Shown: positions 1 through 64,000 of the stretch, in pieces | Numbering within the stretch: position 1 is the stretch's first letter | How the letters are laid out: each line of letters opens with the position of its first letter | Assembly: GCA_016932715.1 (NCBI GenBank) | Contig: JAFGCG010000111.1 | Location: forward strand, 1-64,000 | Source of the DNA: Anaerolineales bacterium | Lineage (GTDB): Bacteria > Chloroflexota > Anaerolineae > Anaerolineales > Villigracilaceae | DNA length: 64,000 bases | Direction: 5' to 3' | Notes under the pieces: generated by a model | What the model saw: only the letters and a program-made list of their open reading frames with translations | Database searches by the model: none | Told to the model about the DNA's origin: nothing | Made by a program: the position numbers and the translations under genes

Positions 1-86
1 GTGTACCACACTTCATGGTTCACTTTTGAACTGAAAACAGTTCACTTTTCAACTGTTATCGGTTCACTTTTCAAGTTGCGCTAACA
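1..86 (-). mobile_element. terminus of an IS21-like insertion sequence
   Basis: Read on the minus strand from position 86 the sequence begins TGTTAGCGCAACTTGAAAAG and continues into GTGAACC. Three copies of GTTCACTTTT lie at about 18-27, 40-49 and 62-71, spaced about 22 nt. A TGT...-type tip followed by several internal repeats of this kind is the usual architecture of IS21-family ends; that assignment is from family knowledge, not from a transposase, which would lie to the left of the window. No target duplication can be checked because only one end is present. Confidence 0.55.
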
Positions 87-102
87 GGTCTGATTATAAG
101 CC

Positions 103-132
103 TTGACATATCTGGCTTGGTCGGTGTAAACT
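103..132 (+). promoter_or_regulatory. sigma70-type promoter of the exporter operon
   Basis: TTGACA at 103-108 and TAAACT at 127-132 are separated by 18 nt. The promoter lies 17 nt beyond the IS-like tip and drives toward the leader ORF at 175 and the exporter genes from 350. Expected start of transcription is near 139. Confidence 0.65.
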
Positions 133-162
133 CGCATGGCTCGTCCATCTTCAAAGAAAGGA

Positions 163-307
163 GCGCACTGCATCATGAATATGTCTGTTTTCATCAAGAT
201 CTTCACCAGTCCAGATGCTGGTGTTTTGCCTTCTCGTAGTGCGCCTGTCGACCGTTGTTAGGTCATTATTGTCTGTCTTTTCAGGCTGTGGCGCACTCGC
301 CACAGCC
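163..307 (+). promoter_or_regulatory. transcription attenuator (1:2 / 2:3 / 3:4 pairing)
   Basis: Four segments can form mutually exclusive pairs. Segment 1 GCGCACT (163-169), just after the leader Shine-Dalgarno, is complementary to AGTGCGC (238-244). Segment 2 AGTGCGCC (238-245), inside the leader ORF, is perfectly complementary to GGCGCACT (290-297). That stretch is the end of the 5' arm plus the loop of the terminator 3:4 at 283-308. A ribosome stalled early would hide segment 1 and leave segment 2 free to form the 2:3 antiterminator; a ribosome reaching the stop at 259-261 would cover segment 2 and permit termination. The pairing is visible in the sequence; the regulatory logic is inferred. 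Confidence 0.75.
175..261 (+). CDS. 28-residue leader peptide of the ABC exporter operon
   Basis: ATG at 175 has a good Shine-Dalgarno (AAAGGAG, 157-163) and opens a 28-codon frame ending at TAG 259-261. It starts MNMSVFIKIF and ends APVDRC. There is no sign of a folded domain or membrane segment. It lies between a strong promoter and an intrinsic terminator in front of a heterodimeric drug exporter, the arrangement known for bmrB-bmrC-bmrD of Bacillus subtilis. Codons 22-24 (AGT GCG CCT) make up the antiterminator strand. The likely role is in cis, as a sensor of ribosome stalling, perhaps by translation-inhibiting drugs; that inducer is an inference. Confidence 0.7.
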   Translation: MNMSVFIKIFTSPDAGVLPSRSAPVDRC

Positions 308-316
308 TTTTTGTTT
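283..316 (+). terminator. intrinsic terminator between leader ORF and exporter genes
   Basis: GGCTGTGGCG (284-293), loop CACT, CGCCACAGCC (298-307), then a T-rich tail to 316. The stem is perfect over 10 bp, 11 with the A283-T308 pair. It ends 34 nt before the exporter start codon, so transcripts must pass it to express the transporter. Confidence 0.85.
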
Positions 317-349
317 TAATTTGCCCACGAGTTTTTGGAGAGAATGCTC

Positions 350-2185
350 ATGACCACGCTCGAACCTACAATTACATTTGACTTCCGCAAAGCCGTCCAC
401 GAGAACCGCCTCAAGGGACTCTGGCGGATGATGGTGGACTACCGCCTGCCGTACCTCGCCGCGACCGCGGCGCTGGCTGTCTCGGCGCTGGCAAAGACGT
501 TTACCTATCTGCTCCTGCGCTATTTTGCCGACGATGTACTCACACAGGGCGAATACATCGGCAGCAGCCTGACGCAGACTTTTCTCTGGATCGGGCTCGG
601 GTTCGTGACGCTGGCAGCGTTCGAAGGTGGATTCTCGTTCCTTTCCGGGCGTTTGGCAGCCTACACTGCCGAGGGAATCACGCGCCGCCTGCGCGACTTC
701 CTCTTCGACCACATCCAGCGGCTGAGCTTCTCTTACCACGCCACCACGCCAACCGGCGACCTGATCGAACGCGTCACCTCCGATGTGGATGCACTGCGAC
801 GCTTCTTCAGCGAGCAGGGCATCGGCATGGGGCGCATCATCCTGCTGTTCGTCATCAACTTTATCGCCATCCTGAACCTGAACGTCAGGCTGGGGTTGAT
901 GTCGGTGATCGTGATCCCCTTCATGCTGCTGGTGTCGCTGTGGTTCTTCAAGAAGGTCACCAAACGCTACGAAGAGTACCAGGCACAGGAAGCCATTCTC
1001 TCCACCACCCTGCAGGAGAACCTGACCGGCGTGCGCGTGGTCAAGGCATTTGGCCGCCAGGAATATGAGAAGAGCAAGTTCGAGAAGGACAACTGGGGCA
1101 AGTACCTGAAGGGCAAGTTATTGCTCTTCATGCACTCGATGTTCTGGCCCCTTTCGGATATCGTCCTGGGCTTGCAGATGCTGTTCGGGTTTGTCTATGC
1201 AGCGATCATGGCAATCAATGGAGAAATCACGGTCGGCATGTACATCGCCTATGTCGGTCTGGTCGTCTGGCTGATCTGGCCCATTCGCAATCTGGGACGA
1301 CTGATCGTCTCCGCTTCGACGGGCATGGTTTCCTACGGCCGCCTGATGGAGATCGTCAAACAGGCGCGTGAACCGCTCTTCGATGGCAAGTTCCAGCCGG
1401 AGGGTCCGGTGCGAGGCGAGATCGTTTTCGAGAATGTTTCATTCATTTACTCGGATGGTGAAAAGGATGTTCTGAAGAATGTCTCATTCACCGTCAAGCC
1501 CGGGCAATCCGTTGCCCTGCTCGGTTCGACAGGATCGGGCAAGTCATCGCTGGTCAACTTGCTGCCGCGCTTCCATGAGTACACGAGCGGGCGCATTTTG
1601 CTCGATGGCGTCGAACTGACGGATTACTCGCGTGCCTACCTGCGCAGGCAGATCGGCACCGTCGAGCAGGAACCCTTCCTGTTCAGCCGCTCGATCCGTG
1701 AGAACATCACCTACGGCGTCGGGCGCGATGTTTCGCAGGAAGAAGTGGAACGCGCCGCCAAAGCCGCGGCCGTCCACGATGTGATCATGGGCTTCCCCGA
1801 AGGCTATAACACGCTCGTCGGCGAGAAGGGTGTGACCCTCTCGGGCGGACAAAAGCAGCGCGTGACCATCGCTCGGACCCTGCTCAAGAATCCGCGCATC
1901 CTGATCCTGGACGACTCCACCTCCTCGGTGGACACCGAGACGGAAGCCGCGATCCGGGACGCGCTGAACGAATTGATGGAGAACCGCACAACCTTCATCA
2001 TTGCCCACCGCATCCAGTCCGTCATGATCGCCGATCTGATCCTGGTATTGGATAAAGGTGAAGTCGTTCAGATGGGAACGCATGAAGAACTGGTCTCTCA
2101 ACTGGATGGCATGTACCGCAGGATTTACGATATCCAGACACGCATCGACGAAGAACTGGAGATCGAAATCTCGAGTGTGAATTAG
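350..2185 (+). CDS. heterodimeric ABC multidrug exporter, subunit with degenerate catalytic site
   Basis: 611-residue fused half-transporter: transmembrane domain at about residues 25-330 and nucleotide-binding domain at about 355-600. Walker A GSTGSGKS (~391), signature LSGGQ (~497) and Walker B ILILD are intact, but the residue after Walker B is Asp (ILILDDSTSS), not the catalytic Glu. With the partner at 2300 this is the TM287/BmrC type of asymmetric exporter, in which one ATP site is non-hydrolytic. ATG 350 is preferred to the in-frame TTG 335 and ATG 344, because GGAGAG (337-342) is correctly spaced only for 350. Substrate is unknown; drug or lipid export is likely. Expression appears controlled by the attenuator just upstream. 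Confidence 0.88.
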   Translation: MTTLEPTITFDFRKAVHENRLKGLWRMMVDYRLPYLAATAALAVSALAKTFTYLLLRYFADDVLTQGEYIGSSLTQTFLWIGLGFVTLAAFEGGFSFLSGRLAAYTAEGITRRLRDFLFDHIQRLSFSYHATTPTGDLIERVTSDVDALRRFFSEQGIGMGRIILLFVINFIAILNLNVRLGLMSVIVIPFMLLVSLWFFKKVTKRYEEYQAQEAILSTTLQENLTGVRVVKAFGRQEYEKSKFEKDNWGKYLKGKLLLFMHSMFWPLSDIVLGLQMLFGFVYAAIMAINGEITVGMYIAYVGLVVWLIWPIRNLGRLIVSASTGMVSYGRLMEIVKQAREPLFDGKFQPEGPVRGEIVFENVSFIYSDGEKDVLKNVSFTVKPGQSVALLGSTGSGKSSLVNLLPRFHEYTSGRILLDGVELTDYSRAYLRRQIGTVEQEPFLFSRSIRENITYGVGRDVSQEEVERAAKAAAVHDVIMGFPEGYNTLVGEKGVTLSGGQKQRVTIARTLLKNPRILILDDSTSSVDTETEAAIRDALNELMENRTTFIIAHRIQSVMIADLILVLDKGEVVQMGTHEELVSQLDGMYRRIYDIQTRIDEELEIEISSVN

Positions 2186-2195
2186 ACCCACAGCA

Positions 2196-2283
2196 ATGTC
2201 GTTGCGAGGAGGGTGTTCGCCCCGACGAAGCAACCCCAATAGCTCAGGAGATTGCTTCGTCCCTGCCGGGCTCGCAACGACAT
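2196..2283. repeat. REP-like palindrome (family A, copy 1)
   Basis: Outer arms ATGTCGTTGCGAG (2196-2208) and CTCGCAACGACAT (2271-2283) are perfect inverted repeats. Inner arms GACGAAGCAA (2224-2233) and TTGCTTCGTC (2252-2261) form a second stem. It sits between the two exporter genes, 11 nt after the first stop codon. A second copy of the same design occurs at 55289-55373. Confidence 0.8.
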
Positions 2284-2299
2284 GTAACGGAGAATGAAA

Positions 2300-4156
2300 A
2301 TGTCACAAGAACTTATTGAATTGGAAGAAGAAGAATATACCAGTCAATTGACTGCGCCGGTATTCAGGCGCATCTTGACGTTGCTCAAACCGCACTGGAA
2401 GTGGGTGGCGGGTTTTCTCATCACCATCGCGTTGACATCCATACTGGATGCCTACTTCACATACCTCAACAAACAGATCGTGGACGTGGGCATCACATTG
2501 AAGAACAAACCGGCCCTGATGCGTATTGTATTGATCTACGGAAGTTTTCAGCTATTGCAGTCCGCGTTCGTGTTCACGTTCATCTACCTGGCCGGCGTGC
2601 TTGGCGAGCGCGTCCAATACGACCTGCGCAAGATGCTCTTCAATCATTTGCAGGACCTCTCGCTCTCGTACTATGCCCAGAATGCCGTGGGGCGATTGAT
2701 TGCACGCGTCACCTCGGATACGGGCCGCGTCGCCGATCTGCTGACCTGGGGTGTGGTGGATGTCACCTGGGCTGTCATGAACATTATCACTTCGGTGACG
2801 TTCATGGCGATCATCAACTGGAAGCTGGCGTTGATCGTCTTTACCATCATCCCTGTGATGGCGTACATCGCAATCCAATTCCGCAAAAGGATATTGGTCG
2901 AGTACCGTGTCACGCGCCGCACAAACTCGAAGATCACGGGCGCCTATAACGAAAACATCCAGGGTGTGCGCGTGGTTAAGGCATTACTGCGTGAAGATGA
3001 GAACACCAAAGAATTCCAGCAGTTGACCGCGACCATGTACCGCTCCTCCTATCGGGCAGCCTGGCTTTCGGCCCTTTTCCTTCCGACTGTGCAGATCATT
3101 GCCTCACTGGCACTGGGTCTGATCATCGGCTACGGCGGCACGCAGATCACTCTCGGTCTCATGACCATCGGCGGCATTCAGGCCTTCGTGTCCTATCTCA
3201 CATTCATGATGTGGCCGATCCAGGACCTGGCGCGCGTCTATGCCGAGATGCAGCACTCCATCGCCTCGGCGGAGAGAATCTTCAAACTGGCCGATACCCC
3301 GCCCGAGGTCCACGACCGGCCCGAGGCCATCCCGGCGGAAACGCTGATGGGTGCGATCGAGTTCGAGCATGTCGACTTTTACTACGAAGACCGCAAGCCG
3401 GTCCTGACGGACTTCTCGCTGAAGGTCAACCCTGGCGAAACGATCGCGCTGGTCGGACCGACCGGTGGCGGCAAGTCCACGATCGTAAATCTCCTGTGCC
3501 GGTTCTACGAACCGTGCGAAGGGATGATCCGCATCAACGGGCGCGATTACTTGGACTACACGCTCGCCTCCATCCACAGCCGGATCGGGATCGTGCTTCA
3601 GACGCCGCATCTCTTCTCGGGCAGTGTGCGCGACAACATCCGTTATGGACGCCTGGATGCCAGCGACGAGGAGATCATCGAAGCGGCAAAGATCGCTGGC
3701 GCGCATGACTTCATCGTGACGCTCGAAAAGGGCTATGACCAGAACGTCGGCGAAGGCGGCAATCTCCTGTCCGTTGGGCAGAAGCAGTTGATCAGCCTGG
3801 CACGCGCGGTGCTGGCTCGACCGGAGCTCTTCATCATGGACGAAGCCACCTCGAGCGTGGACACCCTGACCGAAGCGCTCATCCAGCGCGGAATGGAGGC
3901 ACTCATGAAAGGACGTACATCATTCGTCATTGCGCATCGTTTGTCCACAATCCGGCGTGCGAATCGCATTCTCGTCATCGAGAATGGCAGGATCGCCGAA
4001 CAGGGCACCCACGCCGAATTGCTCCGGCTTGACGGACATTACTATCGGCTGTACACGCAGCAGTTCCGCCACGAATTGGAAACACAGTATGGATTAGCAG
4101 AAGCAGTTGGTATTCAGACGAAGGAAGAAGCTCCTGAAGCACTGGCTGCGGATTAG
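2300..4156 (+). CDS. heterodimeric ABC multidrug exporter, subunit with catalytic Glu
   Basis: 618-residue half-transporter with a six-helix membrane domain (~30-330) and NBD (~355-600). Walker A is GPTGGGKST (~385) and Walker B has the normal Glu (LFIMDEATSS), but the signature is LSVGQ rather than LSGGQ. This is the complement of the upstream subunit: canonical Walker B here with canonical signature there builds one active composite site, as in TM288/BmrD-type partners. ATG 2300 fits the GGAGA at 2289-2293; the ATG at 2294 is too close to it. The gene lies 114 nt after its partner, beyond a REP-like palindrome, and is probably cotranscribed. Confidence 0.88.
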   Translation: MSQELIELEEEEYTSQLTAPVFRRILTLLKPHWKWVAGFLITIALTSILDAYFTYLNKQIVDVGITLKNKPALMRIVLIYGSFQLLQSAFVFTFIYLAGVLGERVQYDLRKMLFNHLQDLSLSYYAQNAVGRLIARVTSDTGRVADLLTWGVVDVTWAVMNIITSVTFMAIINWKLALIVFTIIPVMAYIAIQFRKRILVEYRVTRRTNSKITGAYNENIQGVRVVKALLREDENTKEFQQLTATMYRSSYRAAWLSALFLPTVQIIASLALGLIIGYGGTQITLGLMTIGGIQAFVSYLTFMMWPIQDLARVYAEMQHSIASAERIFKLADTPPEVHDRPEAIPAETLMGAIEFEHVDFYYEDRKPVLTDFSLKVNPGETIALVGPTGGGKSTIVNLLCRFYEPCEGMIRINGRDYLDYTLASIHSRIGIVLQTPHLFSGSVRDNIRYGRLDASDEEIIEAAKIAGAHDFIVTLEKGYDQNVGEGGNLLSVGQKQLISLARAVLARPELFIMDEATSSVDTLTEALIQRGMEALMKGRTSFVIAHRLSTIRRANRILVIENGRIAEQGTHAELLRLDGHYYRLYTQQFRHELETQYGLAEAVGIQTKEEAPEALAAD

Positions 4157-4168
4157 CCCCTCCCCTGC

Positions 4169-4233
4169 CCTCCCCAAATTCGGCAGCCAAATATGGGCTG
4201 CGAATGAAAGAGTCGAATCCGAATTTGGGGAGG
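4169..4233. repeat. long inverted repeat after the exporter operon
   Basis: CCTCCCCAAATTCGG (4169-4183) and CCGAATTTGGGGAGG (4219-4233) are a perfect 15-bp inverted repeat, with an inner CAGCC...GGCTG stem (4184-4200). A small GTCAC/GTGAC hairpin follows at about 4236-4248. There is no T tract, so it is more likely an interspersed palindrome than a classical terminator. Confidence 0.7.
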
Positions 4234-4271
4234 GTGTCACGGAGTGACGGGTGGGGTGAAAGGTGAATATC

Positions 4272-5039
4272 ATGAACAAGAGCTTACTGGTGCAATATGA
4301 CAAAGACTTGCGCCTGCGGATCATGTATCCCGAAGCGCGCAAGGAAATCACAAATGACGTCGTGAGAATTATCCGTCGGGCTCCCGGCATGAATGTCGTG
4401 GCGTTTACCTTTGCAAACGAAGCCAAATTGGACAATGTCATTGACCGGGAAGTGGATTACTTCACTCCCATGCAGCGGCCCTTCACCTGGAAAGTCTATG
4501 ACCACGACCTGTTGCCGAGCCTGAAAGATAAACTTGCCTCCCGCGGATTTGCAGGCGACGACGACCCGGCGGATGTAATGGTGCTCGATGTAAAAAATGC
4601 ACCTGCTTCGCTGCTGCAGCCGGTCGATGCAGATATCCGTCGCATCGATAGCCTCGACGGACTCAAGGATATTATTTATGTCCTCGATAAAGTCTGGGGC
4701 GGCCACAACACCTGGGTGAATGAACGCCTTGGCATGCATCTCAGCGTGCCTGGCTACCTGAGTGTTTATGCAGCCTATGTAGACGATCAACCCGCCTCGA
4801 TCGCCTGGACATACTTCCCGCGCGGGCACTTTGCCACCTTGTTTGCCGGGTCCACGATCGCTGAATATCGCAGGCAGGGACTCTATACCAGCCTGCTGTC
4901 AACCAGGCTGCAGGAGATCCGTGAACGCGGCTATCGCTATGCCGTGGTCGAGACGGGCGCGATGAGCAAGCCGATCGTGGCAAAACATGGTTTCCGGCAT
5001 CTGACAACTGTATACGATTATGAATGGAAGGGGAATTAG
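4272..5039 (+). CDS. GNAT-family N-acetyltransferase
   Basis: 255-residue protein whose C-terminal half (about 140-250) is a GNAT fold. The acetyl-CoA loop is visible as AEYRRQGLYTSLL, followed by helix residues and the final strand motif KHGFRHLTTVYDY. The N-terminal ~130 residues resemble no domain I can name and may be a degenerate second GNAT lobe. ATG 4272 is preferred to GTG 4263 because AAAGGTG (4258-4264) is correctly placed. The acetyl acceptor cannot be deduced. It follows the drug exporter, so antibiotic or metabolite acetylation is possible but unsupported. A terminator at 5077 ends this unit. Confidence 0.75.
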   Translation: MNKSLLVQYDKDLRLRIMYPEARKEITNDVVRIIRRAPGMNVVAFTFANEAKLDNVIDREVDYFTPMQRPFTWKVYDHDLLPSLKDKLASRGFAGDDDPADVMVLDVKNAPASLLQPVDADIRRIDSLDGLKDIIYVLDKVWGGHNTWVNERLGMHLSVPGYLSVYAAYVDDQPASIAWTYFPRGHFATLFAGSTIAEYRRQGLYTSLLSTRLQEIRERGYRYAVVETGAMSKPIVAKHGFRHLTTVYDYEWKGN

Positions 5040-5076
5040 TTGACAAGCAGGCAGAGAAAAAGCACATAAGACAATG

Positions 5077-5114
5077 AAAAAACTTCCGAGGCACAGCAGC
5101 TTCGGAAGTTTTTA
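5077..5114. terminator. intrinsic terminator, A/T tracts on both sides
   Basis: AACTTCCGA (5081-5089) pairs with TCGGAAGTT (5102-5110), flanked by an A run before and a T run after. It can work in both directions. It follows the acetyltransferase and faces the minus-strand small gene at 5162. Confidence 0.75.
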
Positions 5115-5161
5115 CTCCCATCAAAGGAGGCACAATGACCCTCACTTTAGGAGGGCAGCTT

Positions 5162-5281
5162 CTATTTATTCCTGGTCCTGATCATTTTATACGGCCGGAG
5201 ATACTCGTCCGTATATGCAGCGACCAGCCAGAGAAACCCTGCCAGAACAGCGGCGGTGATCCATTTAAATAATACGTTCAT
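5162..5281 (-). CDS. 39-residue single-pass membrane protein
   Basis: Minus-strand frame starting at 5281, beginning MNVLFKWITAAVLAGFLWLV and ending RNK before TAG. GGAG stands about 7 nt before the ATG. One hydrophobic helix (residues ~6-22) is followed by a charged tail, as in many small bacterial membrane peptides. A competing plus-strand frame from ATG 5135 has a perfect AAAGGAGG but encodes a compositionally unconvincing peptide, so I favour the minus strand. Function unknown. Downstream lies the bidirectional terminator at 5077-5114. The rest of the 5040-5358 gap holds nothing else I recognise. Confidence 0.5.
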   Translation of the reverse strand: MNVLFKWITAAVLAGFLWLVAAYTDEYLRPYKMIRTRNK

Positions 5282-5358
5282 TTTTTACTCCATCATCTAT
5301 AAAACGGCTTCCCGATTGGAATTGTTCCATGTTTACATGACGGAGATTCACTTAAAAG

Positions 5359-6141
5359 TTACAAATGGTGATGACTTCTCTGCCTCACAGCTTCGTAAAG
5401 GATCAATGCCGTGGAAACCGAGACATTCAGAGAGTTAACCCTGCCCATCATCGGGATTTTGATTTTGACATCTGCCCTAGACATCCAGAAATCGGTCAGG
5501 CCTTCGTCTTCCGTGCCGACGGCGATCGCCAGAGGCTCACGCAGATTTACCTCCGTGTAGGGTGTTTCTGCGGAGGGAGTTGCGGCGAGGAGACGCAGCC
5601 CGCGCGTTTTCAGCCATTCCCAGGCGGAGGCGTTATCGCTTTCGACGACGGGTACGCTGAAGACCGCTCCCCGGCTGGCGCGGACCACATTCGGATTCCA
5701 GATATCCACGCGCGGATCGCAAACGAGCAGGGCATCGGCAGGCGCGGCGTCTGCGGTGCGCAGGATCGCGCCCAGGTTGCCGGGCTTTTCAAGGGATTCG
5801 GCAACGATCACCAAAGGTGATTCGCTTAACTTCAAATCAGCGAGTGAGGTGCGCGGGATGGCGAAGACCGCCAGCCAGCCATCAGGGTTTTCCCGGTACG
5901 ACATCTTCTCGAAGACCGCCCGGTTAACTGTAATGTTCTCGGCGGCGATTGCGTCGATTTGAGGCGCGGTAAGCTCGGGCGCAGAAAGAAGCGTTTGTGG
6001 TTTGCAGCCTGCAGCCAGCGCAAGCTGGATCTCGTCATACCCTTCGACGAGCATCAAGCCATCCTGCTTGCGCTGACGTTTGTCGTCGCGCAGTTTGACA
6101 ATGTATTTGACACGCGGGTTCTGCAGGCTGGTGATATCCAT
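5359..6141 (-). CDS. TrmH/SpoU-family RNA 2'-O-ribose methyltransferase
   Basis: 260 residues. The N-terminal 85 residues form the substrate-binding lobe (LQNPRVKYIVKLRDDKRQR..., LVEGYDEI). The C-terminal SPOUT domain has all three motifs: EKPGNLGAILRTADA (motif 1), IAVGTEDEGL (motif 2) and IPMMGRVNSLNVSVSTALIL (motif 3), forming the AdoMet-binding trefoil knot. It uses AdoMet to methylate a ribose 2'-OH in rRNA or tRNA. The target nucleotide cannot be told from sequence; RlmB-like 23S activity is a reasonable guess. It stands alone on the minus strand, divergent from the gene at 6212. Confidence 0.88.
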   Translation of the reverse strand: MDITSLQNPRVKYIVKLRDDKRQRKQDGLMLVEGYDEIQLALAAGCKPQTLLSAPELTAPQIDAIAAENITVNRAVFEKMSYRENPDGWLAVFAIPRTSLADLKLSESPLVIVAESLEKPGNLGAILRTADAAPADALLVCDPRVDIWNPNVVRASRGAVFSVPVVESDNASAWEWLKTRGLRLLAATPSAETPYTEVNLREPLAIAVGTEDEGLTDFWMSRADVKIKIPMMGRVNSLNVSVSTALILYEAVRQRSHHHL

Positions 6142-6198
6142 GTGGGTTGTGTGAAGATTTTACTTTAATTTGCGGGGAACAGACAGTTTATCATTTGT

Positions 6199-6204
6199 TA
6201 TAAT
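6199..6204 (+). promoter_or_regulatory. -10 element for a leaderless start
   Basis: TATAAT lies 7 nt before ATG 6212, so transcription should begin within one base of the start codon. No Shine-Dalgarno fits between them. No good -35 is visible. Confidence 0.5.
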
Positions 6205-6211
6205 TTTCCAA

Positions 6212-7498
6212 ATGCGTAGACAACCTATCCTCATTTTCATCTCAGGCATCGTTGGCTTGTGCCTGCTGGCTGGTATAGCGTATAACCTGCCGCCCATCCA
6301 CGAGCGCCTGGCGTGGCGGCTGGACAATCTGCGTGTGGAGATCAAGCGCTACTTCAACCCGCCCGAGGAAGTCGTCTTCATTCCCCAGGAACAGGTGGAG
6401 GCGATCGTCGATGCAACCATGACAGCGCTGGCTCTCACGCCGACCCAAATGCCTATCGAGGGTCCTACGGAAACGCCCCGCCCCTCCGCCACCCCCAGCC
6501 TGACCCCGACACCGATCCCCGAAAGTGCGGCGCTGGATGGCATTCGCCACGAATACCAGAAATTCAACAACTGCGCGCCGGCGAGTCTGTCCATGGTGCT
6601 GTCCTATTGGGGCTGGACGGGAGATCAGATCGAGACGCGCGCCTACCTGCGGCCAAGCTTCGAGAGCGACGACAAAAACGTCAATGCATTCGAGATCGTT
6701 GACTTTGTGGAAAAGCAAACGGACCTCGACGCATTGTGGCGCGTCGGCGGCGACCTGGAAATGCTCAAGCGCCTGCTGGCTGCCGGTTTCCCGGTGTTGA
6801 TCGAGAAAGGTCTGGATCCGCACGACGATGCCTGGATGGGTCATTATCAGGTCATGAGCGGTTACGACGATGCCAAAGGGAGATTCCTGGTTTATGACTC
6901 GTATGAAGGTCCTCCGGAAGCATATGGAGTACCGTACGAAACAATTGGACAATTCTGGCGACACTTCAATTTCACCTATATCGTGATCTTCCCGCCGGAG
7001 CGTGCCGCGGAAGTTCAATCGGCCCTTGGCCCGCACAGCGACCCGCAGGCAAACTTCCGGTTTGCCGCCGACCTGGCATTGACAGAAGCAAACAACTTGA
7101 GCGGCCGGGAACAGTTCTTTGCCTGGTTCAATCGCGGCACGAACCTGGTGTACCTGCAGGATTACCCCGCGGCGGCTCAGGCTTACGATAATGCCTTTGC
7201 GATTTATGCAGCTCTGTCCGAGGAGGAACGACCCTGGCGCGTATTGTGGTATCAGGACGGACCTTATGCCGCCTACTACTATTCTGGGCGCTATCAGGAT
7301 GTCGTCAACCTGGCGCGGACGGCGCTGGCAACTGTCGATAAGCCGGTGCTGGAAGAAACATATTACTGGCGTGGGATGGCAAAGGCGGCGTTGGGCGATC
7401 ATGAAGGTGCAGTCGAAGACTTGAACCGGGCATTGACGCTTAACCCCAACTCCACGCCCGCCGGAGAGGAACTTCAGCGCCTCGGCGCGCCGCCATAA
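6212..7498 (+). CDS. membrane-anchored C39-like peptidase domain with TPR repeats
   Basis: 428 residues. An N-terminal hydrophobic anchor (~5-22) is followed by a Thr/Pro-rich linker (~85-110). A papain-like C39-type domain spans ~113-255, with the Cys in NNCAPAS (~121), the His in MGHYQVM and the Asp in VYDSYEG. The C-terminal third contains TPR units (FNRGTNLVYLQDY..., YYWRGMAKAALGDHEGAV...). Such proteins are common in Anaerolineae, probably as extracytoplasmic cysteine peptidases or peptide binders; the substrate is unknown. The start at 6212 is preferred to TTG 6170, which would place the promoter -10 inside the gene. The stop codon lies in the target duplication of the MITE at 7501. Confidence 0.75.
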   Translation: MRRQPILIFISGIVGLCLLAGIAYNLPPIHERLAWRLDNLRVEIKRYFNPPEEVVFIPQEQVEAIVDATMTALALTPTQMPIEGPTETPRPSATPSLTPTPIPESAALDGIRHEYQKFNNCAPASLSMVLSYWGWTGDQIETRAYLRPSFESDDKNVNAFEIVDFVEKQTDLDALWRVGGDLEMLKRLLAAGFPVLIEKGLDPHDDAWMGHYQVMSGYDDAKGRFLVYDSYEGPPEAYGVPYETIGQFWRHFNFTYIVIFPPERAAEVQSALGPHSDPQANFRFAADLALTEANNLSGREQFFAWFNRGTNLVYLQDYPAAAQAYDNAFAIYAALSEEERPWRVLWYQDGPYAAYYYSGRYQDVVNLARTALATVDKPVLEETYYWRGMAKAALGDHEGAVEDLNRALTLNPNSTPAGEELQRLGAPP

Positions 7499-7641
7499 CC
7501 ATGGTTTTCTCAAAATCCGGGCGACCAAGCATATTGTCCACTAATCTTCGCGAATTGGCGCTAATCAATAAGAAATTCGTGAAGATTAGCGTGAATTCGC
7601 GGACTCATTTTCGACTTTGAGAAAACCATAGCGCCATAACC
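7491..7641. mobile_element. MITE-like element with 10-bp target duplication
   Basis: The element runs from 7501 to 7631, with terminal inverted repeats ATGGTTTTCTCAAA (7501-7514) and TTTGAGAAAACCAT (7616-7629). An inner stem CTAATCTTCGCGAATT (7541-7556) pairs with AATTCGTGAAGATTAG (7574-7589), one mismatch. CGCCATAACC occurs exactly on both sides (7491-7500 and 7632-7641), the mark of a transposition event. No coding capacity. The stop codon of the preceding gene is inside the left duplication. The rest of the 7499-7744 gap holds the promoter at 7708. Confidence 0.8.
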
Positions 7642-7707
7642 ACCAGCCCTGTCAAAGGTAACCTGATAAAGCTGCAATCCCCTCTCCATTGTCCCTTTTC
7701 CCCGCCA

Positions 7708-7716
7708 TGATATACT
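7708..7716 (+). promoter_or_regulatory. extended -10 promoter of the hybrid sensor gene
   Basis: TGATATACT is an extended -10 (TGn plus TATACT) ending 28 nt before ATG 7745. No good -35 is seen, as expected of extended -10 promoters. Confidence 0.5.
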
Positions 7717-7744
7717 AAAATCTGCCAGATTCAGAGCAGATTCG

Positions 7745-10700
7745 ATGACCATACAGCCTGCACGTCCTTATACGATTGGCTACCTGGCTTCCAGCATGGA
7801 GGAAGGCAATGGCCGTTCGCTGTGGTTAAGTATCAAAGACACCGCCCGGGCTTTGGGAGCCAGATTGGTCACCTTTGCCGGGGCGGAATTGCGTTATCCG
7901 GAACCGTTCTATCATCATGCCAATCAGGTCTACGGGTTGGCGGATCGCCAGCGGCTGAACGGATTGATCATTTGGTCTTCTTCGTTGGCCGGCTTCATTG
8001 GCCCGGAAGGAATGAAAAAATTCTGCCGGCAGTACTCGCCGCTGCCCATGGTGGGCATCGGCTTGCCGCTGCCGGGAATTCCCACCGTTGTCATCGACAG
8101 TTATCAGGGGATGCGCGCAGCCATGCTGCATCTCATCGAGGTGCACGGGCGGCGGCGGATCGCCTTTCTGCGCGGACCCGATCCGCACCGCGACGTGCAG
8201 GAGCGCCTGCGCGCCTACCATGATGTGGTCGCCGAATTCGGTCTGGACGACGACCCGGATCTGATCTCGCCGCCCTGCGACTGGTTCGAACAATATGCCG
8301 CCTCGGCGATGCGCGTTTTGATGGAAGAACGTCGCGTGGCGTTTGACGGGCTGATCGCGATCAATGACGAACTGGCGTATGGCGCCATGGTGTACATGCG
8401 GGCAAAAGGGGTGCGGCTGCCGGAAGAGGTGGCAGTGATCGGCTCCGATGACAGTTCGCTCGGACGCTTGTGTACCCCGCCGCTGACAACCGTGCCCAAC
8501 CATAACCGCGAGCGCGGCCGCCAGGCTGTGCACATGCTGCTGTCCCGGATCGAGGGTGCGGACGTGCCTGAAATCATCAGCCTGTCGACGGCCGTCAAAG
8601 TCCGCCAATCATGTGGCTGCCGTGACCCCTATATTATTCAAGCCAGCCAGCCTCCAGCCGCGCTGCCACTGTCGCTGGAAAAGGCCCCGCCGGTGGAACT
8701 GCGTTCGCATGTCATCACCCAATTGCAGCAGGCCGCCATAGAAAAGAGTGTCCCAGGCTGGCATACAAAACTCTTTGACGCGTTTACCGCCAGCCTGGAC
8801 AATCAGATGGAAGGACCCTTCCTATCCGAGCTGCAGGAACTCGTACAGCCAGCGACCATGCCCATCTCGGAACTGAGAGAGTGGCAGGCGGTCCTGACCG
8901 AACTGCGCCGCTGGATCGTGCCTCTGGAACAGGGCCGGACCGCACGGCTGGAGCGCGCCGAAAGACTGCTCCACCAGGCGCGGGTAATGATCGGCGAAAT
9001 TGTTGCACGCTCTCAGGGCCGCCAGGAATGGCTGCGCAGCCGTCAATTAAACAACCTGCTCCAGCTGCGCCAGGAAACCTCGGCGGCCGAGACGCTCGAC
9101 GGCCTGATGGATATCCTGGCGCGCGAGCTGCCCCCGCTGGGGATCGCCAGCGGCTGTCTGGCGTGCTATCTGGATTCTGCCGACCCCTCTGCCGGCGCCC
9201 GTCTCGTTCTGGCGTTCAATGAGAACGGCCGCCTAGCGGATGTGGAAGGACGGGTGTTTATCTCAGCCACGGAGCTGGCACCACCGGCTATGCTCAACCT
9301 GCCCCCCTTGTTCAACCTGGTGGTTCATCCGCTGAATGTCGGCGCGGAACAATTGGGCTTTTTGATCCTGGAAGCCAGCGCCTTTGACGCCTCGGGCCAT
9401 ACCGTGCTGCGCGACCAGATCAGCACTGCCTTGAAGAACGTATTGTTGATCGAGCAAAACCTGCAGCTTTATCGGGACGCGCGGCAAAGCCAGCAATCGG
9501 CTGAAGAAGCGAACTCGCTCAAAAGCCGGTTTCTCTCCATGGTGAGCCATGAGCTGCTCACGCCGATCGTGCTGCTCGTAGGGCTGAGTGAAATGATGCT
9601 GCGCGAAGAGACGGGCAATCGACCGCCGTTGCCGGAGGCGTACCGCCAGGACCTGACGCGCATCCATGCCAGCGCTCAACAGCTGGGCAGCCTGGTGCGT
9701 GATGTGCTTGACCTGGCGCGCAGCCAGATCGGCCAGCTCACTCTGACCCAAAGACCAGTGCAACTAGCTGAGGTGCTCAGACCGGTGGAACTGGTCAGCG
9801 AACAACTGGCGCGCAGTAAGGGCCTGGATTGGCGCGTGGACATTCCCAAAGACCTGCCCCAGGTGATGGGAGATGCCTCCCGCCTGCAGCAGGTTGTTTT
9901 CAACCTGGTCAACAACGCGGTCAAATTTACGGCTCAGGGTTCGGTAACCCTCAAGGTGGAAGTCGGCGACGGAACGGTCATGGTCGCCGTCACCGACACC
10001 GGCCTGAGCGTGCTGCGAGCTGAACAGGAAACCATCTTCGACGAGTTCCGCCAGTCTGACCGCACAGTCGCGCGGGGGTACGGCGGGCTGGGAATCGGCC
10101 TGGCGATCTGCCGCCAGATTATCGAACTCCATCATGGAAAGATCGGCATCCATTCTTCCGGTGAGGAGAACAGCGGCTCGACCTTCTATTTCACTCTGCC
10201 GGTGCTCCAAACGGCCGACATGACACGGCCGGCGGAGCCTTCACAGGTGGTTCTGATCCTGACCGAGCAGATGCAGCGCAGTCTGCCGTTGCGCCAGCAC
10301 CTGGAGCGACAGGGTTTTCAGGTGCAGGTCCTGGTGATCGTCCAGACTCCCAATTGGCTGGAAGAGCTGCTGGCTGCCCGGCCGGGAGCCCTGGTACTGG
10401 ACCTGCCAGCGGCGCGGCGCGGCTGGGAGATCATTGACATCCTGAAGAAGAATTCGGACACGCAGGATCTGCCTATTCTCTTTTATTCACTGCTGCAGGA
10501 GCAGGACAGTGGATCCATGCTGGCACTGGATTATCTCGCCAAGCCGGTAGCAGCCGACGGTCTGGCGCAGGCACTGCAGCGGTACGGAGTCACACCGTCA
10601 GCCGATTGTGACGAGCGCACAGTGCTGATCGTGGATGACGATCCGGAGATTCTGGCGGTGCACGCGCGCCTGGTGGAAGAACATCTGCCCGAATGCCGGG

Positions 10701-11329
10701 TGCAGTGCGCCTCCAACGGGCGGGCGGCTCTGGAACAAATGCAGGCTCAGCCGCCCGCGCTGGTGTTGTTGGATCTCCTGATGCCCGAAATGGATGGTAT
10801 GGCCGTGCTCCATGCCATGCAGGCTGACAAACGCCTGCAAGGGATCCCAGTCATCGTGCTCACCGCCCAGCGTCTCAGCGGCGAAGAAATGGCACTCCTG
10901 AACCAGGGCGTGGTGGCTGTCCTGGGCAAGGGCTTGTTCACGGCTGCCGAAACTCTGGCACACATCGAACATGCCCTGGGGCGTCATAAGCACCTGGGGT
11001 CTGACAATCAGCGCCTGGTACGCAAGGTGATGGCTTATCTGCATGAGAATTTTGCGCAATCGATCAGTCGCGAGCAGTTAGCGCGCTATGCTGGTGTCAG
11101 CGAACGGCATCTGAACCGCTGCTTTATGCAGGAAACCGGCACCACGCCGCTCACTTACCTGAACCGCTATCGAATCCAGCAAGCCAAAAACCTGTTGGCG
11201 GAGGGACGGTTGAGTATCACCGAGGTCATAGGGCAAGTGGGCTTTTCAGAGAGCAGTTACTTCACCCGCCTTTTCCGGCGCGAAGTGGGAGTTTCGCCAA
11301 GCGCTTATAAGAAAACAGCTCGATCCTGA
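7745..11329 (+). CDS. soluble one-component/two-component hybrid: LacI-like sensor, histidine kinase, receivers, AraC output
   Basis: 1194 residues with no membrane segment. Residues 1-290 are a LacI/GalR-type periplasmic-binding fold lacking its HTH (GYLASSMEEG..., AINDELAYGAM..., VIGSDDSSLG). Next come a GAF-like linker and HisKA with the phosphoacceptor His in SMVSHELLTP (~600). The HATPase follows (NLVNNAVKFTA, GGLGIGLAICRQII). A receiver-like domain (~825-950) keeps one Asp (LVLDLPAA), and a true receiver (~958-1075) has Asp-Asp VDDDPE, VLLDLLMPEMDG and a Lys. An AraC HTH pair ends the protein (SISREQLARYAGVSERHLNR, ITEVIGQVGFSESSYF). It should bind an intracellular sugar, phosphorelay within one chain, and act on DNA. 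It precedes an oligosaccharide import and degradation operon that it probably activates through the twin sites at 11407. Confidence 0.9.
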   Translation: MTIQPARPYTIGYLASSMEEGNGRSLWLSIKDTARALGARLVTFAGAELRYPEPFYHHANQVYGLADRQRLNGLIIWSSSLAGFIGPEGMKKFCRQYSPLPMVGIGLPLPGIPTVVIDSYQGMRAAMLHLIEVHGRRRIAFLRGPDPHRDVQERLRAYHDVVAEFGLDDDPDLISPPCDWFEQYAASAMRVLMEERRVAFDGLIAINDELAYGAMVYMRAKGVRLPEEVAVIGSDDSSLGRLCTPPLTTVPNHNRERGRQAVHMLLSRIEGADVPEIISLSTAVKVRQSCGCRDPYIIQASQPPAALPLSLEKAPPVELRSHVITQLQQAAIEKSVPGWHTKLFDAFTASLDNQMEGPFLSELQELVQPATMPISELREWQAVLTELRRWIVPLEQGRTARLERAERLLHQARVMIGEIVARSQGRQEWLRSRQLNNLLQLRQETSAAETLDGLMDILARELPPLGIASGCLACYLDSADPSAGARLVLAFNENGRLADVEGRVFISATELAPPAMLNLPPLFNLVVHPLNVGAEQLGFLILEASAFDASGHTVLRDQISTALKNVLLIEQNLQLYRDARQSQQSAEEANSLKSRFLSMVSHELLTPIVLLVGLSEMMLREETGNRPPLPEAYRQDLTRIHASAQQLGSLVRDVLDLARSQIGQLTLTQRPVQLAEVLRPVELVSEQLARSKGLDWRVDIPKDLPQVMGDASRLQQVVFNLVNNAVKFTAQGSVTLKVEVGDGTVMVAVTDTGLSVLRAEQETIFDEFRQSDRTVARGYGGLGIGLAICRQIIELHHGKIGIHSSGEENSGSTFYFTLPVLQTADMTRPAEPSQVVLILTEQMQRSLPLRQHLERQGFQVQVLVIVQTPNWLEELLAARPGALVLDLPAARRGWEIIDILKKNSDTQDLPILFYSLLQEQDSGSMLALDYLAKPVAADGLAQALQRYGVTPSADCDERTVLIVDDDPEILAVHARLVEEHLPECRVQCASNGRAALEQMQAQPPALVLLDLLMPEMDGMAVLHAMQADKRLQGIPVIVLTAQRLSGEEMALLNQGVVAVLGKGLFTAAETLAHIEHALGRHKHLGSDNQRLVRKVMAYLHENFAQSISREQLARYAGVSERHLNRCFMQETGTTPLTYLNRYRIQQAKNLLAEGRLSITEVIGQVGFSESSYFTRLFRREVGVSPSAYKKTARS

Positions 11330-11406
11330 GTGATAGGTACAATCAGGATACCAGCTGGTACACAGTCACATGGGGCGACCATTAACTCGACATAAATCTC
11401 CAAATT

Positions 11407-11442
11407 TGTCTCAAACGGACAACAGTCTGTCCCAAATGGACA
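11407..11442. promoter_or_regulatory. twin 15-bp operator, probably for the AraC output of the hybrid sensor
   Basis: TGTCTCAAACGGACA (11407-11421) and TGTCCCAAATGGACA (11428-11442) match at 13 of 15 positions, are each inverted repeats (TGTCC/GGACA), and start exactly 21 bp apart, two helical turns. They lie just before a plausible promoter region (TATATC at 11464) and 116 nt before the first transport-operon ORF. The assignment to the upstream AraC domain is inferred from position. Confidence 0.65.
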
Positions 11443-11557
11443 TGCCTTGCCAGGGGCGAATGATATATCATGATTAAAGGACCCGGTGTCTTCTGGAGCC
11501 CAGGGCGTTAGCCGCCTCATAATCGACGCTGGATAAGCAGTTTATAGGATTCTGCGC

Positions 11558-11959
11558 ATGTCCGACACCATTCTGATTGCCGTCACTGATCCCAATATTG
11601 TCTACCTGCTGCAGCGTTATGCCGAGGAAAGCGGTTTTCAGGCCGTGCATTTGGACCAGGAAAAGGAGCTGTCACAAGTTGCCCAACAAGTCCAGCCAGC
11701 CTTGATCGTGTTGCAGATCGAACCAGCGGAATCGGTCTGGCAGCAGGCACTGGAATGCCTGAAATCCGATCCTGTTACGGGACGTATCCCGGTGGTCGCG
11801 TATTCCTGTTTTGACGAGGGCAGCCCGATCGAGGGTGTAGCCGGCTTTCTGCAAAAATCCGTTTTGTACGGCGACTTTGTCCTGGCGCTGGAACAGGCAG
11901 GTGTGCCGGTCGATCACGCAAAGCGGGAGAATTTCAATCCGGACCACAAAGGTATCTGA
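11558..11959 (+). CDS. stand-alone pseudo-receiver protein
   Basis: 133 residues with a receiver-like fold: beta-1 [10 protein letters not shown], the phospho-site strand [12 protein letters not shown] and the C-terminal Lys strand GFLQKSV. The phosphorylatable Asp is replaced by Gln (VLQIE where VLDL would be expected), and the acidic pair after beta-1 is reduced to one Asp. It therefore cannot take up phosphate conventionally. It resembles the first, weak receiver of the sensor at 7745 (ALVLDLPAA...YLAKPV), suggesting a detached copy that may dock on the kinase. It is the first gene of the transport operon; its stop is separated from the next ATG by a single base. Confidence 0.6.
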
Positions 11960-11960
11960 G

Positions 11961-12998
11961 ATGAGTCCTGAAGATCAGACCGTTCCCCCTTCTTTCCTGC
12001 TCGAAGTCAAAAATCTAAAAAAACATTTCCCCATTAAAAAAGGTTTTGTTTTCTCACAGTTGGTCGGCCAGGTCAAAGCTGTCGATGACGTCAGTTTTTA
12101 CATTCGACCCGGCGAAACGCTTGGATTGGTCGGTGAAAGCGGCTGCGGCAAGACCACCACCGGGCGGTTGATCATGCGCGCTTACGATCCCACCAGCGGC
12201 GAAATCTGGTTCGATGACTGCAAACTGGGGCGAGTGAATGTAGCAGCTCTGGATAAGCAGCAGCTCCGCCAGATTCGCATGAACATGCAAATGGTATTCC
12301 AGGATCCTTATTCCTCCCTGAACCCGCGCATGACTCTGCTGCAAATCGTTGGCGAACCCTTACTCGTCAATCAGGTTGCCAGGGGGAGTGAATTACAGGA
12401 TCGGGTTGCTGAACTATTGAAAGTAGTGGGGCTGCGCCCCGAATATATGCAGCGCTACCCACATGCCTTTTCAGGCGGACAGCGCCAGCGCATTGGCCTG
12501 GCCCGTGCTCTGGCACTTAATCCCCAATTAGTCGTTTGCGACGAACCAGTCAGCGCGCTGGATGTTTCTGTGCAGGCGCAATCCCTGAATCTTCTGCAGG
12601 ATCTGCAGAGCGAATTTCATCTCACTTACCTGTTTGTCTCCCACGATTTAAGTGTGGTGGAACATATCAGCGACCGCGTTGTGGTCATGTATGTTGGAAA
12701 ACTGGTGGAACATGCTCGCACGGAAGAACTCTTCTACAAACCCAGGCATCCTTATACCGAGGCACTGCTCTCTGCGGTCCCCAAACCTGACCCGCGCCAG
12801 CGCAGCACGCCGATTGTGTTGGAGGGTGATGTTGCCGATCCGGCTAACCCGCCCTCCGGCTGCTACTTTCATCCGCGCTGCCGATTCTGCATCGAAAAAT
12901 GCAGAACGGAAGCTCCCCAGCTGCGCGAGATTTCTCCAGACCACTTTGTGAGCTGTCATCGCGCCGATGAACTCGATTTGGCTGGTGTAACTCAATAA
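11961..12998 (+). CDS. Opp/Dpp-type ABC importer ATPase (OppF/DppF family)
   Basis: 345 residues. Walker A is GESGCGKTT (~70), signature SGGQRQR, Walker [13 protein letters not shown] and switch His in [11 protein letters not shown]. The C-terminal oligopeptide-transporter extension has the Cys-containing motif CYFHPRC...C typical of OppD/F/DppD/F iron-sulfur or structural sites. ATG 11961 follows the preceding TGA by one base and has AAAGG upstream. It is the cytoplasmic motor partner of the ATPase at 17576 and the permeases at 15356 and 16388. Given the neighbouring glycosidase genes, the cargo is more likely an oligosaccharide than a peptide, as known for several Opp-like systems of thermophiles. 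Confidence 0.9.
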
Positions 12999-13198
12999 CA
13001 TCAAAGCAAGACGATTCCCGACATTCCAACAAGGAGAATTGCCTTCCGAATGTGCGCCAAACGCTTTGTAAAAGCAAACGAACACGTTTTGGTTTGACCC
13101 GGTCGAGAAAGGAGGTCCCTGAGCTACCCATTACGATCAAGCTTCCAGGCAATGGAGATAGTATTTTCCAGTTAGCTCTATAAGAAGGAGAAAAGGAT

Positions 13199-15223
13199 AT
13201 GGAAAGCAAACGAAAGTTCACCCGAAGGGAATTCTTGAAGATAAGCGCATTTACCGCAGCTGGCGCCCTGGCTGCCTGTACTCCACCTGCACCGACTGCC
13301 TCCCCGGAAGCGCCGACAGCGGCGCCCGCGGTGCCGGCAAGTGCGACGCCTCCCCCCGCAGCAGCCGGTCCCGCCTACCAGGAGCCGCCTATGCTGGCTG
13401 ACCTGGTGGAACAAGGCAAGCTGCCGCCAGTCCTGGAGCGCCTGCCGGAGAATCCATGGGTTGCCCCGGTGTTCGAATCGAACGGCAAGTCCGGCGGTAT
13501 TGTCCGGCGCGCCTTCACCGGTCCCGGCGACAAATGGGGCATGTCCAAGATCTGCGACCGTGCCCTGGTCTGGTTCGATAATGATCTGGTGATGCAGCCG
13601 CGCATGTGCGAGTCCTGGGAAGTCAACGATGACGGCACAGAGTGGACCTTCCATCTGCGCAAGGGCACCAAGTGGTCCGATGGCGTGGAGCACACCAGCA
13701 AGGATGTCCTGTGGTGGTATGAACACGAAGCCACCAACGAAACCCTCTTCCCCGGCCTGACAGAGGGACGCTGGTTCACCGGCACCGGGGAAACCAAAAA
13801 GATGATGGAGGTGACCGCTCCGGACGACTACACCTTCACTTTCAAGTATGCCGAGCCCAAACCGCTGTTGATCTACACTATGGGCCGCCAGGGCGTAGCA
13901 GCCCCTGCCCATTACATGAAGCAGTGGATTCCCGATACCGCCGATGACCCGGACAAGCTGGCAGCGGCCGTTACAGCAGCCGGGTTTGAGTCCTGGGACA
14001 AGTACTACATCGACAACCGGCGTTTCTGGTTCTGGAATCCTGACCTGCCCCACTTCGGCGGATGGATCGCCAAGAACGACCTGAACGAGGAGAAGTGGGT
14101 CATCGAGCGCAACCCCTACTTCTTCGGGGTCGACTCGGATGGCATGCAGCTGCCGTACCTGGATGGGATGCACAGCCGCCTGTTCTCCGACGGACAGGTT
14201 TTCAACCTGTGGCTCACGAATGGTGAGATCGACTTCCAGGCTCGCCGTGTGCAGGTGGGAGACTATACCCTGCTCAAAGAGAACGAGGCCTCCGGCGACT
14301 ACAAGGTCGTTGTCTGCCCGGCAGCGCGCCACATGGTGGTCGTGCTCAACCAGGCATCCAAGAACGAGCAGCTGCGCAGCTTCTTCATGAACCGCGACGT
14401 GCGCATTGCCCTGTCACTGGCACTCAACCGGAAAGGCATCAACGAGCTGAACTATCTGGGTCTTGGCACGCCGCGCCAGTACAGCCCCCTGACAATGTCG
14501 CCGCAGTACCACGAGAAGCTCTCCAACGCCTACATTGAATACAATCCTCGCAAGGCGAACGAGATGCTGGATGCTGCCGGATATGCTGCCAAGGACGCGG
14601 ATGGCTTCCGCAAGTACTCGGATGCCGAGGATGCCGAAACGATCTTCTTCGTCATGGAAGGGCAATTCGGAGCCGGCACGCCTGATGAAGATGCCGGCCA
14701 GCAAATCGTGAAGATGTTCAAGGCCGTCGGCGTCAAGTGCGAATACAAATTCGTGGAAACGACTCTCTACAACCAGCATTACACCTCCAACGATATGGAC
14801 GCCGCTTTTTGGTTCGCCGACCGCACCGTTGTGCCTCTGGGCGCTGAAGGACTGATCTTCCGCGGCATCGCCAGCGACCGGCCCTTCGTCGATGCTTACA
14901 ACAAGTTCTTCGACGACCCCGAGAATCCAATTGCCATCGAGCCGCCTCAGGATCATTACATCCGCAAGATCCGGGACCTCTGGGAGCAAGTCCTGGTCAC
15001 AGGCAATCCGGACAAGCAAAACGAGTTGTTCGCGCAGATGCTGGATATCTGGGCGGAAGAGCTGCCCATGATCGGCGTCGTGGGCGAGCTGCCGGCTCTG
15101 ACTGTCGTCAAGAACGGGCTCAAGAACTTCGGACCGAGCCCGAACGATGACACGACCGGCGACGAGTACGTCCTCAACCCTGAAACCCTCTTCTGGGAAA
15201 ACCCGGCCGAGCATATGGGTTGA
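13199..15223 (+). CDS. family 5 substrate-binding lipoprotein of the importer (Tat-exported)
   Basis: 674 residues. The N-terminus has a twin-arginine motif (TRREFLK), a short hydrophobic stretch and the lipobox ALAAC (Cys ~27), followed by a Pro/Ala/Thr-rich tether to about residue 60. The rest matches the SBP_bac_5 class in size and motifs (DGTEWTFHLRKGTKWSDG, AEPKPLLIYTMG, RDVRIALSLALNRKGINEL). It should capture the imported oligosaccharide outside the membrane. A strong AAGAAGGAG precedes the ATG. The spacing of about 200 nt from the ATPase gene suggests its own promoter, and the 14-bp hairpin right after the stop would raise its expression relative to the permeases. Confidence 0.9.
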   Translation: MESKRKFTRREFLKISAFTAAGALAACTPPAPTASPEAPTAAPAVPASATPPPAAAGPAYQEPPMLADLVEQGKLPPVLERLPENPWVAPVFESNGKSGGIVRRAFTGPGDKWGMSKICDRALVWFDNDLVMQPRMCESWEVNDDGTEWTFHLRKGTKWSDGVEHTSKDVLWWYEHEATNETLFPGLTEGRWFTGTGETKKMMEVTAPDDYTFTFKYAEPKPLLIYTMGRQGVAAPAHYMKQWIPDTADDPDKLAAAVTAAGFESWDKYYIDNRRFWFWNPDLPHFGGWIAKNDLNEEKWVIERNPYFFGVDSDGMQLPYLDGMHSRLFSDGQVFNLWLTNGEIDFQARRVQVGDYTLLKENEASGDYKVVVCPAARHMVVVLNQASKNEQLRSFFMNRDVRIALSLALNRKGINELNYLGLGTPRQYSPLTMSPQYHEKLSNAYIEYNPRKANEMLDAAGYAAKDADGFRKYSDAEDAETIFFVMEGQFGAGTPDEDAGQQIVKMFKAVGVKCEYKFVETTLYNQHYTSNDMDAAFWFADRTVVPLGAEGLIFRGIASDRPFVDAYNKFFDDPENPIAIEPPQDHYIRKIRDLWEQVLVTGNPDKQNELFAQMLDIWAEELPMIGVVGELPALTVVKNGLKNFGPSPNDDTTGDEYVLNPETLFWENPAEHMG

Positions 15224-15238
15224 TCTTTCTGTATATTG

Positions 15239-15271
15239 CTTTCCCCCTTCCCCGGCCGGGAAGGGGGAAAG
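15239..15271 (+). other. intercistronic hairpin after the binding-protein gene
   Basis: CTTTCCCCCTTCCC (15239-15252) and GGGAAGGGGGAAAG (15258-15271) form a perfect 14-bp stem with a five-base loop. There is no T run. Such hairpins commonly protect the 3' end of abundant binding-protein mRNA while letting some transcription continue to the permeases. Confidence 0.7.
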
Positions 15272-15355
15272 CCCTTACAGGTTATGTTGACCGTCCATGT
15301 AGAGAGAATCTCTCAATCTGCAAAGGCGATGGTAAGACCTTGTCGGAGGTAGTCT

Positions 15356-16342
15356 ATGCTTGGATATGTCCTGCGCCGGATCGCGATCATGATCCCCACC
15401 CTGATCGTTATTTCCATCATCACATTTATCATCATCCAGCTTCCACCGGGAGATTTCCTGAGCTCGTATGCCGCAAGCCTGCGGGCGCAGGGCGAGGTGA
15501 TCGATGAAGCGGAGATCAGGGTCATGCGTGAACGCTACGGTCTGAACCAGCCCATCTATGTCCAGTATGGAAAGTGGATCAAAGGCATTGTCACGCGCGG
15601 CGACTGGGGACAGTCCATGTCGCTGCAGAGGCCGGTCAAGGATTTGATCTGGCAGCGCATGACGCTTTCGATGGTACTTTCTGTCGTTTCTTTGCTGGTC
15701 GGCTGGTTTATTGCTATACCGCTGGGGGTCTATTCCGCCACGCACCAGTACTCCCCGCTCGACTACATCGTGACGTTCATCAGCTTTATGGGGATCGGCA
15801 CGCCCAGTTTCCTGCTGGGACTGGTCGTGATGTTCGTTGCCATGAACTACATGGGCTTGAATGTGGGCGGCCTGTTCTCGGATCAATTCATCCTGGCACC
15901 ATGGTCGTGGGCTAAGGTCGTTGACCTGCTCAAGCATTTGTGGATTCCCGTATCGATCCTGGCGTTCAACGGCACGGCCGGCGGGCTGCGCACCACCCGC
16001 GCCAATCTGCTCGATGAGCTTAACAAGCCGTATGTGGAAACTGCCTATGCCAAAGGACTTACCGAAAGGCGCGTAATCTGGAAATACCCGGTGCGGGTGG
16101 CACTTAACCCCTTCTTCAGCACGGTGGGATGGGAACTGGCGAACCTGATCTCCGGCGCGACCCTGCTCTCGATCGTTCTCAACCTGCAAACGGAAGGACC
16201 CATGCTGCTGAATGCACTCACTGCCCAGGATATGTACCTGGCAGGCAGCTTCCTGTTCCTGCTCAGCGTCATGACGGTTGTCGGCACGCTGTTATCCGAT
16301 ATTCTATTGGCGTGGGTGGACCCGCGCATTCGCATGACTTAA
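15356..16342 (+). CDS. Opp/Dpp-type ABC importer permease B
   Basis: 328 residues. The first membrane helix starts at residue ~9 (IAIMIPTLIVISIITFIIIQ), followed by the conserved DppB-type N-terminal segment (LPPGDFLSSY, RERYGLNQPIYVQYGKWIKG) and five further helices. The EAA-like coupling loop is visible at LDELNKPYVETAYAKGLTER. It forms the transmembrane channel with the permease at 16388 and uses the binding protein at 13199. It is the first gene after the intercistronic hairpin. Substrate is inferred as oligosaccharide from context. Confidence 0.9.
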   Translation: MLGYVLRRIAIMIPTLIVISIITFIIIQLPPGDFLSSYAASLRAQGEVIDEAEIRVMRERYGLNQPIYVQYGKWIKGIVTRGDWGQSMSLQRPVKDLIWQRMTLSMVLSVVSLLVGWFIAIPLGVYSATHQYSPLDYIVTFISFMGIGTPSFLLGLVVMFVAMNYMGLNVGGLFSDQFILAPWSWAKVVDLLKHLWIPVSILAFNGTAGGLRTTRANLLDELNKPYVETAYAKGLTERRVIWKYPVRVALNPFFSTVGWELANLISGATLLSIVLNLQTEGPMLLNALTAQDMYLAGSFLFLLSVMTVVGTLLSDILLAWVDPRIRMT

Positions 16343-16387
16343 CCCTGTGGGCTGGACTTTTTCACTTCCTTCATGACGCGAGGTATT

Positions 16388-17566
16388 ATGACGAATCAGC
16401 CCCAAGCTGCTCAGACGAACCAGCCCAGGATCGCTCTTGACGAAGAAGCCAGGGTCGGTGAGAGGATCGCGGTCGCGACTCCGGCGACCCTGATGTGGTG
16501 GAAATTCCGCAAGCATAAGCTGGCGGTGATCAGCAGTATTTTTCTCATTTTCATGTATCTGCTGGCGATCTTCTGTGAGTTTGTATCCCCTTATCTGCCG
16601 GATGACACCTCCGCCCTCTACAAGTCGGCTCCCCCCTCCAAAATACGCATGATCGATGCAGACGGAAACTTCCGCCGCCCCTTTGTTTACGGCACCGATC
16701 TGTCGCGGGATCCGGAGACCCTGCGCGCTATTTACACCGAAAACCAGGAAGTTATCTACCCCATCAAATTCTTTACACAAGGTCCCACGTATGAGTTCTG
16801 GGGGCTCTGGGAAACGGATATGCATTTGTTCGGCGTGGCTGTCCTGCCGGATATTCCCCAGGAAGAGCAGCCGCGCGTCATGGTCCTGGGTGCTGACCGC
16901 ATCGGACGGGATGTCTTCACCATGACTGTCTATGGTGCCCGTATCTCGCTCTCCATCGGTCTGATCGGTGTGTTCATCAGCCTGGGCGTCGGGATCATCA
17001 TCGGAGGCATATCGGGTTTTTACGGCGGCATCATCGACAACCTCATCCAGCGCATCATCGAGTTCATCCGTTCGATCCCGCAAATCCCTTTGTGGATGGC
17101 GCTGAGCGCGGCGCTGCCGCTCGAATGGCCCGTGTTGAGGGTCTACTTTGCCATTTCCCTCATTCTCTCACTGGTCGGCTGGACGAACATGGCGCGCGTG
17201 GTGCGCGGCCGCTTCCTGGCAATGCGCGAGGAGGATTTTGTCCTGTCAGCCCGCCTGACCGGGTCGAGTGAAGGGCGCATCATTCTGGTGCACATGGTGC
17301 CTTCCTTCCTCAGCCACATTATCGCCAGCCTGACCCTGGCCGTCCCCTATATGATCCTGAGTGAGACCAGCCTGAGTTTCATCGGCCTGGGGCTGCGCGC
17401 GCCAGCCATCAGCTGGGGCGTACTGCTCGCAGAGGCGCAGAACGTCCGCTCGATTGCCCTGACGCCGTGGGTCTTCTGGCCCGCGGTGGCGGTCATTTCG
17501 ACTGTGCTGGCTTTCAACTTTCTGGGCGATGGGATGCGCGACGCCGCCGATCCCTATGCACGCTAG
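16388..17566 (+). CDS. Opp/Dpp-type ABC importer permease C
   Basis: 392 residues, with a cytoplasmic N-terminus, a first helix at ~45-65 (LAVISSIFLIFMYLLAIFCEF), and a long extracytoplasmic insertion (~70-170) before the five-helix core. The core starts near LGADRIGRDVFTMTVYGARIS, the DppC/OppC hallmark. The coupling loop is FVLSARLTGSSEGRIILVHM. ATG 16388 is preferred to ATG 16373: only the former has a Shine-Dalgarno (GAGG, 16379-16382). The insertion is longer than in textbook DppC and may contact the binding protein. Confidence 0.88.
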   Translation: MTNQPQAAQTNQPRIALDEEARVGERIAVATPATLMWWKFRKHKLAVISSIFLIFMYLLAIFCEFVSPYLPDDTSALYKSAPPSKIRMIDADGNFRRPFVYGTDLSRDPETLRAIYTENQEVIYPIKFFTQGPTYEFWGLWETDMHLFGVAVLPDIPQEEQPRVMVLGADRIGRDVFTMTVYGARISLSIGLIGVFISLGVGIIIGGISGFYGGIIDNLIQRIIEFIRSIPQIPLWMALSAALPLEWPVLRVYFAISLILSLVGWTNMARVVRGRFLAMREEDFVLSARLTGSSEGRIILVHMVPSFLSHIIASLTLAVPYMILSETSLSFIGLGLRAPAISWGVLLAEAQNVRSIALTPWVFWPAVAVISTVLAFNFLGDGMRDAADPYAR

Positions 17567-17575
17567 GAGGAAGCT

Positions 17576-18613
17576 TTGAACAACAGCGATCTACTGCTTC
17601 AAATGAAAGACTTGAAAACGTACTTCTTCCTGGACGAAGGGACTGTCAAGGCTGTGGATGGAGCCGATCTGGAAATTAAAGCCTGCAGCACATTGGGGGT
17701 GGTGGGAGAAAGCGGCTGCGGCAAAAGTGTCGCCGCTCGCTCGATCATGCGCATCGTGGCAAAAGGCGGCAGGATCGTCAACGGCGAGATTATGTTCCAC
17801 CAGCGCCTGCGCGATCCGGAGACGGGCAGCCGGTCGAGCAACCTGGTGGATGTCCTCGATCTCGCGGCGCTCAACCCACACGGCGAGAAGATACGCTCCA
17901 TCCGCGGCGCTGAAATCTCGATGGTCTTTCAGGAACCCATGACTTCCCTCAGCCCGGTGCATACCATTGGAAATCAGATCGGGGAAGTGGTCTCCCTGCA
18001 CCAGAAGCTCGATTCAAAGCAGGCGCGCGAAAAAGCCATCGATATGCTCGACCGGGTGGGCATGCCTCTGCCCCAGCGGACCATCGACCGTTACCCGCAT
18101 GAACTTTCCGGCGGTATGCGCCAGCGCGCCATGATCGCCATGGCATTGTCCTGCCATCCCAGCCTGCTCATTGCTGACGAGCCCACCACCGCCCTGGACG
18201 TCACCACCGAGGCGCAGATTCTTACACTGATGCGCCAGTTACAGGAAGAGCTCGGGATGTCGATTATGTTCATCACCCACAACCTGGGGGTGATTGCCCA
18301 AATGGCTGATCGGGTGGCTGTGATGTACCTGGGGAAAGTGGTCGAGGACGCCAGCGTGGAGGATCTTTTCTACAAACCGCTGCATCCCTACACCCAGGCA
18401 CTGCTGCAGTCTATCCCGCGGCTGGGGGCAAAGAAGGATCGCAATCAGCGCCTGGCTTCGATCCGCGGCTCGGTGCCCGATCCTTACAACCTTCCCAGGG
18501 GCTGCCCCTTCCACCCGCGCTGCGCCAGGCGCCTTGACATATGCGACAAGGAAGAACCTCCTCTTGTGAAAGTGGATACAGGTCACCAGGTCCGCTGCGT
18601 TCTCTACAAATAA
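17576..18613 (+). CDS. Opp/Dpp-type ABC importer ATPase (OppD/DppD family)
   Basis: 345 residues, starting at TTG 17576, which has an excellent GGAGG five bases upstream; the next ATG (17603) has none. Walker A is GESGCGKSV, followed by the long OppD-type Q-loop region ([17 protein letters not shown]), signature [12 protein letters not shown], Walker [13 protein letters not shown] and switch FITHNLGV. The C-terminal extension carries CPFHPRC...C. It pairs with the ATPase at 11961 and lies 9 nt after the permease stop, clearly in the same operon. Confidence 0.9.
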
Positions 18614-18753
18614 TCAGCCTGGGAGAAATCGGCCTGCAGGGTCTCTTAACCAGCCTTCGAAAAGAGCAGTATTACCGGACGGATCGTTTCGGTTTTTAGT
18701 TGCGGGACCTTTTCGAGAGTCCCCGTTTGTGTAACAATCCATGAGGTCATGAT

Positions 18754-21594
18754 ATGTTAACCGGTCCACACACCCCGTTCACCGACGACAGCAGAACGTA
18801 CATCTCCACCGAGAAGAGGGAAGGATGTTTTCCCCTTTCCCTTTCGGGCCGACCCGCGCCTTTGTGTGTCAGCGCAGAGGATTTTCCCGGCGTCATCCGC
18901 CTCGCCCGACTCTTCCAGGCCGACATCGGCCGTGTGACAGAAAATATGCCTGAGTTTCTCACCGACAGACTCCCTCCTGCAAAAGAAGTCGTCCTGATCG
19001 GAACATTAGGTCACAGCCCGATCATCGACCGGTTGGTGCAGGACCAGAAGCTGGATGTAACGGACCTCGCCGGAAAATGGGAGACCTCGCTGATTCAAGT
19101 GGTTGAAAAGCCACTCGCCGGTGTGGACCGTGCACTGATCATCGCCGGCAGTGACAAACGCGGCACTCTGTACGGGATGTTCGATCTTTCTTCCCGTATC
19201 GGCGTGTCGCCCTGGTACTGGTGGGCGGATGTGCCCGTGCAGCAGCAGCGCGATCTTTTTGTTTTGCCGGGACGCCATATCCAGGGCGAGCCGGCTGTAA
19301 AATATCGGGGCATCTTCATCAACGATGAAGCACCCGCGCTCAGCAAATGGGCACAGGAGAAGTTTGGCGGGCTCAATCATCGATTCTACGAGAACGTCTT
19401 CGAACTGATTCTACGGTTGAAAGGCAACTACCTGTGGCCCGCCATGTGGAACAACGCCTTCCATGACGACGATCCCGTCAATCCGCAATTGGCGGATGAA
19501 TACGGAGTCGTGATTGGCACTTCTCATCACGAGCCCATGATGCGAGCCCACGCAGAATGGACCCGCTACGGCACCGGTCCATGGAGCTATCCGGCAAACG
19601 AACAGGTGCTGAGAAAATTCTGGGAGGAAGGCATCCGCGGCATTGGCGCGCGCGAAACCATCGTCACCCTGGGAATGCGGGGGGATGGCGATATGCCCAT
19701 GACCCCCGAAACGGATATCGCCCTGCTGGAAAGGATCATCAGGGATCAGCGGCAGATCATCGCGCAAGTCACGGGGAAAGATCCGGCCGTCACCCCGCAG
19801 CTATGGGCATTGTACAAAGAGGTCCAGGCGTACTACGACCAGGGTATGCAAGTGCCGGAGGATGTGACGTTGTTGTTTTCCGACGATAACTGGGGCAACA
19901 TACGCAGGCTGCCCAAACCCAGCGATCCTCCGCGCCCCGGCGGGTACGGCATCTATTATCATTTTGACTATGTGGGCGATCCCCGTAACTATAAGTGGCT
20001 CAACACCAGCCCGATAGCAAGGACCTGGGAACAGATGCATCTGGCATACCGTCATGGGGTGGATCGCATCTGGATCGTCAACGTGGGCGATATCAAGCCC
20101 ATGGAATTTCCGACACAATTCTTTCTGGATTATGCCTGGGCTCCCCGCACGTGGCCTGCGGAGCGTTTGCCCGAATATACGCGCGGCTGGGCTGAACAGC
20201 AATTTGGCGCCGGGCACGCAGACGCGATCGCGCGCATCCTTTCCCAATACACCCGCTACAATAGCCGCCGCAAGCCTGAGCTGCTCGCCCCTGATAACTA
20301 CAGCCTGGTAAACTACCGCGAAGCCGAAACGATTGTAGCCGACTATAACAAGCTGACCTGTGAAGCCGAGCGCATTTACAACGCCTTGCCCGTTGAATAT
20401 CAGGACGCTTACTATCAATTGGTGCTGCACCCGGTGAGAGCCTGCGCCAATTTGAACGAACTCTATGTCACGGTTGGCAGGAACCATCTCTACACCAGAC
20501 AGGGCAGAGCCGGGACGAATGACCTGGCAGCCAGAGCAAAATATCTGTTCGACAGAGATGCCGAATATTCCCGCTACTATAACAAGACGTTGGCTGGAGG
20601 AAAGTGGAACCACATGATGGACCAGACCCATATTGGGTACACGACCTGGCAGCAGCCAAAAGAAAACGTCATGCCCAAAGTGAAGGAAATCAGCGTACCG
20701 GATAGCGCCGGGATGGGTGTCTCGATCGAAGGCTCGGAAGACTGGTGGCCGCAGTCAAAGAGTGAGCCGGTCCTGCCCGAGTTCGATGTCTACCAGCAGC
20801 AGACGCACACCATCGAGGTGTTCAACCGGGGCAAGACTCCCTTCGAATACCAGGCGGAGGCAGGAGCGCCCTGGCTGCTCGTCAATCCCACACAGGGAAC
20901 GATCGAAAAGGAATGCTGTCTGTCGGTCAGTGTAGATTGGCAGCAGGCACCGCCCGGAACACAGCAGGCGCCGATTACCATAACGGGCCCGCGCGGCAGC
21001 CCGGTGGTCGTTCAGGCAGTCATCCACAATCCTTTATCGCCGAAAAAGGATGAGGTGCGGGGATTTGTCGAGGGAAATGGCTATGTCTCGATGGAAGCCG
21101 AGCATTACAGCCGGGTCGTGGAAACGGCATCGATCCGGTGGCAGTGCATCCCGGAGTTGGGGCGAACGCTCTCCGCCATGACGCCTGTTCCGGTCACCGC
21201 TCAAAATCAGGTGCCCGGCGGAGACAGTCCTCGCTTAGAATATTGCATGCATCTCTTTCGCGGCGGACCGGTCAGGGTCCGGGCGTACCTGTCACCGACC
21301 CTCGACTTCCACAATACACAGGGACTGCGCTATGCCATTTCTTTCGACGATGAACCGCCCCAGACCATTAACATCTGGACCGATACTTCACACCAGGCAT
21401 GGATGCAATCTGTAAGTGATAATATCAAAGTGGCAGTTTCCGAGCACAGGCTCGCCGGACCCGGCGCGCATGTCTTGAAATTCTGGATGGTGGACCCTGG
21501 CGTGGTGCTTGAAAAACTCGTCGTGGACACGGGCGGTTTGAAACCAAGTTATCTGGGTCCGCCCGAAAGTTTTTACCGGGCAGCAGGGCGCTGA
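18754..21594 (+). CDS. GH115 family alpha-glucuronidase (xylan side-chain cleavage)
   Basis: 946 residues, the usual GH115 length. The N-terminal domain (to ~160) precedes a large TIM-barrel with typical stretches: KYRGIFINDEAP, RLKGNYLWPAMWNNAF, TLGMRGDGDMPM, VTLLFSDDNWGNIRRLP, RIWIVNVGDIKPMEFP. The C-terminal third contains an immunoglobulin-like domain and a beta-sandwich (GFVEGNGYVSMEAEHYSR). No signal peptide is visible, so it should act in the cytoplasm on imported aldouronic oligosaccharides, releasing glucuronic or methylglucuronic acid. GAGG stands 7 nt before the ATG. It immediately follows the importer operon, giving that operon its probable cargo. Confidence 0.88.
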   Translation: MLTGPHTPFTDDSRTYISTEKREGCFPLSLSGRPAPLCVSAEDFPGVIRLARLFQADIGRVTENMPEFLTDRLPPAKEVVLIGTLGHSPIIDRLVQDQKLDVTDLAGKWETSLIQVVEKPLAGVDRALIIAGSDKRGTLYGMFDLSSRIGVSPWYWWADVPVQQQRDLFVLPGRHIQGEPAVKYRGIFINDEAPALSKWAQEKFGGLNHRFYENVFELILRLKGNYLWPAMWNNAFHDDDPVNPQLADEYGVVIGTSHHEPMMRAHAEWTRYGTGPWSYPANEQVLRKFWEEGIRGIGARETIVTLGMRGDGDMPMTPETDIALLERIIRDQRQIIAQVTGKDPAVTPQLWALYKEVQAYYDQGMQVPEDVTLLFSDDNWGNIRRLPKPSDPPRPGGYGIYYHFDYVGDPRNYKWLNTSPIARTWEQMHLAYRHGVDRIWIVNVGDIKPMEFPTQFFLDYAWAPRTWPAERLPEYTRGWAEQQFGAGHADAIARILSQYTRYNSRRKPELLAPDNYSLVNYREAETIVADYNKLTCEAERIYNALPVEYQDAYYQLVLHPVRACANLNELYVTVGRNHLYTRQGRAGTNDLAARAKYLFDRDAEYSRYYNKTLAGGKWNHMMDQTHIGYTTWQQPKENVMPKVKEISVPDSAGMGVSIEGSEDWWPQSKSEPVLPEFDVYQQQTHTIEVFNRGKTPFEYQAEAGAPWLLVNPTQGTIEKECCLSVSVDWQQAPPGTQQAPITITGPRGSPVVVQAVIHNPLSPKKDEVRGFVEGNGYVSMEAEHYSRVVETASIRWQCIPELGRTLSAMTPVPVTAQNQVPGGDSPRLEYCMHLFRGGPVRVRAYLSPTLDFHNTQGLRYAISFDDEPPQTINIWTDTSHQAWMQSVSDNIKVAVSEHRLAGPGAHVLKFWMVDPGVVLEKLVVDTGGLKPSYLGPPESFYRAAGR

Positions 21595-21634
21595 CTATCA
21601 ACGATGAACCCGGTAAATCAGGAGGTTGCTCATT

Positions 21635-22090
21635 ATGGTGGCGCGTTGGCTCATGAATTTACGGGTTTTTCTGGTGTGGCTGCTCGGATTTGCGCTTGCG
21701 ATGGTTATCCTGATCCTCTGGCATGAGCTTGTGATGGTATTTGTCATCAACACCCTGCGGCTGGGAGAAAATATCATTCCCTTGATTCACATTCTCTATT
21801 ACCTGCTGGCAGGGCTGTTATGGTTTGTTTTTTTTCTCATCAGCATGGAATATCTCAAGCGGTCTGCTCGGAAGGGCATGCTGCTCAGAGGTTCATTGCT
21901 TGTTATCGGGACACAGCTACTCATCATCGGCTTTGGCCAGGCCGGACTGACACTGTATGGATATTTCCCCGCCGATCAGCTTGGCATCATCCTGATTGCG
22001 GCAGCAGGATTGCTGGGGGCAGGTATGCTATTCTTTGCTCGACACATAGGCAAAGTACAGCATAGAATCTGGCTAAATCAACAGAACTAA
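21635..22090 (+). CDS. four-helix membrane protein of unknown function
   Basis: 151 residues, almost entirely hydrophobic, with helices at about 8-28, 42-62, 80-103 and 112-133. A positively charged loop (EYLKRSARKG) indicates a cytoplasmic side. GGAGG (21621-21625) supports ATG 21635 over TTG 21626. It is wedged between the GH115 gene and the large enzyme gene at 22103 with only short spacers, so it is probably cotranscribed with both. I do not recognise the family. A role in transport or sensing of sugar acids is possible but not shown. Confidence 0.6.
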   Translation: MVARWLMNLRVFLVWLLGFALAMVILILWHELVMVFVINTLRLGENIIPLIHILYYLLAGLLWFVFFLISMEYLKRSARKGMLLRGSLLVIGTQLLIIGFGQAGLTLYGYFPADQLGIILIAAAGLLGAGMLFFARHIGKVQHRIWLNQQN

Positions 22091-22102
22091 GGAAAGAACC
22101 AA

Positions 22103-24634
22103 ATGCAGAATGAGACCCTCGATTATCCCCTGGCAGAAGGATACATCCATCACTGGCTGGTTGCCGGACCACAAGTTACCCCGGTGGAGGAGCTGCATCG
22201 TTTTGGCAGCCCGCCGGACAAGCAGCAAATTGCCAGGCATTATCACCAGCCCGAACCAAGCATCGATGGCATGCCAGTCGAGCACGGAGAATACCAGGTC
22301 GGCGAGATCAGGGATCGGTGGCGGTACGTGCGCACCTCTCACGATCATCTGATCGATCTCTCGGCACTCCATCCTGCCCCCTGCTTTCTACGCGCCTGGG
22401 CATACGCCGAGATCGAATGCCCGACGGAACAGGAGGTAACTTTCGTCCTCACCACCCACGGTCCGGCAGACCTGTGGATCAACGACCGGCACGTGCACCG
22501 CCAGGAGCATTTTCACGATCAGAGGCCGAACCCGGTCCGTTTCCAGGCGCATCTGAAGGAGGGCGTGAACCGATTGATGGTACGCTTCGAAGCAGCAGCA
22601 GTTCGCGAGTGCCCCTACGGCATGGCATTGCAGCTCCCGGGATTTCAAGCCGGGACCCGGGACAAGGTTGTACGCATCCCCACCGGTGTTCCTGATCTGC
22701 GGTATCGGCTGAAGATGGAGACGCTTTTCGAAGACTGTCACATCCGCCAGGATGTCTACGCCCGCAAAGATGAGATCGTGGTCTACCTGCCGGATGGGAA
22801 GATCGCAGACACTCCCTTCAATATCCGCTTGCAAACCCCCGGCGGCTCCATTTATGCCGAGGCGGCGCGTGACGGCCGGCACATGGAGCCGCGGCAGCCG
22901 ATCGGTTTTCCTTTCCAGTCGCCTGAGGGCAGCTACCAGTTGCGCTTCATGCCTCCTCCCCGTTCGTTCTACGAGCGCAATGTTCGCATCACCCGCATCT
23001 GCGATTTCTACGCCTCCACAAACGTCTACTCCACGCAGCCCTATGGGACGTATCCGGAACGGCGCACGGAATGTCTGAAGGATGCCGCTCGGCGAAAGAT
23101 GGACCTTTTCAGCGAGATCGCGAAGATGGAGGGAGGCTGGTGGAAGGATCTGGACGAAGCGATAGTCCTCAAGGCAATCGAAGATGTCAACCGGCGCCAT
23201 GCCGGCTCCGAGAGCCTGCTCTGTGGGTTGCTGGGGATCGTCTATCGCTATTCCGACAGCGAGGGCTTTCCGGCAGCCTTGCGCCAGCCGCTCGAAGAGT
23301 GTCCGCTGGGCTTCCGCTATTGGGACGATGAGCCGGGCAGCGACGCCCTGGATCACCACGGGGAAAGTCACAGCATCCTCTTCCACACCGGCGAGATCCT
23401 GGCGGGGCAGCGTTATCCGGAGCGCGTTTTCACCAATGCGGACAAGTCCGGCCGGTGGCACCTCGAAAAAGGAACTCGGCTGGCACTGGCATGGCTGCAA
23501 AAACGCCTCAGCGACGGCTTCGAAGAATGGGACTCCAACACCTGCTTCGAAGAGGATATCCTGGCGCTCGCCACGCTCACCAGCCTGGCGGAGGATCCCC
23601 AGGTCTTCGAACTGGCTGCGCTCGTGCTGGACAAAATGTTCTTCACGGTGGCAGTCAACTCATTTAGGGGAGTATTTGGCTCCACACACGGGCGCACATA
23701 CTCCCCGCACATCAAGACAGGCTACCGCGAGCCCACTTCCGGTATCACGCGTTTGCTCTGGGGCATGGGCATCTTCAACGAGCACATCCGCGGAGCGGTC
23801 AGCCTGGCGTGTTCGTCCTACGAACTGCCGCCCGTCATCGCCGCCATTGCCGCCGACCAGCCCGACGAACTGTGGAGCAAGGAACAGCACAACGGCGTGA
23901 ACAAGGTAACCTACAGGACCCCCGACGGCATGCTTTCTTCAGCCCAGGACTGGCGCCCGGGCGCCTCGGGACACCAGGAGCATATCTGGCAGGCGACGCT
24001 CAGCCCCGCCGTGACGGTTTTTACCTCCCACCCAGCCTGCGCCTCCGAGAGCGACTCGCGCCGCCCGAACTACTGGCACGGCAATGCCAGCCTGCCGCGC
24101 GCGGCGCAATGGAAAGACACGCTGATCGCCATCTATGACTTCCCGGCTGATGACTGGATGGGCTTTACACATGCCTACTTCCCCGTGCACGGCATGGATG
24201 AATATGAAATCCGGGATGGCTGGGCATTCGGCAAAGCGGGGGACGGCTACATTGCCCTGGCAGCCGCCCGCGGACTGGATTTCCAAACGCGCGGTGACAA
24301 CGCTTACCGCGAACTGCGCTCGAACGGCACGCCCAATATCTGGCTGTGCCAGATGGGGCGCCTCGTCCTGGATGGGGGCTTCAAGGAATTTATCGAAAAA
24401 GTACTGGCGCTGCCGGTGAAATTCGCTGAGAAACAAGTCGAGCTGACTACCCTGCGCGGCGACCGGCTCCGCCTTGGCTGGGAGGGACCTCTGCTCCTGA
24501 ACGGCGAGCCGCTCTCCCTGAGTGAGTTCGAACACTACGAGAACCCCTACTGCACCTGCGAGCTGGGCGCGCCGCTCATGGAGATCCAGCGTGGAGGGGA
24601 TGTCCTGCGCCTCCACTTCGAAGAAGAAGGATAA
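22103..24634 (+). CDS. unrecognised probable carbohydrate-active enzyme (jelly-roll plus toroid-like domain)
   Basis: 843 residues, no signal peptide. Residues ~10-175 look like a galactose-binding-type beta-sandwich (YIHHWLVAGP..., AYAEIECPTEQEVTFVLTTH..., DLWINDRHVHRQEHF). Residues ~320-560 are helical and rich in His, Trp and Glu (LDHHGESHSILFHTGEILAG, FEEWDSNTCFEEDILALATL), as in (alpha/alpha)-toroid polysaccharide lyases and hydrolases. The remainder is beta-rich (VTYRTPDGMLSSAQDWRPG, HGNASLPRAAQWKDTLIAIY), resembling the sheet domain of heparinase II/III-type lyases. I cannot name a family. Its position between GH115 and a sugar kinase strongly suggests action on the same imported hemicellulose or uronate oligosaccharide. 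Confidence 0.55.
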   Translation: MQNETLDYPLAEGYIHHWLVAGPQVTPVEELHRFGSPPDKQQIARHYHQPEPSIDGMPVEHGEYQVGEIRDRWRYVRTSHDHLIDLSALHPAPCFLRAWAYAEIECPTEQEVTFVLTTHGPADLWINDRHVHRQEHFHDQRPNPVRFQAHLKEGVNRLMVRFEAAAVRECPYGMALQLPGFQAGTRDKVVRIPTGVPDLRYRLKMETLFEDCHIRQDVYARKDEIVVYLPDGKIADTPFNIRLQTPGGSIYAEAARDGRHMEPRQPIGFPFQSPEGSYQLRFMPPPRSFYERNVRITRICDFYASTNVYSTQPYGTYPERRTECLKDAARRKMDLFSEIAKMEGGWWKDLDEAIVLKAIEDVNRRHAGSESLLCGLLGIVYRYSDSEGFPAALRQPLEECPLGFRYWDDEPGSDALDHHGESHSILFHTGEILAGQRYPERVFTNADKSGRWHLEKGTRLALAWLQKRLSDGFEEWDSNTCFEEDILALATLTSLAEDPQVFELAALVLDKMFFTVAVNSFRGVFGSTHGRTYSPHIKTGYREPTSGITRLLWGMGIFNEHIRGAVSLACSSYELPPVIAAIAADQPDELWSKEQHNGVNKVTYRTPDGMLSSAQDWRPGASGHQEHIWQATLSPAVTVFTSHPACASESDSRRPNYWHGNASLPRAAQWKDTLIAIYDFPADDWMGFTHAYFPVHGMDEYEIRDGWAFGKAGDGYIALAAARGLDFQTRGDNAYRELRSNGTPNIWLCQMGRLVLDGGFKEFIEKVLALPVKFAEKQVELTTLRGDRLRLGWEGPLLLNGEPLSLSEFEHYENPYCTCELGAPLMEIQRGGDVLRLHFEEEG

Positions 24635-24770
24635 TAGACTTCTTCGGAAATATTTTTTTTAGCCACGAATTTCGCGAATTGACGCGAATTCTCCTAGACT
24701 TTTCGCGCGAAGCGATTCGCGTAATTCACGGCAAGAGAGATGCCAATGTGCTTATTCCGGATAAAGTCTA
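24635..24770. repeat. MITE-like palindrome abutting a stop codon
   Basis: TAGACTTCTTCGGAAATA begins directly after the TAA at 24632-24634, and TATTCCGGATAAAGTCTA ends the element (24753-24770); the arms match imperfectly as inverted repeats. The interior carries CGCGAATTGACGCGAATT and a related inverted stretch near 24713-24728. The core TTCGCGAATTGRCGC is shared with the MITE at 7501-7631. No clear target duplication. This fills the gap before the kinase gene. Confidence 0.6.
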
Positions 24771-24774
24771 ATCC

Positions 24775-26298
24775 ATGAAAGATCTTTCTCCACTCGTCAT
24801 AGGTCTGGATTCCAGCACGTCAGCCTGCAAAGCGATCGTATGGGATTGTCGCGGGAATGAAGTAGCCAGGGGGTATAACTCGTTGTCGCTGATCACGCCT
24901 CAACCGACCTGGCACGAGCAGTCCGCCGAATCCTGGTGGACGTCGATGGTCGCGGCGATCCGCCGGGCTGTGAGTCAGGTGGAGAGCAAACGCCTGAAAG
25001 CCCTGTGCATCGCGCACCAGCGCGAGACATTCGTCCCGGTGGATGAGCGGGACCAGCCGCTGGCGAACGGTATCCTCTGGATGGATGAACGGGCGCGTGA
25101 ACTCCTTCCGGATTTGGAGCGATCCTTCGGGCAGGAGAAATTCCACCGACAGACCGGCAAGCGGCTCTCGGTCAATCTGACCATCGCGAAGATCGCCTGG
25201 CTGAGGGAACACCGGCCGGAGGTCTTTGCCCGAACCGGCAAGTATCTGGACGTGCATGCTTTCCTGGTCCGCCGGCTGACAGGGTCTTACGCCACTGGTT
25301 GGGGGTGCGCCGACCCGACGGGGCTGTTCGACATCCAGAACAATTGCTGGGCTCAAACGTTCCTGAATCAGGTCGGCATCCGGCTCGACCAGCTTCCCGA
25401 ACTGTATCCGCCGGGGACGATCATCGGGACCGTCCTCCCGTCAGCGGCGGAAGCCTGTGGGCTGCCCGCGGGCTTGCCGGTGGCGGCGGGGATCGGCGAC
25501 GGGCAGTCGAGCGGACTGGGGGTGAACATCACCTCGCCGGGCGATGCCTATCTATCTTTGGGGACGTCGGTCATTTCGGGAACGTACAGCGACCGCTACG
25601 TTTTCAACTCTGCCTCCCGGACCATGACCGGCGGGGTCCCGGGGACGTATCTGCTGGAAACCGTACAACTGGGAGGCGCGTATACCATCGCCTGGTTCAT
25701 GGAAAAGATCGCCGCGCAGCCCGGGCAGGAGGCGGCAGGGCTCCAGGAGTTCTACGAGCAGGCTGCCAGTGCGGTGCCGCCCGGCAGTGATGGGCTGGTG
25801 CTGGTCCCGTACTGGAACAGCGTCCTCGGTCCGTATTGGGACGCGGCCGCCAGCGGGATCATCGTGGGCTGGCGCGGCGTTCATCAACTGCCGCACCTCT
25901 ACCGGGCGATTTTGGAGGGAGTGGCTTTCGAACAGCGCCTGGGCACAATGGGGGTGGAAAAAGCAACCGATCAGGCTGTGGACCGCTACATTGCTATGGG
26001 CGGCGGGGCGCAAAGCAATCTCTGGCTCCAGATCATCGCGGATATTACGGATAAGCCGGTCCTGCGCGCCGCCGCGGCGGAGGCTGCCGCGCTGGGGGCC
26101 GGCATCCTGGCGGCGACGGCTGCCGGATGCTATACGGATGCCCGCCAGGCTGCCCGGGAAATGACCCGCATCCTCCCCGGATCATTCGAACCTGATCCCG
26201 CGCGCCGCGATTTTTACAACCGCTTGTTCGAAGAGGTGTACCTGCCTCTCTTTCCCGCTCTGCAGCCCTATCTCGACCGCCTGGCTTCCATGCAATAA
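24775..26298 (+). CDS. xylB: FGGY-family sugar kinase, xylulokinase-like
   Basis: 507 residues, the size of XylB. The first actin-like domain starts with the phosphate loop GLDSSTSACKAIVWD; catalytic region IGDGQSSGLGVNI contains the Asp base; the adenosine motif and FGGY signature appear at AMGGGAQSNLWLQIIADI. It would phosphorylate a ketopentose, most likely D-xylulose, which fits a xylan-derived supply, although FGGY kinases differ in specificity and no xylose isomerase is seen here. It lies downstream of the GH115 and unknown-enzyme genes. A 136-nt palindromic element separates it from them, so it may have its own promoter. Confidence 0.8.
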   Translation: MKDLSPLVIGLDSSTSACKAIVWDCRGNEVARGYNSLSLITPQPTWHEQSAESWWTSMVAAIRRAVSQVESKRLKALCIAHQRETFVPVDERDQPLANGILWMDERARELLPDLERSFGQEKFHRQTGKRLSVNLTIAKIAWLREHRPEVFARTGKYLDVHAFLVRRLTGSYATGWGCADPTGLFDIQNNCWAQTFLNQVGIRLDQLPELYPPGTIIGTVLPSAAEACGLPAGLPVAAGIGDGQSSGLGVNITSPGDAYLSLGTSVISGTYSDRYVFNSASRTMTGGVPGTYLLETVQLGGAYTIAWFMEKIAAQPGQEAAGLQEFYEQAASAVPPGSDGLVLVPYWNSVLGPYWDAAASGIIVGWRGVHQLPHLYRAILEGVAFEQRLGTMGVEKATDQAVDRYIAMGGGAQSNLWLQIIADITDKPVLRAAAAEAAALGAGILAATAAGCYTDARQAAREMTRILPGSFEPDPARRDFYNRLFEEVYLPLFPALQPYLDRLASMQ

Positions 26299-26424
26299 CA
26301 CCTCACCAGAACAAAAAAAGGTGAAATAAGGCAGAACACTATGGTCGACACAGATGACCTTCTCTTCGAAGTAATGACCCCACTGGGTTTTCGCGACCAA
26401 AGCGATCAAGGAAGGAGTACTGGT

Positions 26425-26637
26425 ATGGCACAGGTAAAAGTCTATTATGACCGCGAAGGAAATACCCTGACGGTTTGGTTCGGCGACCCCGCTAATGAAT
26501 ATATCGCGGAGGAGACCGGGGAAGAGATTGTCCTGATGAAAGACCGTGAGGGCAAAGTGATCGGCTTCGAGAAGTTGAATTTCGCCGCGCAAGCGACCGA
26601 TGCGGTGCGGGTCGCATTCGAGACCGTTGCAGCATAG
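26425..26637 (+). CDS. DUF2283 small protein
   Basis: 70 residues matching the DUF2283 pattern (VKVYYDREGNTLTVWFG, GEEIVLMKDREGKVIGFEKLNF). The start at ATG 26425 fits AAGGAG (26412-26417); an upstream extension from 26341 shows no homology and no ribosome site. DUF2283 proteins are often found beside DUF4258 toxins and are thought to be antitoxins, but no partner is adjacent here. A perfect terminator follows 22 nt after the stop, so it is a monocistronic unit. Confidence 0.75.
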   Translation: MAQVKVYYDREGNTLTVWFGDPANEYIAEETGEEIVLMKDREGKVIGFEKLNFAAQATDAVRVAFETVAA

Positions 26638-26659
26638 CGAAAATGAATACATCAATCAA

Positions 26660-26690
26660 GAAGCCGGAGTTTTTTACTCCGGCTTCTTTT
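26660..26690 (+). terminator. intrinsic terminator after DUF2283
   Basis: GAAGCCGGAGT (26660-26670), loop TTTTT, ACTCCGGCTTC (26676-26686), tail TTTTG. Perfect 11-bp stem. Confidence 0.9.
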
Positions 26691-26821
26691 GTATTCCAGA
26701 CATCCGGTCCATGTTTGGCACACATCATGCCCCACAGGGGTGCTCCCGGAAGAGCACCAGGACAATGTGCGCGAAGACCATACGCATGCGCCAGCAAAGA
26801 GTCGCGACACCCATTTTCGGT

Positions 26822-26827
26822 TATACT
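26822..26827 (+). promoter_or_regulatory. -10 element for a leaderless HEPN transcript
   Basis: TATACT ends 6 nt before ATG 26834, which places the transcription start on the start codon. No Shine-Dalgarno and no convincing -35 are seen. Confidence 0.5.
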
Positions 26828-26833
26828 TTCTTC

Positions 26834-27231
26834 ATGCCTGACTCCAAAGATCACCTTCGGCTTTATATCGAAAACGCTCGTGAGGTTCTCGACGCAGCCA
26901 TATTGAATCTGGCACATGATTATTATGGCTCCGCCTGCAACCGGGCATATTACGCAATCTTCTATGCAGCAGCGCTCTTCTGTTCGCAAAAGGCATGGCA
27001 TTTGGAAAGCACAGCGCCGTTATTTCAGCGTTTCGCCAGCACTTCATCAAGACGGGTGAGTTGGGCGCAAAGTGGAGCGAGGCTTATCAGCGCATCATGT
27101 CGCACCGCCAAATTAGCGACTATGATATCAATCTTCGAATTGAGAAGGAACAGGCCGCGGGCGACGTGCGGGATGCACAGGCATTCGTTGAGGAAGTGGA
27201 ACAATGGTTACGGAAACAAAATCTGCTCTAA
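26834..27231 (+). pseudogene. HEPN-domain protein interrupted by a -1 frameshift
   Basis: The first part reads MPDSKDHLRLYIENAREVLD...RAYYAIFYAAALFCSQ, a typical HEPN start. The continuation AFGKHSAVISAFRQHFIKTG...ISDYDINLRIEKEQAAGDV...FVEEVEQWLRKQ is in another frame. One additional A in the AAAA run at 26988-26991 would join them as FCSQKGMAFGKHS, giving a normal ~133-residue HEPN. It may be a real mutation, a sequencing slip in a homopolymer, or slippage during expression. HEPN proteins pair with MNT nucleotidyltransferases as toxin-antitoxin modules, and the MNT gene overlaps its end by 28 nt. Confidence 0.75.
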
Positions 27232-27566
27232 AAAATCTATCGGAAACAGAACGCACCGCCGTATTGGATTTCTTAACGCGGGTCCGTTCTGCCTATGGCA
27301 GCCAAATACGACGGGCAATGCTCTTCGGTTCAAAAGCCCGCGGCGAGGCGACTTCCGATTCGGACATTGACCTGTTGTTGATCGTCACCGATGAGACCTG
27401 GCAGCTCCGGGACGAAATCTGCAATATCAGCGCCAACGTTTCGTTACAATATGACTTGCTGCTCGACGCGCGCGTGGTTGGGGAAGCGCGGTGGCAATAC
27501 ATGTCTGAGATTCAGGCAGGGTTATATCAAAATATTTCAGACGAAGCGATCCCCCTCGCAATCTGA
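27204..27566 (+). CDS. MNT-type minimal nucleotidyltransferase (HEPN partner)
   Basis: 120 residues with the polymerase-beta-type motif GSKARGEATSDSDIDLLLIV (GS...DxD) at ~45-62 and a third acidic position in YDLLLDARV. In HEPN-MNT modules the MNT protein neutralises the HEPN ribonuclease, in known cases by adenylylating it. Its start overlaps the HEPN reading frame by 28 nt, so translation is probably coupled. The intact MNT beside a frameshifted HEPN would fit an antitoxin outliving its toxin. Confidence 0.8.
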   Translation: MVTETKSALKNLSETERTAVLDFLTRVRSAYGSQIRRAMLFGSKARGEATSDSDIDLLLIVTDETWQLRDEICNISANVSLQYDLLLDARVVGEARWQYMSEIQAGLYQNISDEAIPLAI

Positions 27567-27573
27567 CGAGCGG

Positions 27574-27762
27574 TTGTTCCACCTGCCGGAAAGCAGGCAA
27601 ATTCCGCTTGCCACGCCTGCCAAGCTGGTGGCGCTGGTGGATTCATTGGGAAACGGGACACTCAACGAGATGCAGCGTGAGATGGTGCAGGCGTTGCGCG
27701 AGGGGATTCTCTCGCTGGCGAGGCGAGAGAATATCAACGAGCCAATTTATATTCACCGGTAG
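27574..27762 (+). other. possible gene remnant or short ORF
   Basis: A 62-codon frame from TTG 27574 (FHLPESRQIPLATPAKLVAL...) ends at TAG 27760-27762. The C-terminal part (NEMQREMVQALREGILSLARREN) reads like real coding sequence, but no ribosome site and no family is evident, and it overlaps the 3' end of the minus-strand gene at 27734. It may be the tail of a truncated gene. Confidence 0.25.
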
Positions 27763-28498
27763 ATCCATCGACATATACTTCAAACAATGTGGTGAAGTGC
27801 TCGTCGTGAGCCGAGTATGTTATTGCCCAATTATTTGGGTAGTTTTTTCCCTGTACATCAAATGTCTCAAAAATGCCGCAGTTATTTCCGGCATCATTAC
27901 GACTTTTTGCTCCTCCGGCATTTTCAGCTATTTGGATTGCTTCTTCCGCCGAGATTTTTACTTGTGCTAGATCAACAGATGGCCATTCTTTCATCCCTGT
28001 AAAATATCCTGCTGGATGATATTCTTCTTCAGTAAATAAGATTTCGTTTTCTGTAGGGTCTATGGTGATATAACGGACCCATCGATAAGGGGTTCCCCGA
28101 TCAGAGATTATCTTCGAAAGAGTAAAACTTCCAAGTTGTAGACCAAATGAAACGTCTTTGCACTCAAGCCTGAACACTACATCGTTCAGTTTCCAGGTAT
28201 CCATAGACTCGTTTCGAACAAACTCATGAAAGGCTTCTGCAATAAACAAGTAGTCTTTCTGTTTCCACGTAACTGGTACATATTCAGGATTTGGAGTAGT
28301 CCGAGTCATTTCTGGTAGCAAATTAAATACCTCAGAATTGCCTTGAAGTAGGGACTGCATTATGGTCGATGGATCAAAAGAGTATATCTGATCGGCAGTT
28401 GTTGTACGTTCTACTTCCAAGGGCAAGAGTTGGCAACCTAGAACACTGATCATCAAAACAGCACACAAGATTATTCTTCGCAAATACTTTTTTCTCAT
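27734..28498 (-). CDS. predicted lipoprotein of unknown function
   Basis: 254 residues starting at ATG 28498 (GGAGG five bases upstream); the longer frame to 28600 has no support. The signal sequence MRKKYLRRIILCAVLMISVL is followed by GCQLLP, with Cys at ~22 as the lipidation site. The mature part has a cystatin- or PepSY-like feel at its end (ISAEEAIQIAENAGG..., WAITYSAHDEHFTTLFEVYVD...GEYKLAR), as in proteins with tandem small alpha/beta domains. Base composition is much AT-richer than the flanks. It lies directly downstream of the Rhs remnant and may have been acquired with it. Confidence 0.65.
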   Translation of the reverse strand: MRKKYLRRIILCAVLMISVLGCQLLPLEVERTTTADQIYSFDPSTIMQSLLQGNSEVFNLLPEMTRTTPNPEYVPVTWKQKDYLFIAEAFHEFVRNESMDTWKLNDVVFRLECKDVSFGLQLGSFTLSKIISDRGTPYRWVRYITIDPTENEILFTEEEYHPAGYFTGMKEWPSVDLAQVKISAEEAIQIAENAGGAKSRNDAGNNCGIFETFDVQGKNYPNNWAITYSAHDEHFTTLFEVYVDGSTGEYKLAR

Positions 28499-28514
28499 GA
28501 CTGCCTCCAAATTA

Positions 28515-29805
28515 TTATTCTCTTCCCCAGAAAGCCAGATTCCACATAGATACAAGTTGGCTTTGATCAACGCCTGGCGGCATTCCCCATCCAAATACAT
28601 TTGTAAGCACCATCATATCTTGGGTGAACAATTGAAGCTGGAATCGCGTATCGAAATTAGAGCGCCCAAGTGCGCGATTGTTGTTAAAAACATCAAGAGG
28701 ATCATCGTCCAAGTATGGTTTGTTCTCATCAGAAGAAAAATACCTGTTCCAATTGATCCGTCCAGTAATTCTATCCTTATATCTGTTCTCTATATAAGGA
28801 TAAAATGTGAAGCCGCCATTCTGAGCCATACCTGTGATAATTTGAGTGTCTATCGGCAAACAACTTCTGCATTTACTCGTTGATCTACTAATCCTTGCGG
28901 TCATGGCCTTAATCGAATTTGCCATAGAGAACGGACTTCCAAATTCTTTTATTTCTTCACCACCCATTTGAGCAAATCCCAGACTCGAATTCTTGAGTTG
29001 ATCCGTAATCCACGGTATATTACAACCCGAATTTTTTAGTAGATAAACAGCATTTTGCAATTGATCTATTGGATAGTCAAGCCATTGGCTTTGAATAGCA
29101 ATGGCAGCCGCGATGGTTGTAGGATGTAATCCTTTAGCCATAATTTCTCCGGCTGCCTGATCAAAAGAGTTCTTGTATAACTCTACAATCACCAGGCCCT
29201 TGTAGTCCGGGATAGCCCCATACCAACTTAAGCAATCCAAAGTGTTGTACAGGAAAAATGGACAACCTGGGAAATTAGCGAATTCCCCAGTTGGATCAGT
29301 GAAATTTACAGGATTCGCTTCGACGTAATTCCAGCGGTTGGTACGGGTCTGGTACAATCGTGTCGGGCTGAATGAACTGGTTAAGATAAGGGTCATACCA
29401 GCGAGAGCGCAGGTAAATCAACTTAATGTAACTGTCAGTAAATTCACCGGTATACCCATACGCCGTCTGCGAAGCGCCATACGCCTGGGTGGTCACCCCG
29501 TAGGGATCATACGCGCTGGCATACGTGACCGCGCCGCTGTTGTCCGTGATCTGCCGCACACTGCCCAACGCATCGCCCAGGAAGTATTCCGTATCCGTAC
29601 CTGCGGCCTGCGCGATCCGTCCATTGCCGTAAATGTAGGTGTTCGTGCCGTCGCTGAGGGCTTGGGTCAAACCAGTGTTCAGGTCCATGGTGAAGGTCGT
29701 CGTCTGCCCGTTAACGGTCTCCTGGAGTCTATCACCAAGTCCGTTATAGCCGTAGCTAACCGCTGATCCCTGACCGCTGATAGCTATCAGCCCAGGAGTT
29801 TGGGC
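28515..29805 (-). pseudogene. truncated, frameshifted Rhs/YD-repeat protein with C-terminal effector-like domain
   Basis: Reading leftward from a stop at 29806-29808, the sequence enters YD-repeat core: SYGYNGLGDRL, TEYFLGDALGSVRQI, YLRSRWYDPYLNQFIQPDTI. At about 29335-29345 the frame changes, and NRWNYVEANPVNFTDPTGEF continues the Rhs core in another frame; one more base in the AA of CCAACC would restore it. The ~265-residue C-terminal part is the variable region. It contains IAAAIAIQSQW and SSLGFAQMGGEEIKEFG, reminiscent of lysozyme-like transglycosylases. The N-terminal bulk of the Rhs protein is missing. AT-rich, probably horizontally acquired. Confidence 0.75.
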
Positions 29806-29812
29806 TTAAAAT

Positions 29813-29844
29813 AATATGACCGTCGACTTTCCGTTGCAGTAGAT
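29813..29844 (-). repeat. left copy of an inverted ~28-bp motif bracketing 29.8-42.1 kb
   Basis: The complement of CCGTCGACTTTCCGTTGCAG (in 29813-29844) recurs in direct orientation at 42071-42103 (CAGTGCAACGGAAAGTCGGC). Both also lie close to a shared GGTATTTTGCAGTG (29849-29863 and 41950-41963). The rest of the gap up to 30060 shows no gene. Confidence 0.5.
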
Positions 29845-30060
29845 CGGGTGGTATTTTGCAGTGGGCCGAAGTGTTGCAAAATTCTCAGGCACACAGGCAA
29901 CGTAAGCCAAAGGCTTTAGAAAGATCATCCTTCCCAGAGGCCGGCAACATAAATTTGCTCTTTTAGTTCTTCACTATTTGCATTAGAATAATGTTGCTTT
30001 TCTATTACCTTCAACCCTGTCTTTGATTAAGATGGCATAGCCGCACCTGATTATGAGATC

Positions 30061-30765
30061 ATGGCTCACCACATTTTGATCGTAGATGACGATCAAAGTA
30101 TTACAGATGCACTCGCACTTCTTTTCAAGCGTGCAGGCTACGCTGTTGACGTGGCATCCTCGGGTGCCGAAGCACTACAAAAGCTTGTAAACAATCCAGA
30201 CTTAATCGTTTTAGATATTATGATGCCTGATGTAAGTGGGTATGAAGTATGCCGACAGATCCGTAGTCAGTTCTCTTCTGTTCCAATACTTATGCTAACA
30301 GCTCGCGACCAAACCCAAGACAAAGTCCTAGGGCTGGATCTGGGCGCGGATGCCTATTTAGGCAAGCCATTTGAAACCGCCGAGTTGCTGGCGCAAATGC
30401 GGGCTTTGCTAAGACGCTCGAAAGTGGAGGATTTTGCCGATCAGACCCATTTAAAATGTGGTGATATTCAACTATGTGAAAACACACATCGTGTAACACT
30501 AAAAGAGATGGAGATAGAACTGACACCGAAGGAATATGATTTGTTGCGAGTTCTTATTCGCCGCCCGGGCATCGTATTTGGGCGGGAAACTCTCCTCCGG
30601 GAAGTATGGGGATACGAATATTCAGGAGACACACGTACCGTCGATGTGCATGTTCAGCGTTTAAGGGCGAAAATCGAGGATGATCCTGCCCAACCACGTC
30701 GCCTGTGTACAGTGCGGGGTTTTGGTTATCGCTTTATGAACCCGGTGACGGATGATGGTTCTTGA
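30061..30765 (+). CDS. OmpR/PhoB-family response regulator
   Basis: 234 residues. The receiver (1-115) has the acidic pair VDDDQS, phospho-Asp in LIVLDIMMPDVSG, Thr in MLTARDQ and Lys in AYLGKPF. The C-terminal winged helix (~130-228) has ELTPKEYDLLRVLIRRPG, REVWGYEYSGDTRTVDVHVQ, and RTVRGFGYRF-like residues. Proteins of this class bind 11-bp-spaced direct repeats as head-to-tail dimers. Such repeats occur at 37579-37616, 37769-37806 and 33475-33512, in front of the glycosidase genes of this block. It overlaps the kinase gene by 14 nt. Confidence 0.92.
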   Translation: MAHHILIVDDDQSITDALALLFKRAGYAVDVASSGAEALQKLVNNPDLIVLDIMMPDVSGYEVCRQIRSQFSSVPILMLTARDQTQDKVLGLDLGADAYLGKPFETAELLAQMRALLRRSKVEDFADQTHLKCGDIQLCENTHRVTLKEMEIELTPKEYDLLRVLIRRPGIVFGRETLLREVWGYEYSGDTRTVDVHVQRLRAKIEDDPAQPRRLCTVRGFGYRFMNPVTDDGS

Positions 30766-31906
30766 CCTCAAACTTGTCATTTTTATTTGCCTGATATCCC
30801 TTCTGCTGGCAGCTCTGCTGGGCATCCTGATCGGTCAACACCGGCGGCAAAGATCCATGTTCCTGTTTAAAAACAACTCACTGGAGCTTTTTCCGCTGGT
30901 ATTCGAGTCGATGCCACTGGGGGTGATCTTCCTATCACGTGATCGTCGATGCATCTATGCCAATGCCAAAGCCTGCAATTTGCTGGGAACACTGACACGG
31001 GGAAGTGAACTCCCTGATAAGCCGTGGCGGGAGGAATTGTACAAAGATTTAGAAAAAGTCCGGCAACTCTCGGGGAAGCAGACCTGTTATCGTACATTAT
31101 CCCTGCCATCGGACCAAACCTTAAACTGGTGGCTCAATGCCTTGCCAGATGCAACGATCATTACATTATCCGATCTGACCAGCCAGACGAGAACTGAAAA
31201 GAATGCACGTCTTTTTCTAAGTAACCTGTCTCACGAAATTCGAACGCCACTGACCGCAATTTTCTCCCATGTCGAAGTATTACGCCTGACAGAATTACCT
31301 CCAGCGGCTTACCAAAACTCAGTCAATGCGATCCATCAGGCAACCAGCCACATCAATCGCCTGACCCGGGATTTGTTGGAATTAAGCCGCCTAGAAATGA
31401 CAACTGACGATGAGCAGGTTCTGGTCGATATGACCCTATTAGCAGAGGAAGCTATCTCTGGACTCATCCCAACAGCTGAGGAAAAACAAATCCAGATCTC
31501 ACTTAACGCCGATCCACGCCTGCCACAGATCCTGGGTAATCCAAATTGGCTCAGACGAGTCTTTATCAACCTCCTGGATAATTCCATCAAATACGGTCGT
31601 TCAGGAGATCAGATAAATATTAAGCTGGAAAACCGCAGCGATGGATTGCTGGTCATTGTCAAAGACACAGGTCCCGGTATTGCGTCCAAGCATCTGCCCT
31701 ACGTGAAACAGCGTCTTTATCGAGGAAATACGGATATCCCGGGCAGTGGGATTGGGTTGGCATTGGTAGAGGAAATCTTGCACCGGCATCATGGCAGCCT
31801 GGAAATCGAAAGTCAAACTATGGGTGAACAGACAGGCACGACAGTCTGGTTCACATTGCCCACAGTATTTGTGGAAGAATCAGCTCATGAAAAAAGTTCT
31901 GCATAA
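30752..31906 (+). CDS. membrane sensor histidine kinase
   Basis: 384 residues. One N-terminal membrane helix (LVIFICLISLLLAALLGILI) is followed by a PAS-like region (PLGVIFLSRDRRCIYANAKA, ~50-135). HisKA has the phospho-His in SNLSHEIRTPLTA (~165), and HATPase shows NLLDNSIKYG, DTGPGIA and GSGIGLALVEEI. There is essentially no extracytoplasmic domain, so it cannot sense an outside polymer by itself. Its 3' end overlaps by 20 nt the gene for a membrane-anchored, catalytically dead glycosidase homologue, a candidate for the missing receptor. ATG 30752 and 30755 are both possible starts. Confidence 0.88.
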   Translation: MMVLDLKLVIFICLISLLLAALLGILIGQHRRQRSMFLFKNNSLELFPLVFESMPLGVIFLSRDRRCIYANAKACNLLGTLTRGSELPDKPWREELYKDLEKVRQLSGKQTCYRTLSLPSDQTLNWWLNALPDATIITLSDLTSQTRTEKNARLFLSNLSHEIRTPLTAIFSHVEVLRLTELPPAAYQNSVNAIHQATSHINRLTRDLLELSRLEMTTDDEQVLVDMTLLAEEAISGLIPTAEEKQIQISLNADPRLPQILGNPNWLRRVFINLLDNSIKYGRSGDQINIKLENRSDGLLVIVKDTGPGIASKHLPYVKQRLYRGNTDIPGSGIGLALVEEILHRHHGSLEIESQTMGEQTGTTVWFTLPTVFVEESAHEKSSA

Positions 31907-33383
31907 CCGCAACTGGACTTTCATATCACTGGTCCTGCTGGTTATGGCAGGATACTGGCTGCTCCCCATTCACGGACAAGTTGTGCTAGTCCCTGAGAAG
32001 AGCACAAATGAAAATGTTGTTTGGCCCCTTGTCCACATCGAACCAGACCATCTCGTCCCGGGGCAGTCAGGAAAGGTCACTATCATCGACAATGTTCCCT
32101 GGGTAGGCATCTATGCCACAGTAAATGGACAAAGCACAAAATTTGAACGGGGCGAAATCCTGGAAGACGGTACAACATGGCGGTGGACATGGTCATACAT
32201 CGTCCCTGCCATGTCAAGCTACGAAATTGTCTTTTACCACGATTGCCAGACTGGTTGTATAGAACGTGCTCGAGTAGTAGTCGGCCAGCCGGTAGATAGT
32301 CCTGGACCGGTTGGACCTGCAGAAGCGCGTATCCCTACTAAACTTGGACTGGTGTTCGCAAACCCCAACCGGGACTGGCACAACCGCAGTGGCTGGATTG
32401 TAGACCTGACTTATGCCTGTCGAGCCGATACCGACAAGTATTGGGGGGTCGATCAACTGGCTGAGCGGGTTCATGTTGCGACCACGAAGGGTCTGCGAGT
32501 ACTGGTGAGGGTGGATTATGATCAGAGTCAGGGACTTCCGCCTGTTGATGATTATGAGGCACTCGATCTGTATTTGAAATATCTGCACCGACTGGCGCGT
32601 GACCAGCGTCTGAAAGGCATCTACGGCTTCATTATCGGCAGTGATGTCAATGCCGATGACAGTAATGTCCTATCACCCGACAAACCGGTAACACCTGAGT
32701 GGTACGCGCGGATATTCAACGGCTATGGCCGGGATCCAACCTTTGCAGACAACGCTGTTGAGGTGATCCGCGCGGAAAACCCCAAAGTGCGGGTATTGGT
32801 TGGTTCATTGCGAGCCTGGTCGACCAATCAGGACGGTCAACAGCATTATAGTATTGATGAGCCCTGGTTGAACTACATGAACTCACTGGTCGCAAATATC
32901 AGTGATGCCGCATCGGCGGATGCGTCCATGGGTGTCCCGGTCGCATTGCCTGATGGCTTTGCAATCAGTGTTGCCGGACGCATTGATGCGCCCGAAATGG
33001 TGGAGCATTCCCCGGCTGACGAACCGCGCGTGGACCTGTTCCGATCAGACTGGAAAGGCGCTCAGGCTGGCTTTCGGGTCTACAAGGATTGGCTTGATGT
33101 TATCAACTCATATCCAGAAACACGCAATCTCCCGGCTTATATCATTGCAGCAAACACCTTTTCGCCGGATACCGGCACGCCGCCAATGCAAAATTATCCA
33201 CGCGGTTGGTTGAGCAATGCACTGGATGTTATCAATCATGAACCGCAAATCCAGTCCTTATGCTGGTTCATAGATTATTTTCCCGATGACATGCAGTGGG
33301 ATATGTTCAGCCTCACCAATCCCTCCGGGCGACTGGTGGATGCGGCTGATGAGTTTGACAAACTTCTGAGATTAGAGCCTTGA
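31887..33383 (+). CDS. membrane-anchored pseudo-glycosidase, candidate receptor for the kinase
   Basis: 498 residues: an uncleaved-looking N-terminal helix (WTFISLVLLVMAGYWLLPIHG), a small beta domain (~40-140), then a TIM-barrel homologous to the secreted protein at 35517. Where that protein has FIVGNEPN and YITEFNTYTG, this one has FIIGSDVN and YIIAANTF. The acid/base Glu is Asp and the nucleophile Glu is Ala. Matching flanks (WFID, NYP-W) confirm the alignment. It should bind but not cleave a glycan. Gene overlap with the kinase (20 nt) suggests a joint function in sensing. It could instead be a structural cell-surface lectin. Confidence 0.7.
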   Translation: MKKVLHNRNWTFISLVLLVMAGYWLLPIHGQVVLVPEKSTNENVVWPLVHIEPDHLVPGQSGKVTIIDNVPWVGIYATVNGQSTKFERGEILEDGTTWRWTWSYIVPAMSSYEIVFYHDCQTGCIERARVVVGQPVDSPGPVGPAEARIPTKLGLVFANPNRDWHNRSGWIVDLTYACRADTDKYWGVDQLAERVHVATTKGLRVLVRVDYDQSQGLPPVDDYEALDLYLKYLHRLARDQRLKGIYGFIIGSDVNADDSNVLSPDKPVTPEWYARIFNGYGRDPTFADNAVEVIRAENPKVRVLVGSLRAWSTNQDGQQHYSIDEPWLNYMNSLVANISDAASADASMGVPVALPDGFAISVAGRIDAPEMVEHSPADEPRVDLFRSDWKGAQAGFRVYKDWLDVINSYPETRNLPAYIIAANTFSPDTGTPPMQNYPRGWLSNALDVINHEPQIQSLCWFIDYFPDDMQWDMFSLTNPSGRLVDAADEFDKLLRLEP

Positions 33384-33474
33384 TGTATGGGTCTCACCAC
33401 CATGCTAAAACGATGAAAAAATAACAGGCTGGTACGCCCGTGGTCAGATCCCCAAAGTGATGGCAGATTCCATT

Positions 33475-33512
33475 ATCACAAGCATGTAACGCACAGATAA
33501 CAGTTGTATAAC
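33475..33512 (-). promoter_or_regulatory. third cluster of 11-bp repeats (response-regulator box)
   Basis: On the minus strand GTTAT, GTTAT, GTTAC and GTGAT start at exact 11-bp steps (plus-strand positions 33508, 33497, 33486, 33475). The order mirrors the two boxes at 37.6-37.8 kb. Ten nt further the sequence is GCCATC, a poor -10, and transcription would run antisense into 31887-33383. Function uncertain. Confidence 0.45.
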
Positions 33513-33600
33513 GGGAGTGCCTAATGTCAGAGAGATACAGAATATGTCACCCCGAGTCCTTCGGGAGGAGGACATAATCACTTCGATGTTAGACACTCCC
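33513..33600. repeat. imperfect inverted repeat between convergent genes
   Basis: GGGAGTGCCTAATGTC (33513-33528) and GATGTTAGACACTCCC (33585-33600) pair with three mismatches. A small CCCGA...TCGGG stem lies between them (33552-33566). It may terminate both converging genes despite lacking a T run, or be an interspersed palindrome. Confidence 0.5.
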
Positions 33601-33627
33601 TGTGTAACGATCTGCTGTTACAGCCAT

Positions 33628-35451
33628 TCACGGCTTCCCCAGTCCCTCCCAATTGGACCAGCCGCCGCCATACTGCCAGCGATGATAAACGTTGTTATCC
33701 CTGCCGCGCACGAACACGTCCAGGTGGTTGTTCACCCGCCAGGAAGCAGCATCTGGACCGGAGGTCAGGTAACCATCCTCCAGGGGCTCCCACGCGCCCC
33801 AGGCACTGCCATTCCAGATGCGGTGGAATAACTGTCCCTCGGCGCCGCGCGCAAAAACGTCCACGCGGTTCGTCGAAGGAGAGACCCCACTCTGGTCATA
33901 GCTCGAAGCGCCACCAGGCACTTCGCTCCAGGTACAGGCGCCATTGCTGTAAACACAACGCCACATTACTTTGTTGACCCCGGCCAGGAAGACATGAATC
34001 TGACCATTGCCCGGGGAGGCAGCGTCCGGCCCGCTGGTCAATACGCCGCCGAGCGGTTCCCAGGCCCCCCAACTGCCATTATTGTAGCGACGGTGCCAAA
34101 GACCATTATCCGTGCCGCGCACGAACAGGTCGATCCGGTTTGCCGCGGTCGAAACTGCCGATGGGCTTGACATCGCTCCCCCAGGAGGTGCCCCTGCTGA
34201 GAGCCAACCTCCCCAGCCTCCGTTGAGATAACGCCGATACCATAGGTTGTTATCTATCCCACGCACATACACATCCAAATGACCCGTTCCCCAGGAAGCT
34301 GCATCTGGAGAGGAGGTCAAGATCCCATCGAGTGGTTCCCAGGTATTGTCCCAGCCTCCATTAAAGACTTTGTGGTAGAGAATATTATTTTCTCCCTGAA
34401 CGAACAGGTCCTCACGATTCCACCCCCACGCTACCGCAGATGGATCAGATGTATTCTGAGAAGTATAGGTGTTGCCAACGGTCAAATTGGACCAGGTGGT
34501 TTCCGTGAAATCAACCGGCGTCATCCCCGATCCCCAGGGAGCGGCGTTCGGGTTCGCGGGATCTGTCCAGGCAGAGTGACCGGTTGAGACCATGTAATGC
34601 AGATGCACACCGGATGCATAACCGGTTTGGCCTTCGATACCGATCTTGGTGCCCAGAGCCACATACGAATTGAGGATCACCGGCACGCTATTGTAGGCCA
34701 GGTGAACGTACCAGGAATATTCGGTCGAGCTGTGTTCCACAACGACCATATTAGCCTGTTGCCAGCAGGAAATGTCATTACAGCCCGAGTTGCTGCTCTC
34801 TTTGACAAATACAACTTTGCCGGGTTTGGTGACATACACAGTATCGCCGGGGGAAATGTTGAAATCCACCTGGTTCTCGTGCCCGCTGCCGTCTTTCTTA
34901 GGCACATACCCATTCTTTCCCGCCGGGAAGGGCAGCAGGTGTTCGTTGAAATTCGCCGTGACTGCCGCGGCACGAAATATAGGTTCAGGCAAAGTGAACA
35001 TTGCCTGGCTGCTTTCATCGATCAATGTGAAGGGAAAGCTGTGCAGCAGGGCGTTGTATTCGACGGGATCGTTCACTTGCGGAGCCAACGCCTGCCAGCC
35101 TTCGGGTGTGCGACTAGCCAACAGGACAACATATTCGACCAGGCTCTTCTTTGATTTCGTGTTTTGCCGGCGAGCAATGGCGTACGCCCAATCGTTTTCG
35201 ACATAGACATCACCCAGGGCGAATTTGCTGCCCTTTGACGACGGATTTTGTTTCATGTACGCGTCGAGAGCGAGTTGCAAAGCTGTTTCTGGATCATCTG
35301 CCTGTACGGGAGGCTGGTAGTCTTGTTGATGATCCTTACTGGCGGATTGCGCCAGCGCAGGAGATGACACGTTCGTCGCCAGCAAAGCGATCAGGATCGC
35401 CAGGAGGAGCCGAACAGCAACTACGATATGCCGATGGGTTCTTGGTGTCAT
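33628..35451 (-). CDS. secreted M23-like peptidase domain with PLL-type lectin propeller
   Basis: 607 residues from ATG 35451. Signal peptide (RLLLAILIALLATNVSSPALA), an N-terminal domain (~30-170), then an M23/LytM-like fold (~185-330): VDFNISPGDTVYVTKPGKVV, WYVHLAYNSV, GVHLHYMVS. The HLH end of the zinc site is present, but the first His of the usual HxGxD position is not obvious, so activity is doubtful. The C-terminal ~270 residues are repeats with W..W.S/PLGG and LDVFVRGRDNNVYHR, the PLL/DUF346 beta-propeller that binds fucose or related sugars. It follows the glycosidase at 35517 in the same operon, separated by a 14-bp hairpin. Confidence 0.8.
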   Translation of the reverse strand: MTPRTHRHIVVAVRLLLAILIALLATNVSSPALAQSASKDHQQDYQPPVQADDPETALQLALDAYMKQNPSSKGSKFALGDVYVENDWAYAIARRQNTKSKKSLVEYVVLLASRTPEGWQALAPQVNDPVEYNALLHSFPFTLIDESSQAMFTLPEPIFRAAAVTANFNEHLLPFPAGKNGYVPKKDGSGHENQVDFNISPGDTVYVTKPGKVVFVKESSNSGCNDISCWQQANMVVVEHSSTEYSWYVHLAYNSVPVILNSYVALGTKIGIEGQTGYASGVHLHYMVSTGHSAWTDPANPNAAPWGSGMTPVDFTETTWSNLTVGNTYTSQNTSDPSAVAWGWNREDLFVQGENNILYHKVFNGGWDNTWEPLDGILTSSPDAASWGTGHLDVYVRGIDNNLWYRRYLNGGWGGWLSAGAPPGGAMSSPSAVSTAANRIDLFVRGTDNGLWHRRYNNGSWGAWEPLGGVLTSGPDAASPGNGQIHVFLAGVNKVMWRCVYSNGACTWSEVPGGASSYDQSGVSPSTNRVDVFARGAEGQLFHRIWNGSAWGAWEPLEDGYLTSGPDAASWRVNNHLDVFVRGRDNNVYHRWQYGGGWSNWEGLGKP

Positions 35452-35468
35452 GAGTTTTGCCTTTCCAT

Positions 35469-35499
35469 GAGCGCGCATCTCCCCAGGAGATGCGCGCTC
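35469..35499 (-). other. intercistronic hairpin in the secreted-protein operon
   Basis: GAGCGCGCATCTCC (35469-35482), loop CCA, GGAGATGCGCGCTC (35486-35499): perfect 14-bp stem without T run, between the glycosidase and M23-PLL genes. Likely an mRNA stabiliser or partial attenuator. Confidence 0.7.
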
Positions 35500-35516
35500 C
35501 CTGAAGTGATAGTGAT

Positions 35517-37472
35517 TTAACGAAGCGACCAAGATGATGCGTCAGGGCCGGAGTTCAGTCCGCCATTCAGCGATTCCCATGCATTCCAGCTCCCGTTCCA
35601 TAATTTATAGTAAAGCTGTTGATCCATGCCGCGGGCAAACAGACTGACTTGATTCCACCCAGCCGAGACAGCGCCAGGATCCGTATTGTACGAACCATCG
35701 GGAACTTGTATCCATTGATAGGAACCGTTATTCCACTGTAACCTCCAGGGCACATTGTCGACACCGGCAACAAACACGTCGATGTGTCCGGGTCCCCAGG
35801 AGGCAGCATCCGGTCCGGTAGTAAGCACACCACCGAACGATTCCCATGCCCCCCAGCCGTTGAAATAGGACCGGTGCCAAAGGGCGTTATCACTCCCACG
35901 CACGAACAAGTCGAGCCGCCCGCTGCCCCACGAGACTACCCCTGGCGCCGAGGTCGCGTTGCCGTTGGGCGCTCCAGCGTCGCCGATCCAACCGGACCAA
36001 CTGCCATTCGTGAATCGTTTCTGGTACAGCTTGTTGTCGGTGCCGCGCACAAAGACTTCCAGGTCTCCCCAACTCCAGGAAGCCGCGTCGGGGGCTGAGG
36101 TGAGCGTGCCGCCCAGTGGTTCCCAGGCGCTCCAGCTGCCGTTGTATGCTCTGTGCCAGAGCGCGTTATCACTGCCGCGCACAAACACATCGATACGATT
36201 CTTCCCCCACGAGACCGCGGATGGGTCAGAGGTGGCTCCGCCGGTGGGTGAACCAATGGATGTCCAGGCGCTCCAGCTGCCGGTCGTCTTTGTACGATAG
36301 TAGATATTGTTGTCGGTGCCGCGCACGAAGACATCGCTGCGCGGAGAAATACCGCTGCTGAACTGACGGTTGGCTGCATTACGGAATTCTTCTTTCATAT
36401 CGTTGAGCGCCTGTGCCAGCAACGGATAGGTCTGGTAACTGCGCAGGGCAAAGCGATTGTCGTAGCCGCGACTGTCGTCGATGAACCAGATGAGCGCCTT
36501 GATCTCGGGCCGCCCGTTGCGGCTGGCATTGTAACTGCGAATTTCTTCGAACGCCTTGTTGACCCAATTGGTGGGGTAATTGCTGGAAGGCTGCGAGTTC
36601 GGATCGCCCGTGTAGGTGTTGAATTCGGTTATGTAAACCGGTTTATTCCAGAAACGCTGATCGATCTGGTTGATCACATCCCGGTAGAAGCGGAACGCGC
36701 CATCGTAGCGGTTATCAGCCCACTGGCAGGGCTGACGGGGATCCTGGCAAGCCGAACGCGCTCCCCCGGTATGGAAGGCAAAGCCATCCGCCCCATTCAG
36801 GCGGGAGGTCATGCTATACATCCATTCCGGCGGCGTAAAGGGTGAGTTGAAGACAGCCAGCAATTCCGTCCCAGATACCATGGAGCTTTTCCTGCCCCAA
36901 AGATGATTGAAGGCGTTGGCGTATGCAACGTCCGAAATACCTCCATCGATATTTGGCTCGTTGCCGACGATGAAGAGGGAAGCCAGGTCATGAGTGGATC
37001 CATCGCGCTGATAGCTTCGAAACCGCTCGACACAGCGGATAAAGGAATTCGACCAGGATGTGTATTCTGTGGAGTTGCTCGGGACAGCGACCATATTCCC
37101 GGCTTGATCTTTCCGATAGTCAATCCGAATGATGTTGACCAGCCCCTCGAGTTGGGCCCTCCATGCTGGACCGAGGGCATATTCCAGGTCACCATTGTTA
37201 CACTTATCCACATATTGACTGCCATTCCATTCGAATGCAACCACTGTTTCGACGTTCCAGCCGCGCTTCCCATAGGACACATTCATATCGGGCAAATAAG
37301 ATCCATCGGGAAGCTGACCGCCGTAGTAATGTACACCAGCTAACGTCACTCCGGACGGACTGCTCGGTTGTGCGCCCTGGACAGGCTGGCCGGGAATCAG
37401 CATGCCGACCAAAAGAAACGCGATAACGAGCAACTGTTCGACTTTGAAAGTATATCGTTTGAAAATAGTCAT
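35517..37472 (-). CDS. secreted TIM-barrel glycosidase with PLL-type lectin propeller
   Basis: 651 residues from ATG 37472 (AAGGAG upstream). Signal peptide (EQLLVIAFLLVGMLIPGQPVQG). Clan GH-A-like barrel at ~45-360, with acid/base Glu in FIVGNEPN and nucleophile Glu in YITEFNTYTG. The exact GH family is not clear to me. The C-terminal half (~375-651) holds about six to seven blades such as DVFVRGSDNALWHR and W.AWEPLGG, a PLL/DUF346 propeller, so the enzyme is targeted to a fucose-like or other surface glycan. The promoter carries four 11-bp repeats 10 nt before TACGAT. Its inactive paralogue is encoded at 31887. Confidence 0.82.
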   Translation of the reverse strand: MTIFKRYTFKVEQLLVIAFLLVGMLIPGQPVQGAQPSSPSGVTLAGVHYYGGQLPDGSYLPDMNVSYGKRGWNVETVVAFEWNGSQYVDKCNNGDLEYALGPAWRAQLEGLVNIIRIDYRKDQAGNMVAVPSNSTEYTSWSNSFIRCVERFRSYQRDGSTHDLASLFIVGNEPNIDGGISDVAYANAFNHLWGRKSSMVSGTELLAVFNSPFTPPEWMYSMTSRLNGADGFAFHTGGARSACQDPRQPCQWADNRYDGAFRFYRDVINQIDQRFWNKPVYITEFNTYTGDPNSQPSSNYPTNWVNKAFEEIRSYNASRNGRPEIKALIWFIDDSRGYDNRFALRSYQTYPLLAQALNDMKEEFRNAANRQFSSGISPRSDVFVRGTDNNIYYRTKTTGSWSAWTSIGSPTGGATSDPSAVSWGKNRIDVFVRGSDNALWHRAYNGSWSAWEPLGGTLTSAPDAASWSWGDLEVFVRGTDNKLYQKRFTNGSWSGWIGDAGAPNGNATSAPGVVSWGSGRLDLFVRGSDNALWHRSYFNGWGAWESFGGVLTTGPDAASWGPGHIDVFVAGVDNVPWRLQWNNGSYQWIQVPDGSYNTDPGAVSAGWNQVSLFARGMDQQLYYKLWNGSWNAWESLNGGLNSGPDASSWSLR

Positions 37473-37562
37473 ATGCCTTTTCTCCTTATCTTTACGTGAT
37501 ATTTCCTGCCTTGCGAACAACGGACAACTTCAGAAGGCAGCAGATGTACACTAGCCTTAAGA

Positions 37563-37616
37563 ATCGTACTCATCAAAAGTCACAGGAATTTCACAGGAAT
37601 GTAACAATCAGGTAAC
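37563..37616 (-). promoter_or_regulatory. response-regulator box and -10 of the glycosidase-PLL operon
   Basis: On the minus strand the sequence reads GTTAC, GTTAC, GTGAA, GTGAC at exact 11-bp steps (plus-strand starts 37612, 37601, 37590, 37579). Ten nt later follows TACGAT (37563-37568) as -10. The repeats occupy the -35 region, as PhoB-type boxes do. The layout is identical to the box at 37769 on the other strand. Confidence 0.75.
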
Positions 37617-37768
37617 AAAATCAAACTCTTTCCCGCCTAAACAACAGCACGAGCACCACAGTCGGCATTGTGGTCACCTCTCAGTGGAAAGGAACAGCAT
37701 GGAATCTGGACTTGTGAAACTGGCACCACTGGGATAAAGGTCATGGCGTTTTCGCGGGCTTCGAAATT

Positions 37769-37822
37769 GTTACCCAATCGTTACCGGAGTGTTACAAGAC
37801 TGTGATGTTCGAATGGTAAACT
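37769..37822 (+). promoter_or_regulatory. response-regulator box and -10 of the GH5-VWA gene
   Basis: GTTAC at 37769, 37780 and 37791 and GTGAT at 37802, strictly 11 bp apart, then 10 nt, then TAAACT (37817-37822) within the extended -10 TGGTAAACT. Together with the mirror-image box at 37579-37616 it fills much of the 466-nt divergent intergenic region; the rest shows only a T-tailed hairpin near 37824-37854. Confidence 0.75.
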
Positions 37823-37938
37823 GCAGCCCAGGAAGGGGTCTGGGGCTGTTTTTTATTTGGCGCCGAACATTTATTGCATAAGTTTGGACCTTGGCCCCAT
37901 AACCCCAAAAAGAATTTCTTTTGAACAAAGGAGATACT

Positions 37939-40900
37939 ATGTACACATTGGATGTTCATCACGGACGCAGGTTTGTCCAACAGGCGTTGTCAGTCTGTAT
38001 TTTGGTGGCTGTGATCCTGGCTGGAGGAGGAACCAGCAATCCAGCCCGGGCCAGCCAGGCTGAACCAGCCCCGGCTTTCCAAGGGGTCGATCCTTGCGCC
38101 CCTCCACCTGGTATCCCTGATTTTGTCACCGTCAACAATGGACATTTTTCTCTGGGCGGCCAACCTTTCAGGCACGTGGGGGTAAATGAGGTATACCTCC
38201 TGTACTACATTGGTTACACGGATCCTGCTGTACTCGGCACAGAATTAGACGAACTTGAAGATTTAGGTATTAAACAAGTTCGGGTATTCTTACCCGATAG
38301 TGGACACCAACTGGACAATTACAAAGAAAGAATACGCTGGGCGTTGGATGAAGCTAAGAAGCGTGGCATTCGTTTAACTATCGTTCTTGATGACTATTAT
38401 GGGCGCCCAAATGTGACAGGCGATTACATGTACTTCCCGGGTGAAGGAAACCGTACAATCCGCTTTGAGGGTGGTCTCATGCTGGACGATGGATGGTTTG
38501 ATGAGAATGGCGGGGTTGACGTCTATAAAGGCTTCGTAGAGGACGTCGTCCAGTGTTTTCAAGCTGATGACGGGATCTTTGCATGGGAAATTGGTAATGA
38601 GATTAAATATAATACCGCTGGTCACTCCCAAGATTTGGTAAATTTCTACACAGAAATTGCACGCATCATCAACACAAATGATCCTAATCACCTTGTCACC
38701 ACAGGCATCGCCAGTACAGACTGGGCTTTGATAGAACCAATTGATGCCAATACGCTATATAGTGATCCAAACATCGATTACATTACGATCCATGCTTACA
38801 ATGGAGAAATTTATGACCCAAGTAGAACGAACGACGTGGCAGTAGCTAACAATGTCAACAAACCGTTCGTCATAGAAGAAATTGGCGCAAGCTTAGATTA
38901 CATGAAAAGCAAATACCCTGACGACCAGGAAATTGATAAATTTCAAGCGATGCGAGATTTATACCAGCAGGCATATGGTGGATTGGGAGCGGATGCCGTA
39001 TTGCACTGGGGTGTCGAACTTACAGGTGAGTATGGGTTCGGCGATAGTGTGCTTGGCATGCAGCGGGAACTGCTGGAAGAGTATAAAAGTTTATGGCAAT
39101 GTCGAGCTGCAAGCCTGGAAAATGCCAACAATGGCGTAAACAAGATCGATCTGTGGTTCCAGCGCCTGGAATGGAAGAACTTAACCTCGCCAGATGCTCC
39201 TGAGGGAACTTTGCCTTCCGTAGGAGATACCGTCCGGTTCGAAGCGACCATCTGTAATGCCGGCGATGTTGCAACCGACAAAGGGATTGGCGTAAACTTC
39301 TTTCTGGATAACAACGGGCAAAACCCGGTTATTATGCATACTATTGGAAACGTCTATGATGTAAAGGATATCCAACCTGGTGACCAGGCGACAATCGCGT
39401 TCGACTGGACAGTCGTCGATCCGAGCAGCCTGGATGCGCGCATCACGGCTCAAAATGCGGTGCTGGTAGGCCTCGTGGATGATGTCAATCGATACCCCGA
39501 TGAGATCACCGAGGAAAACAACGGTCATGCGATTGATTTTCCTGTAAATTCAGCAACGAATAATGTGGATGTTGTGCTGATCATCGATAGCTCCGGCAGC
39601 ATGGGCTGGAACGATCCCTCGAATAAACGCCTCGATGCCGGGAAAGCATATCTTGCTGCATCTTTGGCAGGCGATTATGTTGGTGTTGTGGATTTTAATA
39701 GTTACGCATCTCTGGACAGCCCACTGGTGCAATTGCCGGAGAATAGGACAAACCTCATCGCTGCCATCGATGGAATTGGGTCGTCGGGCGGCACAGATGT
39801 TGGTGCTGGTGTCCAGGCAGGGTGCGATGCCCTGATTGCATCTCCTTCCTCAAACGACACCAAAGCCGCGATCTTGTTAACAGACGGCCAGGGACCTTTC
39901 GATAACCAGGATGCCTGTTTCAAGGATCAAGGCTGGAAGATATATACCTTCGGTTTTGGCGATTCCGACGATGCCCTCCTGCAACAGATTGCAACCAACA
40001 CGGGCGGCGATTTCAAACGACTGCCGACCTCTGACCTGGTTTGCGAATTTCAGCAGGTGCGCGCGAAAATTGCCGGGCAAACACCTGTCCCCTGCACAAC
40101 GTACAATGTATCGCCCGAGCAGACGATTTCATTCAATATTTCTGTACCTGCTGGCCAACAGCAAGCCACATTCTCTACCAGTTGGGCTGGCAGTGACGTT
40201 GTTATGAGTTTGACCACACCCTCCGGGCGGGTCATTTCTCGTGATACTGTCGTCGCTGATGTATTCCACGAAAAGGGTGCAGCGTACGAGGTCTACACCA
40301 TTAAACATCCGGAGCCTGGCGATTGGGTGGTGAGTCTGTTTGGAGCAGATGTCCCATCAGAGGGTGAAGACGTTGTCTTCGGCTTGACCACCCTGCCTGA
40401 TACAACGCCTGACGATACAACCCCTCCCGTGATTACTCCCACCATCACGGGGACGCTCGGGTTGAATGGATGGTATACCAGTGATGTCGTCGTTTCCTGG
40501 AGCGTGCAGGATCTCGAGTCTGGTATTTCATCCTCCTCTGGATGCGATACGACCACGTTCACAACCGATACAACGGATGTCTCCCTGACCTGTTCAGCTA
40601 CAAACGGGACCGCCCTCACCAGCACGGCATCTACAACGGTCAAGCTGGACAAGACGGCACCCGCTATCACCATCAGCAGTCCCCAGGCCCAGGCATATAC
40701 GCATACAGAGACGATCGATATCGCCTGGGACACCAGCGATTCCACCTCTGGTGTTGACACAGATGCAGGCCAGATGGACGGGAATCCGGTAACAAATGGT
40801 CAGCAGGCAGATCTATTCCTCATGGCTCTGGGTCCTCACACCATCACGGTAACTGCCTCCGATCAAGCGGGCAACACCTCCAGCCAATCGGTGGAGTTCG

Positions 40901-41670
40901 ACGTGACCGCCACAATCGAGAGCCTAATGGCAGCCGTCGAACGATTCCACCAGGATGGCAGTATCGATCATCGAGGCGTCTACTACAGCCTGATGCAGCA
41001 ATTGAGGGCAGCTGCAAAGAGCAACAAACCTGAAATCACCAGCAACATCCTCAATGCCTTCATCTACCATGTAAAAGCGCAGCGTGACAAGCATATTGCA
41101 GCTCAGGCGGCAGACCTGCTCGTTGCAGACGCGAAATGGGTCATCACGCATCTTCAGGATACGGCTCCACCTTATATACACATCAAAACTCCGCGTGCGA
41201 TTCCATACCCCCATGCCCATGCTCTTTGGGTCGATTTTGATGTCTTCGACTCGATCACCGGCGTGAAAGAGATCAGCGCCACATTGGATGATGTCGCCGC
41301 AACCGATCACCAGAGAATTGACCTCCACAGCCTGACCCTGGGTGAGCATGTCCTCACAGTGAACGCTGTGGATTATGCAGGGAACGAGTCGACCAAGTCG
41401 GTGACGTTCAAGGTGGTGGTAACTATTCAGAGCTTGAAGGCCAATGTCGCAAGTTTCTACATAAAAGGCGACATTGACAGCAGGAGCATTTACTATGATC
41501 TGCTGAAGAAACTGATGAATGCAGAAAACAGTCGCAAACCCGCGTGGATCATTTCTGCACTCAACTCCTTCATCCAGAAGGTTCAGCAGCAAAGTGGGCA
41601 GCACATCACCCCTGAGGCTGCCAATGAACTGATCACGGATGCTCAATGGCTAATTGAACATACCAAATAA
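37939..41670 (+). CDS. secreted multidomain protein: GH5-like glycosidase, VWA, Ig-like and FIMAH domains
   Basis: 1243 residues from ATG 37939 (AAAGGAG, 37927-37933). Signal peptide, then a GH5-like barrel (~40-375) with Glu in FAWEIGNEIK and FVIEEIGAS as acid/base and nucleophile. A CARDB-type beta domain (~385-515) follows. A VWA domain (~520-690) has a complete MIDAS (DSSGS, GGTDVGAG, LLTDGQG). Then come a PPC-like domain and Ig-like repeats with Thr/Ser-rich linkers. Two FIMAH-type helical units (~985-1060 and ~1160-1240) close the protein. The combination suggests an enzyme held in a surface or matrix assembly through metal-dependent adhesion. It is divergent from the glycosidase-PLL operon and shares its operator design. 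Confidence 0.82.
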   Translation: MYTLDVHHGRRFVQQALSVCILVAVILAGGGTSNPARASQAEPAPAFQGVDPCAPPPGIPDFVTVNNGHFSLGGQPFRHVGVNEVYLLYYIGYTDPAVLGTELDELEDLGIKQVRVFLPDSGHQLDNYKERIRWALDEAKKRGIRLTIVLDDYYGRPNVTGDYMYFPGEGNRTIRFEGGLMLDDGWFDENGGVDVYKGFVEDVVQCFQADDGIFAWEIGNEIKYNTAGHSQDLVNFYTEIARIINTNDPNHLVTTGIASTDWALIEPIDANTLYSDPNIDYITIHAYNGEIYDPSRTNDVAVANNVNKPFVIEEIGASLDYMKSKYPDDQEIDKFQAMRDLYQQAYGGLGADAVLHWGVELTGEYGFGDSVLGMQRELLEEYKSLWQCRAASLENANNGVNKIDLWFQRLEWKNLTSPDAPEGTLPSVGDTVRFEATICNAGDVATDKGIGVNFFLDNNGQNPVIMHTIGNVYDVKDIQPGDQATIAFDWTVVDPSSLDARITAQNAVLVGLVDDVNRYPDEITEENNGHAIDFPVNSATNNVDVVLIIDSSGSMGWNDPSNKRLDAGKAYLAASLAGDYVGVVDFNSYASLDSPLVQLPENRTNLIAAIDGIGSSGGTDVGAGVQAGCDALIASPSSNDTKAAILLTDGQGPFDNQDACFKDQGWKIYTFGFGDSDDALLQQIATNTGGDFKRLPTSDLVCEFQQVRAKIAGQTPVPCTTYNVSPEQTISFNISVPAGQQQATFSTSWAGSDVVMSLTTPSGRVISRDTVVADVFHEKGAAYEVYTIKHPEPGDWVVSLFGADVPSEGEDVVFGLTTLPDTTPDDTTPPVITPTITGTLGLNGWYTSDVVVSWSVQDLESGISSSSGCDTTTFTTDTTDVSLTCSATNGTALTSTASTTVKLDKTAPAITISSPQAQAYTHTETIDIAWDTSDSTSGVDTDAGQMDGNPVTNGQQADLFLMALGPHTITVTASDQAGNTSSQSVEFDVTATIESLMAAVERFHQDGSIDHRGVYYSLMQQLRAAAKSNKPEITSNILNAFIYHVKAQRDKHIAAQAADLLVADAKWVITHLQDTAPPYIHIKTPRAIPYPHAHALWVDFDVFDSITGVKEISATLDDVAATDHQRIDLHSLTLGEHVLTVNAVDYAGNESTKSVTFKVVVTIQSLKANVASFYIKGDIDSRSIYYDLLKKLMNAENSRKPAWIISALNSFIQKVQQQSGQHITPEAANELITDAQWLIEHTK

Positions 41671-41760
41671 TGTAATCTATAGCTGCAACTTGAATATCCA
41701 TGGGGTCGTTCTGTTTTGGTCGCTTGGCAGACGCCCCATGGATTTCTCTATTAAACAACC

Positions 41761-42103
41761 GAGGTGCGCTTGCACTCTTCGATAAGAAGAAGAAGTTTGT
41801 TCAGGTAAAATTCATTCCGCAAAAGAAAAATCATAAGACTGCGACAGAAAACCGGCGGTCATATTGAGGTGCGCTCGCACTTTTCTGTGAGCTGGATAGG
41901 TTTGTGCAGCTAAACCCATTCCACACTTGGACTTAAGCGGCCTGCAGCGGTATTTTGCAGTGAACGATTTCAGCGTAAAATGGTGCTTAATAAGCACGTC
42001 AGGAAACCTTCTGCAACGGAAACTTGTCATAATGCAGAGGAAAGCCAACAGGACTGCAATGGAAAGCAGGCATCAGTGCAACGGAAAGTCGGCGGGCATA
42101 ATA
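41761..42103. repeat. degenerate tandem and inverted repeats, probable IS scar
   Basis: GAGGTGCGCTTGCACTCTTC (41761-41780) recurs as GAGGTGCGCTCGCACTTTTC about 104 nt later, and both units continue with similar GTTTGT.CAG.TAAA..CATTCC text. From 41838 to 42095 a motif like TGCAACGGAAAGTCGGCGG appears in several decayed copies. The last copy (42071-42103) is inverted with respect to 29813-29844. The 463-nt gap contains no gene I can support. Confidence 0.55.
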
Positions 42104-42133
42104 GTTCAGGAGAATGTCTCGAAAGAGAGCCAA

Positions 42134-44002
42134 ATGGATAAACCGATCAAACTCACCGAAAAGTACGAACGCAATGGCTGGCCCTCCATCAAACGGCCCG
42201 ACCTGAAACCACCCGCGGGCTGGAATCTGTCTCTGCTGACCTCATTGGAGCGGATCCGTTCGCACGCGCTTGCCCCGGACGGGGAAGCTATCGCCTATAT
42301 CAAGGACGGCGAATCGCTCTCGGACGTGTACCTGCTCCCGTTGAATGGAGGCTGGCCCGCCCGCATCACTACTGATCGGACCCTCGCGCCCTACTGGGAT
42401 GACGAGATTCCTGTCTGGTCCCCGGATGGCAAATGGATCGCGTTCAGCATGCACGGGCATGTCCACCTCGTGCCGCGTGAGGGAGGCTTGCCCAAAAAGA
42501 TCACGGACTTTGCCATCGCCGCGAGCAGTCCGCGCTTTATGCCCGATTCGTGCGGACTCATCGTCACGGTGGAGCGCGATGAGGCAGATCAGCTGCTCCT
42601 GACCGACATCGCTGGCTGCTGGCCCCGCGCCCTGACGACCGATGCGACCGGCGATCACTGGGAGGCGCGCCCCTCGCCCGATGGAAAGTCCATCGTCTAT
42701 CTCCTGCGCCGCTTCGACGACCTGAACAGGCTCGATGTCGTTCTGCTCGAAGTCGAAACAGGGAAATCGCGCACGCTGTATGGCAAACCATCGACGCGGG
42801 CGCTCTCGCCGAAATGGTCGCCGGACGGGCAGTGGATCGCGTTCATCGCCCAGGAGGCCGAGCGCGATGAAATCTATCTCGTCAGGCCGAATGGCGAAGG
42901 CTTGCACCCCCTCACGAACACAGGCCATGATGTCACGCAGTTCGAATGGGCGCCAAACGGCAAACAGCTCGCGGTCATCTTCAATCGGAGCGGCGCGTTC
43001 GACCTGAGCCTCGTCGAGACGGAATCAGGCGCAGTCGCAGACCTGCGGAGCGGAGCGGGCATTCATTCCAATCCCAATTGGTCACCAGATGGATTGTTTA
43101 TCACATACGAGTACGAGAGTCCGCTCCTGCCGCCCGATCTCTATCGCCTCGATTTGCCCGGCAAACAAGTCACCCAATTGACGTTCTCCAATCCGCCAGC
43201 CATGCAGAAAAACAAAATGGTGATGCCGGAGATTGTCAGTTACAAGAGTCATGATGGGCTGGAGATTCCCGCGTTTTTATATCTTCCCGAAAAATCGAAC
43301 GGCGCGGCGATCCTGTATCCACACGGCGGGCCGAAGGACCAGTATGTATTTTCCTGGGATGACCTTGCGCAATACTTTACGGCAAAGGGCTACACCTATC
43401 TCGCGCCGAACTATCGCGGCTCGACCGGCTACGGCAAACAGTTCGAACGCCTCAATTATGAAAACTGGGGGATCGGCGATACACAGGATTGCCTGTACGG
43501 TGCGCGGTTCCTGCAAAGCTTCAAACAGGGCTTCACCTCGATTCGCCGGGAAAGTGTCGGCATTGCGGGCGGGAGCTACGGCGGCTATCTGGCGATCTGC
43601 GCCCTGGCGCGCGATCCTGAATATCGCTTTGCCTGTGGGATCTCAAAATATGGTGACTCGAATCTCGTCAGCTCGTGGGCGCAGTGCGAGAAACGGCTGC
43701 GTTATTACACTGAGATCTTTCTGGGTCATCCTGCCGTAAACACTGATTTCTACCTGAAAGGTTCCCCGATCACAGAGGTAAAGAACGTCCAGAAGCCGAT
43801 GCTCATCCTGCACGGACTTCTCGACACGATCGTCCCGCCAGAAGCCTCCGAAGAATGGGTGGAAGCCCTGAAACGGCACGATAAGGTCTTCGAGTATAAA
43901 ACCTATGCGGATGAACCGCATGGCTTCCTGCATCGCAAAAATCTGCTTGATGCCTATGAACGTATGGAACGATTCTTGGACTGGTATTTGCTGCCACGCT
44001 AA
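42134..44002 (+). CDS. S9-family prolyl-oligopeptidase-type peptidase
   Basis: 622 residues from ATG 42134; the upstream extension runs through repeats and is rejected. The N-terminal TolB/WD40-like propeller (~40-370) has repeated PDG/SPDG..W units (VWSPDGKWIAFSM, KWSPDGQWIAFI). The C-terminal alpha/beta-hydrolase (~375-620) has nucleophile Ser in AGGSYGGYLA, Asp in LLDTIVPP and His in EPHGFLH. No signal peptide is visible, so it should be a cytoplasmic acylaminoacyl- or dipeptidyl-peptidase, possibly trimming imported peptides. The following acetyltransferase gene starts 3 nt after its stop. Confidence 0.87.
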   Translation: MDKPIKLTEKYERNGWPSIKRPDLKPPAGWNLSLLTSLERIRSHALAPDGEAIAYIKDGESLSDVYLLPLNGGWPARITTDRTLAPYWDDEIPVWSPDGKWIAFSMHGHVHLVPREGGLPKKITDFAIAASSPRFMPDSCGLIVTVERDEADQLLLTDIAGCWPRALTTDATGDHWEARPSPDGKSIVYLLRRFDDLNRLDVVLLEVETGKSRTLYGKPSTRALSPKWSPDGQWIAFIAQEAERDEIYLVRPNGEGLHPLTNTGHDVTQFEWAPNGKQLAVIFNRSGAFDLSLVETESGAVADLRSGAGIHSNPNWSPDGLFITYEYESPLLPPDLYRLDLPGKQVTQLTFSNPPAMQKNKMVMPEIVSYKSHDGLEIPAFLYLPEKSNGAAILYPHGGPKDQYVFSWDDLAQYFTAKGYTYLAPNYRGSTGYGKQFERLNYENWGIGDTQDCLYGARFLQSFKQGFTSIRRESVGIAGGSYGGYLAICALARDPEYRFACGISKYGDSNLVSSWAQCEKRLRYYTEIFLGHPAVNTDFYLKGSPITEVKNVQKPMLILHGLLDTIVPPEASEEWVEALKRHDKVFEYKTYADEPHGFLHRKNLLDAYERMERFLDWYLLPR

Positions 44003-44004
44003 AA

Positions 44005-44508
44005 ATGGAAACTAAAATACGCAAAGAAGAAGCAAAAGATATTGCGCAGGTGCAAGCGATCCTGCGTGCCGCGTTTCCAACGGACGAGGAAAGCAGACTC
44101 GTCGAGGCGCTGCGCGCGAACGGCAAAGCCGTGATTTCGCTGGTTGCTGTGCGCGTTGAGCACGTGCTCGGTCACATTCTATTCAGTCCGGTTTCCACCA
44201 CCCCACCGGGTGAGGCAAAAGGGATCGGGCTTGCACCGGTTGCTGTTCATCCTGACGTTCAATCACAGGGGATCGGCTCGAGACTCATCCGCACGGGATT
44301 GCGTCTCTGCGAAGAACTTGGATATGATTACTGCGTGGTGCTCGGCGACCCCAAATACTATCAGCGCTTCGGATTTGAGAAAGCAAGTACATGTGGGGTA
44401 CAGAACGAATATGGGGTGGATGACGAGTTTATGATTGTCCGCTTCTCCAGCGTCACCGTGCAAGGCTTAATAAAGTATGCACCTGAATTCGCTATGTTCT
44501 CTGCCTAA
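44005..44508 (+). CDS. GNAT-family N-acetyltransferase (YhbS-like)
   Basis: 167 residues. The pattern KEEAKDIAQVQAILRAAFPT...SRLVEALRANGKAVISLVA...GHILFSPV...GLAPVAVHPDVQSQGIGSRLI is typical of the YhbS/COG3153 group, with the acetyl-CoA loop QSQGIG (~88) and the late motif LGDPKYYQRFGF. The substrate is unknown. It is only 2 nt from the peptidase stop, so coupled expression is likely; possible joint roles in peptide or amino-compound modification are speculative. Confidence 0.88.
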   Translation: METKIRKEEAKDIAQVQAILRAAFPTDEESRLVEALRANGKAVISLVAVRVEHVLGHILFSPVSTTPPGEAKGIGLAPVAVHPDVQSQGIGSRLIRTGLRLCEELGYDYCVVLGDPKYYQRFGFEKASTCGVQNEYGVDDEFMIVRFSSVTVQGLIKYAPEFAMFSA

Positions 44509-44579
44509 CTTTTAAATTTCAAGGACATCTAATTACACCATTTTGGCTACGCGCAGAACGCAATTCACATAGAGGCTTG

Positions 44580-45764
44580 ATGACAACATTCTTTAATTAT
44601 GATGAAATGACCTGGGACGCGGTGGCTGAGCTGCCGCGCGATACACCGCTCGTCCTGCCACTCGGTCCCGGCTACACCCCTTCGACTTCGCTCAGGACAA
44701 GCTTCGACCTGCTCGCCGACCAACTCGGTCATCCGCCCCGAATCGGACTCCTGCCAGCCTTCCCGTTTGGCTGGCGCGGCAGCGGACTGGAAATCCCCGA
44801 GCCGGTTTTCTTTCCATATATTTCAAACCTGCTGGACAGCTTGCGTGACGATGGCTTCTCACGCGTCTATTGCCTCGCGCCGGCCGGCATCGACCCCCAG
44901 TCGTTTTTCATGCGACAGCTTGCCCCAGTATGTCTGCGTCTCCCGCAGAGGCAAAGTTCGCCCGCGATCCAAATTCCTCCGGATTCTGAACGCGGCAAAG
45001 TGACCCTGATTCCGATCGGGCACACGGAACAGCATGGTTATCACCTGCCCCTCTCGGTTGATACCCTCATTATTGAAGCCATCGCAAAAGGCACTGCCGC
45101 CAAAGTGCCTACGCGCAGCTATGCGTTGCCGGTCATGCCGTATGGAGTCAGCACACACCGCTCCGCTTTCGCGGCGACGATGAACGCCGGCGGACGCGCC
45201 TTCGAGGATTTCTGGCTGGCGGCGATCGACACGTTGGTCCAGCGCGGCTTTGACCGTTTCTATTTCATGAGCGGACACGGCGGCAACACATCGTTCCTCG
45301 TAAATGTTGTGAAGTACGCCGGCGAACGCCATCGCAGGATCTTTTGCGCAACCGCCTGGCTCCACACCTCCGGCAGGATCGGCGCGGAAGCATTGTCAAA
45401 ATACCGCACCTCACCGATCGGCGGGATGGGTCACGCCTGTGAACTGGAAACATCGTATCTGCTCCATCTTCGCCCGGACCTTTGCCAGATGGGACGCGTC
45501 GTGGATGAAACTGATTTCATCACTACGCCCGATTACTACATGGATTGGATCGAGGGAGGCGCCCTCGTCGCGAATCCGCCCTGGGACGACGATACAAAAA
45601 CCGGGGCGTATGGAGCGGGAAGTCACGGGACGGCCGAAAAGGGCCGCTTATGGCTCGCAGCCGCGATCGAAGAGAAATCCGATCACGTCCAGCAAATCCA
45701 TGAACAGCACGAGCGGCGCGAGCAAAGAAGAAACGAAGGCTATGGGTTGTGGGGCAAGTCCTGA
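44580..45764 (+). CDS. creatininase-family amidohydrolase with a degenerate N-terminal duplicate
   Basis: 394 residues from ATG 44580 (AGAGG upstream). The C-terminal ~250 residues are a full creatininase fold: IPIGHTEQHGYHLPLSVDTL (metal Glu, His, Asp), FMSGHGGN (metal His) and the late Glu in ACELETSY. The N-terminal ~130 residues repeat the same plan without the metal residues (TPLVLPLGPGYT, LLDSLRDDGFSRVYCLAPAG versus IDTLVQRGFDRFYFMSGHGG), so it looks like a decayed internal duplication. A short interspersed repeat lies in frame at 44678-44707. Related enzymes cleave creatinine, formamide-type amides or mycofactocin precursor; substrate unknown here. Confidence 0.78.
   Translation: MTTFFNYDEMTWDAVAELPRDTPLVLPLGPGYTPSTSLRTSFDLLADQLGHPPRIGLLPAFPFGWRGSGLEIPEPVFFPYISNLLDSLRDDGFSRVYCLAPAGIDPQSFFMRQLAPVCLRLPQRQSSPAIQIPPDSERGKVTLIPIGHTEQHGYHLPLSVDTLIIEAIAKGTAAKVPTRSYALPVMPYGVSTHRSAFAATMNAGGRAFEDFWLAAIDTLVQRGFDRFYFMSGHGGNTSFLVNVVKYAGERHRRIFCATAWLHTSGRIGAEALSKYRTSPIGGMGHACELETSYLLHLRPDLCQMGRVVDETDFITTPDYYMDWIEGGALVANPPWDDDTKTGAYGAGSHGTAEKGRLWLAAAIEEKSDHVQQIHEQHERREQRRNEGYGLWGKS
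44678..44707 (+). repeat. interspersed repeat inserted in frame
   Basis: CCTTCGACTTCGCTCAGGAC at about 44679-44698, followed by AAGCTTCGA, is a short repeat type that is common in Chloroflexota genomes. Here it encodes STSLRTSF within the degenerate N-terminal half of the creatininase-like protein. Family attribution is from memory. Confidence 0.5.
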
Positions 45765-45771
45765 AGTTGCC

Positions 45772-46800
45772 CTACTTCTCGGTCTTCTGCTTTTCCCACA
45801 AATGCCGGTCCTCGTTTTTCTCGGGATCCAAATAGCGCGGATGGATTTCCCTGGTAATTTTGTGTCCGTGCGATGTCCATAGATCAGTAGCCAGTTTACG
45901 GGCGTCGCGCCGGAGTCCTTGGGAGGCAAAGTATTGACAGATCCGCGTCACATCGCGCAGGAAGATCGTCCACGCGGCGGAATTGGCTTCCGGCGGCACG
46001 ACTTGCGGAAAGTCGATCAGTGAAATATCGCCATCCCAATAGAGGATGTTGTAGGCTGACAAGTCGCCGTGGATCCGCTGATTGGACAGGAGCAGGTCGA
46101 TGTTGTGAATGACGCGCTGGAAGAGTGGCTGTACCTCGTCCGGGTCGAGGCCCACGGAGTTGAGAGTCGGCGCGGCATTGCCCAAATCGCCGATGTAATC
46201 CATCAGGATGGCATTCTTCTCCATGGCATACGGCTTGGGGACATCCGCGCCGGCTGCGTGCAGCATTTCCAGTGTTTGGAACTCAAAGGCGATCCACGAC
46301 TGGTGGCGCAATTCTTCGCCGTAGGCGGTGCGTTTCTTCATGGCATGCAGGGCGCCATCGTCCACAATGACATGACCATTTTCATCGAGGTCACCGCGGC
46401 CAGCACGATACTGGCCATCATTTTTGAGGTTGCGCAGCGAACGCGGACGATAGACCTTGGCAGCGACCAGCGGCGCGGCGACCGCGGCGCCCGAACGACA
46501 GAGATACACCGAGGCTTCCTTGCCGCCCTTGAGACGGCGCAACACATCACTGATCCATTGATGTTCGTAGAAATTGCCGAGCGATTCCAGCAGCCACCAT
46601 TCCTCGAAGCGCGCGGCTTTGTAGGTGAACCTGAAGTTCGCGCTCGAATCATCCTGTTCGCCGACGAATTGCCGCTCCTCCTGAATCAATTTTCTCGTCA
46701 TGCGCTGGTAGGGACGACGTTTATCGGTCCCAAGGCGTACATTCAGTTTATCTTCGTCATCGAGTTCTTCAAAGAAATCAATGTAATCTTTTGTATTCAT
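45772..46800 (-). CDS. RIO-type protein kinase
   Basis: 342 residues. The kinase core begins near KEASVYLCRSG (nucleotide loop), continues with the Lys in LVAAKVYRPRSLRN, the hinge NAILMDYIGD, the catalytic loop IHGDLSAYNILYW and the metal Asp in LIDFPQ. This is the compact RIO1/RIO fold (COG1718), which acts in ribosome maturation in archaea and eukaryotes; in bacteria the role is unsettled. An N-terminal ~75-residue acidic/basic extension precedes it. No Shine-Dalgarno is evident, and the upstream 350 nt contains a promoter, a leader ORF, hairpins and a terminator, so expression may be attenuated. Confidence 0.85.
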   Translation of the reverse strand: MNTKDYIDFFEELDDEDKLNVRLGTDKRRPYQRMTRKLIQEERQFVGEQDDSSANFRFTYKAARFEEWWLLESLGNFYEHQWISDVLRRLKGGKEASVYLCRSGAAVAAPLVAAKVYRPRSLRNLKNDGQYRAGRGDLDENGHVIVDDGALHAMKKRTAYGEELRHQSWIAFEFQTLEMLHAAGADVPKPYAMEKNAILMDYIGDLGNAAPTLNSVGLDPDEVQPLFQRVIHNIDLLLSNQRIHGDLSAYNILYWDGDISLIDFPQVVPPEANSAAWTIFLRDVTRICQYFASQGLRRDARKLATDLWTSHGHKITREIHPRYLDPEKNEDRHLWEKQKTEK

Positions 46801-46871
46801 TGTCCATCAAAAGACCTGACCGGTCTCAAAAACGCACTTCTCAAGCCCGTGCGGAGACCCGTCAGGTCTGT

Positions 46872-46910
46872 GATGAAAAGAAAACCGCAGGGCGAGACGC
46901 GCCTGCGGTT
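46872..46910 (-). terminator. intrinsic terminator between leader ORF and RIO kinase
   Basis: Minus-strand AACCGCAGG (46910-46902) pairs with CCTGCGGTT (46891-46883) and is followed by TTTTCTTTTC. Further hairpins lie upstream (46924-46945, 46948-46967), and a larger inverted repeat AGACCTGACGGGTCTC/GAGACCGGTCAGGTCT lies between the terminator and the kinase start. Confidence 0.7.
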
Positions 46911-46967
46911 GAATACACATGCAGGGGTAGGGCTTGTCCCTACCCAGGGCGACCACCAGGGTCGCCC

Positions 46968-47030
46968 CTACGATTCACCATTAGGAGGCGCGCTCAATAC
47001 ATATCGGGTGAACGACAAGATGGATTTCAT
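46968..47030 (-). CDS. 20-residue leader or small peptide before the RIO kinase
   Basis: ATG 47030 has a perfect AAAGGAGG (47041-47048), 10 nt away, and a frame MKSILSFTRYVLSAPPNGES ending at TAG 46968-46970. It lies between a good promoter and a terminator. The codons AGC GCG CCT carry CGCGCCT (plus-strand complement 46986-46992), complementary to AGGCGCG in the terminator's 5' arm and loop (46898-46904), which would allow an antiterminator. It could also be a free-standing small gene. Confidence 0.45.
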   Translation of the reverse strand: MKSILSFTRYVLSAPPNGES

Positions 47031-47077
47031 TTTTTCGTGCCTCCTTTCAGAAGAGAATTCAGTTTCGACAAAGGTGA

Positions 47078-47106
47078 GTTTATCATTTGGGCAAGTGAGC
47101 GTCAAG
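47078..47106 (-). promoter_or_regulatory. sigma70-type promoter upstream of the 20-residue ORF
   Basis: Minus-strand TTGACG (47106-47101) and TAAACT (47083-47078) with a 17-nt spacer. The -10 hexamer is the same as in the exporter promoter at 127-132. Confidence 0.65.
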
Positions 47107-47156
47107 GAGGTTTTCCATCGTCATGGATGGCTGGGATGAAATGCCGGGCACTTCGT

Positions 47157-48308
47157 TCAGCGCGAGGCGTTCTTCACATACTCATCAAAAAATCTCAATG
47201 TGCGTGCCATGAAGTCGAACCAGGGCTGACCGATGAACGAATGACCCTCGCCCTCGTACTGGAACAACCCAGCCTCCTTGCCGGCGTCGCGCAATCCCTG
47301 GATAAGCTTTACGGACCACTGCGGCGGTGTTCCGCTCAGAAACTTTCCATCTTCGGTGCCGTAATGGATTTGAATGGGAACGGTCACGCGGTCGAGATGA
47401 TAGAACGGGGAAATCTTCTTCAGCGTGTCCGCGTCCGAGGCGGCGAAGCGGTAAGCGTCCTGCAGATTGCGCGGCAGGTCCTCGGGAATGACATCGGATG
47501 AGTTACAGCCCGCGATGAGTTCACCCGCGGCGATATCGCCGAAACAACCCATGCCCCAGCGCGCGATGATATCGGCGTCATCCGCGCTGACGGGAGAGTA
47601 CAGGACCGCGGCTTTGAGACGCGCATCGATCGCCAGCACTTTCATCGTCACGCCGCCACCCATGCTGTGACCCCAGATGCCAATCCGGTCGGGGTCGGCC
47701 TGCGGAATGGATGGGATGGCATTGATGAGATTAATGACATCGATCACCAGGCCGGAATAAAAGAAACTCTCGCCGATATCTGACTCGCCCCAACTGCGAT
47801 AATCCGAGGCGAGTGTGATATACCCATGTTCAGCCAGATATGGCGAGACTCGATCTGTTCCATCGCCGGAGCGATAAACACTGCGGGCATAGAATCCATG
47901 GTTCATGATAATGACCGGGAACGGTCCCTCCCCAACAGGGATCTGCATGACACCTGTGATCGTCAGGCCATCGCTGGGATAGTCGATCAGGTAGCTTGTG
48001 TAAAACTGATTTTTGTCTTCCAACTCGGAACGGATATGGATCTTCCCGCTCTGAAAATCATGCTGGCGGAGCCCAGCGAGTGTATACGGGAAGATCAACT
48101 CCTCGATTGTCAGGGTTGGTGAGGGAGTGAATGTAATTGTTGGGACAGGAGAGGGGGTCATCGTCTCCACGATGACCTGTGGCGGCGGCAGAGTCGGAGG
48201 GGATAAAGCCGGAGAAGCCGGCTGACATGCCGCGAGGAGGGCAACAAAAACAAGCGCAGCGCACCGCGCAGCGGCAGTGTGGATAAACCGGCAAACGCAC
48301 TGTTTCAT
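47157..48308 (-). CDS. alpha/beta-hydrolase lipoprotein
   Basis: 383 residues. Signal sequence with lipobox LLAACQP (Cys ~28), a Pro/Thr-rich tether, then an alpha/beta-hydrolase domain related to the dienelactone hydrolase and acetyl-xylan-esterase-type group. Nucleophile Ser is in IWGHSMGGGV, Asp in YGTEDGKFL and His in GEGHSFIG; the oxyanion strand is VIIMNHGFYA. It should sit on the outside of the membrane and cleave an ester. The substrate is not deducible; deacetylation of polysaccharide would fit the glycan theme. The ATG at 48308 stands 6 nt after a -10, so the mRNA is probably leaderless. Confidence 0.82.
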   Translation of the reverse strand: MKQCVCRFIHTAAARCAALVFVALLAACQPASPALSPPTLPPPQVIVETMTPSPVPTITFTPSPTLTIEELIFPYTLAGLRQHDFQSGKIHIRSELEDKNQFYTSYLIDYPSDGLTITGVMQIPVGEGPFPVIIMNHGFYARSVYRSGDGTDRVSPYLAEHGYITLASDYRSWGESDIGESFFYSGLVIDVINLINAIPSIPQADPDRIGIWGHSMGGGVTMKVLAIDARLKAAVLYSPVSADDADIIARWGMGCFGDIAAGELIAGCNSSDVIPEDLPRNLQDAYRFAASDADTLKKISPFYHLDRVTVPIQIHYGTEDGKFLSGTPPQWSVKLIQGLRDAGKEAGLFQYEGEGHSFIGQPWFDFMARTLRFFDEYVKNASR

Positions 48309-48314
48309 GAAACG

Positions 48315-48323
48315 ATTGTATCA
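48315..48323 (-). promoter_or_regulatory. extended -10 for a leaderless hydrolase transcript
   Basis: Minus-strand TGATACAAT followed by CGTTTC and the ATG at 48308. The start of transcription should coincide with the A of the start codon. Confidence 0.55.
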
Positions 48324-48326
48324 AAT

Positions 48327-48554
48327 TTAAGTAGCGGGATATTGATAAGGCTCGTCTGACATTCCTGCCTCAGACAATTCCTTCGCGACGCGCAGTAAGT
48401 GCACAGTAACCTCTTCTTCCAAATATGCCTCTCCGCAGCGCGGACAGACACGCGCGGGCACATCGTTAACCACCGATCTAAATTCATCACGCTCCAATGT
48501 AACGGATGTGAGTCCTTCAAAGGTTTCAGCTTTCTGGCAAATCAAGCAGATCAT
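48327..48554 (-). CDS. YgiT-type zinc-finger protein, probable antitoxin
   Basis: 75 residues with two CxxC pairs, CLIC near the N-terminus and CPRC at ~37-40, the YgiT/MqsA-N zinc-finger pattern. It lacks the HTH half of full MqsA. Such short proteins are usually encoded next to DUF4258 proteins and are thought to neutralise them. Here the DUF4258 gene precedes it with an ATGA overlap (48551-48554), so the pair is translationally coupled. Confidence 0.85.
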   Translation of the reverse strand: MICLICQKAETFEGLTSVTLERDEFRSVVNDVPARVCPRCGEAYLEEEVTVHLLRVAKELSEAGMSDEPYQYPAT

Positions 48555-48835
48555 GATCGACGGCCTTTGAAATTTTTATCCCATTTGTGTGGATCAGGAA
48601 TGTAAACCGTAACAATAATGACTTCATTTGCCTGGGGATTTTCAGAAATCACCATATGAAACGGGCGTTTTCCCTGAAACCCCAGGATCAATCGACCTGG
48701 CTCAGGCATCTCTGAAGAGTAATCCTCGACGGTCACCCCTGAGCGAAGCGCCTGCGAGACATTTCGCACGGAAACCTTGCGTTCAAACATGCGCTGAACG
48801 GCATGGACGCGAAAGATGACCCTGGGGTTATTCAC
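48551..48835 (-). CDS. DUF4258 protein, probable RelE-like toxin
   Basis: 94 residues beginning with GTG 48835. FRVHAVQRMFERKVSVRNV, the central GRLILGFQGKRPFHMVIS and the strand EVIIVTVYIPDP match DUF4258, a RelE/ParE-like small fold thought to act as an mRNA interferase. The GTG overlaps the stop of the ABC exporter gene by 4 nt (GTGA), and the downstream antitoxin overlaps by 4 nt. The module is therefore the tail of the exporter operon, which is unusual. Confidence 0.8.
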   Translation of the reverse strand: MNNPRVIFRVHAVQRMFERKVSVRNVSQALRSGVTVEDYSSEMPEPGRLILGFQGKRPFHMVISENPQANEVIIVTVYIPDPHKWDKNFKGRRS

Positions 48836-50628
48836 TCTTGAAACCCTGTCCGATACAGATCGTAGTACATCCCCTGATTTGCCAGCAGCTCAGAATGCGC
48901 CCCCTGTTCGACGATCTTGCCATCGTGGATGACGACGATCTTATCCGCGTTTGTGATCGTGGAAAGGCGATGCGCGATGACAAAGGATGTACGTCCTTTC
49001 AGCAAAGTTGCCAGCGCCTTTTGAATGACCTGCTCGGTTTGCGTGTCCACCGAAGAGGTTGCTTCGTCCAGGATGAGGATGCGCGGGTCAGCCAGCAGAG
49101 CGCGCGCGAACGAGATCAATTGGCGCTGTCCCACGCTCAAGGTCGCACCGCCTTCCTCCACGGAGGTATCGTATCCCTTTTTCAAGCGCATGATAAAGTC
49201 GTGCGCGCCGACAGCCTGCGCCGCGGCGATCACATCTTCATCGCTCGCCTCCAGCCGCCCGAACAAAATATTCTCCCTGACCGAGCCGTTGAACAGGAAG
49301 GGGTCCTGCAGCACCATACCCATCTGCCGGCGCAGCGACTGCTGAGTCACTGCCCGCAAGTCGGCACCGTCGACGCGCACGCAGCCGGAGGTTGGGTCAT
49401 GGAAGCGCGTCAGCAGCTTGACGATCGTCGTCTTGCCGGCGCCCGTCTCCCCCACCAGTGCGACCGTCTCGCCCGCGCGGACGTCCAGGTCGATTCCATC
49501 CAGGACCAGCGCCGGGTCATCTGAGTAATGAAACGAGACCTGCTCGAATCGCACCTCGCCGAGGATGGGTCCCATTTCCCGCGCCTCTTGCGCATCCTGA
49601 ACTTCGACCGGTGTATTCAGCAATTCCAAAATCCGCTCGCCGCCTGCCATCGTGGACTGCAGTGTGTCGAAGCGCCGACTCAAGTCGCGGATGGGGTCGA
49701 AGAGACGGTCGATATAAAGCACGAACGCGATCAACACGCCCGCAGTGATCGACTCGCCCAGGACTGCCGTGCCGCCGAGATAGACGACCAGCGCGGTTGC
49801 GATCGCGCCGAGCACATCCACGATCGGGGTGAAGACGGAACCCACTTTCGCCGCGTCCAGGCTGCGCTCCAGGAAGTAACGATTCACATAATCCTTGAAA
49901 CTCGCGTAATTATGCGCCTGGCGCGAGAACGCCTGGACCACCCGCACACCATTGACATTTTCCGCCAGCACGGAGTTAGTCCACGAGACGGCGGCGCGCA
50001 CCTTGCGATAATTGCGCCGCGCCGCCCGGCGGAACAAAATAGTCGCCACGACCATCAAAGGCAGCACTGCGAATGTGAGCAGCGAAAGGCGCAAATTGAG
50101 CGTGAGCATGGCAAACAGGATGCCAACGATCGCGAGCAGGTCGCGGACAATTGCCAGCGTTGCCCAGGTGACGAATTCACGCAAGGTGCCCACGTCATTG
50201 ATAACGCGCGTGATCACGCGTCCCACGCTGTAACGATTATAGAAACTGAGCGAGAGCTTCTGGAGGTGATTGAACATTGCCGTGCGGACGTCGTACAAAA
50301 CGTGCTGCCCCACGCGTGACATCAGCCGCACCCGGACGATGTTCGTCGTCACTTGAATGACAGAAATCCCGAAATAGATCAAAACGATGTTTCGCAGAGC
50401 GATGAGGTCATTCTTGGCAATCCCCTCATCGATGGCGAGCTTGACAAAATAAGGTCCTGAGACAGATGAAGCGGTGACGATCACCATGAAAATCAAGGCA
50501 ATGATCATCTGCCCGTAATAGGGTTTCAGGAATCGCAGCAGCCCGCGCGCAACTTTGGGATCGTAGCCCTTGTCGAGCTGATCCTCGGATTGGGTGATAA
50601 ATGCCGGAGGAATGATTTTGGTGGTCAT
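48832..50628 (-). CDS. second heterodimeric ABC exporter, subunit with catalytic Glu
   Basis: 598 residues: membrane domain ~30-330, NBD ~355-590. Walker A is GETGAGKTT, Walker B ILILDEATSS with the catalytic Glu, but the signature is LSVGQRQ. As in the first exporter of the window it complements a partner (51176-52975) with LSGGQ and Asp after Walker B. The partner gene lies 549 nt upstream, beyond a GIY-YIG gene and two palindromic repeats, an odd separation for subunits of one complex. Its 3' end overlaps a toxin-antitoxin-like pair. Confidence 0.88.
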   Translation of the reverse strand: MTTKIIPPAFITQSEDQLDKGYDPKVARGLLRFLKPYYGQMIIALIFMVIVTASSVSGPYFVKLAIDEGIAKNDLIALRNIVLIYFGISVIQVTTNIVRVRLMSRVGQHVLYDVRTAMFNHLQKLSLSFYNRYSVGRVITRVINDVGTLREFVTWATLAIVRDLLAIVGILFAMLTLNLRLSLLTFAVLPLMVVATILFRRAARRNYRKVRAAVSWTNSVLAENVNGVRVVQAFSRQAHNYASFKDYVNRYFLERSLDAAKVGSVFTPIVDVLGAIATALVVYLGGTAVLGESITAGVLIAFVLYIDRLFDPIRDLSRRFDTLQSTMAGGERILELLNTPVEVQDAQEAREMGPILGEVRFEQVSFHYSDDPALVLDGIDLDVRAGETVALVGETGAGKTTIVKLLTRFHDPTSGCVRVDGADLRAVTQQSLRRQMGMVLQDPFLFNGSVRENILFGRLEASDEDVIAAAQAVGAHDFIMRLKKGYDTSVEEGGATLSVGQRQLISFARALLADPRILILDEATSSVDTQTEQVIQKALATLLKGRTSFVIAHRLSTITNADKIVVIHDGKIVEQGAHSELLANQGMYYDLYRTGFQE

Positions 50629-50640
50629 GTTTGTTCTATC

Positions 50641-50751
50641 GCGCTGAGCGGAGTGGCGCTTTGCGCCACGCAGACGAAGCGCGCATAAGCAGGATAACTA
50701 AAAATTCTCAGAAACCGCGCTTCGTCTCCACTTCGTTCCGCTCAGCGCGAG
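50641..50751. repeat. family B palindromic repeat, downstream side of the GIY-YIG gene
   Basis: GCGCTGAGCGGAGTGG...GACGAAGCGCG (50641-50682) and CGCGCTTCGTCTCCACTTCG...CTCAGCGCGAG (50716-50751) are inverted arms around a ~33-nt middle. The stop codon of the GIY-YIG gene (TGA, 50742-50744) is part of the repeat. Other copies: 51081-51172 and 54295-54410. Confidence 0.8.
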
Positions 50752-51062
50752 GCTTTTCTTTTACTTTGTTCTCTCTGTTTTCTCTCATGTTTCACAATCT
50801 CGTGAATTCCATCAATATCACCACGAATCAAAGCTTCTTTCTTAGCGCGGCTCCAGCCTTTGATCCGATGCTCCCATTGAAAAGCTTCCTGATAGGATTC
50901 CGTAACGACACTCCATTCAAGTTTTACAGGGCGACGAGAAAAAGTATACGATTCCGGATGCGCGCCAATTTGGTGTTCAAGAACACGTCCATCCAGGTCT
51001 TTTGTCAAACCGGTGTAATAGGTATCATCAAAGCAGCGAAGGATATAAACGGCGTATGGCAT
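50742..51062 (-). CDS. GIY-YIG nuclease-domain protein (COG2827 type)
   Basis: 106 residues. GIY-YIG core: YAVYILRCFDDTYYTGLTKDL, the conserved Arg in DLDGRVLEH, and the metal Glu in FQWEHRIKGWSRAKKEALI. These small nucleases cut DNA; stand-alone members are of uncertain role. The gene splits an exporter operon, its stop codon lies within one family B repeat, and another copy ends 18 nt upstream of its start. That arrangement suggests a mobile cassette or a nuclease associated with the repeats. The Lys/Arg-rich C-terminus (KRKASR) is partly encoded by the repeat. Confidence 0.85.
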   Translation of the reverse strand: MPYAVYILRCFDDTYYTGLTKDLDGRVLEHQIGAHPESYTFSRRPVKLEWSVVTESYQEAFQWEHRIKGWSRAKKEALIRGDIDGIHEIVKHERKQREQSKRKASR

Positions 51063-51080
51063 AGGCGTTTTCCTGTTGTC

Positions 51081-51172
51081 CGCGCTTCGTCTTCACTTCG
51101 TTCCGCTCAGCGCGAGAAAATAATTGAACCTCGCGCTGAGCGGAGTGACCGAAGGTCACGCAGACGAAGCGT
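51081..51172. repeat. family B palindromic repeat, upstream side of the GIY-YIG gene
   Basis: CGCGCTTCGTCTTCACTTCG...CTCAGCGCGAG (51081-51116) and CTCGCGCTGAGCGGAGTGAC...GACGAAGCG (51130-51171) are inverted arms with a 13-nt loop. It begins 18 nt before the GIY-YIG start and ends 4 nt before the stop of the ABC gene at 51176. Confidence 0.8.
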
Positions 51173-51175
51173 CAG

Positions 51176-52975
51176 TTACATCTCATCATGTTCCTTCAAC
51201 GGCATAATCTTTTCTTCCTGCAACTCTTCCAGTTCCTCCGCGAACTTTGCATGATCAATTAACTGCAAATCATGGATTTCCCTGTACAGGCCGCCTGCGC
51301 GCAGCAGCTCGTCATGCCGGCCCTGTTGGAGGATGCGCCCGCCCTCCATCACCAGAATCAAATCGGCGCGGCGGACAGTGCTCAGGCGATGCGCGATCAC
51401 AAACGTCGTACGTCCTTCCATCAACGTATCCAGCGCGGTTTGAATGAGTTTTTCGGTCTGCGTGTCCACTGAAGACGTCGAATCGTCCAGGATCAGGATG
51501 CGCGGGTTCATGAGCAGCGCCCGCGCAATCGCAACACGCTGGCGTTGACCGCCCGAAAGCGTCACACCGCGCTCGCCGACAATGGTGTCGTAGCCGTTTG
51601 TGAAACCTTGGATGAACTCATGCGCCTGCGCGGCTTTGGCAGCGGCAATCACCTCATCCAGCGTCGCCTCGGGGCGGCCGTAGGCAATATTGGCTTTGAT
51701 CGTATCCGAGAACAACAGGGAGGTCTGCAGCACGATCCCGATTTGCTTTCGCAGCGTCACCAGATCCATCTCGCGGACATCCACCCCATCGATCAGCACG
51801 CTGCCCTCGCTGACATCGTAAAAGCGCGGCAGGAGGTTCACCAGCGACGTTTTACCCGAGCCTGTCTGCCCGATCAATGCGACCAGGCGGTTCGGCTCGA
51901 CCCGCAGGTTGATCCCGTTTAAGGAGGCTGTTCTTTCATCCTGGTATTTCAGTCCTACCGCGCGAAACTCCACTTCCCCGCGCAAGGGTTCGAGCTGGAT
52001 GGCACGCTCCGGCGATTGAATCGCAGGTTCTGTATCCAATACTTCAAAGACACGCTGTGCACCGGCCGCGGCTTCCCCGCCCGCGTTGACAAGACCCGTT
52101 AACTGCTGCGCGGGTTCGGCCAGCATAAGGACATAGGCGTTGAAGGCAACGATCGCGCCGATGGTCAGCGTGCCATCCATCACCATTTGCCCGCCAAACC
52201 ACAGGATCAAAATAACACTGAGAGTTGTCAGCCACCCCGTCGTCGGCATGATCTTGGACCACTCGTCGATCACGTGGACCCAGTTCTGGAAAACCTGCCG
52301 GTTGGCGGACTCAAAACGCTTGATCTCGTACGGTTCGCGCGCAAACGCACGCACGACCTGCACGCCAACCACATTCTCCTGCAAACGGTTCGAAACCTCG
52401 CCGACCGCATTGTCCACGGCAAAGAACAGCTTGCCGATCTTCGTCCCGAAACGGGAAGTCATCAGGATCAGTGGAATCATCGGCAATAATCCAATCATCG
52501 CCAGTTTTGGGTTGTCGGTCAGCATGATGGAAAGGATACCGATCGTCAGCAAAACAAATCGCACGAGGTCGGCGACCGCGCCCCCGGCAAAGCGCTCGAT
52601 CGAACGGACATCTTCGATGCAGCGCGAGATCAACTGTCCGCTTTGGGCATGATCGTGGTAGGTGAACGGCAGATATTGGATGTGGTTGTACATGCGGTTG
52701 CGCAGGTCGTAGCCCACGCGCGCTGCGATCCACTCCGACCAGTAGCGGTTGCCCAGATTCAGGATGGCGGAAACAAGCCCAAGTCCCAGCAGAAGAAGCG
52801 CCGACCGGACCAGGTAGCTCTTTTCGCCCTGCACCAGTCCCTCGTCGATCACGGAGCGGATGATGCGCGGCACCACCAGGCTGAGTCCCGTGAGGATCAA
52901 CAGAATGACCAGCGTCGCCAGTATTTGCCAGAAATAAGGCTTGAGAAAAATTCGTATTCGTACCAGGTGTTTCAT
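51176..52975 (-). CDS. second heterodimeric ABC exporter, subunit with degenerate catalytic site
   Basis: 599 residues from ATG 52975 (MKHLVRIRIFLKPYFW); a longer frame to 53074 crosses the operator and is rejected. Membrane domain ~10-315, NBD ~340-570, Walker A GQTGSGKTS, signature LSGGQRQR, and Walker B ILILDDSTSS with Asp in place of the catalytic Glu. It is the BmrC/TM287-like half whose mate is at 48832. A 19-nt palindrome and an extended -10 lie just upstream. The 3' end is touched by a family B repeat. Confidence 0.87.
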   Translation of the reverse strand: MKHLVRIRIFLKPYFWQILATLVILLILTGLSLVVPRIIRSVIDEGLVQGEKSYLVRSALLLLGLGLVSAILNLGNRYWSEWIAARVGYDLRNRMYNHIQYLPFTYHDHAQSGQLISRCIEDVRSIERFAGGAVADLVRFVLLTIGILSIMLTDNPKLAMIGLLPMIPLILMTSRFGTKIGKLFFAVDNAVGEVSNRLQENVVGVQVVRAFAREPYEIKRFESANRQVFQNWVHVIDEWSKIMPTTGWLTTLSVILILWFGGQMVMDGTLTIGAIVAFNAYVLMLAEPAQQLTGLVNAGGEAAAGAQRVFEVLDTEPAIQSPERAIQLEPLRGEVEFRAVGLKYQDERTASLNGINLRVEPNRLVALIGQTGSGKTSLVNLLPRFYDVSEGSVLIDGVDVREMDLVTLRKQIGIVLQTSLLFSDTIKANIAYGRPEATLDEVIAAAKAAQAHEFIQGFTNGYDTIVGERGVTLSGGQRQRVAIARALLMNPRILILDDSTSSVDTQTEKLIQTALDTLMEGRTTFVIAHRLSTVRRADLILVMEGGRILQQGRHDELLRAGGLYREIHDLQLIDHAKFAEELEELQEEKIMPLKEHDEM

Positions 52976-52987
52976 AGAAGGACAAGG

Positions 52988-53026
52988 AGGATACCACAAG
53001 CGCAGCACGATTTGCTTAGCAAATCG
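52988..53026 (-). promoter_or_regulatory. extended -10 with 19-nt operator-like palindrome
   Basis: CGATTTGCTTAGCAAATCG (53008-53026) is an inverted repeat with 9-bp arms. On the minus strand it is followed by TGGTATCCT (TATCCT at 52993-52988), an extended -10, 12 nt before the exporter start codon. A repressor bound to the palindrome would block RNA polymerase; MarR- or TetR-type control is a guess. Confidence 0.5.
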
Positions 53027-53109
53027 CGGGGATAAAAACATGCCGTTGAAACCTGCGGGAAGGAATGCTTTCATCCATGATGTTCATCACAATCTCTAAA
53101 AATTGAGGG

Positions 53110-53118
53110 TGGTATAAT
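53110..53118 (+). promoter_or_regulatory. extended -10 promoter of sucC
   Basis: TGGTATAAT with perfect hexamer 53113-53118, no convincing -35, expected start near 53125, and a ~30-nt leader ending in AGGGAAAAGG before ATG 53155. Confidence 0.65.
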
Positions 53119-53154
53119 GCCTCTGTGTTTCAAATTCGCTTATAGGGAAAAGGC

Positions 53155-54288
53155 ATGAAACTCCACGAATATCAATCGAAAATGATTTTTGCAAAGTATG
53201 GAATTCCCATCCCAAAGGGACGGGTAGCGGCGACCGCAGATGAAGCGAAACATATCGCAGAAGAACTCGGTGGCCGCGTTGTTATTAAATCGCAGGTACT
53301 TGTGGGTGGACGCGGCAAGGCTGGCGGCGTGAAAGTTGCCAGGGATCCAAAAGAAGCGGGAGAGTTTGCCCAGCAAATCCTTTCGATGCATATCAAGGGC
53401 TTGCCTGTTCGCAAAGTGCTGGTCGATGAAGCCGCGGCAATCGAACATGAAATCTATTTCTCCATCACGAACGACCGCGCCGCGAAGAAACCGGTCATGA
53501 TCGCTTCCGCCTCCGGCGGCGTAGACATCGAAGAAGTGGCAGCGACCACGCCTGAAAAAATCGTCAAGGTCCATGTCGACCCCTTGCTGGGGCTGCGTGA
53601 TTATCAAGCCCGCGATATTGCCGCTTCGATCGACCTGCCGCGTGAACTCTGGCGGGATTTCAGCAGGATCGCTTCCGGGTTATGGCGAGCTTATCTCGAA
53701 ACGGATGCAACCCTGGCTGAGATCAACCCGCTGGTGATCACAAAGGGCAATCACCTGGTCGCCCTGGATGGCAAGATGATGATCGACGACAATTCGCTGT
53801 TCCGCCATCCCGACCTGGCAGAAATCCGGGATGTGGATGAGGAAGCGCCCGCCGAGACCGAAGCGCGCCGCCATGGACTCTCCTTCATCAAGCTGGAGGG
53901 GGACATCGGCTGCATGGTCAACGGCGCGGGACTTGCCATGACCAGCATGGATATCGTCAAGCTGTTTGGCGGTGAACCGGCGAACTTCCTGGATATTGGC
54001 GGAGGCGCGGGAGCAGACAAAGTGGCAGCCGCGATGCGCATCATCCTCTCGGACCCCAATGTAAAGGCCGTCTTACTCAACATCTTTGGCGGCATCACGC
54101 GCTGTGACGAAGTCGCGCGCGGCATCCTCACTGCGATGGACGAGGTCAAGCCGAACGTACCGATGGTTGTCAGGCTGGTTGGGACCAATGCGGAGGAGGG
54201 CCGCCACCTCCTCGAGAATGCAAACATGACCACAGCCGAGACACTGGCAGACGCCGCCAAGAAGGCTGTAGCAGCCGCGAAGGGATAA
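53155..54288 (+). CDS. sucC: succinate-CoA ligase beta subunit (ADP/GDP-forming)
   Basis: 377 residues. It starts [20 protein letters not shown] and has the ATP-grasp region ([21 protein letters not shown]). Metal and nucleotide residues appear in LAEINPLVI and [12 protein letters not shown]. The C-terminal CoA-ligase domain is [22 protein letters not shown]...[16 protein letters not shown]. With SucD it converts succinyl-CoA to succinate and makes ATP or GTP in the TCA cycle; in anaerobes it often serves substrate-level phosphorylation. sucD follows after a 137-nt spacer that holds a family B repeat. Confidence 0.95.
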
Positions 54289-54294
54289 ATAAAA

Positions 54295-54410
54295 TCTCGC
54301 GCAGAGCGGAGCGAGTGCAACGAGCACAGTCGAAGCGCAGTTGCAACCAGGCGCTTCGTCTCCGGCTCTTCGGCACGGCTTCGCCAGTCAAAGCCTCCGC
54401 TCAGCGCGAA
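54295..54410. repeat. family B palindromic repeat inside sucCD
   Basis: TCTCGCGCAGAGCGGAGCGA (from 54295) and the inverted CTCCGCTCAGCGCGA (to about 54409) frame an element with an inner GTCGAAGCGC...GCGCTTCGTC pairing. It occupies nearly the whole sucC-sucD spacer and is the most diverged of three copies in 4 kb. Confidence 0.7.
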
Positions 54411-54425
54411 GGGAGCTATTAATTC

Positions 54426-55289
54426 ATGAGCATATTAATCAACAAGAATACCCGCCTTCTCGTCCAGGGCATTACAGGCAACGAAGGACTCTTTCACACC
54501 ACCCAAATGTTTGCCTATGGAACGAACGTCGTCGCGGGCGTGACGCCGGGCAAGGGCGGCGAATGGGTCCTGGACGGAAAAGTTCCGGTGTTCGATTCGG
54601 TCAAGCTCGCGGTCGATGCAACCGGCGCGAACTGCACGTGCATTTTCGTCCCTTCACGTTTCGCTCCCGACGCCATGTTCGAAGCCGCGGATGCGGGCAT
54701 CCCGCTGATTGTCTGCATTACAGAAGGCGTGCCGGTGCAGGATATGATGCGCGTGCGCAATTATCTTGACCAAAAGAAAGTCCGCCTGGTGGGTCCAAAC
54801 TGCCCCGGGTTGCTGACTCCCGGGGAAGCAAAGGTTGGCATTATCCCGGGCGACATTGCCATCCCGGGCAGCGTCGGTGTTGTCTCGCGTTCCGGCACGC
54901 TGACGTATGAAGTGCTGTACGCCTTGAAACTCGCCGGCATGGGAGCGTCCACCTGCGTCGGCATCGGCGGCGATCCTGTCAATGGCACGAACTTCATCGA
55001 TGTGCTCGAGATGTTCGAGCACGACCCGCAGACCGAAAAGGTTGTGTTGATCGGCGAGATCGGTGGAACGGATGAAGAAAAAGCCGCCGAATACGTTGCG
55101 GCCAAAATGACCAAGCCGGTGGTTTCCTTTATTGCCGGTCAGACGGCCCCTCCCGGCAAACGCATGGGACATGCGGGCGCGATCATCGAAGGCGGCGCTG
55201 GCACCGCAGCCGACAAGATCAGGGCCTTGGAAGCCGCAGGCGTCAAAGTCGCCAAGCACCCGGAAGAGATCCCGTCCTTGCTAAAGTAA
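54426..55289 (+). CDS. sucD: succinate-CoA ligase alpha subunit
   Basis: 287 residues. The N-terminal CoA-binding Rossmann domain ([28 protein letters not shown]) is followed by the ligase domain with [30 protein letters not shown] and the active-site phospho-His in [11 protein letters not shown] (~243). It catalyses the CoA transfer and phosphohistidine steps with SucC. The stop codon TAA overlaps the first base of the family A palindrome at 55289. A start at ATG 54426 is certain from the conserved N-terminus. Confidence 0.95.
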
Positions 55290-55373
55290 TGTCGTTGCGA
55301 GCCGAAGGCGAAGCAACCCCATCCGAATTAGGAGATTGCTTCGGGCGGAAGAACATCGCCCTCGCAACGACAT
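55289..55373. repeat. REP-like palindrome (family A, copy 2)
   Basis: ATGTCGTTGCGAG (55289-55301) and CTCGCAACGACAT (55361-55373) are perfect inverted arms, with inner CGAAGCAA...TTGCTTCG. It overlaps the sucD stop codon. It has the same arms and core as 2196-2283. Confidence 0.8.
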
Positions 55374-55390
55374 AGATATTCCACACAGAT

Positions 55391-55415
55391 AGAGCCGTCC
55401 TTGCAGGACGGCTCT
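55391..55415. other. 10-bp hairpin between sucD and acpP
   Basis: AGAGCCGTCC (55391-55400), loop TTGCA, GGACGGCTCT (55406-55415). No T tract on either strand. A smaller GCCCTTCAGGGC palindrome lies at 55434-55445. Together they separate the convergent sucD and acpP genes. Confidence 0.6.
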
Positions 55416-55453
55416 ACGGTTATAATCATCGTGGCCCTTCAGGGCAAAATGAA

Positions 55454-55687
55454 TTACTTGTGCGAGTCGATATAGCTGACTGCTTCGCCCACTGTGGTGA
55501 TCTTCTGAGCATCTTCATCAGAGATCTCAGCGCCGAACTTATCTTCGAAAGCCATGATGAGTTCAACCAGATCGAGAGAATCCGCTTCAAGTTCCTCACG
55601 AAAACGAGCTTCTGGCGTAATTTTTGACTCATCGGCGCCAAGTAAGTCTTTGATGATCGCCTTCACTTCAGTATATGTGTCAGACAT
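55454..55687 (-). CDS. acpP: acyl carrier protein
   Basis: 77 residues, acidic, four-helix ACP. The phosphopantetheine attachment Ser is in [18 protein letters not shown] (DSL motif, residue ~37), followed by [20 protein letters not shown]. It carries growing acyl chains in fatty acid synthesis. ATG 55687 has a strong AAGGAGG; a 19-codon extension upstream would run into the promoter and is rejected. It is monocistronic with its own strong promoter, divergent from the isomerase gene. Confidence 0.95.
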
Positions 55688-55716
55688 GACAGCCTCCTTC
55701 AGAATTTGACGTGGCA

Positions 55717-55744
55717 ATTGTACTCGGTCTAAGGACCGTGTCAA
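55717..55744 (-). promoter_or_regulatory. acpP promoter with operator-like palindrome in its spacer
   Basis: Minus-strand TTGACA (55744-55739) and TACAAT (55722-55717), 16-nt spacer. The spacer contains the inverted repeat CGGTC-CTTA-GACCG (55738-55725), which fills nearly all of it and would be a natural repressor site. Confidence 0.65.
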
Positions 55745-55782
55745 GCCGGATATTGACTACTCAATCACAGGAACACTGCCCC

Positions 55783-56814
55783 ATGCCAAAAGTTGCGCCG
55801 ATCGACCAGCGAAAAGCAGACCATATTAAGATCAATTTGGAGAAAGATGTCCGCTCGGCATTGACGACGGGCCTCGAAAAGTATCATTTTGTCCACGAGG
55901 CCTTGCCGGAGCTGGATTTGGAGCGCCTCGACCCAAGCCTCAGCCTGTTCGGCAAACGATTGGCTGCTCCCATCCTGATCAGTTCCATGACGGGCGGGAC
56001 CGAGGAGGCTGGCGAGATCAACCAGCGACTGGCGGAAGCCGCGCAGGAAGTCGGTGTAGCGATGGGCGTTGGCAGTCAGCGCGCCGCCCTCGAGAACCCC
56101 AAGGAAACCCCCACCTTTTCCATTGCCCGCAAAGCCGCCCCCGACACCCTGCTTTTCGCCAACCTCGGCGCGGTGCAGCTGAACAACGGCTATGGCATCG
56201 ATCACTGCCGCAAAGCCGTGGATATGATCCGGGCGGACGCGCTTATTCTTCATCTTAATCCTCTGCAGGAGGCAGTCCAGGATGCGGGGGATACCAACTT
56301 CGCAGGCTTGGCAAAGAAGATCGAAGAGATCTGCAAGAAGCTGGAAGTGCCTGTGATTGCAAAAGAGGTCGGTTGGGGCATCTCGGAGCGGACAGCCAGA
56401 CTGCTCGCCGATTGCGGCGTCTCTGCCATCGACGTGGCCGGCGCGGGCGGGACGAGCTGGTCCCAGGTGGAGATGCACCGCGCCCCCGACGAATTCACGC
56501 GCGCCCTCGCCGCGACCTTTGTCGGCTGGGGAATTCCGACGGCGGATTCCATTTTGAATGTCAGGAAAGCCGCCTCCGAAATGACAATCTTCGCCAGCGG
56601 CGGCATCAAGGATGGTCTCGACATCGCCAAGTGCGTTGCTCTCGGCGCAACGCTGGGAGGCATGGCAGGTCAGTTCCTGAAAGCCGCCGCGGTTTCGACG
56701 GAGAAAGTCGTCGAGGTGATGAAGCTGACCCAGAGGCAGATCGAGGTTACGATGTTCGCGGCGGGAGTTGAAAACCTGGAAGGTTTGAAAGCTGCAAAGC
56801 TGGCAGGCGTATAG
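55783..56814 (+). CDS. fni: type 2 isopentenyl-diphosphate isomerase
   Basis: 343 residues. The FMN-dependent barrel has the family's marks: [14 protein letters not shown] at the N-terminus, [60 protein letters not shown] and [21 protein letters not shown]. It interconverts IPP and DMAPP using reduced FMN and Mg. It supplies the prenyl synthase encoded at 60371. ATG 55783 is chosen over an upstream in-frame ATG at 55711, which overlaps the acpP promoter. Confidence 0.93.
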
Positions 56815-56872
56815 ATCGCAGATGCAGATATAGCCTCAGAGAAAGTCGTTAATTCTGCAGCCAAATCAACCA

Positions 56873-56881
56873 TGCTACAAT
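56873..56881 (+). promoter_or_regulatory. extended -10 for a leaderless HAD transcript
   Basis: TGCTACAAT, hexamer 56876-56881, then 7 nt to ATG 56889. Transcription should start within a base of the start codon; there is no Shine-Dalgarno. Confidence 0.55.
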
Positions 56882-56888
56882 CGGGCGC

Positions 56889-57506
56889 ATGACCTCCCCT
56901 ATCCAAGCCATCATTTTCGATTTCGGCAACGTCCTGTTGACATGGGACCCGCGTAATCTCTATCAGCGTTTCTTCCCGGATGACCCGGAAGGGATGGAGC
57001 GCTTCCTCCGGGAAGTCAATTTTGCAGAGTGGAATATGCAGCAGGATAAGGGCCGCCCGTTCGCAGATGGGGTCGCCCTCCTTTCGCAACAATTCCCCCA
57101 CTATTCGCATCTTTTCCAGGCTTTCCACGAGCACTGGATCGATTCGGTCGGAGAACCGGTCTTGGGCACGATCAGCATCCTGAAGCGGCTCAAACAAGCC
57201 GGGTATCCGATCTATGGGCTGAGCAATTGGTCGGCAGAGACCTTTCCGCACGCGCGCAATATGCACGATTTCTTCGACCTGCTCGATGACATGGTCATTT
57301 CGGGCGAAGTGGGCCATGTGAAGCCGGACCCTGAGATCTATCACATCCTGCTCGCTAAGATCGGGCGACCCGCAAACGAGTGTCTCTTCATCGACGATGC
57401 CTTGCCAAATATCCATCAGGCGCAAAAGATGGGCTTTGTTGTCATCCATTTCCAGTCTCCGGAGCAGTTGGAAGCCAGCCTGCGCGACCTGGAGATTCCT
57501 TATTAA
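56889..57506 (+). CDS. HAD-superfamily phosphatase (YihX-like)
   Basis: 205 residues. Motif I is IIFDFGNVLLTWD (nucleophile Asp; the usual second Asp is Asn, as in the YihX/epoxide-hydrolase-N group), motif II LSNWSAE, motif III Lys in GHVKPDPEIY and motif IV FIDDALPN. Cap domain ~15-85. Members dephosphorylate sugar phosphates such as glucose-1-phosphate, though specificity cannot be read off. It lies 74 nt after the isomerase gene but has its own -10 directly before the ATG. Confidence 0.87.
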   Translation: MTSPIQAIIFDFGNVLLTWDPRNLYQRFFPDDPEGMERFLREVNFAEWNMQQDKGRPFADGVALLSQQFPHYSHLFQAFHEHWIDSVGEPVLGTISILKRLKQAGYPIYGLSNWSAETFPHARNMHDFFDLLDDMVISGEVGHVKPDPEIYHILLAKIGRPANECLFIDDALPNIHQAQKMGFVVIHFQSPEQLEASLRDLEIPY

Positions 57507-57523
57507 AACCTCACCTTACGCAG

Positions 57524-57600
57524 TTTCACCACGGAGTGCACGGAGAACACAGAGAAAACTCTTTGAAAATCTCCGTGGACTCCGTGTTCTCAGTGGTGAA
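57524..57600. repeat. interspersed palindrome (CACGGAG type)
   Basis: TTTCACCACGGAGTGCACGG...CACAGAG and CTCCGTGGACTCCGTGTTCT...GTGGTGAA are imperfect inverted arms containing CACGGAG units. It follows the HAD gene by 18 nt. This is another short repeat class of the kind scattered through Chloroflexota genomes. Confidence 0.65.
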
Positions 57601-57678
57601 GGTACTTTGCCTGCGTAACATCAGTTAAAACTATCCTTTCGGACAGGTACAACACGCTTACGTGGCATAGAATGGATG

Positions 57679-57687
57679 TGCTAAAAT
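57679..57687 (+). promoter_or_regulatory. extended -10 promoter of the ABC-2 operon
   Basis: TGCTAAAAT, 70 nt before ATG 57758. No strong -35. Confidence 0.45.
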
Positions 57688-57757
57688 ACGTGGGCGACAA
57701 GCGCAGTGGCGCGGGGCGCCACAGACCAGCTCAAACTCCACTCCAGGTTTATTCATT

Positions 57758-58780
57758 ATGAGTCTCATCCACATCAAAGACCTTACCAAACACTTCAAGA
57801 TACTCAATCGCCGCGAAGGCTTGAGCGGCGCGTTCCGGGATCTGTTTTCGGGGAACTATCGCACCGTCGAAGCGGTGGCAGGCGTCTCGTTCGACATCGA
57901 AGCAGGCGAGATCGTCGGCTACATCGGTCCCAACGGCGCGGGCAAATCGACCACCATCAAGATGATGACCGGCATCCTCAAGCCGACCGGGGGCATGCTG
58001 CAAGTCAATGGACTCATGCCGTACGACAACCGCATCCGGCAGGCACAGATCATGGGCGTGGTCTTCGGGCAGCGCACGCAGCTCTGGTGGGACTTGCCCG
58101 TGATCGAGTCGTTCAAAATCCTGAAAGAGATTTACAAGGTCGATCAAAAGATGTTCGACCGTCACATGGACATGTTCAACGAACTGGTCGGGCTCAAGGC
58201 GCTGTACTCACAGCAGGTGCGGACGTTGTCGCTCGGGCAGCGGATGCTCTGCGATATCAGCGCCTCCTTCCTGCATAACCCACAAGTGGTATTCCTGGAT
58301 GAGCCCACGATCGGGCTGGATATTTCGATCAAAGCCAAGATCCGTTCCGTGATCAAAGAATTGAACCGCGAGCACAACACGACCATCATTTTGACGACAC
58401 ACGATCTTGGCGATGTCGAGGCATTGTGCCAGCGCATCATCATTATCGACAAAGGCAAGATCCTGTACGACGGCGACATTAAGCGAGTCAATGCGCTCTT
58501 CGGCGCGTACCGCACTCTGAAACTGCAAATAGACGATTTTACAGCCGCGACACTGCAAACGCTGACAGGCAAGCTCACCGAAAAATTTGGCGCAGAGCAT
58601 GGCATCAGCATCGCAGAGACAGAAGAGCTCTGGACCGATGTCACGATCGACCAGGCGCGCACCCCGCTCTCCGATGTGCTGAACTTTGTGATGAGCAATT
58701 TCGGCGTGGATGACGTGCGCATCGTCGAAATCTCCATGGAAAATGTCGTGCGCAAAGTCTACGATGGAGCATTGAAATGA
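57758..58780 (+). CDS. ABC-2-type exporter ATPase
   Basis: 340 residues. Walker A is GPNGAGKSTTIKMMTG (~60), followed by the Q-loop region MGVVFGQRTQLWWDLP, the signature LSLGQRMLCDI (variant of LSGGQ), Walker B VVFLDEPTIGLD and switch ILTTHDLGDVEAL. The C-terminal ~90 residues are the regulatory extension seen in this ATPase group. With two DUF990-type permeases encoded next, it forms an exporter of unknown substrate; homologues are commonly annotated as multidrug or daunorubicin-type transporters. It overlaps the first permease by 4 nt. Confidence 0.9.
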   Translation: MSLIHIKDLTKHFKILNRREGLSGAFRDLFSGNYRTVEAVAGVSFDIEAGEIVGYIGPNGAGKSTTIKMMTGILKPTGGMLQVNGLMPYDNRIRQAQIMGVVFGQRTQLWWDLPVIESFKILKEIYKVDQKMFDRHMDMFNELVGLKALYSQQVRTLSLGQRMLCDISASFLHNPQVVFLDEPTIGLDISIKAKIRSVIKELNREHNTTIILTTHDLGDVEALCQRIIIIDKGKILYDGDIKRVNALFGAYRTLKLQIDDFTAATLQTLTGKLTEKFGAEHGISIAETEELWTDVTIDQARTPLSDVLNFVMSNFGVDDVRIVEISMENVVRKVYDGALK

Positions 58781-59568
58781 AATCGTATCTCGCGGTCCTG
58801 CGCGGCTCCTTCATGGTCGGGTTGGTCTACCGCTTTGGCTTTTTATTCAGCATCGCGGGCAATATCATCTACATGTCCATCACCTATTTCCTGTGGCGGA
58901 GTATTTATCAAAACAGAGAGACGCTGCGCGGACTGACCTTCGACCAGACCTATATCTATGTCGCACTGGGCAGCGCCGTGTTCATCCTGCTCAAAACCTA
59001 TGTGGATTGGCAGATGTCTTATGAAATTCGCGAGGGCACGGTCGCAACCTATCTCACGAAGCCAATCGATTTGCAGTTCTACGAGCTGTTCATGAGCCTG
59101 GGATTCTTTTTGATGAGTCTCGGCGCCATTACCATCCCAACGATCCTGCTGCTGGTCTTTGTCTTCCGCATCGAGATTCCGCTGGGGCTCGGCCTGGCAA
59201 TCTTTCCATTCAGCCTGATCCTGGCGTATCTGCTCAGCTTTTGCTTCGATTACTTCATCGGGCTGCTTTGCTTCTACACCGAGTCGGTTTGGGGGCTCAG
59301 CATCACGAAAGAGATCCTCGTGACCGTCCTGTCGGGCGCGCTGATCCCACTGCCCTTTTTCCCGGACGTCATCCACAAAATATTGCTGTGGCTTCCGTTC
59401 CAGGCGATTTACTACACCCCATTGACAATGGTCGCGCAGCCAAACCTGGGCTGGGGAACCTTCCTCCCCATGCTGGCGGTGCAATTATTCTGGGTAATTG
59501 CCTTGTTTACGCTCACCCGTTTGTTTTACAATCAGGCCATCAAGGTCCTGCGGATCAGCGGAGGCTAG
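58777..59568 (+). CDS. ABC-2-type permease 1 (DUF990-like)
   Basis: 263 residues with six predicted helices, e.g. FLFSIAGNIIYMSITYFLW, LFMSLGFFLMSLGAITIPTI and LAQLFWVIALFTL-like segments at the end. Conserved ABC-2/DUF990 features include FDQTYIYVALGSAVFILLKT and IREGTVATYLTKPIDLQFY. ATGA overlap with the ATPase gene indicates coupled translation. It forms the channel with the next permease. Cargo unknown. Confidence 0.88.
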   Translation: MKSYLAVLRGSFMVGLVYRFGFLFSIAGNIIYMSITYFLWRSIYQNRETLRGLTFDQTYIYVALGSAVFILLKTYVDWQMSYEIREGTVATYLTKPIDLQFYELFMSLGFFLMSLGAITIPTILLLVFVFRIEIPLGLGLAIFPFSLILAYLLSFCFDYFIGLLCFYTESVWGLSITKEILVTVLSGALIPLPFFPDVIHKILLWLPFQAIYYTPLTMVAQPNLGWGTFLPMLAVQLFWVIALFTLTRLFYNQAIKVLRISGG

Positions 59569-59570
59569 CC

Positions 59571-60368
59571 GTGCACTCGCTCAAAGATTATCTGCGCCTT
59601 TACTTCATCATCGAGACCCAATACATCAAAGCGCGCATGCAGTATCGGGCTGACTTTATCATCAGCTCGATCGGCATGTTCTTTTCGAGTCTCGCGACCC
59701 TGGGCATCTTCTGGGTGATCCTCGGTTCCATTCCCGATCTGGCGGGCTGGTCGTTCATGCAACTGGTTTTCATCTATGGTTTCTACATGATCGCCATCTC
59801 GCCCATGCAGATCCTGTTCGACCACATCTGGCAGATCCGCTTTCACGTCCAGCAGGGCACGTTCCTGAAATATTATTTTCGTCCGCTCAACATGATGTTC
59901 TATTACATGTCGGAGATGTTCGACATCAAGGGACTGACTCAACTGGCGGCCGGCATCGTGATCCTGATCTACGCTTCGATCCGGCTGGACCTGGACTGGA
60001 CTCTGCCACGAGTCGCGCTCCTCCTGCTGACGCTTTTCAGCGCCTCGCTGGTGCAGATCTCGATCACGGTGCTGGCGGGCTGCGCAGCCTTCTGGGTCCT
60101 GGATGCTTATCCGGTCCTGGGCCTGGCATGGAAGCTGCGCGAGTTCGCCCCCTATCCAATGAATATCTTCGACGGCGCGTTTCGCTTCACGTTCACGTTT
60201 ATCATTCCGCTTGGCTTTGTCGCGTTCTATCCCTCTCAGCTTTTTTTGCAGCCGGAGGACGTGTCCTCTCTGGTATACTTTTCGCCACTGGTCGGCGTTG
60301 GTCTCTTTGCACTCACCTACTGGGTCTGGACAAAAGGTGTGAACTCCTATACCGGAACGGGATCATAA
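59571..60368 (+). CDS. ABC-2-type permease 2 (DUF990-like)
   Basis: 265 residues starting at GTG 59571, with GGAGG (59560-59564) six bases upstream; the long frame from 59241 overlaps permease 1 and is spurious. Helical segments (FIISSIGMFFSSLATLGIFW, LVFIYGFYMIAISPMQILF, FTFTFIIPLGFVAFYPSQLF) and the loop VQQGTFLKYYFRPLNMMFYY parallel those of permease 1, so the transporter is a heterodimer. It lies 2 nt after permease 1 and 2 nt before the prenyl synthase gene. Confidence 0.88.
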   Translation: MHSLKDYLRLYFIIETQYIKARMQYRADFIISSIGMFFSSLATLGIFWVILGSIPDLAGWSFMQLVFIYGFYMIAISPMQILFDHIWQIRFHVQQGTFLKYYFRPLNMMFYYMSEMFDIKGLTQLAAGIVILIYASIRLDLDWTLPRVALLLLTLFSASLVQISITVLAGCAAFWVLDAYPVLGLAWKLREFAPYPMNIFDGAFRFTFTFIIPLGFVAFYPSQLFLQPEDVSSLVYFSPLVGVGLFALTYWVWTKGVNSYTGTGS

Positions 60369-60370
60369 CA

Positions 60371-61372
60371 ATGGACCTCAAACCGCTTCTTTCCCAAATT
60401 GAGCTGGAACTGCAGAAACAGGTTGCCCGCCTCGACGCGCCGCGCACGAAACCCTTCCATGAGATGTTAACCTATCACATGGGCTGGACAGGCGAAGGCG
60501 CGGGACCCGAAGCAACCGGCAAGCGCATCCGCCCGCTGATGGTGCTGCTGTGTACGGCAGCCTGTGGCGCAAGTTGGCAACTTGCGCTACCTGCCGCGGC
60601 CGCTGTGGAACTCGTCCACAACTTCTCGCTTGTTCATGATGACATTCAGGACAACTCCGACAAGCGGCGCGGACGTACCACGGTCTGGGTCAAATGGGGT
60701 GCGCCGATGGCGATCAACGTGGGGGATGCGCTGTTTGTCATGTCGAATCAAGCGATCATTGACCTGAAGGAAAACTATCCGGCAGAGATCGTCGTCCGCG
60801 CCGCCGAGATTTTGCATAATACCTGCCTCGATCTCACCCGTGGTCAGTTCCTGGACATGTCCTATGAAAAAACGGATGAACTTGCGGTCGAAGACTACTG
60901 GCCGATGATCGCAGGCAAGACGGCCGCCCTGCTCTCCGCGTGCTGCCATATTGGCTCTTTGCTCGGCGGAGCCGATGAATCAAATCAGGACGCCTACCGC
61001 TCGTTTGGGCACTATCTCGGCCTGGCGTTCCAGGTGGAGGATGATATCCTCGGCATTTGGGGCGATGAAGCCGTGACGGGAAAATCTGCTGCGAACGATC
61101 TCATAGAAGGAAAGAAGTCCCTGCCGGTGCTGGCGGGCCTGAGCGCCAGGGGAAGGTTTGCAGAGCGCTGGAAGCAGGGTCGAATTCAGGCAGGAGAGGT
61201 TCAGGAACTGGCGCGCCTCCTGGCGAGCGAAGGCGGGTATGAGGCTGCCGTGGAGGCTGCCAAGCAAATGACCGACCTCGCCCAGATGAGTCTCCGAGGG
61301 GCTGATCCGCAGGGCGAGGCCGGCGGGGCACTGTTCGAGCTGGCAGACAAGCTGCTCAAACGGAATCAGTGA
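60371..61372 (+). CDS. polyprenyl diphosphate synthase
   Basis: 333 residues from ATG 60371; the longer frame to 60128 overlaps the permease and lacks support. Trans-prenyltransferase marks: GKRIRPLMVLL, first Asp-rich motif VHDDIQDNSDKRRGR (DDxxD), GDALFVMSN, and second Asp-rich motif FQVEDDILGIWGD followed by GKSAANDLIEGKKSLP. It condenses IPP with allylic diphosphates; product length (FPP, GGPP or longer) cannot be called. It is the terminal gene of the ABC-2 operon. That raises the idea that the exporter handles an isoprenoid-linked product, but this is only context. Confidence 0.9.
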   Translation: MDLKPLLSQIELELQKQVARLDAPRTKPFHEMLTYHMGWTGEGAGPEATGKRIRPLMVLLCTAACGASWQLALPAAAAVELVHNFSLVHDDIQDNSDKRRGRTTVWVKWGAPMAINVGDALFVMSNQAIIDLKENYPAEIVVRAAEILHNTCLDLTRGQFLDMSYEKTDELAVEDYWPMIAGKTAALLSACCHIGSLLGGADESNQDAYRSFGHYLGLAFQVEDDILGIWGDEAVTGKSAANDLIEGKKSLPVLAGLSARGRFAERWKQGRIQAGEVQELARLLASEGGYEAAVEAAKQMTDLAQMSLRGADPQGEAGGALFELADKLLKRNQ

Positions 61373-61462
61373 CCGGCGGAGGGCGAGCCGGTCGATCTTC
61401 CTGAGAAAAATGAGAAACGAACGCGCAGGCGAACAAGGTGCAGAAGCAGAAGACTAGCCGTG

Positions 61463-61471
61463 TGATATAAT
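61463..61471 (+). promoter_or_regulatory. extended -10 promoter of the tRNA gene
   Basis: TGATATAAT with perfect hexamer 61466-61471, about 64 nt before the tRNA. No -35 is evident. Confidence 0.5.
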
Positions 61472-61534
61472 TTTGACAGACAAAAAAAGAACTCTTGCTC
61501 TCCCCAACTCTGAGCAGGAATGGCGGTTTGAAAT

Positions 61535-61606
61535 GCGGGTGTAGTTCAGTGGTAGAACGCTTGCTTCCCAAGCAAGATATCGTGGGTTCGAGTCCCATCA
61601 CCCGCT
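61535..61606 (+). tRNA. tRNA-Gly (anticodon CCC)
   Basis: Complete cloverleaf: acceptor GCGGGTG/CACCCGC, D arm GTTC/GAAC, anticodon arm CTTGC-TTCCCAA-GCAAG with CCC at positions 34-36, T arm GTGGG-TTCGAGT-CCCAT, discriminator T. It reads GGG codons. CCA is not encoded. A terminator follows 3 nt later. Confidence 0.97.
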
Positions 61607-61609
61607 TTA

Positions 61610-61642
61610 ATGTCGAGGAGAGGCTCCCTCGACATTTTTGTT
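61610..61642 (+). terminator. intrinsic terminator after tRNA-Gly
   Basis: ATGTCGAGG (61610-61618) pairs with CCTCGACAT (61627-61635), followed by TTTTGTTT. Perfect 9-bp stem. Confidence 0.9.
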
Positions 61643-61715
61643 TGTAATTTTGTAAGGTAGCTGTCATGTGCTCCCCCAACGGTCATATGTAGAATCAAGT
61701 CGGAGGTTCCTCAAA

Positions 61716-62111
61716 ATGGTGTCGCCAGAGAATAAAGGAACAATATTGTACATCGAAGATAATCCCGATAATCGTTTACTCGTAAAGCGCATCCTGCTTG
61801 CCGAGGATTACATGCTGCTCGAAGCAGGAGATGCAGGTGAGGCTTTGGATGTCTTAAAACGCACACGTCCGGACCTGATTCTGATGGACATCAACATGCC
61901 CGATACAGACGGCTATAGCCTGACCACGCAGATCAAGGCCATGCCGGGATTCGAACGCGTTCCCATTCTGGCGCTGACTGCAAATGTGATGCGCGGCGAC
62001 AAGGAAAAAACACTGGAAGCCGGATGCGATGGTTATATTCAAAAGCCGATTGATATCGATCTGCTGGCGCGGGAGATCGAAAAATATATTATGAGGAGAC
62101 CGAATGCCTGA
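61716..62111 (+). CDS. single-domain response regulator 1
   Basis: 131 residues, receiver only. Acidic pair IEDNPDN, phospho-Asp in LILMDINMPDTDG, Thr in LALTANV and Lys in GYIQKPIDID. The start at ATG 61716 has CGGAGG at 61701-61706. It resembles DivK/CheY-like adaptor receivers that pass phosphate or dock onto hybrid kinases. It overlaps the next receiver gene by 8 nt, and a GAF-domain sensor follows, so the three probably form one signalling unit with a kinase beyond the window. Confidence 0.9.
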   Translation: MVSPENKGTILYIEDNPDNRLLVKRILLAEDYMLLEAGDAGEALDVLKRTRPDLILMDINMPDTDGYSLTTQIKAMPGFERVPILALTANVMRGDKEKTLEAGCDGYIQKPIDIDLLAREIEKYIMRRPNA

Positions 62112-62547
62112 AAATGTAACAGACACACAGCCGATCAAAAAACCGAATATTCCCAAGGACGCAACCGTCCTGGTTGTCGAGGATAATGTTGCGAACTTTG
62201 TGCTGATTGCCCGCATGCTGGGATATTTGGGCATTCACTGCGAATGGAAGACCTCCGGTTATGAAGTCGTGGAATATGCAGACACGTTACAGCGGTTAGA
62301 CCTGATCTTAATGGATATTCGTCTGCCCTACGAGGATGGGTACGGCGCGCTGAAGAAAATCCGCGCTTCCAGCCGGCTCAAATCCATTCCGATCATTGCC
62401 GTTACGGCGGAAGCCAGCACAGATCAAATGAACAAAGCCAAAAGCTCCGGCTTCGATGGCTTCCTCGGCAAGCCGCTTGACCCGGACAGGTTCCCTGATC
62501 AGATTCGCCGCATCCTGAACGGCGAATCCGTTTGGGAATTCAGCTAA
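62104..62547 (+). CDS. single-domain response regulator 2
   Basis: 147 residues. A ~20-residue N-terminal tail precedes a receiver with VEDNVANF, phospho-Asp in LILMDIRLPYEDG, Thr in AVTAEAS and Lys in GFLGKPLDPD. Its 8-nt overlap with receiver 1 implies coupled translation. Two receivers in tandem without output domains suggest a branched phosphorelay or a phosphate sink. Confidence 0.9.
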   Translation: MPENVTDTQPIKKPNIPKDATVLVVEDNVANFVLIARMLGYLGIHCEWKTSGYEVVEYADTLQRLDLILMDIRLPYEDGYGALKKIRASSRLKSIPIIAVTAEASTDQMNKAKSSGFDGFLGKPLDPDRFPDQIRRILNGESVWEFS

Positions 62548-62561
62548 TCCCTGAGCTCACA

Positions 62562-64000
62562 ATGACTGCCAAGCGCCTAAACAACGATCCTTTTTTCATT
62601 ACTGCTTATTTCATTGCCAGCGGGAATTCGATGGAACTCGTCCAGTATTCAGACCCGCAACGATATGAGGCGACAATTCCGCGTGGAGTGGAGCTTTCGC
62701 TCAGCGACATGGAAAGCTTTCTGAACGAGGGCGCAGTGCAGATCAATTTACAGGACGCTTCAGCGCTTCCTCCGCCGCTGGCGGTTTATACCCGTCAATT
62801 GGGATGTGAGGCAGCCGCGTATGTTCCCATCCTTCAGAAAGGACAACTGCGCGGCTTTGTGTTAATTGGTACACGAGCCGGCCAGGCAATAGACGAGGAG
62901 GTCGTCGATGCGTTTGCCAGGACGATCCGCCTGACCACCAACGCAATGGAGTTGTTGTCTCCCGCTGCCGAACCACTCGGTGACCGCCGGTCGCTGGAAC
63001 GAAAAGCCATTGATGCCCTGGCAGCGAGCAATGCCAATATCGACGACCTGCATTCCTTTTACACGCTCATTCACGACCAGGTTCGTTCGGTCATCGGAAA
63101 CTATGGATTTGTGATCGCGCTGTACGATCAGCGCACGAACTCCATTAACATTCCCTATCTTTTTGAAAACAACGCCTTTTCCTCCATAGATACATTTCCA
63201 TTAGGAGAGGGTCTCACCTCTGTAATCATCCGGACGCGTGAGCCGCTCATGCTGGTCGAAGATACGGAAAAGCGCGCAATTGCGATGGGCGCCAAAATTA
63301 CAGGCAAACCAGCCTTATCCTGGCTGGGTGTTCCCTTACTGGCAAGCGGGGAAGCCATTGGCGCACTTATTGTTCAGGATCTCGAAAACGAAAACAGCTT
63401 CAGCGAGGATGACCTGCGCTTTATGGTTTCCGTTGCGAACCAGGTCTCGGGCGCCATCAATAATGTACGCCTGATCACGGAGAGCAAAAAGACGGCACTT
63501 CAGTTTGAAACTGCGGCAGAGATTGCACGCGATATCAGCAGTTCCCTTGAACTGGATGAACTCCTGCAGAAAGCGGTTGAGTTGATCAGATCCCGCTTTG
63601 ACTTTTATCACGCGGCGATCTTTCTCAAGGATCTGCCGGGTGAGTTTGTCGTCATTCGGGAAGCCACAGGCGAGGCCGGCGCACAGATGAAACGCGCCGG
63701 TCACAAACTCAGCGTTGGGGCAAAGTCGGTCGTTGGATTCGTGGCCGGGAAAGGCGAGCCGCTGATCGTCAACGATACCTCGCGGGATGCCACCTACTAT
63801 CCAAACCCACTACTGCCTGAAACACATGCCGAAGCAGCCATCCCCTTAAAAGTTGGCGACCGAATTGTGGGCGTCCTGGATGTGCAAAGCACGCAAGCGT
63901 ATGCATTCGCAGAAGAGAATCTGCGCACCCTGCAAATCCTTGCCGACCAACTGGCAATTGCTGTGATCAATACCGAGCTGTTCGCTGAAACCCAGGAACA
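62562..64000 (+). CDS. multi-GAF sensor protein, 5' part (runs off the window)
   Basis: Open from ATG 62562 to the end of the window, at least 479 residues. It starts MTAKRLNNDPFFITAYF, followed by a GAF-like domain (~80-130). A clear GAF domain lies at ~165-310 (YGFVIALYDQRTNSINIPYL, LGVPLLASGEAIGALIVQD), with another at ~325-475 (FYHAAIFLKDLPGEFVV, AAIPLKVGDRIVGVLDVQST). No membrane segment is visible. The missing C-terminus probably carries a kinase, phosphatase or cyclase domain. It is 14 nt after receiver 2. The ribosome site is weak. Confidence 0.8.
   Translation, partial: MTAKRLNNDPFFITAYFIASGNSMELVQYSDPQRYEATIPRGVELSLSDMESFLNEGAVQINLQDASALPPPLAVYTRQLGCEAAAYVPILQKGQLRGFVLIGTRAGQAIDEEVVDAFARTIRLTTNAMELLSPAAEPLGDRRSLERKAIDALAASNANIDDLHSFYTLIHDQVRSVIGNYGFVIALYDQRTNSINIPYLFENNAFSSIDTFPLGEGLTSVIIRTREPLMLVEDTEKRAIAMGAKITGKPALSWLGVPLLASGEAIGALIVQDLENENSFSEDDLRFMVSVANQVSGAINNVRLITESKKTALQFETAAEIARDISSSLELDELLQKAVELIRSRFDFYHAAIFLKDLPGEFVVIREATGEAGAQMKRAGHKLSVGAKSVVGFVAGKGEPLIVNDTSRDATYYPNPLLPETHAEAAIPLKVGDRIVGVLDVQSTQAYAFAEENLRTLQILADQLAIAVINTELFAETQE

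Follow-up and report, generated by a model that had tools for sequence, protein, structure and literature searches.

Divergent four-repeat operators with fixed -10 spacing in a Chloroflexota genome and their candidate OmpR-family regulator

In a 64-kb stretch of DNA from an Anaerolineales bacterium (hereafter the window, the whole stretch that was analysed), two genes for glycosidase-like proteins are transcribed away from a shared intergenic region, and on each strand of that region a series of four short direct repeats ends at the same distance from a -10 element. Which regulator reads these mirror-image arrays, in which direction does it act, and what signal might it serve? The arrays and the genes behind them offer a searchable entry point into this question, and their copies elsewhere in this genome and in other Chloroflexota supply the evidence on which an answer can be built.

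Two outward-facing promoters built on four repeats

The elements of the intergenic region (37563–37822), the genes that they serve and one further array are as follows, all read from the sequence.

37579–37616, minus strand: operator 1, four 5-bp half-sites at 11-bp steps, GTTAC-N6-GTTAC-N6-GTGAA-N6-GTGAC when read from 37616 to 37579
37563–37568, minus strand: -10 element TACGAT (read from 37568 to 37563), exactly 10 nt past operator 1 and 91 nt from the P0004 ATG
37769–37806, plus strand: operator 2, four half-sites at 11-bp steps, GTTAC-N6-GTTAC-N6-GTTAC-N6-GTGAT
37817–37822, plus strand: -10 element TAAACT, exactly 10 nt past operator 2 and 117 nt from the P0001 ATG
35517–37472, minus strand: P0004, a glycosidase-like domain (GNEPN, YITEFN) with a PLL/PHL-type beta-propeller lectin; first gene of the minus promoter
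33628–35532, minus strand: P0002, an M23 endopeptidase whose C-terminus is 56% identical to the P0004 propeller
37939–41670, plus strand: P0001, a GH5 mannanase-like region with VWA, Glucodextran_B and FIMAH; gene of the plus promoter
33475–33512, minus strand: a third operator-like array with two mismatches, between convergent genes, with GCCATC at +10

The architecture of four repeats, 10 nt and a -10 that the first-pass annotation had claimed for each strand is thus exact to the base. In both operators the direct repeats are spaced by one helical turn (11 bp), and the array occupies the place of a -35 element at a fixed distance from the -10; a consensus scan of 37400–38000 detected no sigma-70 -35/-10 pair. 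Since the operators lie 152 bp apart and face outward, they constitute two independent promoters. Right past the plus -10, at the expected transcription start, there is a terminator-like hairpin with a T-run (37823–37855, plus strand), which folds no better than its shuffles and could represent attenuation, or nothing.

That such a double architecture is unlikely to arise by chance, as had also been claimed, is borne out. The exact pattern occurs twice in the 64-kb window as against none in 300 dinucleotide shuffles, and a rough analytic expectation for repeats plus -10 amounts to 6.5e-9 per 64 kb; both figures are post hoc and overstate the significance, because the pattern was taken from these very sites, while recurrences elsewhere are free of this flaw. 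In the draft genome (4,938,462 bases in 195 contigs, 94.67% complete), the motif scan that had been proposed found the exact repeat pattern at the two window sites alone, with no match to the reversed-pattern control. With up to three mismatches, 8 places emerge, again with none for the reversed control: the two window sites, two 11-bp register shifts of the plus site, the array at 33475–33512, and matches on contigs C108, C128 and C158. The window operators score 34.9 and 34.0 bits at the 11-bp step; at other step sizes (9, 10, 12, and 13 bp) the maximum in 376,683 bases of this genome was 15.5 bits.

Several of these further sites adjoin other two-component systems. The C128 site (9490–9527; GTTAC, GTTAC, GTGCA, TTTAC, N10, TAAGAT) starts at 9490, the preceding kinase gene having ended at 9485, and the C108 site (5939–5976, read on the plus strand; GTTAC, GTGAC, GGAAC, GTAAC, N10, TATATT) lies behind a response regulator–kinase pair and ahead of an ECF sigma gene. 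A third such pair, on C105, has a weaker site (20.1 bits) overlapping the end of its kinase gene. On neither side of the C158 match (21580–21617, at up to three mismatches) does a -10 stand at +10, and nothing equally strong with a good -10 was found around 15 other OmpR-type regulators of the genome, in a survey of stretches that left out the regulator at C164:88294, or in L011 and L083. At C108, the ATG follows the -10 after only six bases (L009 5938–5999), for which reason the ECF sigma mRNA may be leaderless.

The third array of the window was rejected as a promoter: GCCATC stands at +10 instead of a -10, and the listed stop-to-stop frames behind it on the same strand (32873–33617) reach at most 65 codons. 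It is possibly a relic or decoy. Adjoining it, 33500–33625 can form a stable hairpin (GGGAGTGCCTAATGTC ... GATGTTAGACACTCCC; z -3.2 on the minus strand), and a partial second copy exists at C158:823–873 (78% over 51 bases); the region may be a terminator or a small mobile element.

The spacing between repeats and -10 can be assessed on 42 hits that were called on the repeats alone, with the -10 disregarded (hits with loci only, duplicates removed). TANNNT stands at exactly +10 nt on one side in 18 of these 42, while the other 25 gaps have a mean of 1.28 and a maximum of 5, in a set that includes chance matches, three hits misregistered near contig ends, close relatives such as L131/L134 and L142/L143, and, among the 18, the two window sites and some sites of close relatives. 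At 16 hand-chosen sites, the best -10 falls at a gap of 10 in 13, of 16 in two, and of 2 in one (the 33475 array). A score-based gap control did not set gap 10 apart (38.7 at gap 7), most of the score coming from the repeats; likewise, the -10 columns of a 26-site consensus are not independent evidence, its sites having been picked by hand and partly by a score that includes the -10.

Regulator assignment and recurrence in other genomes

The window also encodes a three-gene operon whose first product is the proposed reader of the arrays.

30061–30765, plus strand: OmpR/PhoB-family response regulator (Response_reg, Trans_reg_C), the proposed binder
30752–31906, plus strand: histidine kinase (HisKA, HATPase_c, PAS) with one N-terminal hydrophobic segment
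31887–33383, plus strand: exported or membrane-anchored glycosidase-fold protein lacking the catalytic Glu pair (pseudo-glycosidase), the proposed co-sensor

The 30061 protein possesses both domains of the OmpR family, receiver and winged helix. Its best PDB sequence relatives are MtrA and RegX3 and its best NCBIfam match is MtrA, and among the 25 families shown it reaches no equivalog cut-off (PhoB, 219.4 vs. 296.2 bits; YycF, 227.9 vs. 340; MtrA, 255.5 vs. 300). In a tree of response regulators it belongs to a clade of 17 rows (100/99) comprising the regulators adjoining the pseudo-glycosidase plus some located elsewhere. The C128-type regulators join this clade (95/94), and the C108, C105, G016, and G049 regulators form a separate one (100/100). 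Site-bearing rows are clustered on the tree without making up one clade (8 changes vs. a shuffled mean of 11.8; 6 of 500 shuffles as low), and at least two regulator clades appear to use the four-repeat grammar. Because the paralogous systems of C128, C108 and, weakly, C105 carry this same grammar, the motif alone does not single out the 30061 protein, and its assignment rests on adjacency and on orthologous loci.

Such loci exist well beyond this genome. A genome from another family of the same order, G063, has the regulator–kinase–glycosidase-like operon (63, 51, and 56% identical), adjoined by two four-repeat promoters that read into genes with hydrophobic N-termini. A named-genome scan with the glycosidase-like protein yielded 33 loci, all under Chloroflexota group names, and a window-like kinase lies near that protein in 27 of them (one weak, L110; several contigs start at the gene). 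An OmpR-type regulator is nearby in 6 loci and a NarL-type in 22, the latter confirmed by receiver and LuxR-type helix for two loci, with none found in 5; across L091–L123 this is an apparent regulator swap. Sites of at least 20 bits accompany 3 of the 6 OmpR-type loci, 0 of the 22 NarL-type loci and 0 of the 5 where no regulator was found (Fisher p = 0.0037). With the near-copies L113 and L114 counted once, the figures become 2 of 5 against 0 of 27 (hand-calculated p of about 0.02). Just below this threshold are L112 (19.8; no regulator found, inside an ORF) and one L109 array (19.7). L108, L116, and L123 have an OmpR-type regulator yet no site over 20 bits, partly on short contigs. L109 bears two outward arrays, the 19.7-bit one leading to an ECF sigma gene and the other to a 524-aa gene that no Pfam family matches, and in L113/L114 the array is followed by a Band_7 gene, an unassigned gene, the pseudo-glycosidase and the regulator. 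Before the regulator gene of L123 (8074–8128, plus strand), two GTGAC repeats 11 bp apart are followed by TATCAT at +10, perhaps a half-size version of the four-repeat promoter.

At the level of whole genomes, bare counts at two mismatches are only modestly above background: the pattern occurs in 54 of 396 genomes of the class and the reversed control in 27, and in 9 and 7, respectively, of a smaller set of 101 genomes (both controls counted by eye). An OmpR-type regulator at E ≤1e-66 is present in 18 of the 396, and pattern hits fall in 10 of these 18 versus 44 of the 378 genomes without it (Fisher p = 1.9e-5; 8 of 16, p = 3.1e-4, without G000 and G063), a result that overlaps in genomes with the locus test (L197 repeats L114) and is thus not independent of it. 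Reversed-control hits among the 18 regulator-positive genomes were none, by eye. Eight of the 18 lack a pattern hit. Three of the 18 regulators are C128-type (G173, G112, and G426), and G112, negative in the pattern search, yet has a 20.7-bit site behind its C128-type pair; the stretches around the regulators of G332, G341 (3.4-kb contig), G445, G323 (C6), and G429 gave no hit to a kinase or glycosidase-like gene.

The expectation that the motif would not spread to genomes lacking this regulator is contradicted in part by the 44 pattern-positive genomes without a regulator hit at E 1e-66, and some of their hits, for example in G313 and G417, look like real promoters. Twenty stretches were inspected among the places with up to two mismatches in the 396 genomes; among these, L165 lacks a site over threshold, and mechanical ORFs enclose the sites of L171 and L155. 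The arrays of G313 and G417 (L160–L163) are built of GTTAC/GTAAC repeats with TATCTT, TATCCT, or TATACT at +10 and precede ORFs of 506–903 aa; none of ten query proteins matched within stretches of 9–18 kb there.

Four-repeat sites stand beside relatives of the window-type operon in G063, L109, L114, G454 (L196), and G323 (L158), and in G121 (L157) the arrays adjoin such a relative with a poorer or shifted -10. C128-type pairs are followed by such a promoter in G147, G173, and G112, and the C108-type promoter precedes an ECF sigma gene in G016, G002, and G049 (regulator–kinase genes nearby) and in G041 (none seen nearby). The loci of these four genomes are L086, L087, L088, and L089, with no regulator–kinase genes seen near L086. 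At L166, L167, and L203, C128-type promoters lead to a Ser/Thr protein kinase gene, so called from a Pfam match for L166 and from similar N-termini, by eye, for L167 and L203. At G178:C173:29102–29238, some 12 words of the GTTAC/GTGAC type follow one another at 11-bp steps, probably as a tandem repeat array.

On this evidence, we consider it likely that the two tandem arrays are bound by an OmpR-family response regulator, most likely the 30061 protein, which replaces the -35 element and recruits sigma-70 polymerase at two outward promoters. Each operator would form a head-to-tail array for two dimers of the phosphorylated regulator, which from its seat at the -35 place would bring sigma-70 RNA polymerase to the -10 exactly 10 nt away; the minus promoter would then express the lectin-glycosidase P0004 together with the lectin-M23 endopeptidase P0002, and the plus promoter the GH5-like surface protein P0001. 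A PhoB/WalR-like tandem activator in place of the -35 is well supported, and it is binding, dimer number, activation and the choice of the 30061 protein over a paralogue that we infer. The original proposal that the 30061 protein activates both glycosidases is partly supported, with an assignment that is likely: it is favoured by the OmpR-family domains, the association with regulator type and the lack of a detected -35, and weakened by the paralogues that share the grammar.

Four other readings deserve to be weighed against this one. That a paralogous regulator of the C128 type, or of the C108/C105 type, binds the window operators alone or jointly with the 30061 protein is unlikely, if the most serious of them: the C128 and C108 systems place the same promoter right after their own kinase genes, this arrangement recurs behind C128-type pairs (G147, G173, G112) and, for the C108 type, before ECF sigma genes, and the recognition helices of the 30061 and C128 proteins are closely similar. 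The paralogues, however, each own an adjacent site, whereas the window sites adjoin 30061, as such sites adjoin the relatives of its operon in G063, L109, L114, G454, and G323. Repression of both promoters by the bound regulator appears improbable. The arrays do cover the -35 position and could block RNA polymerase; against this, no -35 was found that would permit use without an activator, and a fixed 10-nt distance to the -10 is expected of activation through sigma contact and needless for repression.

Membership in the phosphate regulon, with the arrays as Pho boxes, is more improbable still and was rejected. PHO boxes are indeed defined by 11-nt direct repeats in the part of the source cited here (PMC4415409), and the regulator resembles PhoB; its PhoB score nevertheless misses the cut-off (219.4 of 296.2 bits), genes for PhoU, Ppx/GppA, and polyphosphate kinase lie near another regulator–kinase pair on C6, which has PstB-type genes too, and the C6 stretches L050 and L083 hold no comparable operator. 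Coincidence within an intergenic region might be argued from the shortness of the words and from a pattern taken from the data, and its chance is negligible: the 300 shuffles gave no match, and the recurrence of TANNNT at exactly +10 (18 of 42) refutes it.

A pseudo-glycosidase beside the kinase, and the enzymes behind the promoters

The regulator's operon combines a kinase without an evident external domain and an exported glycosidase-fold protein. The kinase leaves no room for an extracytoplasmic domain ahead of its hydrophobic segment; among 33 kinases, exactly one such segment is found in 21, none in one (a short ORF), and two or more in 11, where the extra segments, as far as could be judged, belong to the leader, the PAS region or the kinase region. 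The third gene matches no Pfam or NCBIfam family. Its predicted structure (26 sequences, pLDDT 84) comprises a barrel of the (beta/alpha)8 type, a beta domain and, at the N-terminus, a helix that could serve as anchor or signal peptide; a simple scale detects a hydrophobic segment within the first 80 residues in 23 of 35 pseudo-glycosidases. Glycosidases from several families make up most of the 50 Foldseek matches listed, alongside a few other barrels; TM-scores do not exceed 0.5, and hence no GH family was assigned.

Profile comparison establishes homology between this protein and the P0004 barrel (98.1%, E = 1.3e-13). Unlike its homologue, P0004 keeps both motif glutamates, which we take, from fold and motif, to be the catalytic pair familiar from GH5-like enzymes. 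The second (the nucleophile) is Glu in none of 35 orthologues (the window, G063, and the 33 loci), and the first is likewise Glu in none of 35 when GNEPN is matched by eye to GSxxN of the orthologues, a pairing that hhalign also makes for the window protein; MAFFT places a gap there, and the automatic column shows Glu in L109.

Because a kinase without an external domain adjoins an inactive exported glycosidase, the pair suggests a split sensor, and we propose the pseudo-glycosidase as a putative glycan co-sensor from which the kinase of the same operon would take its signal. More tentatively, and short of an even chance in our estimation, these operons may represent a Chloroflexota-wide two-component family in which a dead exported glycosidase senses for a kinase without an external domain and is joined to a NarL- or OmpR-type regulator, the OmpR type being accompanied by four-repeat promoters, one of which here drives a live homologue. 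A plasmid collection searched with the pseudo-glycosidase gave no match, and the literature titles and abstract openings listed held nothing on this operator, nor on a kinase with a dead-glycosidase partner in Chloroflexota.

The presumptive targets fit a programme directed against glycans or cell walls. The P0004 propeller resembles the Photorhabdus PHL/PLL lectins (E = 1.9e-65). The P0004 model, built from few homologues (mean pLDDT 51.6), is usable for the propeller part and not for the glycosidase part, and the glycosidase nature of the protein therefore rests on the profile homology and on its GNEPN and YITEFN motifs. P0002 unites an M23 peptidase domain with the propeller-like region (56% identity over 254 residues) and is likely to share a transcript with P0004, because it overlaps the P0004 stop. 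The GH5 mannanase-like region of P0001 is recognised at E = 7e-9. All three proteins have hydrophobic N-termini by eye, of which a simple scale flags P0001 only. The earlier description of both targets as secreted glycosidases thus holds for the GH5-like P0001 and probably for P0004, and has to be widened on the minus side, where the promoter also serves an M23-peptidase-lectin gene.

What emerges is a regulatory code legible at single-base resolution and searchable (four GTNAC-type half-sites, an 11-bp step, 10 nt, a -10), which serves mostly uncultured Chloroflexota and is tied to a type of regulator. The locus hints at sugar sensing ahead of the secretion of enzymes that cut sugars and cell walls. 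If the pseudo-glycosidase is indeed the sensor, the cell would perceive a glycan through a dead enzyme and respond with a live one; such an arrangement would be the two-component equivalent of glycan sensing of the RsgI type, and it would help to find out what these bacteria perceive and break down.

Comparison with known tandem-repeat regulators and glycan sensors

In gene order, the operon recalls MtrAB-LpqB of Actinobacteria, which consists of a response regulator, a kinase and an extracytoplasmic protein, and both in NCBIfam and by PDB sequence the 30061 protein matches MtrA best; this regulator nonetheless scores below the MtrA cut-off, and the third protein is a glycosidase-fold pseudoenzyme rather than one of the LpqB type. 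By the family cut-offs, the system belongs to none of Pho, Wal, and MtrAB. Its kinase, lacking an evident external domain, contrasts with the architecture of WalK.

At the level of the operator, MtrA sites are given as two short direct repeats in the portion of the account cited (PMC5650626). The WalRK consensus of Firmicutes, TGTWAH-N5-TGTWAH in the part of the source drawn on here (PMC9210968), has the same 11-bp step, and wall hydrolases are among the WalRK targets. TGTTAC units fit this box, and CGTTAC, TGTGAA, TGTGAC, and TGTGAT units do not; the regulator here is below the YycF cut-off, and its arrays have four repeats. The likeness to PhoB of E. coli lies in the 11-nt direct repeats, which an OmpR-family regulator occupies head to tail in the cited portion of one account (PMC4415409), and, in a structural model as described in the cited part of another (PMC3348028), in a dimer that sits over the -35 region and touches the sigma C-terminal domain. 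In contrast to PhoB, the word here is TGTKAC-like and not CTGTCAT, the repeats number four, and the targets are glycan and wall enzymes instead of phosphate genes. Tandem repeats of 11 bp over the -35 at a fixed distance from the -10 are, as far as these excerpted accounts go, the PhoB/WalR manner (PMC4415409; PMC9210968).

For the proposed sensor, the counterpart is RsgI6/SigI6 of Clostridium thermocellum, where, in the part of the report cited, an extracytoplasmic GH10-type module of very low activity that resembles the active Xyn10D does the sensing (PMC4711584). The two share a glycosidase-fold module, putatively a sensor and with lost catalytic residues in the protein described here; there, the module is part of an anti-sigma factor, whereas here it is a separate predicted protein beside a two-component system.
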